From the NCBI GenBank assembly GCA_021789555.1, contig JAJYJK010000004.1, positions 1 to 64,000 of the forward strand: a stretch of DNA of 64,000 nucleotides, read 5' to 3'. Numbering within the stretch: the first letter of the stretch is position 1; the number at the start of each line of letters is the position of its first letter. A program made the position numbers and the translations under genes. Under the pieces are notes generated by a model. The model saw nothing but the letters and a program-made list of their open reading frames with translations. It was not told the DNA's origin and did not search any database. Shown here in pieces: positions 1-64,000 of this stretch. Source of the DNA: Nitrospirota bacterium. Its GTDB lineage: Bacteria > Nitrospirota > Thermodesulfovibrionia > Thermodesulfovibrionales > JdFR-88.

Positions 1-294
1 CTCGTGAAGACCGCCCTCTATGGAAACGACGCCAACTGGGGCAGGATAATGATGGCCCTCGGCAAATCGGGCATAGCCATCGAAGAGGAAAAAGTTGATA
101 TTTACCTCAAAAGGCTTAAGATTGTGGGAAAGGGAATGTCCATGGGAAAGGACGACGAGGCAGGCAGTCTCCTGCGGGAATCGAAGGAGCTAAAACTCAC
201 CGTCGACCTCAACCTGGGCCCGCACAGCGAAGAGATCCTCACATGCGACCTCACGGAGCAATACGTAAGGATAAACGCCGAATACAGGACTTGA
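1..294 (+). CDS. argJ: Bifunctional glutamate N-acetyltransferase / amino-acid acetyltransferase ArgJ, C-terminal part
   Basis: The frame is open from base 1 and ends at TGA 292-294, so only the last ~97 residues are present; the 5' part lies outside the window. The stretch KTALYGNDANWGRI and the ending EQYVRINAEYRT match the C-terminal half of ArgJ, which moves the acetyl group from N-acetylornithine to glutamate in the cyclic arginine pathway. The nucleophilic threonine that splits the precursor into alpha and beta chains is upstream and not visible. Downstream genes are co-directional but functionally unrelated. Confidence 0.93.
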   Translation, partial: LVKTALYGNDANWGRIMMALGKSGIAIEEEKVDIYLKRLKIVGKGMSMGKDDEAGSLLRESKELKLTVDLNLGPHSEEILTCDLTEQYVRINAEYRT

Positions 295-319
295 GGGCCG
301 CCGGATTCTAATATAAGAT

Positions 320-709
320 ATGCCCTATATATCCGATCGATACCGGGTGCTGAGTTGCCCCTTCTGCGGGCGGAGCCCCGAGGGGCCCCGCAAGATACAG
401 ATGCGCTTCGGGGAGACGACGGGCGGCCACTGCGAATGCGGCGCCGTTTACGTCTACGACGAGACGGGCCGAATGCTTGGCGAGGCCTTCAACGACGCCC
501 TCGCCCTGCTCTACCGCGAGGACTACGACGCGGCCTACTCCGCGGCCGAGGGCGAATACGAGGAAGAGATAATCACCTACGAAAAGAGACTCCGCAGATA
601 CGTGCAGGGTGCGGGGCCATACGACCGTTCGGCCAAATACCTGTTCCTGAAAAAGACAAGCCCCGTTTCTGACAAAGATCTGACAAAGACAAGTAACGCC
701 CAAAAATAA
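320..709 (+). CDS. Small hypothetical protein with a possible zinc ribbon
   Basis: A 129-residue soluble protein I do not recognise. It has a CPFCGR pair near residue 13 and a CEC pair near residue 38, together resembling a four-cysteine zinc ribbon. The rest is acidic and rich in tyrosine, with no membrane segment or signal peptide. It sits 25 bp after argJ and 12 bp before def on the same strand, so it is probably co-transcribed. The opposite strand is also open here, but the cysteine spacing and the operon fit favour the + strand. Function unknown. Confidence 0.6.
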   Translation: MPYISDRYRVLSCPFCGRSPEGPRKIQMRFGETTGGHCECGAVYVYDETGRMLGEAFNDALALLYREDYDAAYSAAEGEYEEEIITYEKRLRRYVQGAGPYDRSAKYLFLKKTSPVSDKDLTKTSNAQK

Positions 710-721
710 TATAATAGTTAG

Positions 722-1228
722 ATGGTTTTAAAGATAAGAACTTACCCGGACCCCGTCCTGAGGGGGAAGGCAAAGGAAGTAACGAATATCGACGGCGCGC
801 TTCAGCGCCTCATAGACAACATGATCGAAACCATGTACGCCGCCCCGGGCGTGGGCCTCGCGGCCAACCAGGTCGGAATCCTCCAGCAAATACTGGTAAT
901 AGACATAAACCCGCGGCAGCAGACGGAATATCCGCTTATAGCGCTCCTGAACCCCAGGGTAGTGACCGCCGAGGGGAGCGCGGAGGGCGAGGAAGGCTGT
1001 CTCAGCCTCCCCGGCTTCAACGCCGTCGTCGAAAGGGCCGAGCGGGTCTTCGTGAAAGGGGTCGACCGCGAGGGAAAAGAGACGGAGATCGAGGCCACGG
1101 GCCTCCTGGCCGTTGCGCTCCAGCACGAGATCGACCATCTGCGGGGCAGGACCATACTGGACAAGGCAAGCCCGCTTAAAAGAAGCCTCTATAAAAAACG
1201 CGCCTTAAAAAAGAGCGCCGCAGAGTAG
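722..1228 (+). CDS. def: Peptide deformylase
   Basis: Removes the formyl group from the initiator methionine of new proteins in the cytoplasm. The 168-residue protein shows all three family motifs: GVGLAANQVG (motif 1), EGCLSLP with the metal-binding Cys (motif 2), and QHEIDHLRG, the HExxH motif that supplies two His ligands and the catalytic Glu (motif 3). fmt, which adds the formyl group, starts 3 bp downstream; the def-fmt pair is a classic operon. Length is normal for the family. Confidence 0.97.
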   Translation: MVLKIRTYPDPVLRGKAKEVTNIDGALQRLIDNMIETMYAAPGVGLAANQVGILQQILVIDINPRQQTEYPLIALLNPRVVTAEGSAEGEEGCLSLPGFNAVVERAERVFVKGVDREGKETEIEATGLLAVALQHEIDHLRGRTILDKASPLKRSLYKKRALKKSAAE

Positions 1229-1231
1229 AAA

Positions 1232-2167
1232 ATGGCGATTGTTTTCTTCGGCACTCCGTCGTTCGCCGTCCCTTCATTAAAGGCGCTCCATGAGGCGGGC
1301 GAAGACATCGCGGCCGTCGTCACGCGCAGGGACGCCCCCGCTGGAAGGACAAAAAAAATCCTGCCGACGCCGGTGAAGGAGCTTGCCCTGGCATACGGGA
1401 TTCACGTGCTCCAGCCGGGACGGCTTGATGAGGCCTTCACGGAGGAGCTTGAAAAAACCCTTTCCTTTGCCGCCCCGGAGTTCCTGGTGGTTACGGCATA
1501 CGGCAGGATACTGCCCCGCCGGATACTCTCCATGCCCCGCATCGCGCCCGTAAACGTCCACGCCTCGCTGCTGCCCAGATGGAGGGGCGCCTCCCCGATC
1601 GCCCGGTCCATAATAAACGGGGACAGCGTTACCGGGGTCACCACGATGCTCATGAACGAGGGAATGGATACGGGGGAAATCCTGCTTCAGGAAAAGACCG
1701 AAATCCGTCCGGAAGACGACGCCGGGTCTCTTTCGGGGAGGTTGGCGGCAGTAGGGGCCGGATTGCTTTTGAAGACACTGAAGGGGATGAGGGAAGGCGC
1801 AATAAAACCGCGCCCCCAGGAAGGCCCGGCCAGCTATGCCCCTCCGCTTAAAAAGGAAGACGGGCTCATTGACTGGGGCCGCCCGGCGAAGGCCCTTTTC
1901 GATTTTGTGCGCGGGATGTCCCCCTGGCCCGGCGCATACTTTTTCCTGACGGGGGAGCGGATCAAGGTAATAAAGGCGCGGGCCGTGGACGGACTTGGCT
2001 CTCCGGGGGTCGTGGGGAAGGCCCGGGGCGAGCTGCTCGTGGGCGCCGGCGAGGGGCTTTTGTCGCTCCTCATCGTCCAGCCCGAAGGGAAAAAGCCGAT
2101 GCCCGCCGCGGCCTTTCTACAGGGAAGAAAAATAAGGGAGGGGGGCGTCTTAAGCGGTGCGGCATAG
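1232..2167 (+). CDS. fmt: Methionyl-tRNA formyltransferase
   Basis: Formylates initiator Met-tRNA with 10-formyl-tetrahydrofolate. The 311-residue protein has the N-terminal formyltransferase fold beginning MAIVFFGTPSFAVPSL and the active-site segment VNVHASLLPRWRGASPI with the conserved Asn-His pair. The C-terminal tRNA-binding domain follows (for example WGRPAKALFDFVRGMSPWPG). Length is typical. It follows def closely and its stop overlaps the likely start region of the cell-wall amidase gene, so the cluster is probably read as one transcript. Confidence 0.97.
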   Translation: MAIVFFGTPSFAVPSLKALHEAGEDIAAVVTRRDAPAGRTKKILPTPVKELALAYGIHVLQPGRLDEAFTEELEKTLSFAAPEFLVVTAYGRILPRRILSMPRIAPVNVHASLLPRWRGASPIARSIINGDSVTGVTTMLMNEGMDTGEILLQEKTEIRPEDDAGSLSGRLAAVGAGLLLKTLKGMREGAIKPRPQEGPASYAPPLKKEDGLIDWGRPAKALFDFVRGMSPWPGAYFFLTGERIKVIKARAVDGLGSPGVVGKARGELLVGAGEGLLSLLIVQPEGKKPMPAAAFLQGRKIREGGVLSGAA

Positions 2168-3014
2168 CTCTTCGCCTCCATCTGCGCGGTTTCGCAGGAT
2201 GATGTCCATGCCTTTTATTTTTTGCGCGGCGGTCCTGATCTTCCAGTGGACATTCTTTCAACAGGCCGGGGCCGCGCAGGCGATTGTGGCAATCGATCCG
2301 GGCCACGGCGGATATGACGAGGGCATCGTCTATAACGCAGACGGCAAGGAGATCAGCGAAAAAAAACTGGACCTCGCCATCGCCAGGGCGATAAGCGCCG
2401 CCCTCCAGGCAAAAGGGGCAAACGCCTTTCTGGTGAGATCGGTGGACCGCTACCTCGGCATAGCACAGCGGGCGCAGATCGCGTCCGCCAGGCGGCCGGC
2501 GCTTTTTTTGAGCGTCCATCTCGCATCGGCCGGCGCCTTCCAGGTATATGTGAGCCTGATGCCTAGTCCGCAGCTCGCCCCGGTCCCATCCGCGGCAGCC
2601 GGTCAGGCCATGCAGGCGGGAACAGGCGGGGCAGCGGGGGGAGCGGCCGGGACGCCGGCTGGCGGGCCGGCTGTTCAGACAGGGCCGGCTGTTTTGGCAG
2701 CGCCGGTTAATGGGGGCCAGCCGGGGCCGGATCAGCAGGCCCTCAGGCAATACTATCTCTACTCGATGAGGCAGCGGCCCTACCTCGGCAAAAGCAGGGA
2801 TTTCGCCTCCGCGCTTGAACAGTCTTTAAAGCAGGCCTTTCCGGGGGGAAACATCTCCTACATGGAGATACCCCTGCCGCTGCTGGATGCAATCGCGGCC
2901 CCCGCGGTATTGATTGAATGCCCCGGCCCGCAATACATGGATTATACCCAGCCGGTCATCTCCGGCATAGCCCAGGCGGTCGCAAACGCGGTCATGGCAT
3001 ATGGCGCGCACTAA
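2157..3014 (+). CDS. Exported N-acetylmuramoyl-L-alanine amidase (Amidase_3 family)
   Basis: Cleaves the amide bond between MurNAc and the peptide stem of peptidoglycan in the periplasm. The catalytic start AIDPGHGGYDEGI carries the first zinc His; LFLSVHLAS supplies another; and VLIECPG is a variant of the usual VL(V/I)E segment with the catalytic Glu. A hydrophobic export signal ends near QQAGAA. A Gly/Ala/Pro-rich low-complexity insert spans about residues 145-190. The start is uncertain: GTG 2157 overlaps fmt by 11 bp and gives a basic N-region; ATG 2199, 2202 and 2208 are alternatives. Confidence 0.85.
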   Translation: MRHSSSPPSARFRRMMSMPFIFCAAVLIFQWTFFQQAGAAQAIVAIDPGHGGYDEGIVYNADGKEISEKKLDLAIARAISAALQAKGANAFLVRSVDRYLGIAQRAQIASARRPALFLSVHLASAGAFQVYVSLMPSPQLAPVPSAAAGQAMQAGTGGAAGGAAGTPAGGPAVQTGPAVLAAPVNGGQPGPDQQALRQYYLYSMRQRPYLGKSRDFASALEQSLKQAFPGGNISYMEIPLPLLDAIAAPAVLIECPGPQYMDYTQPVISGIAQAVANAVMAYGAH

Positions 3015-3600
3015 ACGCGGGCGCAAGCGCCTGGCCGTTTTTTCGCTGGTCCTGTTTTTCATCTTCGCGGGAGGGCTTGCCGCGGGCTATCTTTATCTGT
3101 CAAGAGGCTTTGTGAGCAGACCCGAGCCGGATGAAAGCCGGCAGGGGCAGGCCGATCAGGGCAGCTCGTATTTAAAGATATACTATCCCGTGGGCGGCTA
3201 TCTTCAGATGGAAGAGAGGCTCGTAAGCCCGGGGGTCCAGGACAGGCAGGAGGCGGCGCGCGCCACCGTCGAGCAATACCTGAGGGGCCCCGCGGGGATG
3301 GCGGACCCGGCCATCCCGCCGGAGGCGAAATTGCGCGGGGTTTATTTCGGAACGGACGGCATCCTCTATGTGGACCTGTCGGAGACCTTCAAGAGGAATT
3401 TCCAGGGGGACGCATTGACGGAGTACCTGCTTCTGAGGGGGCTTTATGAAAGCCTGCTGTCAAACGTGCCGGGCATCAAGGACGTGATGCTCCTCATAGA
3501 CGGCAGGCAGACCGAGAGCATCGGCGGCCATATACTGGCAAACAGGCCGCTTGGCGGGCTTGCAATCACGAATGCGGCGGGAAATGAAAAAGGCAAATAA
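3001..3600 (+). CDS. GerMN-domain membrane-anchored protein
   Basis: A 199-residue protein with a basic N-terminus, one membrane segment (about residues 11-34) and a GerMN domain in the rest. The domain is recognisable from ATVEQYLRGP, an ILYVDLSETF strand and the IKDVMLLIDGRQ ending. GerMN domains occur in spore germination and cell-wall proteins; here the overlap (14 bp) with the amidase gene suggests a role with that enzyme in the envelope. The exact biochemical role is unknown. Confidence 0.75.
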   Translation: MARTKRGRKRLAVFSLVLFFIFAGGLAAGYLYLSRGFVSRPEPDESRQGQADQGSSYLKIYYPVGGYLQMEERLVSPGVQDRQEAARATVEQYLRGPAGMADPAIPPEAKLRGVYFGTDGILYVDLSETFKRNFQGDALTEYLLLRGLYESLLSNVPGIKDVMLLIDGRQTESIGGHILANRPLGGLAITNAAGNEKGK

Positions 3601-4462
3601 CGCGCCCATAGGCGTCTTTGATTCGGGGCTCGGGGGGCTTACCGTCCTTCGGGAGATTATCCTCGGGCTCCCCGGGGAAGCCACCATATACCTGGGCGAC
3701 ACGGCAAGGGTGCCCTACGGGATAAGGTCTCCGGAAGTAGTCACGAGGTACAGCTTCGAAAACATGAAATTCCTGCTCTCGCGGGGCATTAAACTCCTCG
3801 TCATAGCCTGCAATACCGCAAGCGCCATAAGCCTTGAGGCCCTCAGGCGGGATTCCCCCGTGCCGGTAATAGGCGTCATAGAGCCGGGCGCGAGGGCCGC
3901 CGTACAGGCGTCAAGGACCGGCAGCGTGGGCGTGATAGGGACCGAGACGACCATAAAAAGCGACGCATACCGCCGGGTGCTTGAAAGATATGCCCCGGGG
4001 ATAAAAGTCTTCTCCAGGGCATGTCCGCTCTTCGTCCCCCTGGTGGAGGAAGGCTGGGTGGATGACGAAGTTGCCTTCCTGACCGCCGGTAAATATCTCT
4101 CCGGCTTCAGGCAGGGCGGCATAGACACCCTGCTGCTGGGCTGCACTCACTACCCTCTGCTGAAAAAGACGATAAGGCGTGTCCTGGGCGACGGCGTGAC
4201 ACTGATAGATTCCGCGCGTGAGACGGCGCGCGAGATAAAAAAGGTCCTTGAGGAAAACGGGCTGCTGCGGCAGGCGGACCTGCCGCCCGAAAGGGAGTTC
4301 TACGTCACCGACGCGCCGGAGCGCTTCAAAACCCTGGGCGGCAGATTTCTGCACGTCGCCGGCGCAGCGGAGCGGTTCAAAACCCCGGGCGGGGGTCTTT
4401 CGTTGATAAAAGAGGTCAAATTAATGGAGGTTTGGAATGAGGCCGGATGGCAGAAGAAATGA
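3584..4462 (+). CDS. murI: Glutamate racemase
   Basis: Makes D-glutamate for peptidoglycan. The start [17 protein letters not shown], the first catalytic Cys in VIACNTASA and the second in [10 protein letters not shown] are present. The frame is open from 3551, but ATG 3584 ([10 protein letters not shown]) fits the family N-terminus and leaves a shorter overlap with the GerMN gene. The C-terminus is longer than usual: after the normal ending [13 protein letters not shown] comes a near-copy [10 protein letters not shown] and about 20 more residues. The stop overlaps the rph start by 26 bp. Confidence 0.94.
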
Positions 4463-5156
4463 CGAACTGAGATCGATCAAGCTCACGCGGAATTTTATCA
4501 AGACGGCCGAGGGTTCCGTTTTCATCGAGGTAGGCAACACCAGGGTCATCTGTACGGCCAGCATTGAAAACAAGGTGCCGCCGTTTCTGAAGGACCAGAA
4601 AAAGGGCTGGGTGACGGCCGAGTACTCGCTGCTGCCCCGGGCCACGCATGTAAGGACGGCCAGGGAGGCCTCGATCGGGAGGGTAAGCGGCAGGACGCAT
4701 GAGATACAGCGCCTGATAGGAAGGAGCCTGCGCTCCGTCGTGGAGCTGGAGGCCCTGGGCGAGCGGACCGTCTGGATAGACTGCGACGTCATCGAGGCGG
4801 ACGGCGGGACCAGGACCGCGGCCATAACCGGGGCCTTCATAAGCCTCCGGGACGCGCTCTCCAATGCCTTTAAAAGCGGCATCATCCAAAAGATGCCGGT
4901 GACCGACTACCTGGCGGCGATAAGCGTGGGGATCGTCAAGGGCGAGCCCAGGCTGGACCTCTCGTATGCCGAAGACGTCTGCGCCCAGGTGGACATGAAC
5001 GTGGTCATGACGGGCAGCGGGAAATTCGTCGAGGTGCAGGGCACGGCTGAAAGCGCCCCCTTCGACCGCGCCGGGCTGGACAACCTGCTCATGCTGGCCG
5101 AAAACGGCATAAAAGAACTCGTAAACATACAAAAAAAAGCGCTTGAGTCCGACTGA
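4437..5156 (+). CDS. rph: Ribonuclease PH
   Basis: Phosphorolytic 3'-5' exoribonuclease that trims tRNA 3' ends. The 239-residue protein starts [20 protein letters not shown] and has the typical core [29 protein letters not shown] and [20 protein letters not shown], including the phosphate-binding Arg/Thr residues. A GGAGG sits 8 bp before ATG 4437 inside the murI 3' end, which supports translational overlap. The usual partner rdgB is not next to it. Confidence 0.97.
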
Positions 5157-5216
5157 GCCGGTAGAGTAGATTCAATATTGTATGTTAAAATATTTTTCGG
5201 AGGTAATGTCATCAAA

Positions 5217-7028
5217 TTGAACCTGGCAAGAGGCGTCTTCATCTGGCTCCTTATCGGGGTGCTGATGATACTGCTGTTTAATCTGCTGAGCAGCCCGAAA
5301 AAGGCGGCCCAGGAGATCGTCTTTTCGGATTTCATCCAGCAGGTGCAGACCGGCAATGTGACCGATGTCGTAATAAAGGACAACAGCATCACGGGCAGGC
5401 TCAAGGACGGCAAGAGTTTCAAGACCTACGCCCCCCCGCACTACGACAAGCTCGTTGACACCCTCGAACAGAAAAACGTCAAGATCGAGGCGAAACCGCC
5501 GGATGAAAACCCCTGGTACGTGAATTTCTTCTTCTCTTTCGGCCCGATCCTCCTGCTGGTGGTCATCTGGATATTCTTCATGCGCCAGATGCAGACCGGC
5601 GGCAACAAGGCGCTCTCGTTCGGAAAGGCGCGCGTAAAACTCGTCTCCGACAAGGCCGTGAAGCTCACCTTCGCCGACGTGGCCGGGATAGAGGAGGCGA
5701 AGGACGAGGTGTCTGAGATAATAGATTTCCTCAGGGACCCGCACAAATTCTCCAAGCTGGGCGGCAGGATCCCCAAGGGCGTTTTGCTTATCGGCTCGCC
5801 CGGAACGGGCAAGACCCTCCTGGCCAAGGCCATAGCCGGCGAGGCGGGCGTGCCTTTTTTCAGCATCTCGGGCTCTGATTTCGTCGAGATGTTCGTGGGG
5901 GTCGGCGCATCCAGGGTAAGAGACCTCTTCGACCAGGCCAAGAAAAACGCCCCGTGCATCATCTTCATAGACGAGATAGACGCCGTGGGAAGACTGAGGG
6001 GCGCAGGCCTCGGCGGCGGCCACGACGAGCGGGAGCAGACCCTGAACCAGCTCCTGGTGGAGATGGACGGGTTCGAGGGCAAGGAGGGCATCATCGTAAT
6101 CGCGGCCACCAACCGCCCGGACGTGCTGGATCCAGCCCTGCTCCGGCCCGGGAGGTTCGACAGGCAGGTCGTCGTTCCTCTGCCGGACGTGAAGGGCAGG
6201 GAGGAGATACTGAAAGTCCACACGAAGGGCATCCCCCTCGATGAAAACGTAAGGCTCGAAAAGCTGGCCCGCGGCACACCCGGTTTCTCCGGCGCGGACC
6301 TGGCCAACCTCGTCAACGAGGCCGCCCTGTTTGCCGCCAGGATGAACAAGACCAAGGTGGAGACGTCGGATTTCGAGATGGCCAAGGACAAGCTCATGAT
6401 GGGCGTCGAGAGAAAAAGCATGATAATAAGCGACGAGGAGAAGAAAAACACCGCCTATCACGAGGTGGGGCATGCCCTTGTCGCAAAGCTCACGCCGGGC
6501 ACGGACCCGATACACAAGGTAAGCATCATCCCCCGCGGCAGGGCTCTGGGCGTCACCCAGCAGCTACCCATCGACGACAGGTATACCTATTCGAAGGAAT
6601 TTCTCTTCAAGACGCTGAGGATGCTCATGGGCGGAAGGGCCGCCGAGGAGATAGCCCTTAACCACATGACCACAGGCGCCGGAAACGACATCGAAAAGGC
6701 CACCGAGCTCGCCCACAAGATGGTAACCGAGTGGGGCATGAGCGACAAGCTCGGGCCGCTTGCCTTCGGCAAGAAAGAAGAGCAGATATTCCTCGGAAGG
6801 GAGATAGCCAAACACAAGGACTACAGCGAGAGGACCGCGGAAGAGATAGACGCGGAGGTGAAGCGGTTCGTCACGGAGGCCTATCAGGAGGCAAAAAGAC
6901 TGCTCCTGGAAAACAAGGGCCTTCTGGAGAGATTCACCGCAAAGCTCCTCGAAGTCGAGACGATGGACAACGATGATATAGAAAGCCTTATGAAGGAACA
7001 CGAGGCCCCGCGCGCCCAGAGCGCCTGA
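5217..7028 (+). CDS. ftsH: ATP-dependent zinc metalloprotease FtsH
   Basis: Membrane-bound AAA+ protease. N-terminal membrane segment ([20 protein letters not shown]), periplasmic domain, second membrane segment, AAA+ module with Walker A GSPGTGKT and Walker [10 protein letters not shown], then the protease with zinc motif HEVGHALV. The start is unclear: the frame is open from TTG 5178, but GGAGG at 5199-5203 and the family N-terminus point to TTG 5217 (spacing 13). An ATG at 5206 is out of frame. Length about 603 residues, normal. Confidence 0.96.
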
Positions 7029-7077
7029 GTGCCCCCCGGTGGCCCGTCCGAATCCGTGAAGACCTGACATGGAAAAA

Positions 7078-7102
7078 TGGATTCTCGCCTGCGCGGGAAT
7101 GG
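7078..7102. repeat. Interspersed palindrome of the 'ggattcccgcctgcgcgggaatg' class
   Basis: The intergenic segment reads ggattctcgcctgcgcggga followed by atggc. The cgcctgcgcgggaa core is a degenerate inverted repeat. This short repeat class recurs between genes in many proteobacterial and related genomes (general knowledge). A more decayed copy may sit at about 61138-61160. Confidence 0.55.
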
Positions 7103-7139
7103 CGCCCTCGCCCTCCGCCCCGCCTTTAGCAGGATTCCT

Positions 7140-7173
7140 CCCTCTCCCACTGGGAGAGGGTCGGGGTGAGGGA
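7140..7173. repeat. Family A palindromic repeat (ccctctccc...gggagaggg)
   Basis: Left arm ccctctccc, loop act, right arm gggagaggg, then a tail ending ggggtgaggga. The same arrangement of hairpin plus tail forms the inverted repeats that flank the DUF559 gene at 55429-55463 and 55819-55853, so this looks like a solo copy of that element's end. Confidence 0.75.
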
Positions 7174-7258
7174 AGACGCCATACCCGAGGTATTTTGAAT
7201 TAAAATCGGGCACCCGTTTTATAAGCAATTTTGAGATGCCCCTGAAACAGCCCCCGCA

Positions 7259-8095
7259 ATGATACTCCGGGCGGGCCCGCACATCTTTGACTTCTCCAAA
7301 CGCGCCTACATAATGGGCATCCTGAACGTGACCCCCGATTCCTTTTCGGACGGAGGGCTTTATCTGGAGCCGGAGAAAGCGGTCGAGCGCGCCCTGCGGA
7401 TGGCCGGCGAGGGCGCGGACATAATAGACATCGGAGGGGAGTCCACAAGGCCCGGCGCGGCCGCTTTAAGCGCCGAAGTGGAGATCGGGCGCACCCTGCC
7501 GGTGATAGAGGCGATCAAAAAAGGGGCCCAAATCCCCGTATCCATAGACACTTGCAAGGCCGCCGTGGCCAGCGCGGCCCTCGACGCCGGCGCGGACATC
7601 ATCAACGATATCAGCGCAATGAGATTCGACGCCGCGATGCCCGGACTTGCCGCCCGCTCCGGAGCCCCGGTCATATTGATGCACATGAAAGGCACCCCGG
7701 CCGACATGCAGAAAAACCCGCGCTATGACGCCCTCATACCCGAGATATTAGACTATCTCAGGGTCTCCATCCGGCTTGCCGTCGATGCCGGCGTGGAAGA
7801 GGAAAAAATCATAATCGACCCGGGCATAGGTTTTGGAAAAACCATGGAACATAATCTCGAAATACTTAAGAATTTGGAATCATTCACCGGTCTTGGAAAA
7901 CCCGTTTTGGTGGGGCCATCCAGAAAAGCGTTTATCGGACATATTCTTGGCGGCGCCCCGCCGGCGGACAGGCTCGAGGGGACGATAGCCGCCGCCACAA
8001 TCGCCATAATGAACGGGGCAAACATCCTGAGGGTCCACGACGTAAAAGAGGTCTCAAAGGCCGCCAGGGTGGCCGACGCCATAAAAAGAAGCTAG
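7259..8095 (+). CDS. folP: Dihydropteroate synthase
   Basis: Joins 4-aminobenzoate to dihydropterin pyrophosphate in folate synthesis. The signature MGILNVTPDSFSDGG lies near residues 19-33, GGESTRPGA follows, and the C-terminal half has VGPSRKAFIG and RVHDVKEV. The 278-residue length is typical. It lies 230 bp after ftsH, as in many genomes, with two repeats in the gap. Tetrahydrofolate made by this pathway is the one-carbon carrier for the methyl branch that feeds the acs genes further along. Confidence 0.97.
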   Translation: MILRAGPHIFDFSKRAYIMGILNVTPDSFSDGGLYLEPEKAVERALRMAGEGADIIDIGGESTRPGAAALSAEVEIGRTLPVIEAIKKGAQIPVSIDTCKAAVASAALDAGADIINDISAMRFDAAMPGLAARSGAPVILMHMKGTPADMQKNPRYDALIPEILDYLRVSIRLAVDAGVEEEKIIIDPGIGFGKTMEHNLEILKNLESFTGLGKPVLVGPSRKAFIGHILGGAPPADRLEGTIAAATIAIMNGANILRVHDVKEVSKAARVADAIKRS

Positions 8096-8967
8096 GGGAG
8101 AAGGCCCCGCAGGCGGCCTTCGTTTTCCGCGAGTAGTCTTTCCGCCTCCTGTTTGGATACCTTCCTCGACAGCATGACGATGGCGAGTTTCACGTCCATC
8201 CCGGAGGCCTCAAGATACCGGCCTGCCTCTTCCTCCCCCGCGCCCGTACAGGCGGTGATGGTCCTCTTCGCCCTGTCCACAAGTTTTTTATTCGCGGGGG
8301 ACACTCCCACCATATACCCGTCGTATGTCCCCCCGAGCTGGACCATCACGGCTGTGGAGATCAGGTTGAGACAGAGTTTCTGGGCGGTTGCGGCGTTTAA
8401 CCTCGTGGAGCCCGCGATAAGCTCCGGCCCGGTCGGCAGGACGATGACCCCGTCCACGAAATCGTATTTCACGCGGTTTGAGGAGATGAGCCAGGCCGGG
8501 GCCCCGTTTTTTTTCGCCTCTTCCAGAAAAGCGATCACAAACGGGGTCTCGCCGCTTGCGCTAATACCGATGACAATATCCCGGCTGTTTATCCGGCCTG
8601 CCTGCGAGCGCCCATCCTCCCGGTTGTCTTCCGCCCCTTCAATGGCGTTCAGCATCGCCTCCGGGCCGCCCGCGATTATCCCCTCAAAGGCATCCGAGCC
8701 AAACGTGGGCCCCACCTCCGCCGCATCTATTGCCCCCAGCCTGCCGCTTGTGCCGGCCCCGACGCAGTAAATCCTGCCGCCCGCGCGGATTGCGGCCACC
8801 CCCGCCCTCACAACCTCTTCTATCTCATTGAGGGCCGCGCCCACGGCCTCGAAGGCCACCCGGCTTTCCGCGTGCATTAACTTTAAAAATTCGCCGATGG
8901 ACAGGGCGTCAATTCCCTTTGAAAGCGGGTTTAATTTTTCGGTCTCTCTCATGCCTGCGCCTTTCAA
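8092..8967 (-). CDS. murQ: N-acetylmuramic acid 6-phosphate etherase
   Basis: Cleaves the lactyl ether of MurNAc-6-phosphate in cell-wall recycling or anhydro-MurNAc use. The SIS-fold sugar-phosphate motifs VGAGTSGRLGAIDAAEVGPT and ISASGETPFV are present. The 291-residue length is normal. It converges with folP; the two stop regions overlap by 4 bp. No sugar kinase (anmK) or transporter lies beside it in this window. Confidence 0.94.
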   Translation of the reverse strand: MKGAGMRETEKLNPLSKGIDALSIGEFLKLMHAESRVAFEAVGAALNEIEEVVRAGVAAIRAGGRIYCVGAGTSGRLGAIDAAEVGPTFGSDAFEGIIAGGPEAMLNAIEGAEDNREDGRSQAGRINSRDIVIGISASGETPFVIAFLEEAKKNGAPAWLISSNRVKYDFVDGVIVLPTGPELIAGSTRLNAATAQKLCLNLISTAVMVQLGGTYDGYMVGVSPANKKLVDRAKRTITACTGAGEEEAGRYLEASGMDVKLAIVMLSRKVSKQEAERLLAENEGRLRGLLP

Positions 8968-9333
8968 CCAAATTTAAAAATCTATAATAACACGTTGTTT
9001 TTGATGAATATGACAGTTGCCGGTAAAATCCGTCTTTTATGGCCGCATTCCCAGGCGAGATGTACGTGTACCTGACAGTAGGCTGGCGTTAAAAAACAGC
9101 GCGGGTTATGGCCAAGAGGGGTTCGAAGGGGAAACAAACGGTTATCACAAGCTGGAACTGGTTTCGGTTTCAGAGAAGAAGTAATTCAAACGTTTCCGAA
9201 GACTATCCTGCAATGCAACAACCGCGGAAAATTCGGCGATTTTTGTTTTAGGGGGGCTTGGGGCGGAGCCCCAACCCTTTACTTGCCCTTCTCATTTCTG
9301 TTAATTTAACTGATAAAACTTTCGAGCCCAAAT
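8968..9333. other. Gene-poor gap with a possible 47-codon ORF and a family B palindrome
   Basis: The gap separates divergent murQ and the TPR gene. A small + frame starts at ATG 9108 (MAKRGSKGKQ...) and runs 47 codons to TAG near 9251, containing an aromatic/basic stretch SWNWFRFQRRSN. It has no clear ribosome binding site and I recognise no family. A second peptide frame (MAAFPGEMYVYL) lies just before it. A palindrome ggggcttggggcggagcccc lies at about 9254-9273 (family B). Promoters for both flanking genes should lie here, but I see no convincing one. Confidence 0.4.
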
Positions 9334-10032
9334 ATGTTTAAAAGATATCTTCTCCTTGTCCTTCTGTTGCTTCTCGCGGCCTGTTTTTCCTGCGCCACGG
9401 CGGGGCGGAACCAGGCGGAGCTTCATTACAAGCTGGGCCTTTCCAGGCTGGAGAGCGGCCAGTACCAGGAGGCGTTCGTGGAGTTCCAAAAATCCCTGGA
9501 GAACCGCGGCGACGACAAGCGCGTCTACAATGCCCTGGGCTATATCTACATGAAATGGAATGACAACGCAGACGCAATAAAATCCTTCTCGAAGGCCATA
9601 AGCCTGGACCCGGCCTTCTCCCAGGCCTATAACAACCGCTGCCTGCTGGAGTACAGGCAGAAGCAGTACGAGCTGGCCGTCTCCGACTGCGGCAAGGCGC
9701 TGTCAAACCCCCTTTACGAAACGCCGGAGAAGGCCTTTTTCAACCTGGGGCTTGCATACTCGAAACTCGGAAAATACGATGAGGCCATAAAGGCATTCAG
9801 GCAGTGCACGGTAAGGATGGAAGATTTTTATCCCGCTTACTATCAGCTCTCTCTCGCCTATAACGCAAAAGGCGACTACGGCGATGCGGCCTCCGCCCTT
9901 CAGCTGGCCGTAAGGCTCGACCCCCGCTTCAAGGGAGACATGACGAAGGCGGAAAACACCTTCCGGAGGGGTGAAGGCCTGCCGGGCGGCAGCGAGGACG
10001 CACCGGAGCTGATGGACATCTTTCACTACTGA
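9334..10032 (+). CDS. TPR-repeat lipoprotein (PilF/PilW-like)
   Basis: A 232-residue protein with a lipoprotein signal: basic start MFKRYL, a leucine-rich core and LLAAC with the likely lipidated Cys17. The mature part is a run of about five tetratricopeptide repeats (for example AELHYKLGLSRLESGQYQEA, ALGYIYMKWNDNADAIKSF, FFNLGLAYSKLGKYDEAIKA). PilF/PilW-type lipoproteins help the type IV pilus secretin to assemble; the secretin at 17.9-19.6 kb could be a partner, but that is inference. No pilus genes are adjacent. Confidence 0.8.
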   Translation: MFKRYLLLVLLLLLAACFSCATAGRNQAELHYKLGLSRLESGQYQEAFVEFQKSLENRGDDKRVYNALGYIYMKWNDNADAIKSFSKAISLDPAFSQAYNNRCLLEYRQKQYELAVSDCGKALSNPLYETPEKAFFNLGLAYSKLGKYDEAIKAFRQCTVRMEDFYPAYYQLSLAYNAKGDYGDAASALQLAVRLDPRFKGDMTKAENTFRRGEGLPGGSEDAPELMDIFHY

Positions 10033-10043
10033 AGGCGGCCGCG

Positions 10044-10472
10044 ATGGCTCGGAAAAATCCCCCTCTCCCCAAAATCGAAACCGAAATCGAAAGGCTCATA
10101 AACGCCTCAAGGAAGGCCCTCGCCTTTTCCCGCCCCCTCTATTCCGGCTTCCGCGTCGGGGCCGCGGTTGAGGCGGCGGACGGAAGGATTTTTACCGGCT
10201 CGAATATCGAAAACGCATCGCTCGGCCTGAGCGTATGCGCCGAGAGGGTCTCGCTCCTGAAGGCGCTCTCCGAGGGGGCCGCCGATTTGAAGGCAATTGC
10301 CGTAGTCTGCGAAAACGGCGAAACCTGCTATCCCTGCGGCAGTTGCAGGCAGATGCTCCTGGAGTTCGCCCCGGGCATAAGGATCATCCTGCCCTCCGAA
10401 AAATCGGTGAAGGTCCTGACTATCGGAGAATTGCTGCCCCTGCCCTTCATAAAAGAGCCGCCCAAAAGGTGA
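10044..10472 (+). CDS. cdd: Cytidine deaminase
   Basis: Zinc enzyme of pyrimidine salvage that converts cytidine to uridine. The zinc/catalytic motif CAERVSLLKAL holds the Cys ligand and proton-shuttling Glu, and PCGSCRQML supplies the other two Cys ligands, the pattern of the small homotetrameric form. The 142-residue length fits. It begins 11 bp after the TPR gene. Its stop codon lies inside a gtgaaaccctctccc sequence related to the family A repeats. Confidence 0.95.
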   Translation: MARKNPPLPKIETEIERLINASRKALAFSRPLYSGFRVGAAVEAADGRIFTGSNIENASLGLSVCAERVSLLKALSEGAADLKAIAVVCENGETCYPCGSCRQMLLEFAPGIRIILPSEKSVKVLTIGELLPLPFIKEPPKR

Positions 10473-10484
10473 AACCCTCTCCCT

Positions 10485-10721
10485 TTATTCTTTATTCTTC
10501 GCCTTATGGCATTTGAAACACGAGAATTTGGGCGGGTGCGAGGGTTTTAGCGGCCACGCCTTTCCTGGGGCGTGGCACTGCTTGCAGGCGTCGACCGTGG
10601 AGGCCGCGCGGTGCGCGGCGTCATCGGGCAGGGACGGCCATTTCCTGCCCGGAAAGATAAGCAGCGCGCCTATGATCAAGACCACCAGGACCGCAAATCC
10701 AAGCGCGCTTTTCATTGGCAC
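10485..10721 (-). CDS. Small membrane-anchored dihaem cytochrome c
   Basis: A 78-residue protein with an N-terminal membrane anchor (about residues 6-24, ALGFAVLVVLIIGALLIF) and two CxxCH haem-binding motifs, CKQCH and CFKCH, in a short periplasmic tail. The second is followed by a Lys-rich C-terminus. It is convergent with cdd and lies downstream of the exported FKBP gene on the same strand. It probably passes electrons in the periplasm; the partner is unknown. Size and paired motifs resemble half of a small NapC/NrfH-like or class III haem module, but the domain is too short to assign. Confidence 0.78.
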   Translation of the reverse strand: MPMKSALGFAVLVVLIIGALLIFPGRKWPSLPDDAAHRAASTVDACKQCHAPGKAWPLKPSHPPKFSCFKCHKAKNKE

Positions 10722-10772
10722 ATTCCAACACCAAAAACAGATATTTCCGTTTTTCGCTTTTCCGTAAAACGG

Positions 10773-11291
10773 TTACTTTATGTCGACGACCTCGACGTCA
10801 AAATTCAGTGTCTTGCCGGCAAGCGGGCTGTTGAAATCCATCACCACGGTGTCCTTCTTTATCTTCACGACCTTTACGGGGAAACTCTTCCCGTCGGCCC
10901 GTGTCCCGTAGAGGGTCATTCCAGGGGTGAGCTTGATGTTCTTGGGCAGCTTGCTCTTTTCAACCTCCAGGATGGCCTTCGGATTTACCCGCCCGTAGCC
11001 TTCCTCGGGAGACACTGTAAAGGACTTCTTCTCGCCTATCTTCATACCCATGATGCCCTTTTCAAATCCGGGTATCACCTGATGGGCGCCTACCTTTATC
11101 TCCAGGGGCTGCCGGCCCTTGGAGCTGTCGATGACCTTGCCCTCGACCGTAAGGGTGTAGTTGACCTGGACGGTCTCGCCCTTGGCGACCATGACCGGGG
11201 TCGTCTGTCCCATCGCCCCCGCGGCAAAACCCAGCACAACCGCAAATATGGTGGAGAAAAGCAAGACCACCTTTTTATTGTTATTTTTCAT
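10773..11291 (-). CDS. Exported FKBP-type peptidyl-prolyl isomerase, SlyD-like
   Basis: Start ATG 11291 (MKNNNKKVVLLF) gives a signal peptide ending near GAMGQ; a longer frame to 11381 exists but lacks a leader. The mature domain starts KGETVQVNYTLTVEGKVID and has PLEIKVGAHQVIPGFEKGI and VSPEEGYG, the FKBP active-site elements with a SlyD-type inserted flap. It should act on proline bonds of proteins folding in the periplasm. The His-rich metal-binding tail of E. coli SlyD is absent. A GGAGG lies 13 bp before the start. Confidence 0.9.
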   Translation of the reverse strand: MKNNNKKVVLLFSTIFAVVLGFAAGAMGQTTPVMVAKGETVQVNYTLTVEGKVIDSSKGRQPLEIKVGAHQVIPGFEKGIMGMKIGEKKSFTVSPEEGYGRVNPKAILEVEKSKLPKNIKLTPGMTLYGTRADGKSFPVKVVKIKKDTVVMDFNSPLAGKTLNFDVEVVDIK

Positions 11292-11373
11292 CTCTCTAAC
11301 ATATCCTCCGTATTTGAAATTATAAGGTTCCGGGCCGTAAATGCAAGGGATATTTTTTACGCCCGCTGTCCAT

Positions 11374-13398
11374 TTATCCATCGCTGCCGCCGGCGAATTT
11401 CTCCCTTGTATAAGGCAGCAGCCCGCCGGCCAGTAGCAGGTCCGCCTCGCGCCTGCTCAAGCCGGATGCCGCCTCAAAGGTGAAACCCTTCGTGCGGTCT
11501 TCCACGGTAAACGTCCGGCCGGCCTGGGAGGCCGCGTCTTCCAGGGCGGCCCTTGCGTTTATTATAACCAGCTCGTCCTCCCGGCTTATCCTGTCATGGT
11601 CCGCCGGGTCCTTGAAGACAAGCGGCAGGATGCCGAAATTGATGAGGTTCGCCCTGTGTATCCGGGCAAACGATTTCGCTATTATGACCTTGACGCCAAG
11701 GTACATGGGGGCCAGCGCCGCGTGCTCCCTCGAGGAGCCCTGCCCGTAATTTTCCCCGCCGATTATTGCGCCCCCGCCTTTTGCCTTCGCCATGACGGCC
11801 CTCTTGCCGAAATCCGGGTCAACTCCCCTGTAAACATACTCCGAAATGGCGGGGATGTTCGACCTCAAAGGCAGTATCTGCGAGCCCGCCGGCATGATAT
11901 CATCCGTGGTTATGTTGTCTCCCACCACCAGGAGCGCCCAGGCATGCATCTCGTCCTCGACCGGCCCTTTCAGCGGGACTCCCTTTATGTTTGGCCCCTT
12001 TTTTATCTCGACCTCCACGCCTGCCTCACGCGGGGGTATGAGCAGATTGTCGTCCACCGGGTAGCTTGCGGGCTCCTTGACGCGCTTTATGTCCAGCGGC
12101 TGGCTGCCGGGCTCGATTATCTGGCCGTTTAATGCGAAGAAGGCGCACAGTAAGGGGTTCGCCAGGTAGACCATCGCGTCCTTGGTGCCGCTTCTGCCCT
12201 TGAAATTCCTGTTATATGTGCGGACCGAGACCTGGGCGCTTCCGGGCGAGCCGCCCATCCCTATGCACGGCCCGCAGGAGCATTCGAGCACCCTGGCGCC
12301 GGCGGCAAGAAAATCCCCCATAGAGCCATCCCGCGCAAGCATCAGGGCCACCTGGCGGGAACCCGGGTTTACAAGCAGGTTCACCCCCGGCCGCACGGTA
12401 TGCCCCTTCAGCGCGGAGGCGACCGTTTTCAGCACCATGTATGAGGAGTTCGTGCAACTGCCGATGCAGACCTGGTCCACCTTTGTTTTTTGCCCGGCCA
12501 TCTCTCTTACGGGGACGACGTTGTCCGGGCTGTGCGGCGCGGCCATCAGGGGTTCAAGCTCGGAGAGATTTATAGTGATCGTGTCCGAGTAGACCGCATC
12601 GGGGTCCGCCTTCAGCTCCACCCAGTCCTTCTCGCGGCCCTGGGCCTTCAGGAAAAAGAGCGTCCTTTCATCGCTTGGGAAGACCGATGTCGTCGCGCCC
12701 AGCTCCGCCCCCATGTTCGTTATGGTGGCCCGCTCCGGCACGCTTAGCTGCCTTAAGCCGGGACCGCCGTATTCCATTATCTTGCCGACCCCGCCCTTTA
12801 CGGTCAGCCCTCTCAGGAGTTCGAGTATCACGTCCATCGCCGCCACCCACGGCCTCTTCAGCCTGCCCGTGAGCCTCACCTCAACCACCTCCGGCACCTT
12901 CAGCTCCAGGGGCGCGCCGGCCATAACGGTGGCCGCGTCAAGCCCGCCAACGCCGATTGCCAGCATGCCGATGCCGCCCCCGGTGGGCGTATGGCTGTCC
13001 GTGCCCAGGGCGATCCTGCCCGGCGCGGAAAACCTTTCGAGGTGCACCTGGTGCGATATGCCGTTTCCGGGCCTCGAATACCAGGCCCCGAACCTGGCGG
13101 CCGCGGTGCGCAGGAATTCGTGGTCGTCGGCGTTCATGAAATTCGACTGCAGCATGTTGTGGTCCACATACGAGACGGCAAGCGGGACTTTCACCCTCCC
13201 CGCGCCTATCGCCTCGAACTGGAGCCACGCCATCGTCCCGGTGGCATCCTGGGTATAGACCTGGTCCACCTTGAGCCCCACGCGGGAGCCCGTCGTAATA
13301 TCACCGTAGACGAGGTGCTCCTGCAGTATCTTCTCCACGACGTTTCTGCCCATTGCCAGCCGCTTGCCTCCATCTTTATTTGAAAGTGCGAGGGACAA
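11374..13398 (-). CDS. Aconitate hydratase (Aquifex-type, about 670 residues)
   Basis: Interconverts citrate and isocitrate. The [4Fe-4S] cluster Cys residues are in VCIGSCTNSSY and LECSCGPCIGMGGSPG; HQVHLERF and ALGTDSHTPTGGGIG are substrate-domain motifs; the C-terminal swivel domain holds IIGGENYGQGSSREHAA. The 674-residue length is shorter than AcnA/AcnB and matches the aconitase family typified by Aquifex. In an organism with CODH/ACS, it would link acetyl-CoA to 2-oxoglutarate formation. It is monocistronic as far as seen. Confidence 0.92.
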   Translation of the reverse strand: MSLALSNKDGGKRLAMGRNVVEKILQEHLVYGDITTGSRVGLKVDQVYTQDATGTMAWLQFEAIGAGRVKVPLAVSYVDHNMLQSNFMNADDHEFLRTAAARFGAWYSRPGNGISHQVHLERFSAPGRIALGTDSHTPTGGGIGMLAIGVGGLDAATVMAGAPLELKVPEVVEVRLTGRLKRPWVAAMDVILELLRGLTVKGGVGKIMEYGGPGLRQLSVPERATITNMGAELGATTSVFPSDERTLFFLKAQGREKDWVELKADPDAVYSDTITINLSELEPLMAAPHSPDNVVPVREMAGQKTKVDQVCIGSCTNSSYMVLKTVASALKGHTVRPGVNLLVNPGSRQVALMLARDGSMGDFLAAGARVLECSCGPCIGMGGSPGSAQVSVRTYNRNFKGRSGTKDAMVYLANPLLCAFFALNGQIIEPGSQPLDIKRVKEPASYPVDDNLLIPPREAGVEVEIKKGPNIKGVPLKGPVEDEMHAWALLVVGDNITTDDIMPAGSQILPLRSNIPAISEYVYRGVDPDFGKRAVMAKAKGGGAIIGGENYGQGSSREHAALAPMYLGVKVIIAKSFARIHRANLINFGILPLVFKDPADHDRISREDELVIINARAALEDAASQAGRTFTVEDRTKGFTFEAASGLSRREADLLLAGGLLPYTREKFAGGSDG

Positions 13399-13437
13399 AC
13401 CCGCGAAAAAAACCGCACCTATAATCTAACATAAAAT

Positions 13438-13484
13438 CACACCCTCTCCCAACCCTCTCCCTGTCAGGGACAGGGTTTCACCTC
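13438..13484. repeat. Family A related palindromic repeat
   Basis: Contains two accctctccc units and a small hairpin ccctgtcagggacaggg, ending in tttcac. The gtgaaa...tttcac boundary and the ccctctccc units are shared with the copy at 34630-34680, so this is another member of the interspersed family. Confidence 0.6.
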
Positions 13485-13520
13485 GAAAATCAAAAGAGGC
13501 TAAAATCAAAACAGGTTGAT

Positions 13521-13549
13521 TTGACGGGTAAAAATGTGCTAATTTATAA
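13521..13549 (+). promoter_or_regulatory. Predicted sigma70-type promoter of rpsT
   Basis: TTGACG at 13521-13526, a 17-bp spacer and TTATAA at 13544-13549. The predicted start point lies about 35 bp before the rpsT ATG. A strong ribosome binding site (aagaggaggt) follows at about 13568-13577. Confidence 0.6.
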
Positions 13550-13589
13550 GCTAATCTCGATGCCCCTTAAGAGGAGGTAGAAAGCAAAA

Positions 13590-13865
13590 ATGCCCGCACC
13601 GAAGAAAAACCCGTCCGCCGAGAAAAGGGCAAGGCAGGCGGAAAAAAGACACGCCAGGAACGTGGCGGTAAAAAGCGCCTTGAAGACCGCATCAAAAAAG
13701 CTGATACGGACCGCGTCGGAGAAGAACGCCGATGCGACGGCCAATGTGCTCAAAGAGGCGACAAAGGCCTACTCCAAGGCGGCCTCGAAAGGGATAATAC
13801 ACAAGAAAACCGCCTCCCGGAAGGTCTCAAGACTTGCCAGGCTCGCCAACAAGACCAAGGCCTGA
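13590..13865 (+). CDS. rpsT: Small ribosomal subunit protein bS20
   Basis: A 91-residue, very basic protein that binds the 5' domain of 16S rRNA. It has the S20 pattern NPSAEKRARQAEKRHARN, VKSALKTASKKL and the ending IHKKTASRKVSRLARLANK. A good Shine-Dalgarno sequence lies 13 bp upstream. It stands alone on the + strand and converges with holA, a common neighbour pair. Confidence 0.97.
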   Translation: MPAPKKNPSAEKRARQAEKRHARNVAVKSALKTASKKLIRTASEKNADATANVLKEATKAYSKAASKGIIHKKTASRKVSRLARLANKTKA

Positions 13866-13873
13866 ACCAATAT

Positions 13874-14737
13874 TCAGATCCTGAGCAGTCTCACAAGGAG
13901 GTCCTCTATCGGGTAAGCCCCCGAGAGGGCCTTTACCTTCATATCGGCCTCCCTCAAGAGAGGGATTGCCTTTTCAAAGACCCCGGGCGGAAGGCCCGGC
14001 CTGGAAAATTCCCGGTTGAGGGCCCCCAGCAGCATTACAAGCTCATGCTGCGCCCGAAACTCCCTGGCCAGACTGAAGACCCTGCCCGCGTCTTTCGCGC
14101 CCAGGGCCCGCACAAGGTCAAACGCGTTATGGGCGGACATGTCCCGCATAAGGCTCCTCACATCCTCCATCTCCACGACCGGTTTGCCGATGAGGGCGAG
14201 TTTCTTAAGCTCCGAGGCTATCATGCCCGGCTCGGCCGGATAATTGCCCTCCAGGTAGGAGACCACCTCGGCAGAAAGTGAAAACCCCTCGTCCGAGGCC
14301 TTTTTTCTTATCCACACCGGCAGGTCCCGCGGGCTTATGGAGAGGGGCAGGAGTTTCAATTTCATGCCAGGGTCCGTAAAATTCTGCGGGAGTTTTTTCG
14401 CATTCATCAGCATGAAAAGAAGGCTTTGGGCCTCCGGGTTCCCGGCATAAGAGAGGATTTTCCTGGTCCCCTCCGCCCGGAGTTCATCCAGGTTTTCGAT
14501 TATCACCACCTTCCGGCCGCCCAGAAACGGGACTGACCGCAGGGCCTCGACCGCGGCCTCCACGGAAAACCTGTCGTCAGCGGCGTCAAAACTCTCCAGG
14601 GCGAATTCCGCGGCGGGGGCCGGCACGGTCTTCTTCACCATGAGCTTTGCCTCGTAAAGCAGGTAGGGGTCGGCGCAGTAGGCCAGATAAAGGGGCCCCG
14701 GAAACCCCTTTTTCAGCTCATCGAGAAAGGCCCTCAT
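13874..14737 (-). CDS. holA: DNA polymerase III delta subunit
   Basis: The clamp-loader 'wrench' subunit that opens the beta clamp. The 287-residue protein is a little shorter than E. coli HolA (343). Diagnostic segments are GPLYLAYCADPYLLYEA at the N-terminus (beta-binding region), FLGGRKVVIIENLDEL, and the C-terminal collar domain with ALGAKDAGRVFSLAREF. It follows lptE by 7 bp, giving the common order leuS-lptE-holA. Confidence 0.93.
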   Translation of the reverse strand: MRAFLDELKKGFPGPLYLAYCADPYLLYEAKLMVKKTVPAPAAEFALESFDAADDRFSVEAAVEALRSVPFLGGRKVVIIENLDELRAEGTRKILSYAGNPEAQSLLFMLMNAKKLPQNFTDPGMKLKLLPLSISPRDLPVWIRKKASDEGFSLSAEVVSYLEGNYPAEPGMIASELKKLALIGKPVVEMEDVRSLMRDMSAHNAFDLVRALGAKDAGRVFSLAREFRAQHELVMLLGALNREFSRPGLPPGVFEKAIPLLREADMKVKALSGAYPIEDLLVRLLRI

Positions 14738-14744
14738 AAGCCCG

Positions 14745-15248
14745 CTATTTTAAAGGCACCAGCAGGCCGGAGACTATCTGCGATGCAAGGTTCTGCATGC
14801 CGGCCTCGACTGCAAGCTGCCTCTGGGCAAAAACCTGATTTAACGCGCCCTGGGACGAGAAGGTCAGTATGAAAGGCGTGCTGCCGGGAAGTAAAACTTC
14901 CTTTCCGTTTGCGCCCCTGAAGACGAACCGCCCCGAAATCGTCACCTGGTATGCCGTAAAAGAATCGTTTGCCTCCGATACGCCGGACAGGTCGAACAGC
15001 GTCAGGTTGCCAGAAATCCGGTTGGGGGAGTTCTGGTCCACATTTATGCCCTGTTTCATGAGCTCGTCCGAGAGCGCCGAGTAGAGCATCTCTGAAAGCC
15101 CGGGTTCCATCGATTCGTTCTTTATCGGGCCGATCCCGACGCTGGCGACCATAAGGCCCTTGCGCCCGGCGAACGTATAGCCGCAGCCGGAGAGCGCCAG
15201 CATCCCGCAGAGCGAAAAGACGGCAATCGCAAAGGTGAAAGATTTCAT
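14745..15248 (-). CDS. lptE: LPS-assembly lipoprotein LptE
   Basis: Plugs the LptD barrel that inserts lipopolysaccharide into the outer membrane. A lipobox LALSGC with lipidated Cys22 is followed by the family hallmark GYTFAGR. The rest is a small alpha/beta domain ending VSGLLVPLK. The 167-residue length is typical. Its start overlaps the leuS stop by 4 bp. Its presence indicates an LPS-bearing outer membrane. Confidence 0.9.
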   Translation of the reverse strand: MKSFTFAIAVFSLCGMLALSGCGYTFAGRKGLMVASVGIGPIKNESMEPGLSEMLYSALSDELMKQGINVDQNSPNRISGNLTLFDLSGVSEANDSFTAYQVTISGRFVFRGANGKEVLLPGSTPFILTFSSQGALNQVFAQRQLAVEAGMQNLASQIVSGLLVPLK

Positions 15249-17827
15249 CGCGCCACTATGTTTACGAGTTTCCCCTTCACGGCGAAGACGTTTTTGATGT
15301 CCTTGCCCGTGAGGGTCTCCTTTATCCGGGGCTCCGACAGGGCCCTGGCCTTTATGTCCTCGTCCGTAAGTCCCTGGGGGACCATGATCTTGGCCCTTAC
15401 CTTCCCGTTTACCTGCACCACCAGTTCGATCTGCTCTTCCCGTGCCGCGTCTTCAGCGTATCCGGGCCAGCTCTCAAGCTGGATATCGGAGGCCATCCCG
15501 ATGGCCTCCCAGAGCTCCTGCGCCAAATGCGGGCAAAACGGGGCCAGCAGCAGGAGCATCTTCTCCACCGCAAACCGCAACTGCCAGGCGTCCCCCTCCC
15601 GCCCCTCCGGCGCAAGGGCCGTAATCGCGTTCACCAGTTCCATCATCGCGGCTATGGCGGTATTGAAATGGTATTCGCGCTCGATGTCCCGGGTGACGCG
15701 CATTATGGTCTGGTGCGTCTTTCTGATAAGGGGCGGCGTCTTTTCGCCAGGCGGCCCCTGCGGGGCCGCCGCGATCACCGGCGCCGCGGGGACCGCCGCG
15801 CCCGGCCCGGTCAGCATTTCCAGGTTATCGTAGACAAAGGTAAAAATCCTCTGAAGGAACCTGTAGACGCCCTCCACGCCCTTTTCGGACCATTCCAGGT
15901 CCCTCTCCGGGGGGGCCGCGAAGAGCGAAAAAAGCCTAGCCGTATCCGCCCCGTAGGTCTTTATCAACTGGTCCGGATCGACGGTGTTCCTCTTGGACTT
16001 GGACATCTTCTCCGTCCTGCCCCGCTCGACGGTACGGCCGCATCTGGTGCACCGTTCGTTCTCCACCTCCGAAGGGTAAAGCCAGCCGTGCTCCGGGCAA
16101 CGGATGGTCTCCATGCAAACCATTCCCTGCGTAAGGAGTCTTTGGAAGGGCTCGGATATGGAGGTGAACCCGAGGTCCCTTATGACCCGCATGAAAAACC
16201 TGGAGTAAAGCAGATGCAAGACGGCGTGTTCCACGCCCCCCACATACTGGTCCGCCGGCATGTAGTACGAGATGTTCGCCTTGTCCAGGGCCGGCTCATC
16301 GCCGCCGGAGCAGTAGCGCACATAGTACCAGGAGGAGTCGACAAACGTGTCCATCGTGTCCGTCTCCCGCCTGGCCCTCCCGCCGCATCCGGGGCAGTCA
16401 ACATTTATGAAATCCTCCGCCAAGACAAGCGGAGAGCCCCCCTTGCCCGTAAATTTCACGTCTTCCGGAAGGACGACGGGGAGGTCCTTTTCGGGGACGG
16501 GCACGATGCCGCAGCGCTCGCAGTAGATGATGGGGATGGGCGTGCCCCAATAGCGCTGGCGGGAGACGCCCCAGTCCCTGAGACGGTAATTTATAACGCG
16601 TCTGCCGCTGCCCTTTGCCTCGATGTATTCGGCGATTCTCCGGCGGGCCTCCTCGCTGGCAAGACCCGAAAAAGGACCGCTGTCCACGAGCACGCCGTCA
16701 TCCTCGAAGGCCCGGAGAAGACTATCGGTGGGCAGCCCGCTTGCGGCCTCAGGTCTTATTACAACTTTTAGGGGAAGGCCATAAAGTTGGGCGAACTCGA
16801 AATCCCGCTGGTCATGGGCCGGCACCGACATTATCGCCCCCGTCCCGTATTCCATGAGGACGAAATTGGCCACGTATACGGGCAGCCTTTCGCCGTTTAC
16901 GGGGTTGATGACGTAATGCCCCGTGAAGAGCCCTTGTTTTTCCTCCATCTTCCCGTAATGCTCGCTTATCTTTTCGAGTGCGCCTCTGTCAGCCGCGAAA
17001 AATTTCTCCGCCACCGGGTGTTTTGGGGCGAGGCAGATGAACTTCGCCCCGAAGAGCGTGTCCGCCCTGGTGGTGAAGACCGGTATCTCATCATGGCTGC
17101 CCTCCACCGGAAACGCGATCTCGAGGCCTTCGCTCCGGCCTATCCAGTTTTTCTGCATGAGGAGGACCTTTTCGGGCCATCCGGAAAGTTTTTGTCCGTC
17201 CATTTGTCCGTCTAGGGCGGCCAAAAGCTCCTCTTCATACGCGGTGATACGCAGGAACCACTGCTCCAGCTCCTTTTGGACCACGACGCTCTCGCAGCGC
17301 CAGCAGCTGCCGTCGATTACCTGCTCGTTGGCGAGCACTGTGGCGCATGAGGGGCACCAGTTGACGAAGGAGGCCTTCCTGTAGGCCAGGCCCTTCTCGA
17401 ACATTTTCAGGAAGAACCACTGGTTCCACCTGTAGTACGCAGGGTCGCAGGTGGCGACCTCCCTGCCCCAGTCATAGGACAACCCAAGCCTTATGAGCTG
17501 CTTTTTCATGTAGGCGATGTTGTCATGGGTCCAGCGCGCGGGATGCACCCCTTCCTTGATAGCGGCGTTCTCGGCCGGCAGCCCGAATGCGTCCCATCCC
17601 ATCGGGTGCAGCACGTTAAAGCCGCGCATCCTCTTGTAGCGGGCTATCACATCGCCTATCGCGTAGTTTCTCACATGCCCCATGTGTATCTTTCCCGAGG
17701 GGTAGGGGAACATCTCCAGGCAGTAAAATTTGGGCCGCGCATCCGGGGCGCTCCGGTAAATGTCCTTCCCGGACCAGAGGGCCTGCCACTTCAGCTCCAC
17801 TTCCCCGGGCTGGTATCTTCTTTTCAC
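15245..17827 (-). CDS. leuS: Leucyl-tRNA synthetase
   Basis: Class I synthetase of 860 residues. The HIGH motif is HMGH (residues 48-51) and the KMSKS motif lies near residue 605 (KMSKSKRNTVDPD). The CP1 editing domain has VFTTRADTLFGAKFICLA. Two zinc-ribbon-like Cys pairs are present: CPSC...CWRC (about residue 160) and CPEH...CTRC (about residue 585). The C-terminal domain carries VNGKVRAKIMVP. It heads the leuS-lptE-holA operon. Confidence 0.98.
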   Translation of the reverse strand: MKRRYQPGEVELKWQALWSGKDIYRSAPDARPKFYCLEMFPYPSGKIHMGHVRNYAIGDVIARYKRMRGFNVLHPMGWDAFGLPAENAAIKEGVHPARWTHDNIAYMKKQLIRLGLSYDWGREVATCDPAYYRWNQWFFLKMFEKGLAYRKASFVNWCPSCATVLANEQVIDGSCWRCESVVVQKELEQWFLRITAYEEELLAALDGQMDGQKLSGWPEKVLLMQKNWIGRSEGLEIAFPVEGSHDEIPVFTTRADTLFGAKFICLAPKHPVAEKFFAADRGALEKISEHYGKMEEKQGLFTGHYVINPVNGERLPVYVANFVLMEYGTGAIMSVPAHDQRDFEFAQLYGLPLKVVIRPEAASGLPTDSLLRAFEDDGVLVDSGPFSGLASEEARRRIAEYIEAKGSGRRVINYRLRDWGVSRQRYWGTPIPIIYCERCGIVPVPEKDLPVVLPEDVKFTGKGGSPLVLAEDFINVDCPGCGGRARRETDTMDTFVDSSWYYVRYCSGGDEPALDKANISYYMPADQYVGGVEHAVLHLLYSRFFMRVIRDLGFTSISEPFQRLLTQGMVCMETIRCPEHGWLYPSEVENERCTRCGRTVERGRTEKMSKSKRNTVDPDQLIKTYGADTARLFSLFAAPPERDLEWSEKGVEGVYRFLQRIFTFVYDNLEMLTGPGAAVPAAPVIAAAPQGPPGEKTPPLIRKTHQTIMRVTRDIEREYHFNTAIAAMMELVNAITALAPEGREGDAWQLRFAVEKMLLLLAPFCPHLAQELWEAIGMASDIQLESWPGYAEDAAREEQIELVVQVNGKVRAKIMVPQGLTDEDIKARALSEPRIKETLTGKDIKNVFAVKGKLVNIVAR

Positions 17828-17899
17828 TGGGACGAAAGACCTCCGGGGGAAAATTTCAAAAACAAAAAAATTGAAAAGGCCATCCGGTATTATAAAATG

Positions 17900-19648
17900 T
17901 CAGTGGGTTTTTTTGCTCTCCGCCAGGGCCTTTTTGATGAGCCTCACCCTGTCTTCGAACTCTTTCGTGATGTTTTCGGCCTCTTCGCGGCCCTGTATCA
18001 CATGGGGGGTGACCATGACAATCAGCTCCGTCCTGTCGACTGACGTTGTAGTGGTCGAAAACAGGTAGCCCAGGACCGGTATCCTGCTCAGAAACGGAAT
18101 CCCGGCGCGCTTGAAATTCCTGGTCTCGTTTATGAGCCCGCCGATGAGCAGCGTCTGCCCGTTTTGGACGGAGGCCTCGGTGGAGGCCCTTCGCACGTCA
18201 AACCCCTGAAAATTCTGTCCCGCCACGGGCACTACCTGGCCTATCTGGCTCACCTCCTGCTCAATATCCAGGGTGACCTTGTCCTTGTCGGTTATATGGG
18301 GCCTCACCTTGAGGAGGGTGCCGATCATCTTGTAGCGTATCTGCCCGGCGGCGACAAGGGTATTGCTGATCGTTGCGCTCGGCTGCTGAATGAGGCCGGT
18401 GGCTATCGGGATTTCGCTGCCCACAAGTATGCGGGCAATCTTGTCGTCCATGGCCAGTATCCGCGGACTTGCAAGGACGTTGACCTTGTTTTGCGTGGCG
18501 AGGCTGCTTAACGCGGCGGCCACGGCCAGCGGATTAGTGGTCGTAAGGGCGGCCGAAAACCCGTTGGCGAGGTTTGCAAAGGGCTCGCCGTTTGGCCCTA
18601 TGCCCACGTTGCCCTGGCTAAACCCCCCGGCGGCCGAGTACTTGGAGCCGGTGTTCTTCAGCACCCATTCGAGGCCGAACTGTGTCGAGTCCGAAAGCTC
18701 CACCTGCATGACGAGGACTTCTATCAAGACCTGCCTGGAGGGCACGTCAATGTCCCTGAGCAGTTTCAGCGCCCCGAGATACGTCGCGGGCTCGCACCTC
18801 ATCACAATCGCGTTTATGTCGTTATACGGGCATACGGAGAGCATCCGGCCGCGTATTGCCGATCCCGGGCGATATACCTTCCTGATGACGTCCGCCAGCT
18901 TGCCCGCCTCGCCGTTTTGCACATGGTAGACATAAGTGGCCGGCATGACGGCCATCTGGCCGCTTACATCGACCGCCTCCATTATCTCCTTGAATCTGCG
19001 CAGGGCGTTCGGCGGCGCCGACACTATCAGCAGGCCGGCCGGTGCGTAGATTATCGTCTGCGCTTCCGCCGGGATGAGATCGCGTATCCGGTCCGCCACC
19101 TGGCTCCATTTGACATGCCGCAGGGGTATGAGCCCTGTAATGCGGCCGCCGCTAAAAACCATGCCCCCGGACGAGGGGCCTCCGGAACGGTCCGGGACAA
19201 TCCTGTATTCAAGACCGTCAAGCTCGGCCTTTAGCCCGTTTATTTCGAGTATCTCCTGGAAAACGCCGAAGAGGCGCCCCTCGGGCACCGCTCCATAAGA
19301 CTCTATCGTCATGGTCCCCGTTATGCCGGGCGCAAGAACGAAATCCTTGCCCAGGACCGCGCCAAAAACCCGGGCCACCCTGGAGACCGCCGCGTTCTCA
19401 AAATCTATGACCGCGCAGCGCAGCCCCCCCTCTGCCTGCTCTATCACGATAGGCTCATGGCTTGCTTTGGGAGGGGCTTCCGCCATCGCCTCTACCCGGA
19501 CAACCTCTTTACGAGAGGCGGGCCCTTTATGAGAGGCGTGGAGAGACGATTTCGATTCAGACGACAATAACCTCCCCGTGGTCGCGCAGGAAGGCAGCAG
19601 GAACAGCACGAAAACCAAAACTAAAGCAGCTCTTTTCAAAAAAGCCAT
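17900..19648 (-). CDS. Secretin (GspD/PilQ family) lipoprotein
   Basis: A 582-residue outer-membrane channel subunit. The signal ends LLPSC (likely lipidated Cys21). Ring-building N0/N1-like domains follow (LFGVFQEILEINGLKAEL, RFKEIMEAVDVSGQMA). The secretin domain has VLIEVLVMQVELSD, VNVLASPRILAMDDKIARI, the gate region and the ending RTELIVMVTPHVI after ASVQNGQTLLIGGLI. It resembles type II secretion GspD, but no other gsp or pil gene is adjacent. The conserved VPxLGxxP segment is present as SRIPVLGYLF. Confidence 0.92.
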   Translation of the reverse strand: MAFLKRAALVLVFVLFLLPSCATTGRLLSSESKSSLHASHKGPASRKEVVRVEAMAEAPPKASHEPIVIEQAEGGLRCAVIDFENAAVSRVARVFGAVLGKDFVLAPGITGTMTIESYGAVPEGRLFGVFQEILEINGLKAELDGLEYRIVPDRSGGPSSGGMVFSGGRITGLIPLRHVKWSQVADRIRDLIPAEAQTIIYAPAGLLIVSAPPNALRRFKEIMEAVDVSGQMAVMPATYVYHVQNGEAGKLADVIRKVYRPGSAIRGRMLSVCPYNDINAIVMRCEPATYLGALKLLRDIDVPSRQVLIEVLVMQVELSDSTQFGLEWVLKNTGSKYSAAGGFSQGNVGIGPNGEPFANLANGFSAALTTTNPLAVAAALSSLATQNKVNVLASPRILAMDDKIARILVGSEIPIATGLIQQPSATISNTLVAAGQIRYKMIGTLLKVRPHITDKDKVTLDIEQEVSQIGQVVPVAGQNFQGFDVRRASTEASVQNGQTLLIGGLINETRNFKRAGIPFLSRIPVLGYLFSTTTTSVDRTELIVMVTPHVIQGREEAENITKEFEDRVRLIKKALAESKKTH

Positions 19649-19781
19649 CTATAGGTTCTTCTTCGGCTTAGGGATAGAAAAAAGTAATTTAACACATGGG
19701 AGAATTTTTTTGGGGAGGAAATTCAAACATTTTAATATTCATAAGTTTAAGTTTAAAAAAGATCCAAGACCACCGGACAGC

Positions 19782-21254
19782 TCAGAGCTTGGCGGGGGAG
19801 ATGGCAAAGAGATATTTCAGGTCCTCGTCCTCGAACCGGAGGCCGGCGCCCACGTATGGGCCGCTCCAATGGGCATTGAGCGGATTGTCCCAGCCCACGC
19901 CGAGATAGATATGCTTGAAGAGGAAGTATTGGCCGCCCACCCTCAGATGGGCGTGTCTGGCAAAGGCCTCCCTGGCCGAGAAGTCCCAGGCGTCCATGGA
20001 GAGTTTCAGCCTGTCGTTGAGGAAGAACTGGTCCGCGCCGACGCCGAAGGTATTGTCCGTGACCCCGATGCGAAACGCCGTATTGTAGAACCTGCGCGCG
20101 AACTGGCCCAGGAATTCTATGTCCGAATGGACGTTTTCCTGGGTCGTCTCTATCTGGTTTGTCTGGGAATTGAACTGCTGTATCTTGTCTATCCTCGCGA
20201 TGGGATTGGAGACCACGCCGACTATATAGTACTTGTCGGGCCTGGGCTGCAGGGTGACCAGGAACTGTCCTTCACCGCCGCTGCCCCTGGAAAGATAGTT
20301 CCCCTGGAAGTCGAGGTAGACCCTGAAGCGGTTTATCGCGCCAAAGGTGTCCTTGAGACCTTTCACGCTGCTGTTTAGGTTGTTGTAGAGGGCCTGGTCG
20401 GTCAGCAGCTTGCCCAGGGTCCCCTTGCCCTGCCGCAGCCCCGCGGTTATCTGGCTTGTGCTATTGATGATGGATTCTATGCCGGGCTTGCTCTCCTTGA
20501 CCAGGTTTTTGACCTGGGCGCTCGTGTCCCTGATATTGCTAATGAGGCTCGGCGCCTCCTGTCTGAGGGTCTGCGAAAAATCCTTCAGGTTGGCTATAAG
20601 CTCCGTTATGTTCTTGTCGTTTTTCTGCGCCGTGTCCCTGACGGTGGTTATGAGGGAATTTACGTTGTCGAGGGCGGTCTTTATCTTGTCGTTGTCCTCG
20701 ATGACGGAAGTATTGACGTTTTGGGTGATCTTCCGGACATTGTCGATGGCGGTCCTCAGGGATTTGATCTGCTCGGGGGAGAGCACCTCGTTTACCTTGC
20801 CCACGACCTTGGTCAAGCTGGCCGAGAGGTCCGAAATCTTTCTCATGAGATCGTCCATGCTGACGCTTGAGACGACGTTTGTGATGGTCTGCCCGTTTGT
20901 GAGCGTGGGGGGTTTCGCGCCGGTCTTGATGGCCAGGTATTTCTCGCCCAGAAGCCCCATGGAGCTTATGCTCGCCTGGGCGTCCGAGTAGAGAGCGACA
21001 TTGCGGTTTATCCTCAGCTTGAGCTTTGCCATGCCGTCCATGAGGGTGATGTCCTCGATATATCCCGCGTCCACGCCGGCCACCAGTATCTTGCTCTTTT
21101 TATCGAGCCCGCTTATGTCGTTGAAGTAGACGTACAGGATGTAGCCGGGCTTTTTCAGCCACGCCAGCCCGCCGACCCAGAACGTCATCAGCGACAGCAG
21201 GCCTATCACTATGAGGGCGAAGACGCCGACCTTTAGCTCGGTCGTCATCTTCAT
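19782..21254 (-). CDS. MCE-domain substrate-binding protein (MlaD-like) with a long C-terminal extension
   Basis: N-terminal membrane anchor (about residues 9-30), a single MCE domain (about residues 38-115, including FNDISGLDKKSKILVAGVDAG), then a long helical region to about residue 300. The last ~180 residues are rich in aromatic, alternating strands (for example FRVYLDFQGNYLSRG, HLRVGGQYFLFKHIYLGVGW) like outer-membrane beta-barrel sequence. The protein is 490 residues, far longer than E. coli MlaD (183). It overlaps mlaF by 1 bp. Role: lipid transfer across the periplasm. Confidence 0.88.
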   Translation of the reverse strand: MKMTTELKVGVFALIVIGLLSLMTFWVGGLAWLKKPGYILYVYFNDISGLDKKSKILVAGVDAGYIEDITLMDGMAKLKLRINRNVALYSDAQASISSMGLLGEKYLAIKTGAKPPTLTNGQTITNVVSSVSMDDLMRKISDLSASLTKVVGKVNEVLSPEQIKSLRTAIDNVRKITQNVNTSVIEDNDKIKTALDNVNSLITTVRDTAQKNDKNITELIANLKDFSQTLRQEAPSLISNIRDTSAQVKNLVKESKPGIESIINSTSQITAGLRQGKGTLGKLLTDQALYNNLNSSVKGLKDTFGAINRFRVYLDFQGNYLSRGSGGEGQFLVTLQPRPDKYYIVGVVSNPIARIDKIQQFNSQTNQIETTQENVHSDIEFLGQFARRFYNTAFRIGVTDNTFGVGADQFFLNDRLKLSMDAWDFSAREAFARHAHLRVGGQYFLFKHIYLGVGWDNPLNAHWSGPYVGAGLRFEDEDLKYLFAISPAKL

Positions 21255-22009
21255 CAGGCGCTTATCCCCTCTATCTTTATCGGCCCCTGCGCGCTGCCGG
21301 TTATGAACTGCCTGGTAAAGGGGTTTTGGGTGTTCTTTATCTCCTCCGGGGCCCCCGTCTCCACGATCCTGCCTTCGTAGAGAAAGGCGATACGGTCGGC
21401 TATCTTGTAGGCGCTGTGCATGTCGTGGGTTATCGCGACGGATGTGACCAGGAGCTCCTCGCGCATCTTTATTATCAGGTCGTTGATGGCGTCGGCCATG
21501 ATGGGGTCTATGCCGGTGGTGGGCTCGTCATAAAGCAGTATCTGGGGCTGGTGCGCGATCGCCCGCGCAAGGCCCACGCGCTTGCGCATGCCTCCAGACA
21601 GCTCGGAGGGCATGAGGTCCTCGACCCCCGTAAGCCCGACGAGCCGGAGTTTTTCGACTGCCACCTGCCTGGCCTCCGCGGCCTTCATGCCGCTTCTAAG
21701 AAGCGCGAAGCTCACGTTCTCCCCTACCGTCATGGAGTCAAATAAGGCGGCGCCCTGAAAGAGCATGCCGAATTTTTTCCTTACTTCGTATAGATGTTTG
21801 GCGTCGAGCCCCGTGATATCGATGCCATCCACAAGGACCGAACCCCTGTCCGGCCTGAGAAGCCCTATTATATGCTTCATAAGCACGCTTTTTCCAGAGC
21901 CGCTGCCGCCTATGACGACCATGCTCTGCCCGTCTTCCACGCGGAGATCCACCCCCCTTAGCACCTGATGGTCGCCGAAAGACTTGTAAAGGCCCCTTAT
22001 CTCTATCAT
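21254..22009 (-). CDS. mlaF: ABC transporter ATP-binding protein MlaF-like
   Basis: ATPase of the phospholipid (MCE) transporter. Walker A GGSGSGKSVL, signature LSGGMRKRVGLARAI and Walker B LLYDEPTTGID are intact, with the switch His in VAITHDM. The 251-residue length is normal. It overlaps mlaE by 4 bp and mlaD by 1 bp, so the three are translationally coupled. Confidence 0.95.
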   Translation of the reverse strand: MIEIRGLYKSFGDHQVLRGVDLRVEDGQSMVVIGGSGSGKSVLMKHIIGLLRPDRGSVLVDGIDITGLDAKHLYEVRKKFGMLFQGAALFDSMTVGENVSFALLRSGMKAAEARQVAVEKLRLVGLTGVEDLMPSELSGGMRKRVGLARAIAHQPQILLYDEPTTGIDPIMADAINDLIIKMREELLVTSVAITHDMHSAYKIADRIAFLYEGRIVETGAPEEIKNTQNPFTRQFITGSAQGPIKIEGISA

Positions 22010-22779
22010 GTCAGCAGCCAGGCCGTCAGGAAGTAGTCCGATATCAGTATGGTCATGAAGGATATGACGACCGCCCCCGTCGTCGCCTTGCCGACGCCTT
22101 CGGCCCCGCCCTCGGTATAAAAGCCCCGGTGGCAGCAGACGATGGCTATGGCGGCGCCGAAAAAGGCCGCCTTCGCAAGCCCGCCGAAGATGTCATTGAG
22201 CTCAAGATAGTTCCATGCCCTGTGCCAGTAAAGCGCGGAGCTCATCCCGTAGAGCCAGACGGCGATGGCATATCCGCCCAGGATGCCGATCATATCGGCG
22301 ATCACCGTCAGGGAGGGGAGTATGATTATCGAGGAAACGAACCTGGGGACTATGAGATATTTGACCGGGTTTGTGGCCAATGTCTCCAATGCGTCTATCT
22401 GCTCCGTGACCCGCATGGTGCCAAGCTCCGCCGCCATCGCCGCCCCCGCCCTGCCCGCCACCACCAGCCCCGTGAGCACCGGCCCCATCTCCCTCGTCAT
22501 CGAAAGCGACACGACCGTGCCCACCAGGGCCTCCGCGCCGAACCGCTTGAACCCGGTGAAGGTCTGCAGCGCAAGGACCATCCCGGTAAAGACGGCCGTT
22601 ATTATCACGACGGGCACGCTCTTTACGCCTATCTCCAGGACCTGCTTGAAGGTGTTTTTTACCTCGTACGGCGGCAACAGCATCTCTTTCAGGCTCTCCG
22701 CAAACAGCAGAAGGACGCTCCCCATGCCCGTCGTGAACCTGATTATGGTGGACCCCAAAAGCTCCAGGAAACGCTTCAT
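22006..22779 (-). CDS. mlaE: ABC transporter permease MlaE-like
   Basis: Inner-membrane permease of the MCE lipid transporter, 257 residues with about five to six membrane segments. The family core FKRFGAEALVGTVVSLSMTRE and GAAMAAELGTMRVTEQIDAL is clear. It overlaps alr upstream (4 bp) and mlaF downstream. mlaB and mlaC are not visible nearby, as is common outside Proteobacteria. Confidence 0.95.
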   Translation of the reverse strand: MKRFLELLGSTIIRFTTGMGSVLLLFAESLKEMLLPPYEVKNTFKQVLEIGVKSVPVVIITAVFTGMVLALQTFTGFKRFGAEALVGTVVSLSMTREMGPVLTGLVVAGRAGAAMAAELGTMRVTEQIDALETLATNPVKYLIVPRFVSSIIILPSLTVIADMIGILGGYAIAVWLYGMSSALYWHRAWNYLELNDIFGGLAKAAFFGAAIAIVCCHRGFYTEGGAEGVGKATTGAVVISFMTILISDYFLTAWLLT

Positions 22780-23888
22780 TCGAAGCGCCTCCTCGCTCCC
22801 CCGCCAAGAGAGGTCATCACCTCGTAGGCGTTGGTGCCGGCCCAGCCCGCCAGCTCCGGGCCCGAAAGCCCGGCCCCAAGGAGTATGGCCTCGTCCCCCT
22901 CCGAAACACCCTTTATGCCGGTTATGTCAAGCATTGTAACGTCCATGCAGACCCTGCCCGCCACCGGTACTCTCTCACCCTTCACAAGGGCGCAGGCCTT
23001 GTTGGAAAAGGCCCTGAAATACCCGTCCGCGTACCCCACGGGTATGACCGCGATAGTGGAGCGCCTCGCGGTCACAAAGGTCCTGTCATAGCTCACCGGC
23101 TGGCCCTTGCCGAACCTCTTGATGAGTATTATCCTCGTGCTGACCTCCATGACCGGCTTCAAATCAAAGGCCGCCGGCCCGGAAGCCGGGCCGCCGGGCG
23201 GCGCGGAAAAGGGCGCAACGCCGTATAGCAAAAGCCCGACCCGGAGCGCGTCCAGGCCTGCCTCGGGCAGTAGAAACGACGAGGCGCTGCTTGAGATGTG
23301 GGCAAGGGGCGTGATGCCCCTGCCGGCCAGTTGCCGCCGGATGGAGTTGAACCTCTCGAGTTGAAGGCGGGCGAAATCCAGATTGCCGGGCCGCGCCTCC
23401 GCAAAATGGCTCATGAGCCCCCGCACGCGGAGCCCCGGCAAAGACGCCATCTCGACGATATCCTTCAGGGCGCGGTCATCCCCGGAGACGGGAAAACCCA
23501 TCCTCCCCATCCCGGTGTCGACCTTGACGTGCACATCTATCCGCCTGCCCCGCCTGACGGCCTCGCGCGAGAAGCGCCTCGCGGATTTCAGCGAATGGAC
23601 GGCCGGGACCAGGTCCAGGTCAAAAAAGGGCCCCGGCTCCTCGTCGAAGAGCACCAGTATCGGGGATTTTATACCAGACCCCCTCAACTGCCTTGCCTCC
23701 GAGGCATAGGCCACCGCCAGGGCTAAAACACCCTCCCTCTCAAAGGCACTGGACACCTCTACAGCGCCGTGTCCATAGGCGTCGGCCTTGACGACGGCTA
23801 TGACGGCGCCGCCTCCGAGCGATTTTACAGTTTTCAGATTATGGCGAAGCGCCTTGAGGTCTATCTTCGCCTCCTGTCCTCTTTCCAT
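22776..23888 (-). CDS. alr: Alanine racemase
   Basis: PLP enzyme that makes D-alanine for peptidoglycan. The PLP lysine motif AVVKADAYGHGA is near residue 33, and the catalytic Tyr region and the C-terminal beta domain (VGYADGYFRAFSNK, PVAGRVCMDVTMLDIT) are present. The 370-residue length is typical. It starts 10 bp after the tatA-like gene and overlaps mlaE, so a tatA-alr-mlaEFD transcript is likely. Confidence 0.96.
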   Translation of the reverse strand: MERGQEAKIDLKALRHNLKTVKSLGGGAVIAVVKADAYGHGAVEVSSAFEREGVLALAVAYASEARQLRGSGIKSPILVLFDEEPGPFFDLDLVPAVHSLKSARRFSREAVRRGRRIDVHVKVDTGMGRMGFPVSGDDRALKDIVEMASLPGLRVRGLMSHFAEARPGNLDFARLQLERFNSIRRQLAGRGITPLAHISSSASSFLLPEAGLDALRVGLLLYGVAPFSAPPGGPASGPAAFDLKPVMEVSTRIILIKRFGKGQPVSYDRTFVTARRSTIAVIPVGYADGYFRAFSNKACALVKGERVPVAGRVCMDVTMLDITGIKGVSEGDEAILLGAGLSGPELAGWAGTNAYEVMTSLGGGARRRFE

Positions 23889-23898
23889 GCCCTTTTAG

Positions 23899-24096
23899 TT
23901 AATCTCTCTTATCGCCCTTATCGAATGCGCCGCCCGTCTTATTGTTTGCGCGCGGCGTTATATCTATTTCCTCCGGTTCCGCCATCGACTTTTTGAAATT
24001 CCGGACCGCATCCCGAAGACCGGCGGCGGTCTCGCGCACTCTGGAGAAGCCGGTAATCGCAATCACTATGATAAGGATGACTATAAGGTCTCCTAT
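23899..24096 (-). CDS. tatA: TatA/E-like twin-arginine translocase subunit with a non-canonical start
   Basis: The frame encodes one membrane helix (GDLIVILIIVIAITGF) followed by the amphipathic TatA helix (RVRETAAGLRDAVRNFKKSM) and an acidic/basic tail, 65 residues if initiated at ATA 24096. No in-frame ATG, GTG or TTG lies close upstream. An AGGAGG sits 9 bp before the ATA, which overlaps the mobA stop codon. TatA forms the pore that exports folded proteins with RR signals; the hydrogenase small subunit encoded upstream has such a signal. The start codon is inferred. Confidence 0.72.
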   Translation of the reverse strand: MGDLIVILIIVIAITGFSRVRETAAGLRDAVRNFKKSMAEPEEIDITPRANNKTGGAFDKGDKRD

Positions 24097-24728
24097 CGCG
24101 CCGGCCCTCCTTTTCCGTTTTGCAAGGCCAAGTGGGAGGCCGCCTCCAGGTCTTCGGCGGTATTTATGTTAATAAACGAAAACCCCTGCGGGTCAACCAC
24201 GCGCACGTCCCGCTCATCCAGATAGAGCGTGCGTGCGCCATCAGCCAGGAAATCCCGAAGGGAGGGCTTCCCGGCAAGCAGGCGCCTCTCCATGGACGGC
24301 AGGCCCCGCGATGAATAAAACGCGAAAAGGGGTTCGGGGCGCCCCTTCCACATGGGCGCGGCGGCCTCCCATCCACCATCTCCCTCCCATCCGCCCTGCC
24401 TCATCGCGGCCAGCCTGGAGGCAAGCCCCATATTTATGAAAGGCATGTCGCATGCGGTGAAAAAGGCGTCGCCGAATCTCCCGGAATAAAACGACAGGGC
24501 CGAGAAGATGCCGGTCATTGGTCCGCGGACGGGATAGACATCCCCTATGAGCGGCACGCCCAGATAATAATACTTCTCAGGCTCATTCGTGCTTATGGCC
24601 AGATCGCCGAAAAGGCCGCTCAATGCGGCAAGGAGGGTCTCTATGAGCCTTTTGCCCCCGATCTCTATAAGACCCTTGGTTATGGGGAGACGCCTGTTTT
24701 CACCTCCCGCGAGCACTACGGCAAGCAT
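24093..24728 (-). CDS. mobA: Molybdenum cofactor guanylyltransferase (MobA-like)
   Basis: Adds GMP to Mo-molybdopterin to make the MGD cofactor. The NTP-transferase start is MLAVVLAGGENRRLPITKGL (GG...R...K pattern) and the metal-binding FFTACDMPFIN is present. The 211-residue length fits. It follows hypC by 78 bp on the same strand and overlaps the tatA-like gene. The NuoG-like protein at 34.7-36.8 kb is the only molybdopterin-type fold seen in the window; whether it binds Mo is unknown. Confidence 0.85.
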   Translation of the reverse strand: MLAVVLAGGENRRLPITKGLIEIGGKRLIETLLAALSGLFGDLAISTNEPEKYYYLGVPLIGDVYPVRGPMTGIFSALSFYSGRFGDAFFTACDMPFINMGLASRLAAMRQGGWEGDGGWEAAAPMWKGRPEPLFAFYSSRGLPSMERRLLAGKPSLRDFLADGARTLYLDERDVRVVDPQGFSFININTAEDLEAASHLALQNGKGGPAR

Positions 24729-24806
24729 AGATTAGTTTATGAAAAACTCATTAAAAACACAAGAAAAGATGAGGGAAAATATCCGGATGTGATAAGGGCG
24801 GCGGGT

Positions 24807-25043
24807 TCAAGCCCCTTCGGCTTCGAGGGTTTTCAGTATCTCCTCGAGGAAGCCGAGGGCGTCATTGGCGGCGCTGTCGTCCACCTTCTGGATGGCAAAA
24901 CCGGCATGGACAAGCACATACTCGCCTACGGCGGCCTCCTCCGGCAGCAGCAACAAGCTGACCTTTCTTCTGGCCCCATAGACGTCAACGGTGGCCTCTA
25001 AACCGTTTTTCTCGATTATCCTTGAGGGTATGGCTAGGCACAT
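24807..25043 (-). CDS. hypC: Hydrogenase assembly chaperone HypC/HupF
   Basis: A 78-residue chaperone that, with HypD, builds the Fe(CN)2CO group and delivers it to the large subunit. The N-terminus MCLAIPSRII with essential Cys2 is diagnostic, as is VGEYVLVHAGFAIQKVD. It overlaps the protease gene by 10 bp. hypA, B, D, E and F are not in this window. Confidence 0.95.
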   Translation of the reverse strand: MCLAIPSRIIEKNGLEATVDVYGARRKVSLLLLPEEAAVGEYVLVHAGFAIQKVDDSAANDALGFLEEILKTLEAEGA

Positions 25044-25528
25044 TTCATTTTTCCCCTGGCCTGCACACCCCAGTCTTCGAGTTTTTTTATAACGGCATTA
25101 ATTAGAGCAGGCATAGCCTGTTCGACCTGGTCGGAGAGATTCAGCCCCACCTCCACATCCCGGGGCTGAACGCCGGCCAGGCATATCTCCTCCGGCGCCG
25201 CTCCGGTGATATCCAGGGCGAAAAGGAGGTCCTGGAGGCCTATCTGATGGACGGAGAATTTCTGGGAGAGGGCGGCAGGCACCTGCCGCCCTTCATAGAG
25301 TTTCACAGTGGCGGGGGGAGAGTCCGAGTTCACCGCGTCGATTATAAGCAGGCGGCGCGTCCCCTCGATATAGTAGAGGAGGTCGAGGCCCATAGTGCCC
25401 CCGTCCAGGAGGCGCACGCCTTCGGGGAAATGATACCCCGCCTCAAGGGCCTTTATGGCGTGGACCCCGACCCCCTCATCAGACATCAGCAGGTTTCCTA
25501 TTCCCAGTACGCTTATGCTTATTCCCAT
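25034..25528 (-). CDS. hyaD: Hydrogenase maturation endopeptidase (HyaD/HybD type)
   Basis: Cleaves the C-terminal tail of the large subunit after nickel insertion. Nickel-sensing and fold residues are visible in GIGNLLMSDEGVGVHAIKAL, LLDGGTMGLDLLY and the FSVHQIGLQDLL region with its His. The 164-residue length fits. It overlaps both hyaC and hypC by 10 bp. Its substrate should be the HyaB precursor, whose predicted cut is after His554. Confidence 0.92.
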   Translation of the reverse strand: MGISISVLGIGNLLMSDEGVGVHAIKALEAGYHFPEGVRLLDGGTMGLDLLYYIEGTRRLLIIDAVNSDSPPATVKLYEGRQVPAALSQKFSVHQIGLQDLLFALDITGAAPEEICLAGVQPRDVEVGLNLSDQVEQAMPALINAVIKKLEDWGVQARGKMKCA

Positions 25529-26181
25529 TCTTTGCCGGTTATGAACTTATACCCTCCGAAGATGGAGCCCATGAGCCCGTTGTGCTCGGCCGAGTCCAGC
25601 CAGACGGCCAGATAGACGTGGACGAGCGCAATGGCCCAGATGAAATACATGACCATGTGGTGCCAGAACCTTATCGCGGACACATTCCAGAAACCAAGCA
25701 TCCAGCCGCCCAGCACCATGTGGAAAAAGGGCACGCTCCTGGCATAAGACCAAAGCGCGAAACCGGAGAATATCTGGAACAGGAACATCAGAAACAAAAC
25801 GAAATACGCGGCGCCCGCGCACATTGTATGCCCGGCCGCATAGGGCGGCTTCTTGCTCATGAACAGGTAATATCTGGTCGCTCCCCCGAGGTCCTGCCGC
25901 TGCCGCTTTTTTAGCGGAAGAAAGACCCGCCAGTTGGCGTACCTGTTTCCGGCGAAGGCCCAGTAAAGCCTGATGATGATCATCATCAAAAACAGATAGG
26001 CCGCGGTCAGGTGGATAAAGCGCATCGTCCCCATCGTGAAACTGCTCTCCGACAGCGGATGGAGATAGGGGTTTCCGATATAGATGCCGGTGACCGAGAG
26101 GGCGATGATCGAGAAGAAGTTCACCCAGTGGGTGAGCCTGACAGGGACTTCCCAGATGTACACTCGCTTGCGCTCCGTCAT
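25519..26181 (-). CDS. hyaC: Ni/Fe-hydrogenase b-type cytochrome subunit
   Basis: Dihaem membrane cytochrome b that anchors the hydrogenase and passes electrons to quinone. The 220-residue protein has about four membrane helices and haem-ligand His residues in VRLTHWVNFFS, FIHLTAAYL, and RFWHHMVMYFIWAIALVHVYLA. It starts 21 bp after hyaB. Its presence makes this a membrane-bound uptake (group 1) enzyme facing the periplasm. Confidence 0.93.
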   Translation of the reverse strand: MTERKRVYIWEVPVRLTHWVNFFSIIALSVTGIYIGNPYLHPLSESSFTMGTMRFIHLTAAYLFLMMIIIRLYWAFAGNRYANWRVFLPLKKRQRQDLGGATRYYLFMSKKPPYAAGHTMCAGAAYFVLFLMFLFQIFSGFALWSYARSVPFFHMVLGGWMLGFWNVSAIRFWHHMVMYFIWAIALVHVYLAVWLDSAEHNGLMGSIFGGYKFITGKEWE

Positions 26182-26202
26182 GGTTTTTTGCCCTCCTTCC
26201 CT

Positions 26203-27912
26203 TCAGACTATTTTTACCTTCAAAAGTTCTTTCCTGTTGACGTCCGTCACATGGACGGCGCAGGCCATGCAGGGGTCGAAGGAGTGGACCGTGCGGAGTA
26301 TCTCAAGCGGCTGCTCCGGGTTGAAGACGGGCGTGCCTATGAGGGCCGCCTCATACGGGCCCTTCTGCCCCTTTGCGTCCCTGGGGGAGCCGTTCCAGGT
26401 GCTCGGCACTACGCACTGGTAATTGATGATCTTTCCGTCCTTGATCCTTATCCAGTGGCCAAGAGCGCCCCTCGGGGCCTCATGGAAGCCGTATCCCTTG
26501 GCCTCCGACGGCCAGCTTCCCGGGTCCCATTTCTCGTTGTTATGTATCCTGAGGTCTCCCTTCTGCATGTTCGCCTTGAGCTCGTCTATCCAGTCGGGCA
26601 GTTTTTCAGCCACCACAAGCGTCTCGACCCCCCTTGCCGCCGTCCTTCCAAGGGTGGAAAACAGGGCGGCGGGGCCGACCCCGAGCTTGCTCAATACCAG
26701 ATTCACGACCTCCTTGACCCTCGGGTGGCCGGAGGCATAGGCCACAAGCATCCTGGAAAGAGGCCCCACCTCCATCGGCATGTCCTCATACCGCGGGGCC
26801 TTCAGCCAGGTGTACTTCGCATCCGTGTTCAAAAACTCATAAGGCGGCTTGGGCCCGGTGTATTTGTAGTCTGTCACGCCCTCCCAGGGGTGCAGGGATT
26901 TATTGTTGCCCTCGGGATACTCGTACCAAGAGTGGGCCACGTACTCGGCTATCTTCTCCTGGTCCACCGGATAGACCGTGCTTAAATCCTTGTTCTTGAT
27001 TATGCCTCGGGGCAGGAAGAGGTTTGCCGTATTCGAGACGGCGTCCTTGGGGAACTCGCCGTAGGCAAGGTAGTTCCCGACGCCCGCGCCATAGCCCGCC
27101 CACTCCTTGTAGAAAGAGGCGATCGCAAGGAGGTCCGGTATGTAGACCTTCTCCACGAAGACCTTTGCCTTTTGCGCAAGGTTCCTGATGAAGTCCAGCG
27201 ATACGATGTTGACGGCGTTCTGGCTGGTGGGGTCGATGGCGGTGGCCATGCCGCCCACCAGGTAGGTCTGGGCATGGGGATTCTTGCTCCCGAGAGTGGC
27301 ATGTATCCTTATGACGTCCTTCTGCCATTCGAGGGCCTCAAGATAATGGGCGACCGCCATCAGGTTCGCCTCCGGCGGCAGCTTGTATGCCGGGTGCCCC
27401 CAGTAGCCGTTGGCGAATATGCCAAGCTGGCCCGAGGCGACAAAGGCATTCAATTTATCCTGGACGCTTTTGAAATATGCGGCGCTTGAGTTATGCCAGT
27501 CGGAGATGGACTGGGCGAGCTGGGAGGTCTTGGCCGGGTCGGCTTTTAGCGCGCTTACAATGTCGACCCAGTCCAGCGCGTGCAGGTGGTAGAAATGTAT
27601 GGTGTGGTCCTGAACGTACTGTATCCCGGTGATAAGGTTACGGATAAGCCTCGCGTTATCCGGAATGGTAATCTGAAGCGCGTCTTCTACAGCTCTCACG
27701 GAGCTGGTGGCGTGAACCGTCGTTCAAACGCCTCATATACGCTGGGCGAATGCCCAGGCGTCTCTTGGGTCCCTCCCTTTTAGGACTAACTCCATCCCCC
27801 TGAACATGGTGCTCGATGACCACGCGTTCGTGACCTTCCCGCCGTCCACCTGCGCCTCGATCCTCAGATGTCCCTCAATCCTGGTGATAGGATCAATCGC
27901 AATCTTAGGCAT
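26203..27912 (-). CDS. hyaB: [NiFe]-hydrogenase large subunit with two in-frame TGA codons at the L1 cysteines (predicted selenoprotein)
   Basis: Start ATG 27912 has GAGGAGGAG upstream and lies 3 bp after hyaA. The 569-codon frame begins [19 protein letters not shown] and is normal in length. Codons 60 (27735-27733) and 63 (27726-27724) are TGA, in the context AFAQRI-TGA-GV-TGA-TTVH, exactly where L1 (RxCGxCxxxH) has Cys. After codon 63 the frame continues without shift (VRAVEDAL...). L2 is ordinary: DPCMACAVH with C548 and C551, then a 15-residue tail to be cleaved. In known enzymes these four residues bind nickel. A caller that stops at TGA would report a truncated protein from GTG 27699. 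Sec insertion is inferred; recoding to Cys is the alternative. Confidence 0.93.
27690..27706 (-). promoter_or_regulatory. Candidate bacterial SECIS hairpin in hyaB
   Basis: On the coding strand, CAGCTC pairs perfectly with GAGCTG around the 5-nt loop CGTGA, which has G at its second position. The loop starts 32 nt after the first TGA and 23 nt after the second. Bacterial SECIS elements lie within the coding region, typically with 16-37 nt between UGA and apical loop and a G among the first two loop bases (published consensus). One hairpin could therefore serve both codons. Confidence 0.65.
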
Positions 27913-27915
27913 GTT

Positions 27916-29004
27916 TTATTTCTCCTCCTCGGGTTTTTCGCCTTTCGTCTTCGTGGCCCTTATGATGCGGTGCGCCGCCAGGCCGGCCGCCGTAGCAATT
28001 GCAAGACCCGCCCCGACCTTGTCGGCCGTGCTGTCCACGCCGAAGCCGGGCACGTTCTCCAGTCTCCTGTAAAAAGGCGTCATCGTGTCCCAGAAACGCG
28101 GCGCCGCACAGCCTATGCAGCCGTGTCCGGAGCCGACCGGCCAGTTCGTCGACTGGTTCCACCTGACGGTCGGACAGTTCTTGAACGTCTCGGGGCCCTT
28201 GCATCCCATCTGGTAGAGGCACCAGCCAAGCCTGTGCCCCTCGTCGCCCCACTGCCTCACGTACTGCCCCGCGTCAAAATGCGCGCGCCTTTCGCAGTGG
28301 TCATGGATCTTCTCTCCGTAGAAGACAAGGGGCCTGCCCATGCTGTCCGTCAGGGGAAGACTGCCGAAGGTAAGGAAATGAACGACCGTGCCGGTGATGT
28401 TCACCACGTTTGCCGGGCAACCGGGAAGGTTTATGAGTTTTATGCCGCTGACCACGTCCTTTACACCCTTGGCCCCGGTCGGGTTGGGAGATGCGGCCGG
28501 CCACCCGCCGTCCCAGGCGCACGCGCCCACCGCTATCGTTGCGAGGCCATTGCCGCATACCTCCTTCACGATATCCTGGGCCGTCCTGCCGCCGACGGTG
28601 CAATAAACCCCTCCGTCCTTGGTCGGAATGGCGCCTTCAACGATGGTGATGTACTTGCCCTTGTAATTTTTGACCACGTCTGAAAGCGATTTCTCGGCCT
28701 GTTTTCCGGCAGGGGCCATTATGGTTTCATGATAGTCGAGAGAGATAATGTCCAGGATGAGTTCGGCCACGTTGGGTTTGCTGGACCTCAGTAAGCTCTC
28801 GGTGTTTCCGGCGCAGTCCTGGAATTCCAGCCAGACCACGTGGGGCCTTTCGGCCTTTTCAAGGGCCTCGGCTATCTTGCCGGCAAAGCTTACGGGCAGG
28901 GCCAGGGTCGCTGCCATAAGAGAGCAAAACTTCATGAATTCACGCCTTGACACCCCGTTTTTCCTCAGGGAATCATAGATGCTTCCTTCCTTGGCGTCCC
29001 CCAT
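27916..29004 (-). CDS. hyaA: [NiFe]-hydrogenase small subunit, Tat-exported, with an atypical proximal cluster
   Basis: Carries the three Fe-S clusters. A twin-arginine signal (VSRREFMKFC, residues 19-27) is followed by a hydrophobic stretch. Proximal-cluster Cys residues appear as QDCAGN (C64), VGACAWDGG and NLPGC, but the second Cys of the usual CxxC is Asn67. Distal and medial ligands are present in HDHCERR, GWCLYQMGCKG, FKNC and HGCIGC. A C-terminal hydrophobic segment (GAGLAIATAAGLAAHRI) is a likely membrane anchor. The 362-residue length is typical. Confidence 0.94.
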   Translation of the reverse strand: MGDAKEGSIYDSLRKNGVSRREFMKFCSLMAATLALPVSFAGKIAEALEKAERPHVVWLEFQDCAGNTESLLRSSKPNVAELILDIISLDYHETIMAPAGKQAEKSLSDVVKNYKGKYITIVEGAIPTKDGGVYCTVGGRTAQDIVKEVCGNGLATIAVGACAWDGGWPAASPNPTGAKGVKDVVSGIKLINLPGCPANVVNITGTVVHFLTFGSLPLTDSMGRPLVFYGEKIHDHCERRAHFDAGQYVRQWGDEGHRLGWCLYQMGCKGPETFKNCPTVRWNQSTNWPVGSGHGCIGCAAPRFWDTMTPFYRRLENVPGFGVDSTADKVGAGLAIATAAGLAAHRIIRATKTKGEKPEEEK

Positions 29005-29077
29005 TAAAAAACACCCCTTTCTTTATTGTTTAAACCTGTGCGTTCTAAACCGCCTCCACCTCCTCCTTTTTCGGAAG

Positions 29078-29106
29078 ATTCTAAGGTAAAATGCTTTGTT
29101 TATCAA
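29078..29106 (-). promoter_or_regulatory. Predicted sigma70-type promoter of the hydrogenase operon
   Basis: On the - strand, TTGATA (29106-29101), a 17-bp spacer and TAGAAT (29083-29078). The predicted start point is about 65 bp before the hyaA ATG at 29004. The spacing is ideal and the region is AT-rich against GC-rich neighbours. No regulator site was recognised. Confidence 0.62.
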
Positions 29107-29119
29107 GACATTTTTTTGC

Positions 29120-30472
29120 TTATACTTTATAGCAGCTCTTCTTGTCCCTGGCCTCGACGACTTCCTTTTTCTTGTCCTCGAACCCCTTTTTACCCATAAG
29201 GCCGAAGGTGAGCCGTTTGCCCTCCTCGACAGACGGCTGGTCGAAGGGGTTTATCTCCAGGAAAAAACCGGTAAGGGCGGTGACTATCTCGAAAAAATAA
29301 AAAAGCTGCCCCAGGTGATAGGCGTCCAGGCTGGGTATGGTTATGGTCATATTGGGTCTTTGGTTTTTTGCAAGGGCAAGCTCCGTGGCCTCCTCTTCGG
29401 CGTTTATAAGCCCGGAGAGGCCGTGCCCCCTCAAAAAAGACATGCTCTCGTATCCGCCGAAGACGTCGGGGATCGTGAAGTCGGCCCCGTGGTCCTCGAC
29501 CCTTATGAATATCACCACCTTGTCCCGGGGCCCCTCCATCCATAGCTGCACCTGTGAATGCTGGTCCGTCGTGCCGACCGAGGGATAAGGGGTAAGACCG
29601 CGGCCCTGCTTTCCCAGGCTCTCGGACCAGAGCTGGCAATACCACTCGGAAAATGATTTCAGCCTGTCTGAATAGGGGATCAGGACGTCTATCTTTCTGC
29701 CCTCGTCCCTCTGCATGATAAAGATGAGCACCGCGGCCAATATCGCGGGGTTTTCCCAAAACTCCTCCCGCGTGCACCGCTCGTGCGCGTCCCTTGCCCC
29801 CCTCAAAAGCCCTTCCGTGTCCGCGCCGATCACTTCGGCCAGCAGGAGCCCCACGGCAGACAAAACGGAGTATCTGCCGCCCACGCCGGGCGGGATGGAA
29901 AGGGAGGCCATCCCTTTTGCGGCAAGCCTCCTCAGGTCGCCTTTTTCGGGGTCCGTTGTGAGGATGAACCTGCCGGCGGCCTCCTTGCCGAGGGATTTTT
30001 CCACCAGGTCATAGAGGACCATGAAGGCGGCTATGGTCTCCGAGGTGCCCCCCGATTTGCTTATCACGTTTATGCCCGTCTTATTTATGTCCAGCGAGGA
30101 GAGGATGGATTCGAGGGTGCAGGGGTCCGCGTTCTCGTAGATAAAGACCTTCGGTCTTTGCCTTTTGTCCGGCCTCTGGTTGTGCAGCGGACTCAGGGCC
30201 TCCAGGATGCACTTTGGCCCGAGCGCCGAACCCCCGATGCCAAGGAGCAAAAAATTCTCAAGCCCGCTTAGTCTCCGCGCCGCCTCTTTCACCGGGGTGA
30301 TGTCCTGCCAGGGCAGCCTGGTAAATTCCAGCCCGGGCATTTCCGCCATTGCGCCCTTTATCCTGGAGAGGGCCTCCAGCGCCTTTCCCCTGAAACTCTC
30401 AAGCTTGCGTTCGGTAGTGCCCGTCTCGCCTATCGTCTCGGCCATCATGAATGAAAAATTAAGACCCAGCAC
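29120..30472 (-). CDS. pgi: Glucose-6-phosphate isomerase
   Basis: Interconverts glucose-6-P and fructose-6-P. Signature stretches are ISKSGGTSETIAAFMVLYDL (sugar-phosphate binding), VGTTDQHSQVQLWMEGP with the catalytic region, and the C-terminal EINPFDQPSVEEGKR. The 450-residue length is that of the shorter bacterial type. GTG 30472 is taken as start; internal ATGs a few codons later are possible. It is likely separate from the hydrogenase operon, which has its own promoter. Confidence 0.94.
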   Translation of the reverse strand: MLGLNFSFMMAETIGETGTTERKLESFRGKALEALSRIKGAMAEMPGLEFTRLPWQDITPVKEAARRLSGLENFLLLGIGGSALGPKCILEALSPLHNQRPDKRQRPKVFIYENADPCTLESILSSLDINKTGINVISKSGGTSETIAAFMVLYDLVEKSLGKEAAGRFILTTDPEKGDLRRLAAKGMASLSIPPGVGGRYSVLSAVGLLLAEVIGADTEGLLRGARDAHERCTREEFWENPAILAAVLIFIMQRDEGRKIDVLIPYSDRLKSFSEWYCQLWSESLGKQGRGLTPYPSVGTTDQHSQVQLWMEGPRDKVVIFIRVEDHGADFTIPDVFGGYESMSFLRGHGLSGLINAEEEATELALAKNQRPNMTITIPSLDAYHLGQLFYFFEIVTALTGFFLEINPFDQPSVEEGKRLTFGLMGKKGFEDKKKEVVEARDKKSCYKV

Positions 30473-30607
30473 TTTTTGTCCCGCACCTCCTTGCCGTTAT
30501 TGATCTTCCCCGCGGCTCCAGCCCGGTTGCGTCAGAGAATATAAGACAGCCTTGATACTGTGAGGCATTATGGTCTTTCTTACAGGCGTCTTCAGTGCCC
30601 GACGGGA

Positions 30608-31042
30608 TCATTCTGGGGAAATTATATCACCGTCCCCGCCGCCCGTCTCGGAGTTTTTCTGCCTGCCGGCCTCCCTCAGCCCCTCGATTACCAGGACCGT
30701 GAAGACGACGGTGAGGCCGATGAAGACCCCGATGGGGTTTATAAGACCCATCTTCAGAAGCGCCAGGAGTATGATTACGATGAGCATGAACCTGAAGGCG
30801 CTGAAGAAGACCAGCTTCGTGGTGGCCTTTTGCGTCCCGAGGAGGCCCGTTACGCCCCATACGAGGCCCCTGAGATTGGCAAGCGCCAGCATCCCGCCGG
30901 CAAACACCCCGCCCGCCATTTTCCAATCCACCCACATCTTCCAACCCACCCCTTTGTCCCCTCCCAAGAGGGGGTAAAGCGCGGACAGCCCCGCAAACAC
31001 TGCAAGCGCAATGAGCGCCCTCCTGTATATCCTTCCCATCAT
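30608..31042 (-). CDS. atpI: ATP synthase subunit I-like membrane protein
   Basis: A 144-residue protein with about four membrane helices (for example ALIALAVFAGLSALYPLL and FRFMLIVIILLALLKMGL). The start ATG 31042 forms an ATGA overlap with the atpZ stop. AtpI helps assemble the c-ring of F-type ATPase. The frame remains open further upstream, but that part lies over atpZ in another frame. The usual next genes atpB/atpE are missing; pgi follows instead. Confidence 0.8.
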   Translation of the reverse strand: MMGRIYRRALIALAVFAGLSALYPLLGGDKGVGWKMWVDWKMAGGVFAGGMLALANLRGLVWGVTGLLGTQKATTKLVFFSAFRFMLIVIILLALLKMGLINPIGVFIGLTVVFTVLVIEGLREAGRQKNSETGGGDGDIISPE

Positions 31043-31275
31043 TTGTCCTGATTGTCCCCCTCGCCGTTTCCCTCGCCTTTGCGCCTCATGAACCTGAAGA
31101 GCTCTATGAACCCGGCCGCTATCCCGAGAAAAAAGAAGATCACCGTGAACCAGGGGGAGGTGTGCAGGTGCTTGTCGATGAACCAGCCGATGGCAAGCCC
31201 GATGAAGGTGGACAGGACAAGCTGGATGCCCACCTGGCTTGCGTCGAGGAGCTGCTTCCAATTGGATTTGGGCAT
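31039..31275 (-). CDS. AtpZ/AtpI-type F0F1 ATPase assembly protein
   Basis: A 78-residue protein with two membrane helices and the family motif QVGIQLVLSTFIGLAIGWFI, followed by WFTVIFFFLGIAAGFIELFRF and a charged tail. AtpZ-type proteins pair with AtpI and affect magnesium supply or rotor assembly. It is coupled to the AtpI-like gene by an ATGA overlap. It is divergent from the PEP-CTERM gene. Confidence 0.87.
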   Translation of the reverse strand: MPKSNWKQLLDASQVGIQLVLSTFIGLAIGWFIDKHLHTSPWFTVIFFFLGIAAGFIELFRFMRRKGEGNGEGDNQDK

Positions 31276-31348
31276 GAAATGATTATAACTTATTGACGGG
31301 AAAACAACCCCAGGCTCTCCTTATGCGAGACATATCATTTTCAATCGT

Positions 31349-31379
31349 AAAGGTTTCCGACATTTGTCGGGAAACTTTT
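31349..31379. repeat. Hairpin in the atpZ/PEP-CTERM divergent promoter region
   Basis: Left arm aaaggtttccgac, loop attt and right arm gtcgggaaactttt form a 13-bp stem with one bulged G. It lies just upstream of the predicted -35 box of the PEP-CTERM gene and could be an operator or a terminator; neither is proven. Confidence 0.5.
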
Positions 31380-31389
31380 ACATAATTTC

Positions 31390-31419
31390 TTGACGTATCT
31401 GGTCCATATTCATTAATAA
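31390..31419 (+). promoter_or_regulatory. Predicted sigma70-type promoter of the PEP-CTERM gene
   Basis: TTGACG at 31390-31395, an 18-bp spacer and TAATAA at 31414-31419. The gene starts at 31482 with GGGAGG upstream of its ATG. No sigma54-type (GG-N10-GC) element was seen. Confidence 0.5.
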
Positions 31420-31481
31420 CCAAGCTGTTTTAACCATGGCATGGTTTTCGCTATATTACCCCTGGAAAGGGAGGATTAATT

Positions 31482-32174
31482 ATGAAAGGCATACTAAAAG
31501 TAGTTTTTTTTGTGGCGGCATGCCTCATGTTGGCAGCGCCGGCAGCTATAGCGGACACGATAGGTATCGGTGATTATGTCAAGGTTGCCAATTACAACCC
31601 TAAAGATAACGCCGGTGTAATGACCTTTGCGGTATCGGAAGATAAAGGCGCCACGACAGCATTTTACATTGATACTTTTTGTATCCAGGATAACGTGTAC
31701 ATCTATCTTGGCAGATGGTATCCAATAGCAGGTTTATCGACCCACGTCGGGCTCTTTGATTCTCCTGCGGGCGCCGGCCCGCTTAATGGCGCTGTCGACT
31801 ACCTCTTTTATCGGTACAAGAGCGGATACTATGACGCTTACATGAAATCGCCTAATACTACGGCCGATCTTAACAACGAGGCCGATTTGCAAAAGGTGCT
31901 CTGGGGCCTGCAAGGCTCAGGAAGCCCCTATAGCTCAACCGGGCATCTATGGGACACCGATTTAATCACTTATGACAACACCCCTTCGATGCACCATTCG
32001 TGGGGCACCGGGGTGATCAACATCGCCTCCGCCATGGATGGCGGGAATTTCTATGGGCCGGATATACAGAATCAACTGTACAGCGAGGTCCCTGAACCTG
32101 CCACCTTCCTCCTTTTTGGCGCGGGCCTTGCGTGCGAGCTGTTAAGGAGGAAATTGAGAGGCAAGAGCATTTAA
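31482..32174 (+). CDS. PEP-CTERM sorted exported protein
   Basis: A 230-residue protein with an N-terminal signal peptide (cut near PAAIADT) and a C-terminal sorting signal: VPEPATFLLFGAGLACELLR followed by basic residues. Such proteins are cut and anchored by exosortase (EpsH/XrtA), usually in exopolysaccharide-producing Gram-negatives. The central part is aromatic and Gly/Asn-rich with no known catalytic motif. It is monocistronic, with its own promoter and a strong terminator. The exosortase is not in this window. Confidence 0.92.
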   Translation: MKGILKVVFFVAACLMLAAPAAIADTIGIGDYVKVANYNPKDNAGVMTFAVSEDKGATTAFYIDTFCIQDNVYIYLGRWYPIAGLSTHVGLFDSPAGAGPLNGAVDYLFYRYKSGYYDAYMKSPNTTADLNNEADLQKVLWGLQGSGSPYSSTGHLWDTDLITYDNTPSMHHSWGTGVINIASAMDGGNFYGPDIQNQLYSEVPEPATFLLFGAGLACELLRRKLRGKSI

Positions 32175-32223
32175 CTTTAAATTTCAACCGCCTGTTGACG
32201 CGCCGGGCACTGAATAAAGCCAC

Positions 32224-32265
32224 GCTGAGGTTTCCCTGTGGAAAAGGGGAAACCTCAGCTTTTTT
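32224..32265 (+). terminator. Rho-independent terminator after the PEP-CTERM gene
   Basis: A perfect 13-bp stem (gctgaggtttccc with gggaaacctcagc) around a 10-nt loop, followed by six T residues. It overlaps the last codons of the convergent nfnB gene, whose TGA stop lies inside the right arm, so it may slow transcription from both sides. Confidence 0.9.
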
Positions 32266-33757
32266 GGGAGACGTTTTTTTGGGAGACTATGTATTCGTGG
32301 ATGGTATGAGCGGCCTTCCGGCCCGCGCCCATCGCGGAGATGACCGTGGCGGAGCCGGTCACGATGTCCCCGCCGGCAAAGACCCCCTTCAGGCTCGTAG
32401 TGCCGGTCTCATCGGCCTCGATATAACCCCTATGCAGCCGGAGCCCCTGTGCGGAGCGGGTCAATAGCGGGTTTGCGCTTGTCCCTATGGCGACGATGAC
32501 GGTGTCCGCGCCGATTGTGAACCCGGAGCCCTCTATGGGTTTCGGGATTTTCCTGCCGGGCTTGCCAGCACTGGGCTTGCCAGCCGCACTTGACCGGCCA
32601 TCCGTAGCAGTCAGGTCGGGCTCGCAGAGTTCCATCCTGATACATTTCAGGCCGCTTGCCCAGCCGTCCTCCCCGGTGATCTCTACCGGCAGGGTGCATA
32701 GCTCAAACAAGAGGCCCTCTTCCTTCGCGTGGCGCACCTCCTCGGCCCGCGCGGGAAGTTCCTCCTCTCCCCTTCTGTAAACGAGCGTGACCGATTCGGC
32801 CCCAAGGCGAATCGCGGTCCTCGCCGAATCCATCGCCACGTTGCCCCCGCCGATGACCACCACGCGCCTGCCTGTCTTTATCGGGGTGTCGTACTCGGGA
32901 AACCTGTAGGCGCGCATGAGGTTGGTGCGCGTCAAAAACTCATTGGCCGAGAAGACGCCGTTAAAATCCTCGCCGGGGATGCCCATGAATCTCGGAAGCC
33001 CCGCCCCCGTTGCGACAAAGGCGGCATCGAATTTTTCCGTCAACTCCCCAAGGCCGAACAGTTTTCCGACAACTGCGTTTCTCTTTATCTCCACTCCCAT
33101 CTCTATCAGGGTCTCTATCTCCGCGGCGACGATTTTTTTTGGAAGCCGGAACTCCGGTATGCCGTAGAAAAGGACGCCGCCCGGCTCGTGCAGAGCCTCG
33201 AAGACCGTGACCTTGTGCCCCAGGCGCGCTAGCTCATAGGCGCAGGTTATGCCGGAGGGCCCGCTGCCCACCACCGCAACCTTGCCCCTGCGCCCTGCGC
33301 CTTTTCCATTGCCGCCGGTCCCGGAAGCGACGGGTCCAGGCGGCAGGCAGAGGGGTTTTAGCGGCTGCCGCATCCGCCAGTCCGCGCAAAACCGTTCAAG
33401 ACGGCCGATCGCCAGGGCCTCGTGCTTTTTCCCGAGCGTGCAGGCGCCCTCGCACTGGCTCTCCTGCGGACAGACCCTGCCGCAGACCGCGGGCAGCATG
33501 TTCGCGCTCCGAATTGCCCCGTATGCGCCCTCAAAATCCCCCTTTGCGATAGCGGCCACGAAATCCGGTATGGGCACGCCCACCGGGCAGCCCGACACGC
33601 AGGGCCGGTTGCGGCAGCCAAGACACCTGCCGGCCTCTCGCATCGCCTCCTCCGGCTCGTACCCGAGGCTCACTTCCTCGAAATTCAGACGGCGCTTCCC
33701 GGGGTCCTGCTCCCGCGCCGGCACCTTTTTGGGGATTAACTTTTTCTTGGGGGGCAT
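32255..33757 (-). CDS. nfnB: NfnB/SudA-like NAD(P)H oxidoreductase (glutamate synthase small-subunit family)
   Basis: A 500-residue flavoprotein. The N-terminal domain binds Fe-S clusters (CLGCRNRPCVSGCPVGV, CGRVCPQESQCEGAC); two Rossmann folds follow (VAVVGSGPSGITCAYELA for FAD, VVVIGGGNVAMDSARTA for NAD(P)H). It follows nfnA by 15 bp. With NfnA it should form the NADH-dependent reduced ferredoxin:NADP+ oxidoreductase, a flavin-based bifurcating enzyme; a sulfide dehydrogenase (SudAB) or a glutamate synthase subunit is the alternative. The NfnA neighbour argues against the latter. Confidence 0.85.
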   Translation of the reverse strand: MPPKKKLIPKKVPAREQDPGKRRLNFEEVSLGYEPEEAMREAGRCLGCRNRPCVSGCPVGVPIPDFVAAIAKGDFEGAYGAIRSANMLPAVCGRVCPQESQCEGACTLGKKHEALAIGRLERFCADWRMRQPLKPLCLPPGPVASGTGGNGKGAGRRGKVAVVGSGPSGITCAYELARLGHKVTVFEALHEPGGVLFYGIPEFRLPKKIVAAEIETLIEMGVEIKRNAVVGKLFGLGELTEKFDAAFVATGAGLPRFMGIPGEDFNGVFSANEFLTRTNLMRAYRFPEYDTPIKTGRRVVVIGGGNVAMDSARTAIRLGAESVTLVYRRGEEELPARAEEVRHAKEEGLLFELCTLPVEITGEDGWASGLKCIRMELCEPDLTATDGRSSAAGKPSAGKPGRKIPKPIEGSGFTIGADTVIVAIGTSANPLLTRSAQGLRLHRGYIEADETGTTSLKGVFAGGDIVTGSATVISAMGAGRKAAHTIHEYIVSQKNVSQKS

Positions 33758-33772
33758 ATAAGTTTCCGGTTT

Positions 33773-34618
33773 CTAGTCTCCGACCTCCAGCCCATGGCGC
33801 TTTTTCCAGGCTTCAAAGGATTCTTTTTCCTCGCTCCTGTACATGGCCTGCCTTCTTTTAAGCGCATCCCAGTCGACGAGGCTCCCGTCGAAATCAGGGC
33901 CGTCCATGCAGACGAATCTTATCTTTCCCCCCACCCCCACGCGGCAGCCCCCGCACATGCCCGTGCCGTCTATCATCACCGCGTTCAGGCTGACAATCGT
34001 CTTTACGCCGAAGGAAGCTGTCTTCCGGCAGACGGCCTCCATCATGGGCGCGGGGCCGACGGCCATCACCAGGTCCGCGCCGTCTTCCTCCAGCCAGGCC
34101 CCGAGCGCGTCCGTTATCACGCCCTTGAGCCCGGCGCTGCCGTCGTCGGTGGAGACGATCACCCTGTGGCTTATGCTCTGCATCTCGCTTTCGTAGATGA
34201 GGAGATTTTTATTCCTTGCGCCCATTACCGTGGCCACCCGGTTACCCGCGGCGCGAAAGGCCCTGCCTATGGGATATAGGGGGGCAACGCCAAAGCCGCC
34301 CCCCGCGAGGACGACCTTTCCGAAATTCTCAATATGCGTGGGATTTCCAAGCGGGCCGCAGACGTCTTTTATATGATCGCCCGCATTCAGCGTGGCAAGC
34401 TCGCTCGTAGTCTTGCCGACGCACATTACAATCAGGCTTATCGTCCCGCGGGCGGGGTCGATGTCGGCAAGCGAAAGGGGGATCCTCTCCCCCTTCTCGT
34501 GTATCCTTATTATGACGAACTGTCCCGGTTTGGCCTTTGCCGCTATGAGGGGCGCGTACAGCCTGTAGTAGAAGACATCAGGATGGCGAATCAATTTTTT
34601 TTCGACTATTTCCGCCAC
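33773..34618 (-). CDS. nfnA: NfnA/SudB-like ferredoxin-NADP+ reductase subunit
   Basis: A 281-residue FAD/NAD-binding protein of the dihydroorotate dehydrogenase electron-transfer (PyrK-like) family. The FAD domain has IPLSLADIDPARGTISLIV, the NAD domain has VVLAGGGFGVAPLYPIGRAF, and a [2Fe-2S] site is formed by GTGMCGGCRVGVGGKIRFVC. The C-terminal tail RRQAMYRSEEKESFEAWKK is typical of NfnA/SudB. It lies between the NuoG-like gene and nfnB, consistent with exchange between ferredoxin, NADH and NADPH pools. Confidence 0.87.
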   Translation of the reverse strand: MAEIVEKKLIRHPDVFYYRLYAPLIAAKAKPGQFVIIRIHEKGERIPLSLADIDPARGTISLIVMCVGKTTSELATLNAGDHIKDVCGPLGNPTHIENFGKVVLAGGGFGVAPLYPIGRAFRAAGNRVATVMGARNKNLLIYESEMQSISHRVIVSTDDGSAGLKGVITDALGAWLEEDGADLVMAVGPAPMMEAVCRKTASFGVKTIVSLNAVMIDGTGMCGGCRVGVGGKIRFVCMDGPDFDGSLVDWDALKRRQAMYRSEEKESFEAWKKRHGLEVGD

Positions 34619-34629
34619 TGCTTTTTTGA

Positions 34630-34680
34630 GTGAAACCCTCTCCCTCCCCTAATCCCCTCCCCTCCGGGAGGGGATTTCAC
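34630..34680. repeat. Family A related repeat bounded by gtgaaa/tttcac
   Basis: The gap between nfnA and the NuoG-like gene is filled by ccctctccc- and cccctccc-type units and a ctccgggag hairpin, with inverted 6-bp ends gtgaaa and tttcac. It shares this build with the copy at 13438-13484. It interrupts an otherwise tight operon. Confidence 0.6.
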
Positions 34681-34690
34681 AAAAGAACTT

Positions 34691-36757
34691 TTATACGCTG
34701 AGACTTTTTTCCGTCTCCCTGAGCCACAGGAGCCTGGAGCCGTTTATGACACTCGCATTGACCGATTCGGTAAAGTCCGCCTCGGAGAAAATGAAACCCT
34801 TTTTCTCAAAGGGCCTCATTCCGGGTTTCGGGCCGGGTTTCGGGGCGCCGCCCTTAACCAGCTTTTCGATATCCGCCTCGGAGGGCCATTTTATATCTTC
34901 GCCAAACTGCTTGGCTATCGACGCGATTATCTCAAAATTGCTCCTCGCCTCTGCCTGGGGGGTGATCGCCTTCGGGAGCCATTTCAGCCTGCCCATGTAA
35001 TCGACGATGCTTCCCTCCGCCTCCAGGAAAGCGGCCGCCGGGAAAACAACGTCCGCCTGGGAGGCAATTTCATTGAGATGTGTATGCGCCACAATGAGGA
35101 AATCCGTCTGCGGCCTCTGCCTTAACGGCACATCGCCAAGCACGAAGAGGGCTTTCAGGCCGGCCCCCTCCGGGGCCGCCATCTCAAGATAACCCTTGCC
35201 CCCTTTTTCAGCTCCCAGCCCCGCAAGCGCCACACCGCGCGCGTTGCTTTCAAGCGGCACGGCAATCACCGGCGCGGCCTTTACCGCAGCCATATTGGAT
35301 GCGGCGTCGAAAAGGGCGGCGCTCGAAAAGACGACGGGTTTTTTGGCGGCGGCGAATATCCCGGCCGCAGTTTTGGCCGCCTCCGAGACCTCCGCATCCG
35401 AGACAGCCTGGGCGATCTCCTTATCGACCGCAAGGCCGCCCTCGCCTAGCGCCTTAATGAAGGCCTTTATGCTTGAAATCTCATCGCCCGCGAGCGCGAC
35501 ATCGGCGGCCTCCGCGAGCCTGGTGGCCCTCTGGTCTATGACGATGAGCTTCGAGCCGCGCTGGGCGCTCTTCCTGACCGCCACATCCAGCGCGGGCAGG
35601 ACCCTTTTCCACTGGTCGGCCGCGAGGCCCGCTACCACGATCACATCGGCCCCGTCAAGACTAATAGTGGCGGAATCCCTCAGCGCCTGCCCATCCGCGT
35701 AAAGCTCCATCGTGGAGGCGATATTCCTGGTGCCCACGGCCTTTGCAAGCCCGCGCAGGGCGACGGCGTCCTCGATAGTTATGGAGGCAGAGGTCATGAA
35801 GCCGGCATCCTCCCCCGCCTTCCTGAGCGCCCCGGCCGCAATCGAGAGTGCGTCCTGCCAGGTGGTCTCCTCAAGCTTGCCGCCCACTTTTTTCATCGGC
35901 CTCGTGAGCCTCGTGTCGGCCTCTATCCAATCGTAACCAAACCTCCCTAGAACGCATATATAATTATGGACGGAGCCCGCGTCGCCCCCCGCGTTCACCT
36001 TTACCACCCTGCCTTCCCTGGTGCTCACTTTTATGTCGCAGGCGTTGCCGCAGAGCAGGCAAACGCTGCCCGTCTCCTCCAGCTCCCAATCCCTGCCCTT
36101 CCTCCACCTGTCGGCCTCGAGCAAGGCGTTTACGGGGCAGGCATCCACGCAGGCCCCGCAGAAGGTGCACCCCGATTCCTGGAGCGGCCTGTCGTTTGCC
36201 GTAATCACGCGGGAGCCCACCCCCCTGCCCATGAAATCAAGGACGTTGGTGCCGTTTTCCCTGCAGACCCGCACGCACCGGCCGCAGAGCACGCAGTAAT
36301 CCGGGTCTCTTTTTATGAACGGGTTTGCCTCGTCCGTGGGGTAGCCGAACTTCTTTCTCGTGAAGCTCGATTCCTTTATCTCGAACTGATAGGCATAGTT
36401 CTGGAGGTTGCAGACGCCGGCCTTGGTGCAGGTCATGCAGTCAAGCGGGTGCATCGAGACGATGAGATCGATGACGAACTTCCTTGCCTCGAGGATGGCC
36501 TCCGTCTTCGTGTTGACCTTCATCCCCTCTTTCACCTTGGTGTTGCAGGCGATGACCGGGGCCTTCACCCCCTCCACCTCGACAAGGCAGAGCCTGCAGG
36601 CGCCGATCCCCTTCATCCCCTTCATGTAACAGAGGTTCGGGATATGGACTCCGGCAAGCTGGGCGGCATCGATCAGGTTGATACCCTCCGGCACCTCCGT
36701 CTCCCTGCCGTCTATCTTCAGCTTTATCAGTCCTGCCCCTTTTATTTTTTCTCCCAT
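34691..36757 (-). CDS. NuoG-like / NAD-linked iron-sulfur and molybdopterin-fold subunit
   Basis: Start ATG 36757 has AGGAGG 7 bp upstream; the frame continues to 36892 but that part looks non-coding. The 688-residue protein has a [2Fe-2S] domain (C43, C54, C57, C71), a His-Cys [4Fe-4S] site (H103, C107, C110, C116), two [4Fe-4S] clusters (C155-C165, C197-C207), one more (CLLCGNAC, C233-C240) and a partial molybdopterin-oxidoreductase fold. It resembles NuoG or the alpha subunit of NAD-linked formate dehydrogenase, but no catalytic Cys/Sec motif of a formate dehydrogenase was seen. It likely relays electrons. Confidence 0.85.
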   Translation of the reverse strand: MGEKIKGAGLIKLKIDGRETEVPEGINLIDAAQLAGVHIPNLCYMKGMKGIGACRLCLVEVEGVKAPVIACNTKVKEGMKVNTKTEAILEARKFVIDLIVSMHPLDCMTCTKAGVCNLQNYAYQFEIKESSFTRKKFGYPTDEANPFIKRDPDYCVLCGRCVRVCRENGTNVLDFMGRGVGSRVITANDRPLQESGCTFCGACVDACPVNALLEADRWRKGRDWELEETGSVCLLCGNACDIKVSTREGRVVKVNAGGDAGSVHNYICVLGRFGYDWIEADTRLTRPMKKVGGKLEETTWQDALSIAAGALRKAGEDAGFMTSASITIEDAVALRGLAKAVGTRNIASTMELYADGQALRDSATISLDGADVIVVAGLAADQWKRVLPALDVAVRKSAQRGSKLIVIDQRATRLAEAADVALAGDEISSIKAFIKALGEGGLAVDKEIAQAVSDAEVSEAAKTAAGIFAAAKKPVVFSSAALFDAASNMAAVKAAPVIAVPLESNARGVALAGLGAEKGGKGYLEMAAPEGAGLKALFVLGDVPLRQRPQTDFLIVAHTHLNEIASQADVVFPAAAFLEAEGSIVDYMGRLKWLPKAITPQAEARSNFEIIASIAKQFGEDIKWPSEADIEKLVKGGAPKPGPKPGMRPFEKKGFIFSEADFTESVNASVINGSRLLWLRETEKSLSV

Positions 36758-36801
36758 TGCTACCTCCTGGATTCGGGCTTGATTTCCATCCGGATTTTGC
36801 T

Positions 36802-37389
36802 TCAGTCCCCGACCTTCGCGGGTTCGGCGGCGACGACGACCTCGATTGCGCCCTCGGGACAGACCGGCAGGCAATCGCCGCATTTCACGCACCTCTTCTG
36901 TCTTATCTCGAAAGGCAGATAACCGCTCAGAAACGGTTTCCTTTGCTCACCCAATATCGCGCCGTGCCTGCAGGCGGCCAGGCAAAGGCCGCACATCGTG
37001 CACTCGGCCGGGACGACCCTGTATTCTAGCAGCGCCGCGCACTCGCCCTCGGGGCACCTGCCCTCGATATGGGAGCGGAACGCCTCCGTTTCCAGCCACT
37101 CCAGAAGGAAGCGCGCCGTGTCCTTGCCCTTCTTGCACATCGAGGCCTCAAGCATGTTGCCGGCTATCCGCTTCAGGGCGATGAGGTCCGCTTCAGCGCC
37201 GCGTCCCCCGGCGATATTCTCCAGTCTCCTTTTGGCCTCGAAGCTCCCAAGCGAGCAGGGAAAACACCTGCCGCACATGGGGCCCTCAAGAAAGCCCGCT
37301 ACATAATAGAGCGCCTGCTGGACGCGGCACCCCCTGGCCTTCGCGGCGGCCCTTATGTCCTCGACCTTCGGTTCCTTCTTCTCGTCCAT
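36802..37389 (-). CDS. Iron-sulfur protein: NuoF C-terminal-like domain plus 2[4Fe-4S] ferredoxin
   Basis: A 195-residue protein. The first half has MCGRCFPCSLGSFEAKRRLE and a later ASMCKKGK, which match the cluster N3-binding C-terminal domain of NuoF. The second half is a ferredoxin with CTMCGLCLAAC and CVKCGDCLPVCPEGAI. It lies between the NuoF-like and NuoG-like genes with short gaps (11 and 44 bp). I know no named family with this exact pair; it probably adds clusters to the NuoEFG-like complex. Confidence 0.8.
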   Translation of the reverse strand: MDEKKEPKVEDIRAAAKARGCRVQQALYYVAGFLEGPMCGRCFPCSLGSFEAKRRLENIAGGRGAEADLIALKRIAGNMLEASMCKKGKDTARFLLEWLETEAFRSHIEGRCPEGECAALLEYRVVPAECTMCGLCLAACRHGAILGEQRKPFLSGYLPFEIRQKRCVKCGDCLPVCPEGAIEVVVAAEPAKVGD

Positions 37390-37400
37390 CGGAGTCGCCT

Positions 37401-39779
37401 CTAGTAAATGTCCTCGGCCATGAAAATGACTTCGGGCAGCAGGTATGAGATGAGGTCCCTGTAGGAGACCATGCCTATTATCTTCTCGCCCTCCATGACC
37501 GGCAGGTGTCTTATCTTCCTCTCGGACATGAGGGTCACCGCGACGCTTATGTCCGTGGCGGAATCGAGCGTTACCGGATTGGGGGTCATCACTTCCTTCA
37601 TCGCCTTTTGCTTGAACTGGACGTTCTTGGCGAAGCAGTGCATGATGTCCCTCTCCGTGAATATGCCGACCAGTTTCTCCTCACCGTTAAAGACGAGCAT
37701 CGAACCTACGTTCTGGCCGTCCATCATCTTGATGACGTCGGCAACGATGCGGTCCTCCGCGCAGGAGACCATCTTCATGGGCTTGGCCTTTATAAGGTCC
37801 TTCAGGGTCATGCTGGCCCTCCTTTCAAGAATCTCGATTTTATCCGGGGGAATCCTGAACTGCTCCTCAAGCTTCGCTATGCTGTGCTTCCTTATCTTCA
37901 CCGCGCCCACGGGGCAGGCGTCATAGCAGGCCTTGCACTGCTGACAGTAGGCCCGGTCTATGAAATACTTGTCCCTGCCCTCCTTGACGGCGTCATAGGC
38001 GCAGGCCTTCTTGCACAGGCCGCACCGGATGCACTCGGCGGGGCTGATGACGAAGACCCCCATGCCCTTGCAGACCTTCGCCTTGCAGTATTTGTTGTAT
38101 ATGTGCTCCTCGTATTCCTGCCTGAAATACTTTATCGTGCTCAGGACGGGATTGGGCGCGCTCTGGCCCAGGCCGCACAGGGAACCCTTCTTCACCATCC
38201 TGCCTATGTCTATCAGCCGCTCTATATCTCCCGGCTCTCCCCTGCCGGTGGTTATCCTGTTTAGGACCTCGAGCATCTGATAGGTGCCTATCCTGCAAGG
38301 CGGGCATTTGCCGCAGGACTCCGACTGCGTGAAGGAGAGGAAATACCTGGCCATATCGACCATGCAGGTGTCCTCGTCCACGACGACCATGCCTCCGGAG
38401 CCCATCATCGAGCCCACCTTGGCCAGCGAATCGAAGTCCACCGGCATATCCAGGTGCTCCTCCGGGATGCAGCCCCCCGAGGGCCCTCCCGTCTGGACGG
38501 CCTTGAATTTCCTGTCGCCGATTATGCCGCCCCCGATATCGAATATTATCTCCCGCAGCGTCATGCCCATCGGGATCTCCACGAGGCCGGTGTTTTTTAC
38601 CTTCCCGGTCAGGGCGAAGACTTTCGTGCCGGGGGAGTTTTCCGTGCCGATGGAGTGGAACCACTCGGCGCCTTTCTCGATAATCGGCGGCACACAGGCA
38701 TAGGTCTCTATGTTGTTTAAGTTGCTCGGATGGCCCCACGCGCCGCCGCCCGGCTCCGACAGCCTTGGCGGCCTCGGCCTCGGAAATCCCCGCTCCCCCT
38801 CGACCGAGGCGACAAGGGCGGTCGACTCTCCGCAGACAAACGCCCCCGCCCCTTCCCTTATGTCCACCGTGAAACCGAGGCCCGTGCCCAGGATATTTTT
38901 GCCAAGAAGCCCGAGCCCCTCTGCCTGCTTTATCGCAATGCCCAGGTTCTTCACCGCAAGCGGGTATTCGTGCCTTACGTATATGACTCCGTAGCTCGCC
39001 CCTATGGCGTAAGCGCAGAGGGCCATCCCCTCGAGGAGGCTGTGCGGGTCTCCCTCCATGATGGAGCGGTCCATGAACGCGCCGGGGTCGCCCTCGTCGC
39101 CGTTAGCCATGACGAGTTTCAGCTTGCCGGGGGCCTTTTTCGTATGCTGCCATTTCCTGCCCGCCGGGAACCCCGCGCCGCCCCGGCCGCGGAGGTTCGC
39201 CTTGTCCACTTCGTGCAGCACCTGGTCCGGCGTCATCGTGGAGAGAGCCTTTAAAAATGCGCCGTAGCCGCCCACGGCGATGTAATGGTCTATGTTGCCG
39301 GGGTCTATCCGGCCGTTATTGCGGAGCGCGATCCTTATCTGGGTCTTGTAGAAAGGGATGTTCGTCATCTCCGGCACCGGCTCGGAGAGGAAGTCCTGCC
39401 GGTAGAGGTTCGTCCTGTAGGGCGCGCCGCTTACGAACGTATAGCTCAGAAGCCAGTGGGCCTGCTCCGGCTTCACCCTCTGATAGAATGTGGCCTCCGG
39501 CAGCCCCGAGGGGACCAGTCCCGGCGTCTCCACGCTCATGACCGGGCCCTTCTGGCAGAGCCCCTGGCAGCCCGTCTTTACGACTTCAAGGGCGATGCCC
39601 TTTTTCCCGGCCTCGGCCTCGAGATTGGCGAGCACTTTGTAGGCGCCGCCGGCCGTGCAGGCCGTCCCGCAGCAGGCGCGCACGCGGGCGGCACCCTCCG
39701 GGAAAGTCCCGGCGGCCACCCGCTTTGCGTACTCGGCGAATTCCGCTATGCTGCCAAGCTTACGGTCTTGATTTTCCAT
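37401..39779 (-). CDS. NuoF-like NADH-binding subunit with N-terminal [2Fe-2S] and C-terminal CBS pair
   Basis: Start ATG 39779 with GGAG 8 bp upstream; TTG 39791 is possible. About 792 residues. Domains in order: thioredoxin-like [2Fe-2S] (C36/C37, C41, C71, C75), FMN/NADH domain (RGRGGAGFPAGRKW near 195-208, GAGAFVCGESTAL), SLBB, N3-cluster domain (SESCGKCPPCRIG), two [4Fe-4S] ferredoxin motifs (CIRCGLCKKAC, CQQCKACYDACP), and two CBS domains from about residue 656 (IFTERDIM, MVSYRDLI). CBS domains bind adenine nucleotides in other proteins. Similar to HndC/HydB of bifurcating hydrogenases, apart from the CBS part. Confidence 0.9.
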   Translation of the reverse strand: MENQDRKLGSIAEFAEYAKRVAAGTFPEGAARVRACCGTACTAGGAYKVLANLEAEAGKKGIALEVVKTGCQGLCQKGPVMSVETPGLVPSGLPEATFYQRVKPEQAHWLLSYTFVSGAPYRTNLYRQDFLSEPVPEMTNIPFYKTQIRIALRNNGRIDPGNIDHYIAVGGYGAFLKALSTMTPDQVLHEVDKANLRGRGGAGFPAGRKWQHTKKAPGKLKLVMANGDEGDPGAFMDRSIMEGDPHSLLEGMALCAYAIGASYGVIYVRHEYPLAVKNLGIAIKQAEGLGLLGKNILGTGLGFTVDIREGAGAFVCGESTALVASVEGERGFPRPRPPRLSEPGGGAWGHPSNLNNIETYACVPPIIEKGAEWFHSIGTENSPGTKVFALTGKVKNTGLVEIPMGMTLREIIFDIGGGIIGDRKFKAVQTGGPSGGCIPEEHLDMPVDFDSLAKVGSMMGSGGMVVVDEDTCMVDMARYFLSFTQSESCGKCPPCRIGTYQMLEVLNRITTGRGEPGDIERLIDIGRMVKKGSLCGLGQSAPNPVLSTIKYFRQEYEEHIYNKYCKAKVCKGMGVFVISPAECIRCGLCKKACAYDAVKEGRDKYFIDRAYCQQCKACYDACPVGAVKIRKHSIAKLEEQFRIPPDKIEILERRASMTLKDLIKAKPMKMVSCAEDRIVADVIKMMDGQNVGSMLVFNGEEKLVGIFTERDIMHCFAKNVQFKQKAMKEVMTPNPVTLDSATDISVAVTLMSERKIRHLPVMEGEKIIGMVSYRDLISYLLPEVIFMAEDIY

Positions 39780-40263
39780 TGCCCGCTCCAAGGTTCCCGA
39801 TAACGCCCGTGAGCTTGCCAGGGTTCATCTCGCCCACGACCTCATCGTTTAAAGTGACAACGGGGGCAAGCCCGCAGCAGCCCACGCATCCCACCGTCTC
39901 CAGCGTAAGCGACATGTCCTTAGTCGTCTCACCCTCGGCTATCTCGAATTTCTCCTTGACGGCATCGAGTATCTTTGCCGCTCCCCTTACGTGGCAGGCC
40001 GTCCCGGTGCAGACGCACAAGACATTCCTGCCGCGCGGTTTGAAGTAAAAATGCTTGTAGAAGGAGGCCGTGCTGTAGACCTCCGCAAGGGAGATGCCGA
40101 GTTTCCTTGAAAGCGCCTTCAGCGCCTCCTCGGGGAGGTAGTTGTGCTCCTTTTGTATCTGCTGGAGGGCATGGATGAGCAGGCCGCGTTTTTTCTGCCG
40201 CTCATTCAATACCTCGCCGACTCTTCCGATTTCGCGGTCTATGTCCAGATCGTCAATATTCAT
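39760..40263 (-). CDS. NuoE-like [2Fe-2S] subunit
   Basis: A 167-residue thioredoxin-like ferredoxin with an N-terminal helical domain (ALQQIQKEHNYLPEEALKAL) and the four cluster Cys residues in CVCTGTACHVRG and VGCVGCCGLAP. It donates to or accepts from the NuoF-like protein, whose gene overlaps its 3' end. It starts 14 bp after cooS, tying the NADH module to CO dehydrogenase. Confidence 0.92.
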   Translation of the reverse strand: MNIDDLDIDREIGRVGEVLNERQKKRGLLIHALQQIQKEHNYLPEEALKALSRKLGISLAEVYSTASFYKHFYFKPRGRNVLCVCTGTACHVRGAAKILDAVKEKFEIAEGETTKDMSLTLETVGCVGCCGLAPVVTLNDEVVGEMNPGKLTGVIGNLGAGNGKSRP

Positions 40264-40277
40264 GTGAAACCCCCTGC

Positions 40278-42275
40278 CTAACCAAGGCCGAGATGCGGTT
40301 TCGCGGCCTTCTCAAGTTCCCTTCTTGCGGCCATGTCCATGAGCACGCGTTCCGTGCCGAACCTTCCGGGCTCGTACTTCTTCAGTTTCAGATACGTCCT
40401 GGCCTTGTCTATGTAGTCAAGGGCCAGGTTGAGGATGTTCTCCGGGTCCGGCTCGAAATGGAGGCCCCCCATGAACCTCTCGTACCAGCCCCTGGTCATG
40501 AGGTCCGTGACCTCCTTGCTCGCCCCAACCGGCGAGGAGCCGCCGCCGAAGATGACGGGGACCCCCGAGGCGGCGAAGTAGCAGCCTATGGCTATCGCCT
40601 TCTCGCTCATCCACTCGGGGGCGATGCCGACGGCCGGCATCCCGCCTATCTCGTCCGAAAGGCCGCCCTCGGCGGCCATCGCGGAGGCTATGGTGAGTAT
40701 CCTCGAATTGTCCACGCACGCGCCAAGGTGCAGGATTGGCGGTATGCCGATTGCCTCGCAGACCTCCCTCAGGCCGGGCCCCGCCTCATCGAGCGCGGTC
40801 TCCGGTGTGAGGAAACCGGCCGTGCCGAACGCGTTGGCGCCGCATCCGGTCGTCAGTATGAGGACGTCCTGCTTTATGAATTCCATCGCCAGGTACCGGA
40901 AAAGGCCGGTCGAAGGCACCCTGGGGTTGTCGCAGCCCACGAGGGCCACCACGCCCCGGACCCTCCCGGCCATGATGGCGTCGTTTAAGGGCCGGAAAGA
41001 GGCGCGCCACCTGCCGCCCTGCATGTACTCTATGTACTCATGCGAGAACCCGGCTATCAGGGGCGCCTTGTCGGTCTCCACGTATTTGCCCTTCCCAGTC
41101 CGCATGGGGTAGTTGTCGATGGCGACGCGGACGATCTTCCTTGCCGCCTCCTTCGCGTGGTGCTCGTCGAAGGCGACGTGCATGGCCCCCTGCGTCATGG
41201 CCTTCTCAGAGGTGCTTATCACCTTCGTGTGGAATTTTTTCGAAAGCTCCACTATGGCCGGCATGATGCACTGGACATCGACGGATATCGCGTCAATGAG
41301 CCCGGTCATCACGCCAAGCTCCTGGTTCGTAAACCCCCCTGATGTAGGGATGCCGTGGCGCATCAGGACCTCATTGGCCGTGCAGCACATCCCGCCCAGG
41401 TTTATACCCTTTGCCCCCTTAGACTTGGCATATTCTATCAGCTCGGGCTCGGAGACCACATCCAGGATGGCCTCGGCCAGCGTGGGCTCGTGCCCGTGCA
41501 CGACCAGATTGACCTCGTCCTCCTTGAAGATGCCGAAACTGGCCGCCGCCTGCACCGGCCTGGGCGTGCCGAAGAGCGCGTCGGTGATGTCGGTGGACAT
41601 CATCGAGCCCGCCCACCCGTCGGCGAGGGATGTCTTCAGCGCATGCAACAGGAGGTGGTCCGGGTCGTGGTCGACGCCCATATTGGTCCTGTGCATCGCC
41701 TCCACCACCTCGCGGTCTATGGAGCGCGGCAGCAGGCCCCACTTCTTCCATCTCTCCTGCGTCTTTTTAGGGGCGCGCTTCGCGTAGTTCACGACCCCCT
41801 CGCGCCTGCTGAAATCCTCCAGGAGTTTCAGGGCCACTTCCCTGGCCAGGGCCTTTACTTCCTTGCCCTCGGGGGCGGGTATCTCCAGGATCTCCGCCAT
41901 CCGCATGAGTTTCGCCGGGTCTTTTATCTCGAAGTCGCTTGTCTTGCCCTCGCCCACGGCCAGCAGCGTGATGGCCATGCTCCTTGCGTGGTCGGAATGG
42001 GCCGCGGTGCCGGCCGCCACCATCCTAAGGAGGTTCCTGGCGGCGACAGTGGATACCGTGGCGCCGCAGACGCCCGTTACCTCTTCCTCGGCATTGGGCC
42101 CCACGAGCCTGCACGGGCCCATGTGGCAGACCTTGCAGCAGGCCCCGGTCTCGCCTATCGGGCAGGGTTTCATTCGCTCCGCCCTCTCAAAACAGGTGGT
42201 CAAACCTTCGGACTCACCCCAGTCGATTATCTTCTGAGCGGCCTCCGTTGCGCTTTTTATCTTATGCTGCTTCAT
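40278..42275 (-). CDS. cooS: Anaerobic carbon monoxide dehydrogenase catalytic subunit
   Basis: Ni-Fe enzyme that reduces CO2 to CO or the reverse. The 665-residue protein has the D- and B-cluster Cys region (CCKVCHMGPCRLVG, GVCGA) at the N-terminus and C-cluster ligands in VHGHEPTLAE, GGMCCTANE, GCDNPR, TTGCGANAFGTAGF and AIGCYFAASGVP. All key positions appear intact. It lies 77 bp downstream of acsB, so it should be the CODH half of CODH/ACS. The CooC/AcsF nickel-insertion ATPase is not in the window. Confidence 0.97.
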   Translation of the reverse strand: MKQHKIKSATEAAQKIIDWGESEGLTTCFERAERMKPCPIGETGACCKVCHMGPCRLVGPNAEEEVTGVCGATVSTVAARNLLRMVAAGTAAHSDHARSMAITLLAVGEGKTSDFEIKDPAKLMRMAEILEIPAPEGKEVKALAREVALKLLEDFSRREGVVNYAKRAPKKTQERWKKWGLLPRSIDREVVEAMHRTNMGVDHDPDHLLLHALKTSLADGWAGSMMSTDITDALFGTPRPVQAAASFGIFKEDEVNLVVHGHEPTLAEAILDVVSEPELIEYAKSKGAKGINLGGMCCTANEVLMRHGIPTSGGFTNQELGVMTGLIDAISVDVQCIMPAIVELSKKFHTKVISTSEKAMTQGAMHVAFDEHHAKEAARKIVRVAIDNYPMRTGKGKYVETDKAPLIAGFSHEYIEYMQGGRWRASFRPLNDAIMAGRVRGVVALVGCDNPRVPSTGLFRYLAMEFIKQDVLILTTGCGANAFGTAGFLTPETALDEAGPGLREVCEAIGIPPILHLGACVDNSRILTIASAMAAEGGLSDEIGGMPAVGIAPEWMSEKAIAIGCYFAASGVPVIFGGGSSPVGASKEVTDLMTRGWYERFMGGLHFEPDPENILNLALDYIDKARTYLKLKKYEPGRFGTERVLMDMAARRELEKAAKPHLGLG

Positions 42276-42352
42276 CCGATCTCCTCCGGTCTTTCACTTT
42301 TCACTTTTTCACTTTGCGCTTTCCACTTGAATCGACGCAGTCTTCATATCGG

Positions 42353-44551
42353 TTATATTATGGGGTCCATCTGGAGCGCGGGGTGCTCCACGCTTGCGAG
42401 GAATTCCAGGAGTTTCTCGGAATCCTCGGCCACGGTCTCGTCCGCGATCTTATCCACCAGCCCGGAGGCGCCTTCCTCGGCCGCCCTCGCCTCGAAGGCG
42501 TCTTTCAGGCTCTCCTTGAGGTTTTTGGTCATCCAGACGATCCTCTTTATGCCGCCGTCGCCGGCGAGGAATTTCTTGCTGGTGATGAAATTCCTGCCTA
42601 TGCCCATGAAGCCGGGGGTCTGCATGCCGCCGCCCACCGAGCCCGCGAGCGTCGAGAACTTCATCCCCGCAGGCGTCATCCCCTGATGGCCCCTCTGCAC
42701 TATCATCACCCCGTTTGCCTCGGGCACGATGGCCACGATGCACTCGAAGCAGCCGCAGGAGGTCATGGGGTTTTCCATTATCGTATAGAGGTTCAGGGTC
42801 TCGACCGCGCCGCCGGTGGATTTCTTCAGGTACTCGTCGACGCCGGTGTACCTGCCGTAGCGCTCGTCCGTCACCTGGCCCTTCGCGACGGGCTGGTTGC
42901 CGCCCGTGGGGTCTATCTCGAAGGCCGCCTTGCCGTCCAGCCAGTTATAGGCCCCGCAGAGCCCAAGCCTCTCGGGCGTTATGATGCAGACGTGGCTGGG
43001 CGCAAAGCTCTGGCAGAGCAGACAGGAGTAAAACGTGTCCACGGACTCGTCCGTGAGAGACCCGAGCCTCTTGTCCCTGTCCGCGTAGGCGTGCCTCGCC
43101 TGCTCCAGGAGCGCCAGCACCTCTTTTTCGTCCGTATAGATAGTGACCTGCACCTTGTCTATGATGGAGCGGAAGCGGTGCGGCATCATCGTCGTCATGA
43201 TCTGCCCCAGGTGTTCGAGGGTGACGCCCGCGGCCTTCGCGGCGCTGCTTATCCTTATCCAGTTAAGGTCTCTCTGGCCCATGTGCCAGAGCCCCTGTCC
43301 TTCGTTTATGTTATGGTGCACTTTCCTTTCGATGACGGACTCGAAATCCTTCTGCATCTTCCTGCCCGCCACGTCTATGACGAGCCCCAGGGGCATCTTG
43401 CCGCCTTTTTCATAGCGTCCCTGCCAGTCCTCGCCTATGATGGTGACCTTGCCGTCCTCGACCTCCTCCATCTCGCGCATCCGGACCCACTCGAAGGCCG
43501 GGGTCCTCTGCCCCCCGAACTCTATGAACATGTCCTCCTTGCGTATCCTCTCGCCCTCGAAGGCCGGGCCGTAGGCCACGGGGATAGGCGGTTTTTCAAC
43601 TATTATCTTGAGGCCGCGGACCTCTATGGCCTTCTGCACTATCTTCTGGTGGTCGAATTCCTTGTCCACCTCCTCATAGGTGCACACGCCGGTGGGATGA
43701 ATGACCGGCACATCGGTGTCCGCTATCGCCGGGAAGCCCATGTTTATGGCCCCCGCGCCGGTGGACCACTTCATGTCATCGAGCTGTCCCAGCACCATGG
43801 CGAATGCGAAGACCCTGTCCTTCTGGTATCTCAGATGGCCCTTGTAGTCGCCGGGTTTCTTGTTGCCGAAGATGAGGGAGGCCCTTATGGCCCAGTCCAG
43901 CGCGTAAAGCGTGTGCTCGGTCTCGGGCCCCAGTGGCACTATCCTGGTGTCCCAGCCAAGCTCCACCCCTTTCCTCTGGAGCTGCTTCGTGACGCTCTCG
44001 CCGTTTACGTGCCCGGAGAGGAATATAAGTATGTTTTTCTCCTGAAGCTCCCTTACAATCTTCACGGCCGTGTCGTCATCGGGGGCCGCCCCTATTATCG
44101 CGGCGAACCCCGGCATGGTGCCGTCCACCAGTTGTATGCCCAGGTTCCTCTGTATGGTGTCGGTTATGAAGCCGTTATACACAAGTCCGGTCTCGGGGTC
44201 CTTCATGGGCTCCAGCCCAAGCGCGGTCCTCAGGGCAAGCCATATCTCTTCGGCAAAAAGGGTCGCCATGCCGGAGTCCAGTGCCTCGCCCAGGTACGGC
44301 TTCCAGATGTGCTCCGCGGGCTCTGCGTGCAGCAGGTCCCTCGCAAACCCCAGGGCCGTCCTCATGTCACCGAGCGTCTTTACCGGGAAACCCGTCATCG
44401 CATACACCATGGGAAGGTAATAAGCCGTGTCGTTGAACTCGAAACGGTGCCCTTCGCCCTTCTCCGCTATCGCTTTTTCGAGAAGCTCCTCCGCTTCCCT
44501 GTATATCCGATTGGCGCCTCTGATGGCGGCCGAGGCGATTGCCTTCGACAT
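42353..44551 (-). CDS. acsB: Acetyl-CoA synthase (CODH/ACS beta/alpha subunit)
   Basis: Joins CO, a methyl group and CoA into acetyl-CoA at the A-cluster. The 732-residue protein starts MSKAIASAAIRGANRIYREA. A-cluster ligands are in YSCLLCQSFAPSHVC, LGLCGAYNW and MTSCGCFECI, the last providing the Cys-Gly-Cys that holds the distal nickel. The length matches the bacterial enzyme including its CooS-contacting N-terminal domain. It precedes cooS and follows acsC with a 116-bp gap. Confidence 0.97.
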   Translation of the reverse strand: MSKAIASAAIRGANRIYREAEELLEKAIAEKGEGHRFEFNDTAYYLPMVYAMTGFPVKTLGDMRTALGFARDLLHAEPAEHIWKPYLGEALDSGMATLFAEEIWLALRTALGLEPMKDPETGLVYNGFITDTIQRNLGIQLVDGTMPGFAAIIGAAPDDDTAVKIVRELQEKNILIFLSGHVNGESVTKQLQRKGVELGWDTRIVPLGPETEHTLYALDWAIRASLIFGNKKPGDYKGHLRYQKDRVFAFAMVLGQLDDMKWSTGAGAINMGFPAIADTDVPVIHPTGVCTYEEVDKEFDHQKIVQKAIEVRGLKIIVEKPPIPVAYGPAFEGERIRKEDMFIEFGGQRTPAFEWVRMREMEEVEDGKVTIIGEDWQGRYEKGGKMPLGLVIDVAGRKMQKDFESVIERKVHHNINEGQGLWHMGQRDLNWIRISSAAKAAGVTLEHLGQIMTTMMPHRFRSIIDKVQVTIYTDEKEVLALLEQARHAYADRDKRLGSLTDESVDTFYSCLLCQSFAPSHVCIITPERLGLCGAYNWLDGKAAFEIDPTGGNQPVAKGQVTDERYGRYTGVDEYLKKSTGGAVETLNLYTIMENPMTSCGCFECIVAIVPEANGVMIVQRGHQGMTPAGMKFSTLAGSVGGGMQTPGFMGIGRNFITSKKFLAGDGGIKRIVWMTKNLKESLKDAFEARAAEEGASGLVDKIADETVAEDSEKLLEFLASVEHPALQMDPII

Positions 44552-44667
44552 TACATCCTCCTTATGTGTTTCATCTTGGGCCTCAGGGTGAGCAATCCCA
44601 TTGTCGCCTATTTTATAAAAAATTTAATTTATTTATCAAGCCGATAAAATAAATTAAACAAGCAGAA

Positions 44668-46011
44668 TCAGGCCGTTCTGGCTTTCAGGAAGGCCGGGAT
44701 GCCGTTTGCCTCCCGCGGGCCGACCGTAATCTTCCATCCGGCGAGCTTGTCCTCTATTGAGCCGCTCAGAATGGCCACATAACCCGGTATGATAAGCTCC
44801 CGCTGGTCAAGCTCGCCCTCCACGCCGCTTTCGGTTATGAACTGGGCGATCTTCGATGCGGTGAACTTGCCCGCCGCCCAGGCGGTAAGGACGGAAAGCC
44901 CCTCGGAGTCCATGACGGCAAGGCGGCACGGGACCTTGCTGTTTTCAATCTCGCCGGAGACTATGAAATATGTGAGCGAGAAGTTGGTAGTGATGAGGAA
45001 AGGCGCCTTTGGCCCCGGTTCTCCTATTTTGTATATATTCTGTTGGACCTGCATGGGCACCTGGGGGTCCGTGTAGATGTTCTGCCTCAGGGAGAAGAGG
45101 GCAAGGTTCTTCCATTTCTCGGCGGAGCCCACCACGACAATCGAGGCGTACTTTTCCACCGCAAGGCCGGCCACCAGGGCCTCGAGCATCGTGTCCTGCC
45201 TGTTTGCGAAGGTGATTACGGGGTAGCCCAGGGGCTTGAAATTCTTTTTAAGCGCGGCCCTCCTTATATAGGTGTTGTCACGGAGGATCTCGCCCGCGCT
45301 CCTTGCGCCCGGATCGAGCACCATGTCCTCTATGCCTAAGGTTTTCGCCTTCTCGGTAAGCTCGCAAAGCTCGTCAATATTTTTGGCCGCTATGCCGAGG
45401 GCCGCCTTGGCCGCCTTCGCCTTTTCGGCCATGGCCTGGAGATTGCCGGCGTTGGCCCCGTAAAGGACGGCCTTTTTGCCCGCGAACTGGCTGAGGGCCG
45501 CTTCCGCGGCTTCGGGATTTTGCGTCGAGATAATCACCGGCATTTCGGGCGCCTTCCAGGCGGCAAGCTTCGCCAGCTCCAGGAATTTCGCCGGCTCCCC
45601 GGAATCATTCGAAAGAAAGAGGGCGTCCACCCGGAGTCTTTGCCCAACCCTGTCTATTTCGGAGGCGGCGGCCTCTTCTATCCTGCCTGCCGCGTCGGCC
45701 GCGGCAAGCGTGTCTTTTATCTCAAGGGCGATGGCGCAGGGGTTTACGAACTTCTTTTCGTGCCTGAAGAGCACCATCTCCTCGCCCATCTTGACGGCCT
45801 TTGCGCCAGCGCCAAGCGACGTCGGCCTTATGGGGGGCGCGGAGGCCTCGCCAAGTTTTTGCCTTGCGTCCTCCGATACGTCCGGGCACTGGTCCAGGGA
45901 GGCCTGCCGCTGGGCAAGCTTCATGGCGAAGGCCAGGCAGGTGGGCTGACCGCACTTCTTGCAGTTGGTCTTTGGAAGCAGTTTGAATATCTCGACTCCG
46001 GTTAGCGCCAT
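44668..46011 (-). CDS. acsC: Corrinoid iron-sulfur protein large subunit (AcsC, gamma)
   Basis: Carries the cobalamin cofactor's [4Fe-4S] partner and methyl group to AcsB. The N-terminal cluster motif LPKTNCKKCGQPTCLAFAM is diagnostic; a TIM-barrel and a C-terminal corrinoid-binding domain follow (NFSLTYFIVSGEIE). The 447-residue length is typical. It begins 1 bp after acsD, with GGAGG 11 bp upstream inside acsD. Confidence 0.96.
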   Translation of the reverse strand: MALTGVEIFKLLPKTNCKKCGQPTCLAFAMKLAQRQASLDQCPDVSEDARQKLGEASAPPIRPTSLGAGAKAVKMGEEMVLFRHEKKFVNPCAIALEIKDTLAAADAAGRIEEAAASEIDRVGQRLRVDALFLSNDSGEPAKFLELAKLAAWKAPEMPVIISTQNPEAAEAALSQFAGKKAVLYGANAGNLQAMAEKAKAAKAALGIAAKNIDELCELTEKAKTLGIEDMVLDPGARSAGEILRDNTYIRRAALKKNFKPLGYPVITFANRQDTMLEALVAGLAVEKYASIVVVGSAEKWKNLALFSLRQNIYTDPQVPMQVQQNIYKIGEPGPKAPFLITTNFSLTYFIVSGEIENSKVPCRLAVMDSEGLSVLTAWAAGKFTASKIAQFITESGVEGELDQRELIIPGYVAILSGSIEDKLAGWKITVGPREANGIPAFLKARTA

Positions 46012-46012
46012 C

Positions 46013-46966
46013 TTATCGGACCTCCATTGAGAACTCGCTTATGTACTTCCTGACCGCGGCCACGGCATCGGGGTGCCGCATAATAAGCAGATCGGCCCCC
46101 GAGATGAGAAAAGAGGAGGCGGTCACGGCCTCCCAGGCGATCCCCCTTGCGGCCAGCTCCCCCCATTCCGGCAGGTCGGCCTCCGCGGCCTGGGTCTCCT
46201 TGACCTTCCACACGTAGACGCCCACGTCCGCCAGCATCGGGGGCTGCAGCACGGCATCGTTCTGGGCCAGGGCCGCCTGCTTTATCCGCTCCATGACCGA
46301 ATATGTGTACTCGAGGCCGTAGCTCAGGGCCGAGCACATGGGGTCGGTTATCAGCTTCTCCTTGTCGAAGCCCATCTGCGTGATAAGGATATTGAGCTGC
46401 TTCGAGAGGTTTATGTCCAGTTCGCTCATGGCGATGAGTTTCAGATCGTTCGCCATGGCCGCCGCCGCGATGGTCTTGTAATTGGCCTCCTGGGCCTTGC
46501 CGATGACCGAGCCCGTCCCCTTGGCGGCCTCGGCTGCCTTGACGAGCACGGCAGTGTCCTTTTCGGCATGGTTCGAGCCCAGTATTATAAGGGGCACCTT
46601 CACGGCCTCCAGGACTTTTTTCACCGTTTCGGCCGCCTGCTCCGCCGGGATATCGCCCCTGTCCGGATGCGTGCCGACCAGCCTCAGGGCGATGGCCTCC
46701 GCGCCCAGGCTGTCCTGGCAGTACGCGGCCCACGCGGCCGGGTCGCCGGAGACGTCCTTGAAGGCTTCCTTTACGGTATCCGGCCAGTCCTCGGGCGGCA
46801 CGTCCTGCACCTCGAAGGCAACGACCGGCTTGCTGGGCGACATCCCCTCGAACCTGTGGAAGGGCATTACGTTCTCCCCGCCTATGGTCACGGCCTTGTC
46901 GCCGCGGCCCATGCTCAACTCAAATATCTTCCCGCTGAAACTCTCTTTTGGCGGCGTAAATGGCAT
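46013..46966 (-). CDS. acsD: Corrinoid iron-sulfur protein small subunit (AcsD, delta)
   Basis: TIM-barrel partner of AcsC that contacts the cobalamin during methyl transfer. The 317-residue protein contains VMPFHRFEGM, IILGSNHAEKDTAVLV and the C-terminal ISGADLLIMRHPDAVAAVRK, all typical of AcsD. GGGAGG lies 7 bp before its ATG. It sits between acsE and acsC. Confidence 0.96.
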   Translation of the reverse strand: MPFTPPKESFSGKIFELSMGRGDKAVTIGGENVMPFHRFEGMSPSKPVVAFEVQDVPPEDWPDTVKEAFKDVSGDPAAWAAYCQDSLGAEAIALRLVGTHPDRGDIPAEQAAETVKKVLEAVKVPLIILGSNHAEKDTAVLVKAAEAAKGTGSVIGKAQEANYKTIAAAAMANDLKLIAMSELDINLSKQLNILITQMGFDKEKLITDPMCSALSYGLEYTYSVMERIKQAALAQNDAVLQPPMLADVGVYVWKVKETQAAEADLPEWGELAARGIAWEAVTASSFLISGADLLIMRHPDAVAAVRKYISEFSMEVR

Positions 46967-46978
46967 CTGCCTTCCCTC

Positions 46979-47761
46979 CTACATCTCGAGATATGAATGG
47001 GCGTAGAGCGTCTCGCCCATGATTATGTCTATCGTCTTTGCGACCTCCCCCATTTCGGCCGCATCCGCTATGGCCGAGGTAAGCCCGTTATACATCAGCA
47101 GCGCGAAGTAGTGCTTGTTTATGATCGGCCTCACGTGCTTGGGGCAGCCGTTTGAGATATTGCTCAGGCCCACCACCGTCTTCATCGGCGGGTCGTTAAG
47201 CTCCTGGAACATCTTTATGGCCTTGATGACGTGCAGGGCATGGTCCTGGGAGGTGGCTATCTGGAGCACCAGCGGGTCCAGATAGAGGTCTTCAAGCGGC
47301 ACGCCGTACTCCATCGCCCTCGCCATTATCTCGGCCGCTATGGCGCAGCGCTCCTCGGCGTCCGCGGGCAGCCCGCCCTTGCCCACGGTCAGCCCTATCA
47401 CCTGGCAGTTGTACTTCGCCGCGAGTTCGAGGATTGGAAACCTCTCCGGGTCGTTCGATGTGGAATTGATCAGCGGCCTTCCCCACTGGTTGTCATGCGC
47501 CTTCAGGCCGGCCTCTATGGCCTTTGAGTTCGTGGTGTCGAGGCAGACAGGCGACGGCACGGCCTCCTGGACGGCCCTCACCATCCACTGCATAAGCTCC
47601 TCGCCCTCGTCTTCGGCAGGCCCTATGTTGGCGTCTATCATCCTGGCGCCCGCATTCCACTGGGCCTTGGCGATCTCCTGGATCGGGCCCTTGTCCCTCT
47701 TGAGCATCGCTTCACGGACCCGTTTGGCTATAATGCTTAGCTTTTCGCCTATGATGAGCAT
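46979..47761 (-). CDS. acsE: 5-methyltetrahydrofolate:corrinoid/iron-sulfur protein methyltransferase
   Basis: Moves the methyl group from methyl-tetrahydrofolate to AcsCD. Start ATG 47761 (MLIIGEKLSIIAKRVREAM) has AAGGAG upstream; the frame is open to 47827 but that part is unlike the family. Pterin-binding motifs are ARMIDANIGPAEDEG, VCLDTTNSKAIEAGL, INSTSNDPERFP and VVGLSNISNGCP. About 260 residues, the usual length. First gene of the acs run. Confidence 0.95.
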   Translation of the reverse strand: MLIIGEKLSIIAKRVREAMLKRDKGPIQEIAKAQWNAGARMIDANIGPAEDEGEELMQWMVRAVQEAVPSPVCLDTTNSKAIEAGLKAHDNQWGRPLINSTSNDPERFPILELAAKYNCQVIGLTVGKGGLPADAEERCAIAAEIMARAMEYGVPLEDLYLDPLVLQIATSQDHALHVIKAIKMFQELNDPPMKTVVGLSNISNGCPKHVRPIINKHYFALLMYNGLTSAIADAAEMGEVAKTIDIIMGETLYAHSYLEM

Positions 47762-47817
47762 CCTCGACTCCTTGTTTTTAGTTTTTTTCGGACAATCCGA
47801 AAACTCCAGAGATAATG

Positions 47818-47846
47818 AAAATAACATAGTTTTAAAAATGGGTCAA
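47818..47846 (-). promoter_or_regulatory. Possible promoter of the acs operon
   Basis: On the - strand TTGACC (47846-47841), a 17-bp spacer and TATTTT (47823-47818), in an AT-rich stretch about 50 bp upstream of the acsE start. The -10 box is weak, so this is tentative. Confidence 0.35.
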
Positions 47847-48415
47847 AAATAATTTTTTTATAGGTCTATAAAGAGAATCCCCCGCCCGCCCTTCAAGGTA
47901 TGGGGCTCCGCCCCATGCCCCGAAACGGCAAAGGAGGCCAATTATCGCCTGCCACCCCATCGCCCATTTACCTGCCTGCCCTATTCATTCGGTCAGGCCG
48001 TTCCGGGCGTAAGCTGAAAGGCCCAGTTAAAAAACCGTCTGAAGAAGCGATTACATCCATTTCTTCTGAACACACCGTCTCTCGTCCGCCGGCCCTCTTC
48101 CGTCATTCATAAGGACAGGCTGGTATGGGCTGCCCCCATGCCCCTTTAACAAACGGCCAGGTAAATATCCGCCTTGCCCTTGAGAAAGGAAGCTATGCGG
48201 ACGGACACACAACGTCGCATCCTGATGACCCTTGCCCTTCGCCCTGAAGACGATTCGACAAATCTTTTGGAAACGCCCGGAAGGGAAAGCGCGCGAACGA
48301 AAGGACAGGCAGATATGAAGCCCATATTTTTGAAGCCCACGGGGATTCCCGGAAAACCTGTTTTCCCGAGTGAGGGGAATACGCTCGCTATAATACTTAA
48401 GATATACTTTAACCC
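47847..48415. other. Intergenic region between acsE and the deacetylase gene, with a family B repeat
   Basis: About 570 bp between divergent genes. A family B palindrome (tggggctccgcccca, then gccccgaa) lies at 47901-47924. A weak + frame of 81 codons (TTG 48174 to TGA 48419) ends in an ATGA overlap with the deacetylase gene but resembles no family. A TATAAT box lies at 48389-48394, 22 bp before ATG 48416, without a clear -35. I see no other gene here. Confidence 0.45.
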
Positions 48416-49336
48416 ATGAAACGAGTCGGGTTCTTCTATGACGACGTTTTTTTGAGGCACGAGACCCCGCCCGGGCACCCCGAGTGCGCCGAGAGGCTGC
48501 TGGCGATTATAAAGAGCCTCCTCGGATCGGATATCGCCGGCAAGCTCGTCCATAAAAGTCCGCGGAGGGCGGAGCCCCGGGAGATAGAGGCCGTCCACGA
48601 CCCGGATTACGTCCGCAAGGTGGCGGGTTTTACCGGCTATTTCGACCCCGACACCTACATATCCCCCGGCTCTTATGAGGCCGCCCTTTATGCCGCAGGC
48701 TCGGTCCCGGGGGCGCTTGAGCTTATAAAAAAGGGCGAGCTCGACCGCGCGTTCTGCGCGGTGAGGCCCCCCGGGCACCATGCCGAGAGGGACCGCGGTA
48801 TGGGTTTTTGCATCTTCAATAACGTGGCGGTCGGGGCAAAGGCGGCGCAGAGACTCGGTTTTGAGCGCGTCTTCATCGTCGACTTCGACGTCCACCACGG
48901 AAACGGCACCCAGCACATCTTCTATGAAGACCCCTCCGTCTTCTACTTCAGCACCCATCAATATCCGTTTTATCCGGGCACCGGAGCGGATTCGGAGCGG
49001 GGGAAGGGCGCCGGGGCCGGCGCGACCTACAATGTGCCGATGGCCTCCGGCTCGGGAATAAAACAGTATCTGAGGGTCTACCAGGACCTGCTGCCGCCCC
49101 TCATGGCACGCTTCAAGCCGGACGTCGTCCTGGTGTCAGCGGGCTACGACATCTACAGCAACGACCCGCTGGCCTCGATAAACGTATCGGAAGAGGGGAT
49201 AAGAGAAATCGTGGAGGGCATCCTTCGGGCGGCCCCCGCGGTCCCCTCCGTCTTCGTGCTTGAAGGGGGATATGACCTCGGGGCCCTGGGAAACCTCGTC
49301 GTCATAACCCTTGAGCGCATGCTCTATTCGATATAA
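48416..49336 (+). CDS. Histone deacetylase-family protein (AcuC/acetylpolyamine amidohydrolase-like)
   Basis: Zinc-dependent deacetylase of 306 residues. Motifs: PGHPECAERL near the N-terminus, catalytic His pair in RPPGHHAERD, zinc ligands in VDFDVHHGNGTQ and the Asp in DIYSNDPL, and the ending EGGYDLGALG. In bacteria such enzymes remove acetyl groups from acetyl-CoA synthetase (AcuC) or polyamines. It diverges from the acs operon, so control of acetate metabolism is plausible, but the substrate is not known. Confidence 0.9.
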   Translation: MKRVGFFYDDVFLRHETPPGHPECAERLLAIIKSLLGSDIAGKLVHKSPRRAEPREIEAVHDPDYVRKVAGFTGYFDPDTYISPGSYEAALYAAGSVPGALELIKKGELDRAFCAVRPPGHHAERDRGMGFCIFNNVAVGAKAAQRLGFERVFIVDFDVHHGNGTQHIFYEDPSVFYFSTHQYPFYPGTGADSERGKGAGAGATYNVPMASGSGIKQYLRVYQDLLPPLMARFKPDVVLVSAGYDIYSNDPLASINVSEEGIREIVEGILRAAPAVPSVFVLEGGYDLGALGNLVVITLERMLYSI

Positions 49337-49368
49337 TGCGTCTGCTCTACGCGGAATGATGCGGCGCT

Positions 49369-51252
49369 CTACCGGGAGCAATGAAAGGCTTTGAACCCCT
49401 CTTTTTTCAGCCTTTCGTAATCGGACTTCGTATCGCCGGGCCGGCTGAATTTCCCGACCTGCACCTTGTATACGGGCTTGCCGCCTTTCTCCGATTGCTC
49501 GATGAAGGCGTCAAACCGCTTTGCCTTAAGACTTCCGGTCAGCTTGACGGCATTTGCCTTTTCTGAAAAAGCCCCGACCTGAAGCGAATAGACATGCCCG
49601 GCGGCGGCTTTTTTATTCTCAACCTTCCGTTTGTCCTGCCGGGGGCCGTTTGCCGCCGCCTCTTCCTTTTCTTCCTTGGAAAGCAGGGTCCAAAAACCCT
49701 GGCTCCTCCGGTTTTGGCCCTTCCCGATTGCCGCCGGTTTTTTGCCTTTTTGCCCCTTTGCGGAGACGAGCTTCTTCACTCCGGCGGCGGACAGCCCCCC
49801 GACGCCGCCGGCTGACTGGTTCTTTATGCCCGCCGGCTTGTTCTTTATGACGCCCGATGGCGGGTTCTTTACGGTTGACTGGCTGGCAATGGTTTCACCT
49901 TGAACCTGCTGCGCCTTCCGGCTATTTGCCGGGGCGACACTATTTGCGGCAGCGCTCGGAGCGGCGGCATTTATCTGCTTCTGGGGGGCCGGGGTATTTT
50001 GTTCTATAACCACGGGCTGGTTCTCGCCTGCCCCGGCCTGTATCTCTTCTTTCGCCCTGCCCTGCCTTGGCGCCAGATACATGAAAAAGACAAAAGAGGC
50101 GGCTGCCCCGGCGAGCACTATCGCCAAAATATAGACAAGGCTTTTTCTTGAGCCGCCTTTGCCACTTTTATGCTGCTCTGCCGACTTCATTTCTTTCATA
50201 ACGGCTTCGGACTCCTTCTCTTGCGATGTCTCGGTCCCCTCATCTGCCGGGGGATCCTGCCTGCTTCCAAAAAGACCCTCCTTGCGTCTCATCGCCTGCT
50301 CGATATGTGATTCAAATCCGGCTTCCTTTGGGACTCCCGGTCCGGCTTCGCCAGGCATCATGGACACCGGTGTCGTGGATGCTGGCATCCCGGACGCTGG
50401 TGCCTCAGGCACTGACGTAATGGGCACTGGCGCCCCGGACACTGGTGTCCCCGCCGGTTCACTCCATGCGTCCGTTTCGGGCCAGGCGTCCGTTTTGGGG
50501 GCTGCCTCTTCAATCGCGTCCCGGCCGGCATCCTCCAGCCCCGACATTTCAGGGGGCATCTCAGGTATTGGGGTCTCATCGGATAGCCGGGTTTCATCCG
50601 GCAGCAGGGCCATGGGGAGGTTCGATCCGTCCGTATATTCATGAGTTTCCGGCTGCCCGTCGAAGGTATCCGGCTGCCCGCCGAGGGCTTCCGGCTGCAC
50701 ACTAAAGGTATCAGGCTGCTCCTCATCTTCGCTGCCGGGCTCCGCCGGAGGGAAATCCCCGGCCTCATTTATTTCATCTTCGGAGAGTCTTACAATGCCA
50801 TCTTCTTCAGAGAAAGAGCCAGCTTCTTCAGAGACTTCAGAGATAGCATTTTCCACGACCTTCCCGGCGGGCGTCTCGGCCGGTATGCCCTCGAGTGTCG
50901 CCTTGCTCTTGGCGATGACCTCCGCGTCATTCAGCGGGACCTTCACGAAATTGACTATCCCGTATAAATCCCTGTACCTGGGCTCGTATTCCTTGTCCTT
51001 TACGGTAAGAAGGAGAATCGGCACTTTGCGAAGAAACTCCATTGCCCGGAGCCTGCTTATGAATTCAGTCCCGCCCGCGTCTTTCAGGGAAAGGTCCAGG
51101 AAGATGAGAGAGGGCTTTACCCTCCTTGCCATCACGATGCCGGCCTCCGCACCCGAAGCGGTGAAAACAAAATAGCCTTCGGCCTCAAGAGCCCTTGCTA
51201 TCTGCCTCGCGGTATCGAATTCCTTCTCTATTACAAGTACATTCTTCGGCAT
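49369..51252 (-). CDS. Response-regulator receiver domain fused to a transmembrane segment and SPOR domain
   Basis: A 627-residue protein with an unusual order. Residues 1-120: receiver domain (VLVIEKEFDTARQIARAL, phospho-acceptor Asp in LIFLDLSL). About 125-365: acidic, Pro/Gln-rich linker with degenerate repeats (QPDTF, QPETH, GTPVSGAPV). About 371-395: one membrane helix (LVYILAIVLAGAAASFVFF). About 400-545: Ala/Gly/Lys/Gln-rich linker. About 550-627: SPOR domain (YSLQVGAFSEKANAVKL, YKVQVGKFS) that should bind denuded glycan at septa. The receiver would face the cytoplasm and SPOR the periplasm. Role unknown; a division or envelope-linked signal is inferred. Confidence 0.82.
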   Translation of the reverse strand: MPKNVLVIEKEFDTARQIARALEAEGYFVFTASGAEAGIVMARRVKPSLIFLDLSLKDAGGTEFISRLRAMEFLRKVPILLLTVKDKEYEPRYRDLYGIVNFVKVPLNDAEVIAKSKATLEGIPAETPAGKVVENAISEVSEEAGSFSEEDGIVRLSEDEINEAGDFPPAEPGSEDEEQPDTFSVQPEALGGQPDTFDGQPETHEYTDGSNLPMALLPDETRLSDETPIPEMPPEMSGLEDAGRDAIEEAAPKTDAWPETDAWSEPAGTPVSGAPVPITSVPEAPASGMPASTTPVSMMPGEAGPGVPKEAGFESHIEQAMRRKEGLFGSRQDPPADEGTETSQEKESEAVMKEMKSAEQHKSGKGGSRKSLVYILAIVLAGAAASFVFFMYLAPRQGRAKEEIQAGAGENQPVVIEQNTPAPQKQINAAAPSAAANSVAPANSRKAQQVQGETIASQSTVKNPPSGVIKNKPAGIKNQSAGGVGGLSAAGVKKLVSAKGQKGKKPAAIGKGQNRRSQGFWTLLSKEEKEEAAANGPRQDKRKVENKKAAAGHVYSLQVGAFSEKANAVKLTGSLKAKRFDAFIEQSEKGGKPVYKVQVGKFSRPGDTKSDYERLKKEGFKAFHCSR

Positions 51253-51315
51253 CGCAGACGCAACATTATTTCACAATAAAACAGCTAATTGCAAGTAATT
51301 TCTTAAAGCTAAGCT

Positions 51316-52275
51316 TTATTTCTCCATAGACTCGACCAGAGCGGCGGCCAGGAGGGGAAACATTATCTCATGGTGGCCGGTCAGCGCGTAAGAGGCCCCG
51401 CCCCGGAGGGTGGGCCGTCTGAGGACGTTTTCACTTGGCCTGTAGTGCTGTATGAAATCCATATTCACAGTCGTTATGTTTTCCGTCCGGTGGCCCAGGT
51501 TTCGGGCGATGGTCAGGGCCTTCAGGAAAACCTCCGGCAGGACGACCGCCGAACCGAGATTTATGTAGACCCCCTCTTCCAGTCCGGCCAGCACTGAAGC
51601 GAAGAGCCTGAAATCCCTGAAAGTGGCCTCTCCGGTGAGCGCCCCGTCGGCGGAGGGGTGCATGTGGATTATGTCTGCGCCCATCGTGACGTGCACCGTC
51701 ATCGGGATTTTCTGCGCGTATCCCTGGGCGAAGATGCTCTTGTCCTTGTTGGGGAAGCGTTTTTGCCCCCTGCTTATTGCCCTGCCGACGGACTCCCCCA
51801 GTCCGAGCCCGTCTTTCACCCCGTCCCTGATGGCGCGGTTGAGGTAAACCCCGGTCTCCCGGGCCATGCCGAAGGTCCCCTTGCAGAGCTCCTCAGCGAC
51901 GTCCTCCGAAGTGCGCCCTATGAAGGCAAGCTCGAAATCATGCACGATGGCGGCCCCGTTGGTGGCCACGGCCGTTATTATACCGCGCCTCATGAGGTCT
52001 ATTATGAGGGGGGAAAGGCCGACCTTTATGGGGTGCGCCCCCATGCCCAGAACGACGGGCCTGCCCTTCCTGCGCGCAGTCGTTATCTTCTCCACGACCG
52101 CCTTGAAATCCCTCGCGGCAAGCAGGCCCGGCAGGTTTTGCAAGAAATCCGAAAAGCGGCTTCCGGCCTGCACCGGTTTGGCGGTCAGGTCGATTTCGAC
52201 CCTGGATTTTCTGCCCGCAAGCGGAACGGTCTTTATCTTTTTCAGATCGAGTTTTTTCACCTTCGGTCCTGACAT
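51316..52275 (-). CDS. Deoxyhypusine synthase-like Rossmann protein of unknown function
   Basis: A protein of about 319 residues from ATG 52275 (MSGPKVKKLD); ATG 52293 is an alternative. Segments VVLGMGAHPIKVGLSPLIID, ATNGAAIVHDFELAFIGRT and HVTMGADIIHMHPSADGA recall the NAD-binding fold of the deoxyhypusine/homospermidine synthase family. The catalytic lysine of that family was not located with certainty. Bacteria lack eIF5A, so a different substrate is likely. It is monocistronic between the SPOR-fusion gene and a family B repeat. Confidence 0.6.
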   Translation of the reverse strand: MSGPKVKKLDLKKIKTVPLAGRKSRVEIDLTAKPVQAGSRFSDFLQNLPGLLAARDFKAVVEKITTARRKGRPVVLGMGAHPIKVGLSPLIIDLMRRGIITAVATNGAAIVHDFELAFIGRTSEDVAEELCKGTFGMARETGVYLNRAIRDGVKDGLGLGESVGRAISRGQKRFPNKDKSIFAQGYAQKIPMTVHVTMGADIIHMHPSADGALTGEATFRDFRLFASVLAGLEEGVYINLGSAVVLPEVFLKALTIARNLGHRTENITTVNMDFIQHYRPSENVLRRPTLRGGASYALTGHHEIMFPLLAAALVESMEK

Positions 52276-52302
52276 GGTATGGGATTTTAACATAAAAGAG
52301 GA

Positions 52303-52372
52303 TTCCCCACCCTCCGCCCTTTTATTTGGATGGGGCTTCGCTCCAAACCCCGAAAAGCCCGAGCAGAAGGCG
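52303..52372. repeat. Family B interspersed repeat
   Basis: A block with gattccccaccctccgccc, tttatttgga, the palindrome ggggcttcgctcc, aaaccccgaa and gcagaaggcgg. The same order of blocks occurs at 63500-63582 and, less well preserved, at 47872-47935. Confidence 0.7.
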
Positions 52373-52483
52373 GTTCACTTGCAATCGGCTTGTTTAAAGA
52401 AAATGCCGCCGGGCAATGACGGCAAAGCTGCGGGGGGGGGCATGCCCGGTTTTCATTGCCGGTATGTTAAACTAGGGAGAAAC

Positions 52484-52918
52484 ATGGAAGAAATTGGCGT
52501 TGTCATAAAGACGCTCGGACGGTTCGCCAAGGTCTCCATCGCAAAGCCAAAGGGAATCTGCGAGCACTGCACGCTGGGGACATGCCATGTCTCCGAGGAG
52601 GGTTCCGAGATAGAGGCCCTGAACATGGCGGGCGCACGCGAAGGCCAGAAGGTAAGGGTGGTCATGAAGCCCTTCTCCTACATGAAAGGCTCGCTCATCG
52701 TCTACGGACTGCCCGTCCTGGCCCTTGTCCTGGGGGCCATCCTCGGCAAGGAACTCGCCTTGAGCCAGCTAAAGGGCAGCGACCCCGATTCCATCTCCGC
52801 GATATTCGCTTTCGGCGCATTCGGCATCTCTTTCCTGTTCGTGAAAATCTGGTCATCGAAGGCGGAAAAAAAACTTGAATACAAGCCCGTAATCGAAGAA
52901 ATACTGACTGACACTTAA
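52484..52918 (+). CDS. SoxR-reducing system protein RseC/MucC family
   Basis: A 144-residue membrane protein. The N-terminal domain has a four-Cys-like pattern (ICEHCTLGTCHVS) and two membrane helices follow (IVYGLPVLALVLGAILG, AIFAFGAFGISFLFVKIW). RseC-type proteins work with Rnf/Rsx complexes or envelope stress control. ATG 52484 follows gggaga; the frame is open further upstream but without similarity. The EF-G-like gene starts 20 bp downstream. No rnf genes are in the window. Confidence 0.82.
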   Translation: MEEIGVVIKTLGRFAKVSIAKPKGICEHCTLGTCHVSEEGSEIEALNMAGAREGQKVRVVMKPFSYMKGSLIVYGLPVLALVLGAILGKELALSQLKGSDPDSISAIFAFGAFGISFLFVKIWSSKAEKKLEYKPVIEEILTDT

Positions 52919-52938
52919 TACCCGGAGGTTTCTATCCT

Positions 52939-55029
52939 ATGGCAAACTTTGCGGTGCAGGCGATCAGGAATGTAGTTTTGATTGGGCACGGCGGCTCCGG
53001 CAAGACCTCTCTTGCGGAGGCCATGCTCTTTACCGCGGGCGCGGTCGACAGGATGGGCAGCGCGCAGGACGGCACCACCATAATGGATTTCGAGCCCGAA
53101 GAGATCAGCAGGAAGGCCACCATCGGCACATCGGTCGCCTTCTGCAACTGGAAGGGCAACCGGCTCAATCTGATAGACACCCCCGGGTTCATAAACTTCA
53201 TCGAGGAGACACACGCGGGCATGAGGGCGGCCGACGGGGCCATAATGGTCGCAAGCGCCGTCCACGGGATAAAGGCGGAGGCCGAAAAGCTCTGCGAATA
53301 CGCCTCGGAGTTCGAACTGCCCATGATGGTCTTTGTAAGCGAGATGGACAAGGACCTTGCCGATTTCCCAAAAACCCTGGAAGAGATCGAGAGGTCTTTC
53401 CGGAAGGAGGCCATCCCGCTTGATATCCCGATCGGCTTCGGCGCCTCCTTGAAGGGCCTCGTGGACCTTATCGAGATGAAGGCCTATATCTACGAAAACG
53501 GCAAGGCAAGCGAGGCGCCCATGCCCTTCGGCATGGACGCGGAGATACAAAAATACAGGAAAAAGCTGGTCGAAAAGATAGCCGAGTCCGACGACAACCT
53601 CCTTTCCATATACCTTGACGGAGGGGAGATAACAAAAGAAGAGATCATAAACGGCGTAAAGACCGGCTCCATTACCGGGCAGTTCATACCGGTCGCGGCC
53701 GGCTCGTCCGTGAAAAACATCGGCGCGGACAGGCTGATGGACGCAATCGTCCTGTGCCTGCCCTCCCCGGAGGAGCGCGCGAAGGTCTCGCCCCCGGAGG
53801 GGAAAAACGCGAAGACCGGCGAGCCGGAAAAAAGGCTGCCCGAGGTCTCCGCGCCACTTTCGGCCTACGTCTTCAAGACCGTCGCGGACCCCTTTACCGG
53901 CAGGCTCTCGATATTCCGCGTCTACTCCGGCAGCATCAGTTCGGACTCAAGCGCCTTCAATGCCGCAACCGGCGCAAGGGAGCGCGTGGGGCAGCTCTTC
54001 TATCCGTTCGGCAAAAAACAGGTCCCGGTGCAGGGCCTGGGACCGGGCGAGATAGGCGTCGTGGCCAAGCTCAAGGAGACGAACACGGGCGATACCCTCT
54101 CCGATGAGGCGCACCCAATCCTGTTTGAGAAGGTGAAACTGGCCGAGCCCCTGATCTCCTACGCCATCGCCTCCAAATCAAAAGGGGACGAGGAAAAAGT
54201 CAGCTCCGGCCTCCATAAAATCCTGGAAGAGGACCCGGCCCTCCAGTTCCACAGGGACGAGGAGACGAAGGAGATGATACTCTCCGGGATGGGGCAGCTC
54301 CACCTCGAAGTGGCCCTCGAAAAACTCAAACGGAAATTCGGGGTTGATGTCGAGATGAAGACCCCGAAGATACCTTACCGCGAGACGGTAACCGGCGCTT
54401 CGAGGGTGCAGGGCAGGTATAAAAAGCAGTCGGGTGGCAGGGGTCAGTACGGCGACTGCTGGATAGAGGTGAAACCCCGGCCGCGCGGCGCGGGATTTGA
54501 ATTCATCGACGCCGTCGTGGGCGGGGCGATACCGAGAAACTACATACCGGCGGTCGAAAAGGGGATCCTCGAGACGCTGAAAGAAGGCATCATCGCCGGC
54601 TATCCGATGATAGACCTGAGTATTACGCTCTTTGACGGCTCGTTCCACCCGGTCGACTCCTCCGAGATGGCCTTCAAGATTGCGGGCTCGATGGCGATAA
54701 AAAAAGGCGCGACAGAGGCGAAACCGGTCCTGCTTGAGCCCATCATGAAGGTAAATATAATAGTGCCGGAGGAGACCCTGGGCGCGGTCATCGGGGACCT
54801 GAACGCCAAGAGGGGAAAGGTGCAGGGGATGGAGCAGTCCGGCAACAACCAGAAGATAGCGGCCCTCGTCCCCATGTCCGAGATGCTCACATACGCCAAC
54901 CAGCTCCAGAGCCTCACGGCCGGCAGGGGCCTCTACACCATGCAGTTCTCCCATTACGAACAGGTGCCGGGGCACCTCGCGCAGAAGATAATAGCGGAAT
55001 CCGAGGCCAAGAGGAAGAAGGAAGAATAA
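52939..55029 (+). CDS. Elongation factor G-like protein (EF-G-2 type) with altered G4 motif
   Basis: A 696-residue translational GTPase-fold protein with EF-G domains I-V. The P-loop is GHGGSGKTSL (typical of the EF-G-like paralogue, not GHIDAGKT), switch II is DTPGF. The guanine-specificity motif NKxD is replaced by SEMD (VFVSEMDKD), so nucleotide binding may be weak or altered. Domain IV retains RETVTGASRVQGRYKKQSGG. The canonical fusA, normally next to rpsG/tufA, is expected elsewhere. Its function in this organism is unknown. Confidence 0.87.
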   Translation: MANFAVQAIRNVVLIGHGGSGKTSLAEAMLFTAGAVDRMGSAQDGTTIMDFEPEEISRKATIGTSVAFCNWKGNRLNLIDTPGFINFIEETHAGMRAADGAIMVASAVHGIKAEAEKLCEYASEFELPMMVFVSEMDKDLADFPKTLEEIERSFRKEAIPLDIPIGFGASLKGLVDLIEMKAYIYENGKASEAPMPFGMDAEIQKYRKKLVEKIAESDDNLLSIYLDGGEITKEEIINGVKTGSITGQFIPVAAGSSVKNIGADRLMDAIVLCLPSPEERAKVSPPEGKNAKTGEPEKRLPEVSAPLSAYVFKTVADPFTGRLSIFRVYSGSISSDSSAFNAATGARERVGQLFYPFGKKQVPVQGLGPGEIGVVAKLKETNTGDTLSDEAHPILFEKVKLAEPLISYAIASKSKGDEEKVSSGLHKILEEDPALQFHRDEETKEMILSGMGQLHLEVALEKLKRKFGVDVEMKTPKIPYRETVTGASRVQGRYKKQSGGRGQYGDCWIEVKPRPRGAGFEFIDAVVGGAIPRNYIPAVEKGILETLKEGIIAGYPMIDLSITLFDGSFHPVDSSEMAFKIAGSMAIKKGATEAKPVLLEPIMKVNIIVPEETLGAVIGDLNAKRGKVQGMEQSGNNQKIAALVPMSEMLTYANQLQSLTAGRGLYTMQFSHYEQVPGHLAQKIIAESEAKRKKEE

Positions 55030-55428
55030 AGTGGAATACCCGCCCGAATACCCGCCCGGATTTCACGCGCGGACTAAAGCCCGCGTGGCCTATTTAAATA
55101 AACCACCCCGCCGCAAGCGGACGGGGTATTAAGGCGATCTTTAGATTCCTATTCGTGGCAAGCCACGGGGAATTAACCCTAAGAAAGATTAAATGGGGGG
55201 CTCGCGCCCCCCAAACCCCCTAAACAGCAAGCTTCTCCCGGAAATAAAAAACGAGTGCCCTGATTGAGGGCCGGTGCGAAATGCCCCTTCTTAATAACAC
55301 TTTTGTGCCAAGGCGGCGGATGCGAAAATACTCTTTAAACTCTACATCCCTGAATTTTGTTATAATGCCGCAGTTATAAACGGAAATCTTGATTATGTGG
55401 TCAGGGCATAAAAGGGCATTGTCTTTGT
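55030..55428. repeat. Nest of palindromic repeats upstream of the DUF559 element
   Basis: No gene is seen. Hairpins: 55066-55089 (cacgcgcgg / cccgcgtg), 55106-55126 (ccccgccgc / gcggacgggg, imperfect) and 55154-55167 (cgtggc-aa-gccacg). A family B-like palindrome ggggggctcgcgcccccc lies at 55195-55212, followed by aaaccccc. Such clustering of unrelated palindromes suggests an insertion hot spot. Confidence 0.6.
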
Positions 55429-55853
55429 CCCCTCGCCCTTTGGGAGAGGGCTAGGGTGAGGGAGATTGCGTTTTCATCCAAAATTCCGATCCCTAAAGAA
55501 CTACTCCAAGCCTGTCGCGACCTTCGCCGGAATTCAACTGATGCAGAAAATTTGCTTTGGAGATTACTACGTGGCCGCCAATTGAACGGCGCAAAATTCC
55601 GCCGCCAACATCCCATCGGCCATTTCATTCTTGATTTTTATTGTGATGAACTTAAGTTAGCCATTGAACTCGATGGCGGCGGGCATGCAGAAGAGAAGCA
55701 AAAATTATATGATGAGCAAAGGACAAGGGCGTTAGAAGGAGAAGGCATAAAAGTTCTGAGATTTTGGAATAATGATGTGCTCACTAGAACGGAGGCGATT
55801 TTAGAGACGATTTGGGACTCCCTCACCCCGGCCCTCTCCCAAAGGGCGAGGGG
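55429..55853. mobile_element. DUF559 nuclease cassette bounded by 35-bp inverted repeats
   Basis: Left repeat 55429-55463 and right repeat 55819-55853 are inverted copies that match at 33 of 35 positions. Each contains its own hairpin (ccctcgccc-ttt-gggagaggg on the left). The 425-bp unit holds most of a DUF559 gene, whose start and end both run into the repeats. Related solo repeats lie at 7140-7173 and possibly 13438-13484 and 34630-34680. No target-site duplication was identified. The mobile nature is inferred from symmetry and dispersal. Confidence 0.7.
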
Positions 55854-55902
55854 GAACGAACACAAAGAGAAAAAGAATGCGGCAAAAGAACAAATCGGCT
55901 AA
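55456..55902 (+). CDS. DUF559 (Vsr-like) endonuclease-domain protein
   Basis: A 148-residue protein. Core: ARDLRRNSTDAENLLWRLLR-like segment (here CRDLRRNSTDAENLLWRLLR), GAKFRRQHPIGHFILDFYC and the nuclease-like AIELDGGGHAEEKQKLYDEQ with acidic and His residues, then VLRFWNNDVL. This is a PD-(D/E)xK/Vsr-type fold. GTG 55456 lies inside the left inverted repeat, and the C-terminal SLTPALSQRARGNEHK is translated from the right repeat, so the native protein ends may differ. More AT-rich than the flanks. The cleavage target is unknown. Confidence 0.8.
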   Translation: MREIAFSSKIPIPKELLQACRDLRRNSTDAENLLWRLLRGRQLNGAKFRRQHPIGHFILDFYCDELKLAIELDGGGHAEEKQKLYDEQRTRALEGEGIKVLRFWNNDVLTRTEAILETIWDSLTPALSQRARGNEHKEKKNAAKEQIG

Positions 55903-57097
55903 ATTATCAGAAATTTATCATGCTCCGGCAAGTGAGCTTTTTCATGCCATAATTGAATTATTTCCTCACCCTGCCAATTTTGAAACTGAAGAGAAATCAA
56001 TACGATTTTATGAAGGGCCATTATCACTGCCAATTCAAATACCACGGAATTTTGACCCCAGAAATATTGTCATTAAACTCCTCTCTGAGAGCGAGAATGA
56101 GACGGAGATTCGCTCTGGTCCGAAATGTACCCGAAAATTTTTTGACCAGGTAAAATCGGTTATAGAAGAGGAAGTATTGAAAACTAATCCAAGCACAGGG
56201 CGTAAGCTAATACTTTCTGGTGTGCCAATAACCGGATATTTCAAATACCGCACCGAATTCCAGATATTGCCTCCCCCCGCTGATGCGCCTAAACCGAAGG
56301 GAATCTTGGACGGGCCTCACCCGGTTCTCCTCGAGTTCCGATTTGATAAATCCTCCGTTGGATCTATTAATAATCGCAGAATCATGAAAAAATCCTTTGA
56401 ATCATCAAGTTTACTCACTCTCTTCTTAGATATACACATCTGGACGCGCGATTTCAAGATCAGAAGAGAATGGGTTTACTGTATTGACGATAATCCGCGT
56501 GTGTTCAAATTGTGCGATGCTGTTTACGATTATAGATTCTCTCCTGAGAATGAATATGCGGATTTCAAGGATATCAAGGATTACAAGCCGCTTGACGTTC
56601 CTTTAAATTTGACTGAGCTTTTTGATAAAGCCTTCAGTCTCGAAAGAGCCATGCGCGAGAAATTGATGAAAGTCGCCCATTTGTTTTTGCTTGCCTTGAA
56701 ATTATGGGATATATCCGAGACGGCGGCATACCTTGCCACTGTCAATACAATTGAAAGCATTGTACCCCCTTCAAATGAGAGGTGCCCGACTTGTAAGAGC
56801 CATTTAGGTATTACGAAAACTTTTAAGAAATTTATGGAAGATCATACATCTGCATCCAATGATCCTTTAATTGAAAAAATAAAAAATAATATCTACAAAA
56901 CTCGTTCTGGCATTGCTCATCAAGGTATTTTATTTGGTAGCGATCGGAACCCGTATTGGCATAACTTCTTCGAAGAAGAGCATCGCAATGAAGGCCATAT
57001 TTTAAGATATCTCGTGCGCGAGGCTATTATTAACTGGTTCAATGATATAGCTGTTGACAATCGGATTAGCGACGATTGTGATGCTTACGACCAATAA
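55877..57097 (+). CDS. AT-rich hypothetical protein with a HEPN-like C-terminal motif
   Basis: A 406-residue protein unlike its neighbours in base use (clearly AT-rich by eye). No membrane segment. A zinc-knuckle-like pair CPTC is at 303-306, and KTRSGIAHQG gives R343-x4-H348, the RxxxxH signature of HEPN ribonuclease-like domains (Apea-like HEPN proteins have this arrangement; assignment is by motif only). It overlaps the DUF559 3' end by 26 bp. Context suggests horizontally acquired, possibly defence-related DNA. N-terminal ~280 residues are not recognised. Confidence 0.62.
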   Translation: MRQKNKSAKLSEIYHAPASELFHAIIELFPHPANFETEEKSIRFYEGPLSLPIQIPRNFDPRNIVIKLLSESENETEIRSGPKCTRKFFDQVKSVIEEEVLKTNPSTGRKLILSGVPITGYFKYRTEFQILPPPADAPKPKGILDGPHPVLLEFRFDKSSVGSINNRRIMKKSFESSSLLTLFLDIHIWTRDFKIRREWVYCIDDNPRVFKLCDAVYDYRFSPENEYADFKDIKDYKPLDVPLNLTELFDKAFSLERAMREKLMKVAHLFLLALKLWDISETAAYLATVNTIESIVPPSNERCPTCKSHLGITKTFKKFMEDHTSASNDPLIEKIKNNIYKTRSGIAHQGILFGSDRNPYWHNFFEEEHRNEGHILRYLVREAIINWFNDIAVDNRISDDCDAYDQ

Positions 57098-57615
57098 TTG
57101 ATATAATTGTTGGGCTTACACTTCCGCGTGTTATGGGACGAAACATACTAAAAGCGTTAGCGCCAGCTTACATCACAAGTTCTGGACGGACTGTTGAAAA
57201 TACCGGCTCTCGTGGAAATGCTATGTTTCAAAGGGAATCTTCTCTTTTTTACTGGTGCTACGCCGCATGCGGCGTAGCTTGAGATCATGACGCATGTCAC
57301 ATGAACTATTTATATGGACAATGTCATGGTCCGGCGGATTATGATGGGAACCGGCAGGGCATATCAAAAGCCGAAGCCGGAAAGGGGTTTTTTAGAGGTG
57401 TTCATTGAACGCCTTTGAACAGCCGGGCTAAAAAAATATTTTAAAAGCAAGGGGTTAAAATTTTCAGCTTGAACGGTAAATCACAAAAAAGGCCGGGCGC
57501 AAGATACTTGGGGGCATGGGGGCGCAGCCCCAAAATAATAAAAAGGCCATTCGGGCCTTAAGCCCGCGCGTGAAACTGGGGCGGGAAATCAGCTGCCTTA
57601 TGTTAAAATGATTGG
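57098..57615. other. Intergenic region with a 22-bp perfect palindrome and a family B repeat
   Basis: No gene is seen. A perfect palindrome gctacgccgc/atgcggcgtagc lies at 57257-57278; it has no adjacent T-run on the downstream side, but tcttttttact lies before it, so it could end transcripts coming from the right or serve as an integration or binding site. A family B-like palindrome (gggggcatgggggcgcagcccc) lies at about 57510-57531. The last ~100 bp should contain the ileS promoter. Confidence 0.5.
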
Positions 57616-60444
57616 ATGTCAAAGGAAACCGACTATAAAGACACCCTAAACCTGCCCGCGACCGATTTCCCCATGAAGGCAAACCTGCCCCAACGGGAGC
57701 CTATGATGCTCAAGACGTGGCAGGAAGCGAAACTCTACGCGAAGATACTCGAAAAAAACCGGGACGGGGAGAAATTCATCCTGCACGACGGCCCCCCGTA
57801 CGCAAACGGCCATATACACATGGGCCACGCCCTCAATAAGGTGCTGAAGGACATAATCATCAAATACAAGACGATGAAGGGGTTTAACTCTCCCTATGTG
57901 CCGGGCTGGGACTGCCACGGGCTGCCGATAGAGCTGCAGGTGGACAAAAACCTCGGGCAGGCCAAAAACCAGACCACGGTGCTCGAGAAACGCAGGCTCT
58001 GCCGGCAGTACGCGGCCGGCTTCGTCGATATCCAGCGCGAGGAGTTCGTGAGGCTTGGGGTTTTCGGTTTATGGGAAGCTCCATATCTGACGATGACGAA
58101 CGACTACGAGGCGGACATCGTGGCGGAGTTCAACCTTTTTGCAAAATCAGGCTATCTCTACAAGGGGAAAAAGCCCGTCCACTGGTGCCCCTCATGCGTC
58201 ACCGCGCTTGCCGACGCGGAGGTCGAGTATGCGGAGAAAAAATCCACTTCGGTATATGTGCGCTTCAGGCTCCTCGATGAGGACGCGGCAAAACTTGGGC
58301 TCACGGGGGCCGTCTACCTCGTCATCTGGACCACCACCCCCTGGACATTGCCCGCGAACCTGGCCCTGGCCGTAAACCCGGAGGTGGACTACGCCGCCTT
58401 CACCGCCAACGGGGAAACGCACATCCTCGCGGAAAACCTTTACGAGCCACTGAAAGAAATCCTCCATATAGCCGGCGAAAAAGTTCTGGAAATAAAGGGC
58501 ATCGCCCTCAGGGGATTAAGGGCAAAACACCCGTTTATCGACAGGCTTTCCCGGGTGATAACCGGAAAATTCGTGACGACCGAGGAAGGCGCCGGCATTG
58601 TCCATATAGCCCCGGGCCACGGGGAGGACGACTACGCGGCCGGCATCGAAAACGGGCTTGAGATTTACGCCCCGGTCGACGATTACGGGAAATTCAGAGG
58701 CACGGGAGTTGAGCGGATTGAGGGCGAATTCGTCTTCAAGGCAAACCCGAAAATAATAGAGATGCTCCGGGAGAAGGGCGCGCTGCTGGCGGAAAAGGAG
58801 ATAACCCACTCCTACCCGCACTGCTGGAGGTGCAAAAAGCCCGTCATCTTCAGGGCGACGGAACAATGGTTTATCTCTATGGAATATTCCGGCCTGAGGG
58901 ATAAATGCCTCGCGGAGATAGAAAAGGTGAAATGGGTGCCGGAATGGGGCAAAGGCAGGATATACGGCATGGTTGAGCGCAGGCCCGACTGGTGCATCTC
59001 CAGGCAGAGGGCCTGGGGGGTGCCGGTTGCGCTGCTTTCTTGCGCCGGCTGCGGCCGGACCGTTACCGAGCCGGCCGTCCTGGACAAGACCGAGGAGTTT
59101 TTCCGCCGCCTGGGCTCGGACGTATGGTTCGAGAAACCGGCCTCCGAATTCATCCCCGAGGGGTTCACCTGCCCCGGTTGTGGCGGAAGGGAATTCACGA
59201 AGGAGAAGGACATCCTCGACGTATGGTTCGACTCCGGCGTAAGCCATCATGCCGTTTTAGAGCGCAGGGCCGGGCTCGCCTTTCCCGCGGAGATGTACCT
59301 GGAAGGCTCCGACCAGCACAGGGGGTGGTTCCAGAGCTCGCTGATAACGGCAACGGCGCTCGCGGGGTCCGCCCCGTATAAGACAGTCCTCACCCACGGT
59401 TTCGTCGTGGACGGCAAGGGACACAAGATGTCAAAATCCCTGGGCAACGTCGTCGCCCCGGAAGACATCATAAAGAAACACGGCGCGGAGATACTCAGGC
59501 TGTGGGTATCGGCCGAGGACTATCGTGACGATATAAGGCTCTCCCCGGAAATCCTGGAGCGCCTGACCGAGGCGTACAGGAAGATAAGAAACACGGCCCG
59601 GTTTCTGCTTGGCAATACACATGATTTCAGCGGCGGGCACGATTTCGAGGGCGGCGACACGCACCGGGGCTCGCTTCTGGAGATAGACCGCTGGGCGCTC
59701 TCCAGGCTCCAGGGGCTTATAGCCGGCGTGGAGCGGGCGTATGAGGATTTCGAGTTCCACGAGGTCTATCACAGGCTCTACAATTTCTGCGTGGTGGACA
59801 TGAGCTCGTTTTATCTGGACATCCTCAAAGACAGGCTCTATACATTCAGGCGGGATTCGGAGCAGCGCAGGGCGGCGCAGTGGGTCCTGGGCCAAATCCT
59901 GCTTGCGATGGCGAAGCTCATGGCCCCTGTGCTGAGCTTCACCGCCGAGGAGATATGGGGTTACATAAACCCGGCCGCCGGACGGGGAAAAGACGCGGAG
60001 AGCGTCTTTCTCTCCTCCTTTCCCGCCGTGGACGACAAACTCCTGGATGCCGCACTCGAAGAGAAATGGAGCAAGATCATCGCCGTAAGAAACGAGGTGA
60101 ATAGGGCCCTCGAGATAAAAAGACAGCAGCGCATGATAGGCAATTCCCTTGAGGCGAGGGTTTTACTATACGCCCCGGATGATATATACGCGCTTCTGAA
60201 AGATCATGAAAATTTCCTGCCCGCCCTCTTCATAGTCTCGCAGGCGGAGATCAGGAAAATCTCCGGGGAAGAGCTTATGAGTGATATTCTCACTGAAGCG
60301 TTCCGGTCCGAAGAGATAAAGGGGCTGGTTGTTGATGTCCTCCGGGCCGAGGGCGAGAAATGCCCGAGGTGCTGGATGCGTGATACGAGCGTGGGCAAAA
60401 ACCCGGAAGGCGTCTGCGACCGCTGCAGGGGCAACATATCGTGA
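57616..60444 (+). CDS. ileS: Isoleucyl-tRNA synthetase
   Basis: Class I synthetase of 942 residues. HMGH at residues 68-71, KMSKSLGN near residue 604, editing domain with VIWTTTPWTLPANLALA, and a C-terminal zinc finger CPRCWMRDTS...CDRCRG. Length is normal for the bacterial type with the zinc-binding tail. lspA starts 4 bp before its stop, the usual ileS-lspA pair. Confidence 0.98.
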   Translation: MSKETDYKDTLNLPATDFPMKANLPQREPMMLKTWQEAKLYAKILEKNRDGEKFILHDGPPYANGHIHMGHALNKVLKDIIIKYKTMKGFNSPYVPGWDCHGLPIELQVDKNLGQAKNQTTVLEKRRLCRQYAAGFVDIQREEFVRLGVFGLWEAPYLTMTNDYEADIVAEFNLFAKSGYLYKGKKPVHWCPSCVTALADAEVEYAEKKSTSVYVRFRLLDEDAAKLGLTGAVYLVIWTTTPWTLPANLALAVNPEVDYAAFTANGETHILAENLYEPLKEILHIAGEKVLEIKGIALRGLRAKHPFIDRLSRVITGKFVTTEEGAGIVHIAPGHGEDDYAAGIENGLEIYAPVDDYGKFRGTGVERIEGEFVFKANPKIIEMLREKGALLAEKEITHSYPHCWRCKKPVIFRATEQWFISMEYSGLRDKCLAEIEKVKWVPEWGKGRIYGMVERRPDWCISRQRAWGVPVALLSCAGCGRTVTEPAVLDKTEEFFRRLGSDVWFEKPASEFIPEGFTCPGCGGREFTKEKDILDVWFDSGVSHHAVLERRAGLAFPAEMYLEGSDQHRGWFQSSLITATALAGSAPYKTVLTHGFVVDGKGHKMSKSLGNVVAPEDIIKKHGAEILRLWVSAEDYRDDIRLSPEILERLTEAYRKIRNTARFLLGNTHDFSGGHDFEGGDTHRGSLLEIDRWALSRLQGLIAGVERAYEDFEFHEVYHRLYNFCVVDMSSFYLDILKDRLYTFRRDSEQRRAAQWVLGQILLAMAKLMAPVLSFTAEEIWGYINPAAGRGKDAESVFLSSFPAVDDKLLDAALEEKWSKIIAVRNEVNRALEIKRQQRMIGNSLEARVLLYAPDDIYALLKDHENFLPALFIVSQAEIRKISGEELMSDILTEAFRSEEIKGLVVDVLRAEGEKCPRCWMRDTSVGKNPEGVCDRCRGNIS

Positions 60445-60875
60445 TTGTCTCGGCGCTCGTCATCATACTAGTCGTCATCGACCAGGCGACGAAGACCATC
60501 GCCCACGGGCTTGTAGGCCCTGATTGCGTGGACCGCATCCTGCCCTTTCTGAACATCGTGGACCTCAGGAACCGGGGGTCCGCGTTCGGGATGCTCCAAA
60601 ACGCGGGCAACGCCTTTTTCATCGCCATCACCGCGGCGGCCATCGTCGTAATCAGCTTCCTGCTGGCCAGGGGGCGGAGGAAACAGGCGGGGCTCATCCT
60701 CGTGCTTGCTGGTGCGGCCGGCAACCTCATGGACAGGCTCCTCTACGGATCGGTGCGGGATTTCATCGACGTCCACGCGGGCAGGTTCCACTGGCCCGCC
60801 TTCAATTTCGCGGACTCCTACATAAGCATAGGGATAGTGCTTTTATTCATAAGCTCCCTCAGACAGGCCAGATAG
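60441..60875 (+). CDS. lspA: Lipoprotein signal peptidase (signal peptidase II)
   Basis: Membrane aspartyl protease that cuts lipoprotein signals at the lipidated Cys, needed for the lipoproteins in this window (LptE, the TPR protein, the secretin). The 144-residue protein starts at GTG 60441 overlapping ileS. Catalytic Asp residues are in AAGNLMDRLLYGSVRDFID and FNFADSYISIG; NRGSAFGML is the conserved N-terminal motif. Four membrane segments are expected. Confidence 0.96.
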   Translation: MIVSALVIILVVIDQATKTIAHGLVGPDCVDRILPFLNIVDLRNRGSAFGMLQNAGNAFFIAITAAAIVVISFLLARGRRKQAGLILVLAGAAGNLMDRLLYGSVRDFIDVHAGRFHWPAFNFADSYISIGIVLLFISSLRQAR

Positions 60876-61192
60876 ACCAGGCCGGATAACCCGCGCGGTC
60901 ACACGCGGTCCACTCCGCGTGCTTCATCAGGTTGGAGTCCACCGTCAAGGGCAAGACCAGTTTACTTCCCTCCGCCGGCAGGTAGAATTCCGGCAGGAGC
61001 GTCTTTCTGCCGCCAAACCAAAAAATAAAAATCTCCCGGAAGACAAGGAAATGTAGACCGAAAGGTTCAAGGAAAGAGTTCGAGAAGACCCTCTTCCGTT
61101 ACGTCCCCGCCCAAAAGCCTGCGAATCTTTATATTAAAGCTTCCGCTTGCGCGGCAATGACGGATGGAGGCAAACAGCGAACGCTACACGGA
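60876..61192. other. Intergenic region; possibly decayed coding DNA on the - strand
   Basis: No intact gene. On the - strand two adjacent frames look protein-like but lack start codons: one reads RRLLGGDVTEEGLLELFP and stops at about 61076-61078, and another reads LPEFYLPAEGSKLVLPLTVD and stops at 60859-60861 inside the lspA end. They could be remnants of a lost gene; I cannot name the family. A degenerate cgcttgcgcggcaatgac repeat lies at about 61144-61161. Confidence 0.35.
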
Positions 61193-61678
61193 CTATTTTT
61201 TAAACCCTTCCCGGAGGATGGCCACCTTGCCCGTGCGCACGAGGTCCTTTATCCCCATCGGCTTCATCAGGCCGATGAAGGCCTCTATCTTCTTCTCGTC
61301 CCCGGTTATCTCTATCGTATAGGTGCTCTCGGAGGAATCGACGACCCTGCCCCTGAATATCTCGGCCAGGTTCAGGACCTCGGCCTTCCGCTCGGGCCTC
61401 GGCGTGACCTTTATGAGGACCATCTCCCTTTCGACGTGCTCGAATTCGGTGACGTCCGTGACCTTGATGACGTCGACAAGCTTGTTTAACTGCTTGTTTA
61501 TCTGCTCTATTATCAGGTCGTCTCCGCTTGTGACTATCGTCATCTGCGAGTACCGCGGGTCTATCTCCTCCCCGACGGACAGGCTTTCGATATTGTACCC
61601 CCGGCCGCTAAATAGCCCGGATATCCTTGAGAGGACGCCGAACCTGTTTTCCACCAGAAGCGTTATCGTGTGTCTCAT
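61193..61678 (-). CDS. ilvH: Acetolactate synthase small (regulatory) subunit
   Basis: A 161-residue ACT-domain protein that activates the catalytic subunit and mediates valine feedback. The N-terminus [20 protein letters not shown] and [11 protein letters not shown] are diagnostic of the ACT domain; the C-terminal domain ([19 protein letters not shown]) follows. It overlaps ilvB by 4 bp and is last in the ilvDBH run. Confidence 0.96.
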
Positions 61679-63417
61679 TTGACGACCTTGAGCCTTCTTT
61701 TCTTCTCCTGCCGGGCCTCCTGCTCCTCGAAGAGCATGTGGTCAATAGGGGCGCCGGCGGGCACCATCGGGTAGACCTTCTCCTTCCAGTCAACTACAAA
61801 ATCCATGAACACCGTCTTTTTGATCTTGAAGAGCCCTTCCCTGAGGACGTCCTCCACCTCGGAGGGTTTTGTGGCCTTCAGGCCCGCGGCCCCGTAAGCC
61901 TCGGCTACCTTCACGAAGTCCGGCACGACGTCCAGGCTGGTGTGGGAGTAGCGCTCTCCGTAGAAAAGCTCCTGCCACTGTCTCACCATCCCCAGATATC
62001 CGTTATTGAGTATGACCACCTTTACCGGCAGCCGGTTCAGGACGGCGGTTGCAAGCTCCTGTATGTTCATCTGGATGCTGCCGTCCCCTGCGATATCAAT
62101 AACGAGCTTTTCGGGAAAGGCCAGTTGGACGCCTATGGCCGCGGGGAAGCCGAAACCCATCGTCCCCAGGCCGCCCGAGGATATGAACGTGCGGGGCTTG
62201 TCGTACTTGTAGAATTGGGCGGCCCACATCTGGTTCTGTCCGACTTCGGTGGTGATTATGGCCTCGCCCTTCGTAAGCTCGTATATCTTCTCCACGACCG
62301 CCTGGGGTTTGATGACCTCATCGCTCGGGGTATAAGTGAGGGGCCTCTCCCTTTTCCAGGCGTCAATCTGCTTAAGCCACGCCTTCCTTATCTGCGCCCA
62401 CTGCGTCTTGGCCTCGGTCTTTATCGTCTTGTTGAGGGCGGTCAGGACCTTCCTGACGTCGCCCACAATGGGTATGTCCACCCTCACGTTTTTCCGTATC
62501 GAGGTGGGGTCTATGTCTATGTGGATGATGCTTGCGTTCGGGGCGAAGGAATCGGTCTTTCCGGTCACCCGGTCATCGAACCTCATGCCGAGGGCGATGA
62601 GGAGGTCCGAGTCCTGGATGGACTTGTTCGCGTAATAGGTGCCGTGCATCCCCGGCATCCCCAGCGACAGCCTGTTTGTCTCCGGGAAGCAGCCGATGCC
62701 CATGAGGGTCGTCGTAACCGGTATCTGGGTAAGCTCGGCCAGCTCCCGCAGCTCCTTGTGGGCCCCCGATATTATCACGCCGCCGCCGGCGACGATCACG
62801 GGCTTTTTTGATTTCTCTATCAGGTGCGCGGCCTGGGTGATCATCCATTTGTTGCCCTCGTACCTCGGCTTGTAGCCCTCGAGGTGGACTTTTTCCGGCC
62901 AGACGAAATCCGTCTTGCCGGCGGTCACGTCTTTGGGCAGATCGATCAGCACCGGACCCGGCCTGCCGCTCATGGCGATATGGAAGGCCTCCTTGATGAC
63001 GACGGCAAGGTCTTTTACGTCCTTGACGAGGTAATTGTGCTTGGTGCAGGGCCTGGTGATGCCCACGATATCGGCCTCCTGGAAGGCGTCATTGCCGATG
63101 AGCATCGTCGGCACCTGGCCCGTTATCACCACAAGGGGCACGGAATCCATGCTGGCCGTGGCGATGCCGGTGACGGTGTTGGTGGCCCCGGGGCCTGAAG
63201 TCACAAGGACAACGCCGGGTTTGCCGGTGGCGCGCGCGTATCCGTCCGCCGCGTGCACCGCCCCCTGCTCATGCCTCGTGAGTATGAGTTTTATGTCCTT
63301 GTCGTCATAGAGGAAGTCGAAGATGTTCAGCACGACCCCGCCCGGATAGCCGAAGATGTGCTTCACACCCTCCTTTTTCAGGCTCTCTATCAATATCTCT
63401 GAACCGGTAAGCTTCAT
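61675..63417 (-). CDS. ilvB: Acetolactate synthase large subunit
   Basis: ThDP- and FAD-dependent enzyme that starts branched-chain amino-acid synthesis. The 580-residue protein has [19 protein letters not shown], the catalytic Glu in [19 protein letters not shown], and the ThDP motif [20 protein letters not shown] ending in the [16 protein letters not shown] stretch. Length is typical. It lies about 290 bp downstream of ilvD across a repeat-rich gap. Confidence 0.97.
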
Positions 63418-63499
63418 ATCCCAATCCTTTTAAAATAGAAAGAAATGTGTCTGTTATTTTAACACAAGCAGACGGGCATTAACAAAATAAGGGGGCCTT

Positions 63500-63582
63500 G
63501 GATTCCCATCCCGCCCGCCCTTTTTTATTTGGGGCTTCGCCCCAAACCCCGAATAGAAAAAACTATCCGGGCAGAAGGCGGA
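63500..63582. repeat. Family B interspersed repeat between ilvD and ilvB
   Basis: Best-preserved copy: gattcccatcccgcccgccc, a T-run, ggggcttcgcccc palindrome (63531-63543), aaaccccgaa and gcagaaggcgga. A second local feature at 63611-63640 is two near-tandem palindromes gggaccagtccc and gggaccggtccc separated by gaag. Together they fill the 290-bp gap, which holds no gene. Confidence 0.7.
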
Positions 63583-63708
63583 GGGGACACTGGCGAAGCG
63601 CAGCGTCCGGGGGACCAGTCCCGAAGGGGACCGGTCCCGAAAGGCGAGTTTCGCAGATGCAGCGGAGCGAGACAGAGGTTTTCCCGCCATCGATCCCGGC
63701 GGTATATT

Positions 63709-64000
63709 CTATCCCTCCTCCATGATAGCGCCCTTGGCGGCGGAGCTGACAGAGGCGCTGTAGCGGGCCAGCCAGCCCTTGCTCACTTTGGGTTTCGGCC
63801 TCTTCCATCCCGCGAGCCTGGCTTCAATCTCCTTATCGGTCAGTCCGATGTTAATCTTCCTGCCGGGTATGTCTATGGATATGATGTCGCCGTCTTTAAC
63901 GGCCGCGATCGCCCCTCCCTCCATCGCCTCTGGAGAGACATGGCCGATGCAGGGCCCCCTGGTGCCGCCAGAAAACCTGCCGTCGGTAATCAGGGCGACC
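63709..64000 (-). CDS. ilvD: Dihydroxy-acid dehydratase IlvD, C-terminal part
   Basis: The gene runs off the right edge, so only the last ~96 residues are visible. [20 protein letters not shown] (the conserved C-terminal active-site segment), [19 protein letters not shown] and [10 protein letters not shown] are diagnostic. The enzyme dehydrates dihydroxy acids in valine and isoleucine synthesis with an Fe-S cluster. First gene of the visible ilvD-ilvB-ilvH order. Confidence 0.95.

Follow-up and report, generated by a model that had tools for sequence, protein, structure and literature searches.

The window analysed here, a stretch of 64,000 nucleotides, carries on its reverse strand a hydrogenase operon in which the small-subunit gene lies upstream of the large-subunit gene, with genes for a cytochrome b, a protease and a HypC-like ORF downstream (Table 1). 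From its opening motif we take the last of these to encode a HypC-like chaperone, and the small-subunit leader SRREFMKFC, judged by eye, is presumably of the twin-arginine type. The b-type cytochrome subunit would provide the link to quinone, and the gene families present point to a periplasm-facing, quinone-linked uptake hydrogenase as the probable product of this operon layout.

The large-subunit frame runs from an ATG at 27912 to a TGA at 26203, with inner TGA triplets at codons 60 and 63 only, and its L1 motif reads R-I-U-G-V-U-T-T-V-H, where U stands for TGA. Re-reading the sequence confirmed two statements of the original prediction, namely that an uninterrupted 569-codon frame carries TGA at codons 60 and 63 in the place of RxCGxCxxxH and that the C-terminal L2 motif keeps both of its cysteines, here Cys548 and Cys551. 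We take residue 60 to be the terminal and residue 63 the bridging L1 ligand; the earlier assignment of one terminal and one bridging Ni ligand fits both this numbering and an alignment to solved hydrogenases, in which residues 60, 63 and Cys548 correspond to HybC 61, 64 and 546 of E. coli Hyd-2. These Hyd-2 site numbers are as given in the accessible portion of PMC11212049. The solved chain closest to the large subunit was 3myr_B (E 6.9e-227), followed by hydrogenase-1 chains, and the best solved [NiFe] chain reached 758 bits with this query versus at most 328 bits for solved [NiFeSe] chains. A PF00374 search of the genome gave otherwise weak or partial matches only and no second intact group-1 large subunit, the kind of copy that the original prediction had listed among its possible refutations. 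A reassigned UGA code was rejected because, among 24 long ORFs selected from the window, 12 terminate in TGA, the large subunit's own end included. The isoleucyl-tRNA synthetase-like ORF at 57616-60444 closes with TGA, which bears out the earlier remark that TGA is a true stop in ileS.

Table 1. Positions of the hydrogenase operon, its recoding features and a neighbouring gene set in the window.
Feature	Position	Strand	Basis or remark
HypC-like ORF	24807..25043	-	ORF list; starts MCLAIPS
HyaD/HybD-type maturation protease	25034..25528	-	TIGR00140 153.8 bits, cut-off 151.8
b-type cytochrome subunit	25519..26181	-	TIGR02125 139 bits, cut-off 121.5
[NiFe]-hydrogenase large subunit, 569 codons + stop	26203..27912	-	frame reading; PF00374 788.9 bits, 2 TGA
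Conventional ORF from inner GTG, 498 aa, without L1 motif	26203..27699	-	form returned by protein search
L2 motif DPCMAC, Cys548 (26269-26271) and Cys551 (26260-26262)	26260..26271	-	both Cys; C548 = TGC
Predicted bacterial SECIS hairpin, 6-bp stem, 5-nt loop CGUGA (27696-27700)	27690..27706	-	
UGA codon 63, predicted Sec at second L1 position	27724..27726	-	TGA in 137/137 TGA-bearing distinct loci
UGA codon 60, predicted Sec at first L1 position	27733..27735	-	aligns with first Cys of RxCGxC
Hydrogenase small subunit, proximal-cluster motif C-A-G-N	27916..29004	-	TIGR00391 447 bits, above cut-off
Molybdopterin oxidoreductase match	34691-36892		
NuoF-like subunit match	37401-39791		
Prismane/CO dehydrogenase-family protein match	40278-42275		
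CdhD match	44668-46011		

Homologous loci were aligned across the motif (210 loci), of which 177 were distinct by the DNA around it; the duplicates arose mostly where a single genome had been retrieved along two paths, and no pair among the 177 shared an identical 100 nt from codon 60. The first and second L1 codons were nothing but TGA or Cys (TGC/TGT) throughout these 177 loci. With the two sites written in order as U (TGA) or C (Cys), 106 loci were UU, 31 CU, 40 CC and none UC, counts that do not stand for natural frequencies, since the loci were gathered by similarity searches and directed fetching. At 64% identity to the query or above there were 104 UU loci (three of them partial), 10 CU and 31 CC; at 50-63% identity the corresponding numbers were 1, 20 and 7, and below 50% identity 1, 1 and 2. 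The L2 motif was Cys-Cys in all 174 distinct loci that cover it. Thus the exchange of TGA/TGA for TGC/TGT at exactly codons 60 and 63, which had been proposed as a check, is found across homologues, and the recurrence of the identical TGA pair in 106 of 177 distinct loci upholds the earlier view that chance mutation is an unlikely origin. No further stop before residue 560 was present in the aligned part of the 106 UU loci. The only stops before that residue beyond the L1 sites were single ones in two CC loci (L241, TAA at 137; L242, TAG at 26; query numbering), perhaps assembly errors.

One alternative reading of the gene is a pseudogene or truncation, in which translation does end at the TGAs and the sole product is the 498-aa piece that starts at the inner GTG and lacks L1. 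It was in precisely this form that the protein search gave the present gene (P0002) and its nearest sister (P0003; ncbi, ena), both of 498 residues and beginning at the inner GTG past the motif. A piece of this kind would miss two Ni ligands, and among the 177 distinct loci the TGA pair recurs 106 times, each time free of more stops before residue 560. Codons 1-59 of UU genes are also under purifying selection at least equal to that on the remainder, with a pooled pN/pS of 0.118 versus 0.197 for codons 64-500 (151 pooled, non-independent pairs; 65 of 86 UU frames usable), and the region before the TGAs therefore behaves as translated and needed. Together with the hairpin that accompanies TGA (see below), this makes truncation very unlikely. 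Among the 121 proteins listed by the search (the best 120 of 8000 candidates, plus the query written with C), 118 had the CC pattern, P0066 was CC by eye and the other two were P0002 and P0003; full-length Cys homologues among these best 120 were at most 78% identical to the query. Gene models that start past the motif are a plausible reason for the double-TGA form having been missed.

The original prediction had named selA, selB, selC (tRNA-Sec) and selD as genes to look for in the rest of the genome, and all four were found in the same assembly, which is 98.8% complete: selA scored 584 bits, selB 361 bits and selD 333 bits, and a tRNA-Sec with anticodon UCA scored 73 bits. The SelD is itself of the Sec type, with TGA in the motif SGCAG-U-ASK. 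In 49 genomes holding 50 of the 80 named loci (those of the named scan, below), 34 of the 36 with a TGA form had selA above the cut-off, as did 6 of the 13 that were Cys-only (Fisher p 0.0005); G067, in which both forms are present, was placed in the TGA group, and a seventh Cys-only genome held a selA fragment under the cut-off. Three TGA-form genomes without a selA match (G087 and G108 of this set, and G041 among the relatives within the order) all had a tRNA-Sec over the cut-off. Within the order selA is uninformative on the forms, since it is present in 60 of 61 relatives.

UGA might alternatively be read as Cys or another residue, as could happen if the Sec machinery were loaded with Cys when selenium is scarce. 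Consistent with this, Cys is the sole exchange partner at both sites, and the genome's tRNA-Cys(GCA) gets 47.8 bits on the tRNA-Sec model. However, the genome has the full set of selA, selB, Sec-type selD and UCA tRNA-Sec, encoding Cys requires no UGA, and the unusual tRNA-Cys, with its GCA anticodon, should not decode UGA; we consider such a reading highly improbable. That tRNA-Cys(GCA) (L012, G000:C101:2301-2390) has a long variable arm and lies just over the cut-off of the tRNA-Sec model, and the accessible part of PMC5424206 holds no description of a tRNA-Cys(GCA) scoring on that model. A second match to the tRNA-Sec model over the cut-off was also observed in G019, G022, G041, G050, G108 and G087.

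A predicted bacterial SECIS (bSECIS) hairpin follows the two codons, its loop beginning 23 nt past UGA63 and 32 nt past UGA60, with an energy of -8.4 kcal/mol in a 27-nt fold. According to the part of a 2026 review available to us (PMC13188914), bacterial SECIS elements have a loop of 3-9 nt with G in the first two places, a stem of 4-16 bp, a distance of 16-37 nt from the UGA and an energy of -7.5 kcal/mol or lower, and the hairpin lies within all of these published bounds for UGA60 and UGA63 alike. With spacing counted from codon 63, and with loci of at least 50% identity and sufficiently long windows, the same bounds held in 71 of 78 UU, 22 of 25 CU and 7 of 38 CC distinct windows. Since 23 and 32 nt both fall within the published range, one hairpin is compatible with the recoding of both UGAs. 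It is quite unlikely that only UGA63 is Sec, with UGA60 acting mostly as a pause or stop, or being read by a near-cognate tRNA, and a working enzyme with one Sec. In favour of such a reading, the hairpin is closer to UGA63, and the CU state occurs in 31 of 177 loci while UC occurs in none; against it, codon 60 has stayed TGA in 106 loci, with TGC/TGT as the only alternatives elsewhere, and its 32-nt spacing is itself inside the 16-37 nt range.

We also found the hairpin to be associated with the TGA forms. In two registers, full pairing was present in 52 of 61 distinct UU windows versus 1.9 expected under synonymous recoding, in 3 of 8 CU windows versus 0.07 and in 0 of 24 CC windows versus 0.12, the registers having been picked by eye after reading the sequences, with Cys forms, synonymous recoding and sliding as controls. 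A wider set read in four registers was fully paired in 65 of 72 UU, 4 of 6 CU and 0 of 32 CC windows, and in 17 of 18 windows of the TGA set at 50-63% identity. Sliding the partner left few fully paired windows, save where one register becomes another (UU at +2, 35; CU set at -2, 5; CC at -3, 3). Stem pairs swap type jointly (A-T/T-A/G-C; G-C/C-G; C-G/T-A/A-T), changes that in places come with altered amino acids. UU and CC proteins differ most at residue 69, which sits at the base of the stem, and Val occupies residue 72, within the loop, in 89 of 89 UU versus 55 of 142 CC proteins. Across seven independent tree pairs the hairpin followed the TGA state in six, opposed it in none and showed no difference in one (median p 0.03). 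Folding energy relative to synonymous shuffles, with the codon pool drawn from the same windows, U windows included, gave a weak signal for UU (mean z -1.07; p ≤ 0.05 in 4 of 85), and p ≤ 0.05 was reached in 4 of 8 CU and 2 of 24 CC windows. A one-TGA group at 51-55% identity carried another hairpin in 11 of 18 windows, with the loop 18 nt past the UGA.

The double-TGA arrangement is widespread, occurring in Nitrospirota, Chloroflexota and other bins. Among the best 80 of at least 581 matching stretches, which make up the named scan, UU carriers were mostly titled Nitrospirae or Nitrospirota, and the others were bins of Chloroflexi and Anaerolineae, along with a small number under the titles Deltaproteobacteria or Proteobacteria. 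Stop counts, made by hand, placed a double-TGA match in at least 71 of 395 sampled Nitrospirota genomes (positions read in 51 of the 71) and in at least 23 of 298 genomes from the class of a Chloroflexi bin; these two samples also gave at least 26 and at least 5 one-TGA rows, respectively. Named carriers are mostly metagenome assemblies, as would be the case for a sequencing or binning artefact. However, 106 distinct loci show the identical codon pair, and carriers lie on long single contigs (2.37 Mb in G022; 3.17 Mb in CP070632.1, locus L089; 5.35 Mb in G688:C1, locus L235), which leaves an artefact with a practically negligible probability.

A predicted one-Sec form, with TGA at the second L1 site only, is also found in a Hyd-2-like family. 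This second hydrogenase group (L145-L148 and L175-L190; 51-55% identity) typically has its TGA confined to the bridging L1 site, and one member of the 51-55%-identity group, L171, has TGA at both L1 sites. One scanned CU protein at 50-63% identity was Hyd-2-like by NF007778, with 906.6 bits, which is under the cut-off of 969. At 43% identity, two loci from one family within the order carried R-I-U-A-V-U with an L2 of D-C-C-I-A-C (L152, G041) and R-I-C-G-V-U (L154, G050).

In a tree of 106 proteins built with a quick method, the UU state needed 13 changes, at least seven of them forced by starred branches, and in the close pair L031 (UU) and P0004 (CC) both L1 sites differ at once. Several genomes hold two forms: UU and CC in G348 (L193/L194), CU and CC in G051 (L136/L137) and G253, and UU and CU in G615 (L229/L230) and G491 (L231/L232). 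The presence in one genome of a Sec isoform next to a Cys isoform, or of a one-Sec next to a two-Sec isoform, hints at selenium-dependent switching. Because TGA at the first site with Cys at the second was never seen, we suggest that the second, bridging L1 site may have turned first, a tentative direction given that the tree is not rooted by data.

Classical [NiFeSe] hydrogenases (Desulfovibrio HysA; methanogen FrhA/VhuU) share with this enzyme the [NiFe] family and the use of Sec for a Ni-ligand Cys, but they have one Sec, in the C-terminal L2, whereas here L2 is Cys-Cys and two Sec are predicted in L1. The large subunit is outside the classical [NiFeSe] family, as the defining Sec site, the first Cys of L2, is Cys here; the HysA model NF045518 gave 402 bits and its cut-off of 780 was not reached. 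NF033181 ('NiFeSe_hydrog') is no marker of the double-TGA form, since it scored 559.3 bits here, which is short of the cut-off (600), whereas a Cys homologue reached 625.9. The operon, in which a Tat-type small subunit, the large subunit, a cytochrome b and a protease stand together, is shared with the membrane-bound uptake [NiFe] hydrogenases of group 1 (3myr, E. coli Hyd-1/Hyd-2 and Geobacter relatives), which have Cys at all four ligand sites, whereas two of the four codons are TGA here. The one pointer to HydDB group 1f is the source name 'hydrogenase, group If' on the Cys homologue P0034.

The same L1 sites have been altered in engineered Cys-to-Sec variants of E. coli Hyd-1 and Hyd-2, the former reportedly in a 2021 paper, and single variants are active in H2 oxidation, but these are laboratory-made with one site each, whereas here two natural sites are predicted to be Sec jointly. 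In the part of PMC11212049 available to us, all four E. coli Hyd-2 variants with a single Cys-to-Sec exchange oxidised H2, at levels below native, and the activity of these single variants indicates that the chemistry tolerates Sec at either one of the L1 sites. The accessible text of PMC13188914 gives UxxC or CxxU motifs for Sec hydrogenases (its Table 1) and describes predicted UxxU selenoproteins that also have two UGAs three codons apart (Prx-like, mercuric-reductase-like and FmdB-like), but these are unrelated redox or metal-binding proteins with no hydrogenase among them. A hydrogenase large subunit with Sec in L1 is absent from that Table 1 of 119 prokaryotic selenoprotein families, as far as the accessible text goes, and L1-Sec hydrogenases have no mention in the available parts of PMC9312934, PMC10779653, PMC9723677, PMC6258894 and PMC1794560. 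Titles and abstracts of the literature searched, which included few subscription papers and no preprints, held no description of a double-Sec hydrogenase, nor did a literature search on the NCBIfam name NF033181. As far as we found, Sec at the L1 Ni-ligand pair was previously known from engineered enzymes only, and the present case would be a natural one.

We conclude that the locus encodes an intact respiratory-type [NiFe]-hydrogenase in which both N-terminal Ni-ligand UGA codons are very likely read as Sec, a reading to which we assign a probability of roughly 0.92. The two selenocysteines of the original prediction are thereby supported in silico by the Sec machinery, the codon exchange, the single copy, purifying selection and the SECIS-like hairpin. 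The nickel would then very likely be held by two selenolates and two thiolates, as judged from sequence. There is good reason to go further and propose a natural, widespread class of double-selenium [NiFe] hydrogenases with bridging and terminal selenolates served by a single SECIS, which probably arose via a form with one Sec at the bridging site, switched repeatedly to and from all-Cys and went unnoticed because gene callers start past the motif.

In the proposed mechanism, SelB with Sec-tRNA(UCA) would decode both UGAs through the single hairpin. By homology, Sec60 would serve as a terminal Ni ligand and Sec63 would bridge Ni and Fe, and Cys548, which stands where classical [NiFeSe] enzymes carry their Sec, would stay the proton-relaying thiol. 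The enzyme would be exported by the Tat route and oxidise H2 on the outward side of the membrane, with electrons passing through the Fe-S clusters to cytochrome b and quinone. Selenium resists over-oxidation better than sulfur, and the selenolates may for this reason be retained for faster recovery of the site from oxidation, which is the most speculative step.

Known [NiFeSe] enzymes have one Sec at one site, and the other Ni ligands have so far, as far as we found, been approached via engineered single variants. In the present family selenium has seemingly evolved more than once at two different ligands, including the one that bridges Ni and Fe, and some genomes with a Cys isoform alongside offer matched natural pairs for the role of selenium at each ligand. 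The gene also provides a system for asking whether one SECIS recodes two UGAs nine bases apart. Protein sets need correction, because they list the gene as a fragment from which one of the two active-site motifs is missing.

Two further features of the region were noted. In the small subunit Asn replaces the usual second proximal-cluster Cys (residues 64-67), and there is an extra Cys150. Residue 67 was N in 27, D in 38 and C in 10 of the UU set and N in 6, D in 6 and C in 1 of the CC set, the rest being not found or not covered. Residue 150 was A, T or V in 10 of the 11 small subunits with Cys67, and those with N or D at 67 mostly had Cys150, two of the UU set being exceptions. The pattern resembles a ligand swap unconnected with Sec. 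About 7 kb from the hydrogenase, the window also holds a set of formate/CO2-type genes at 34691-46011.
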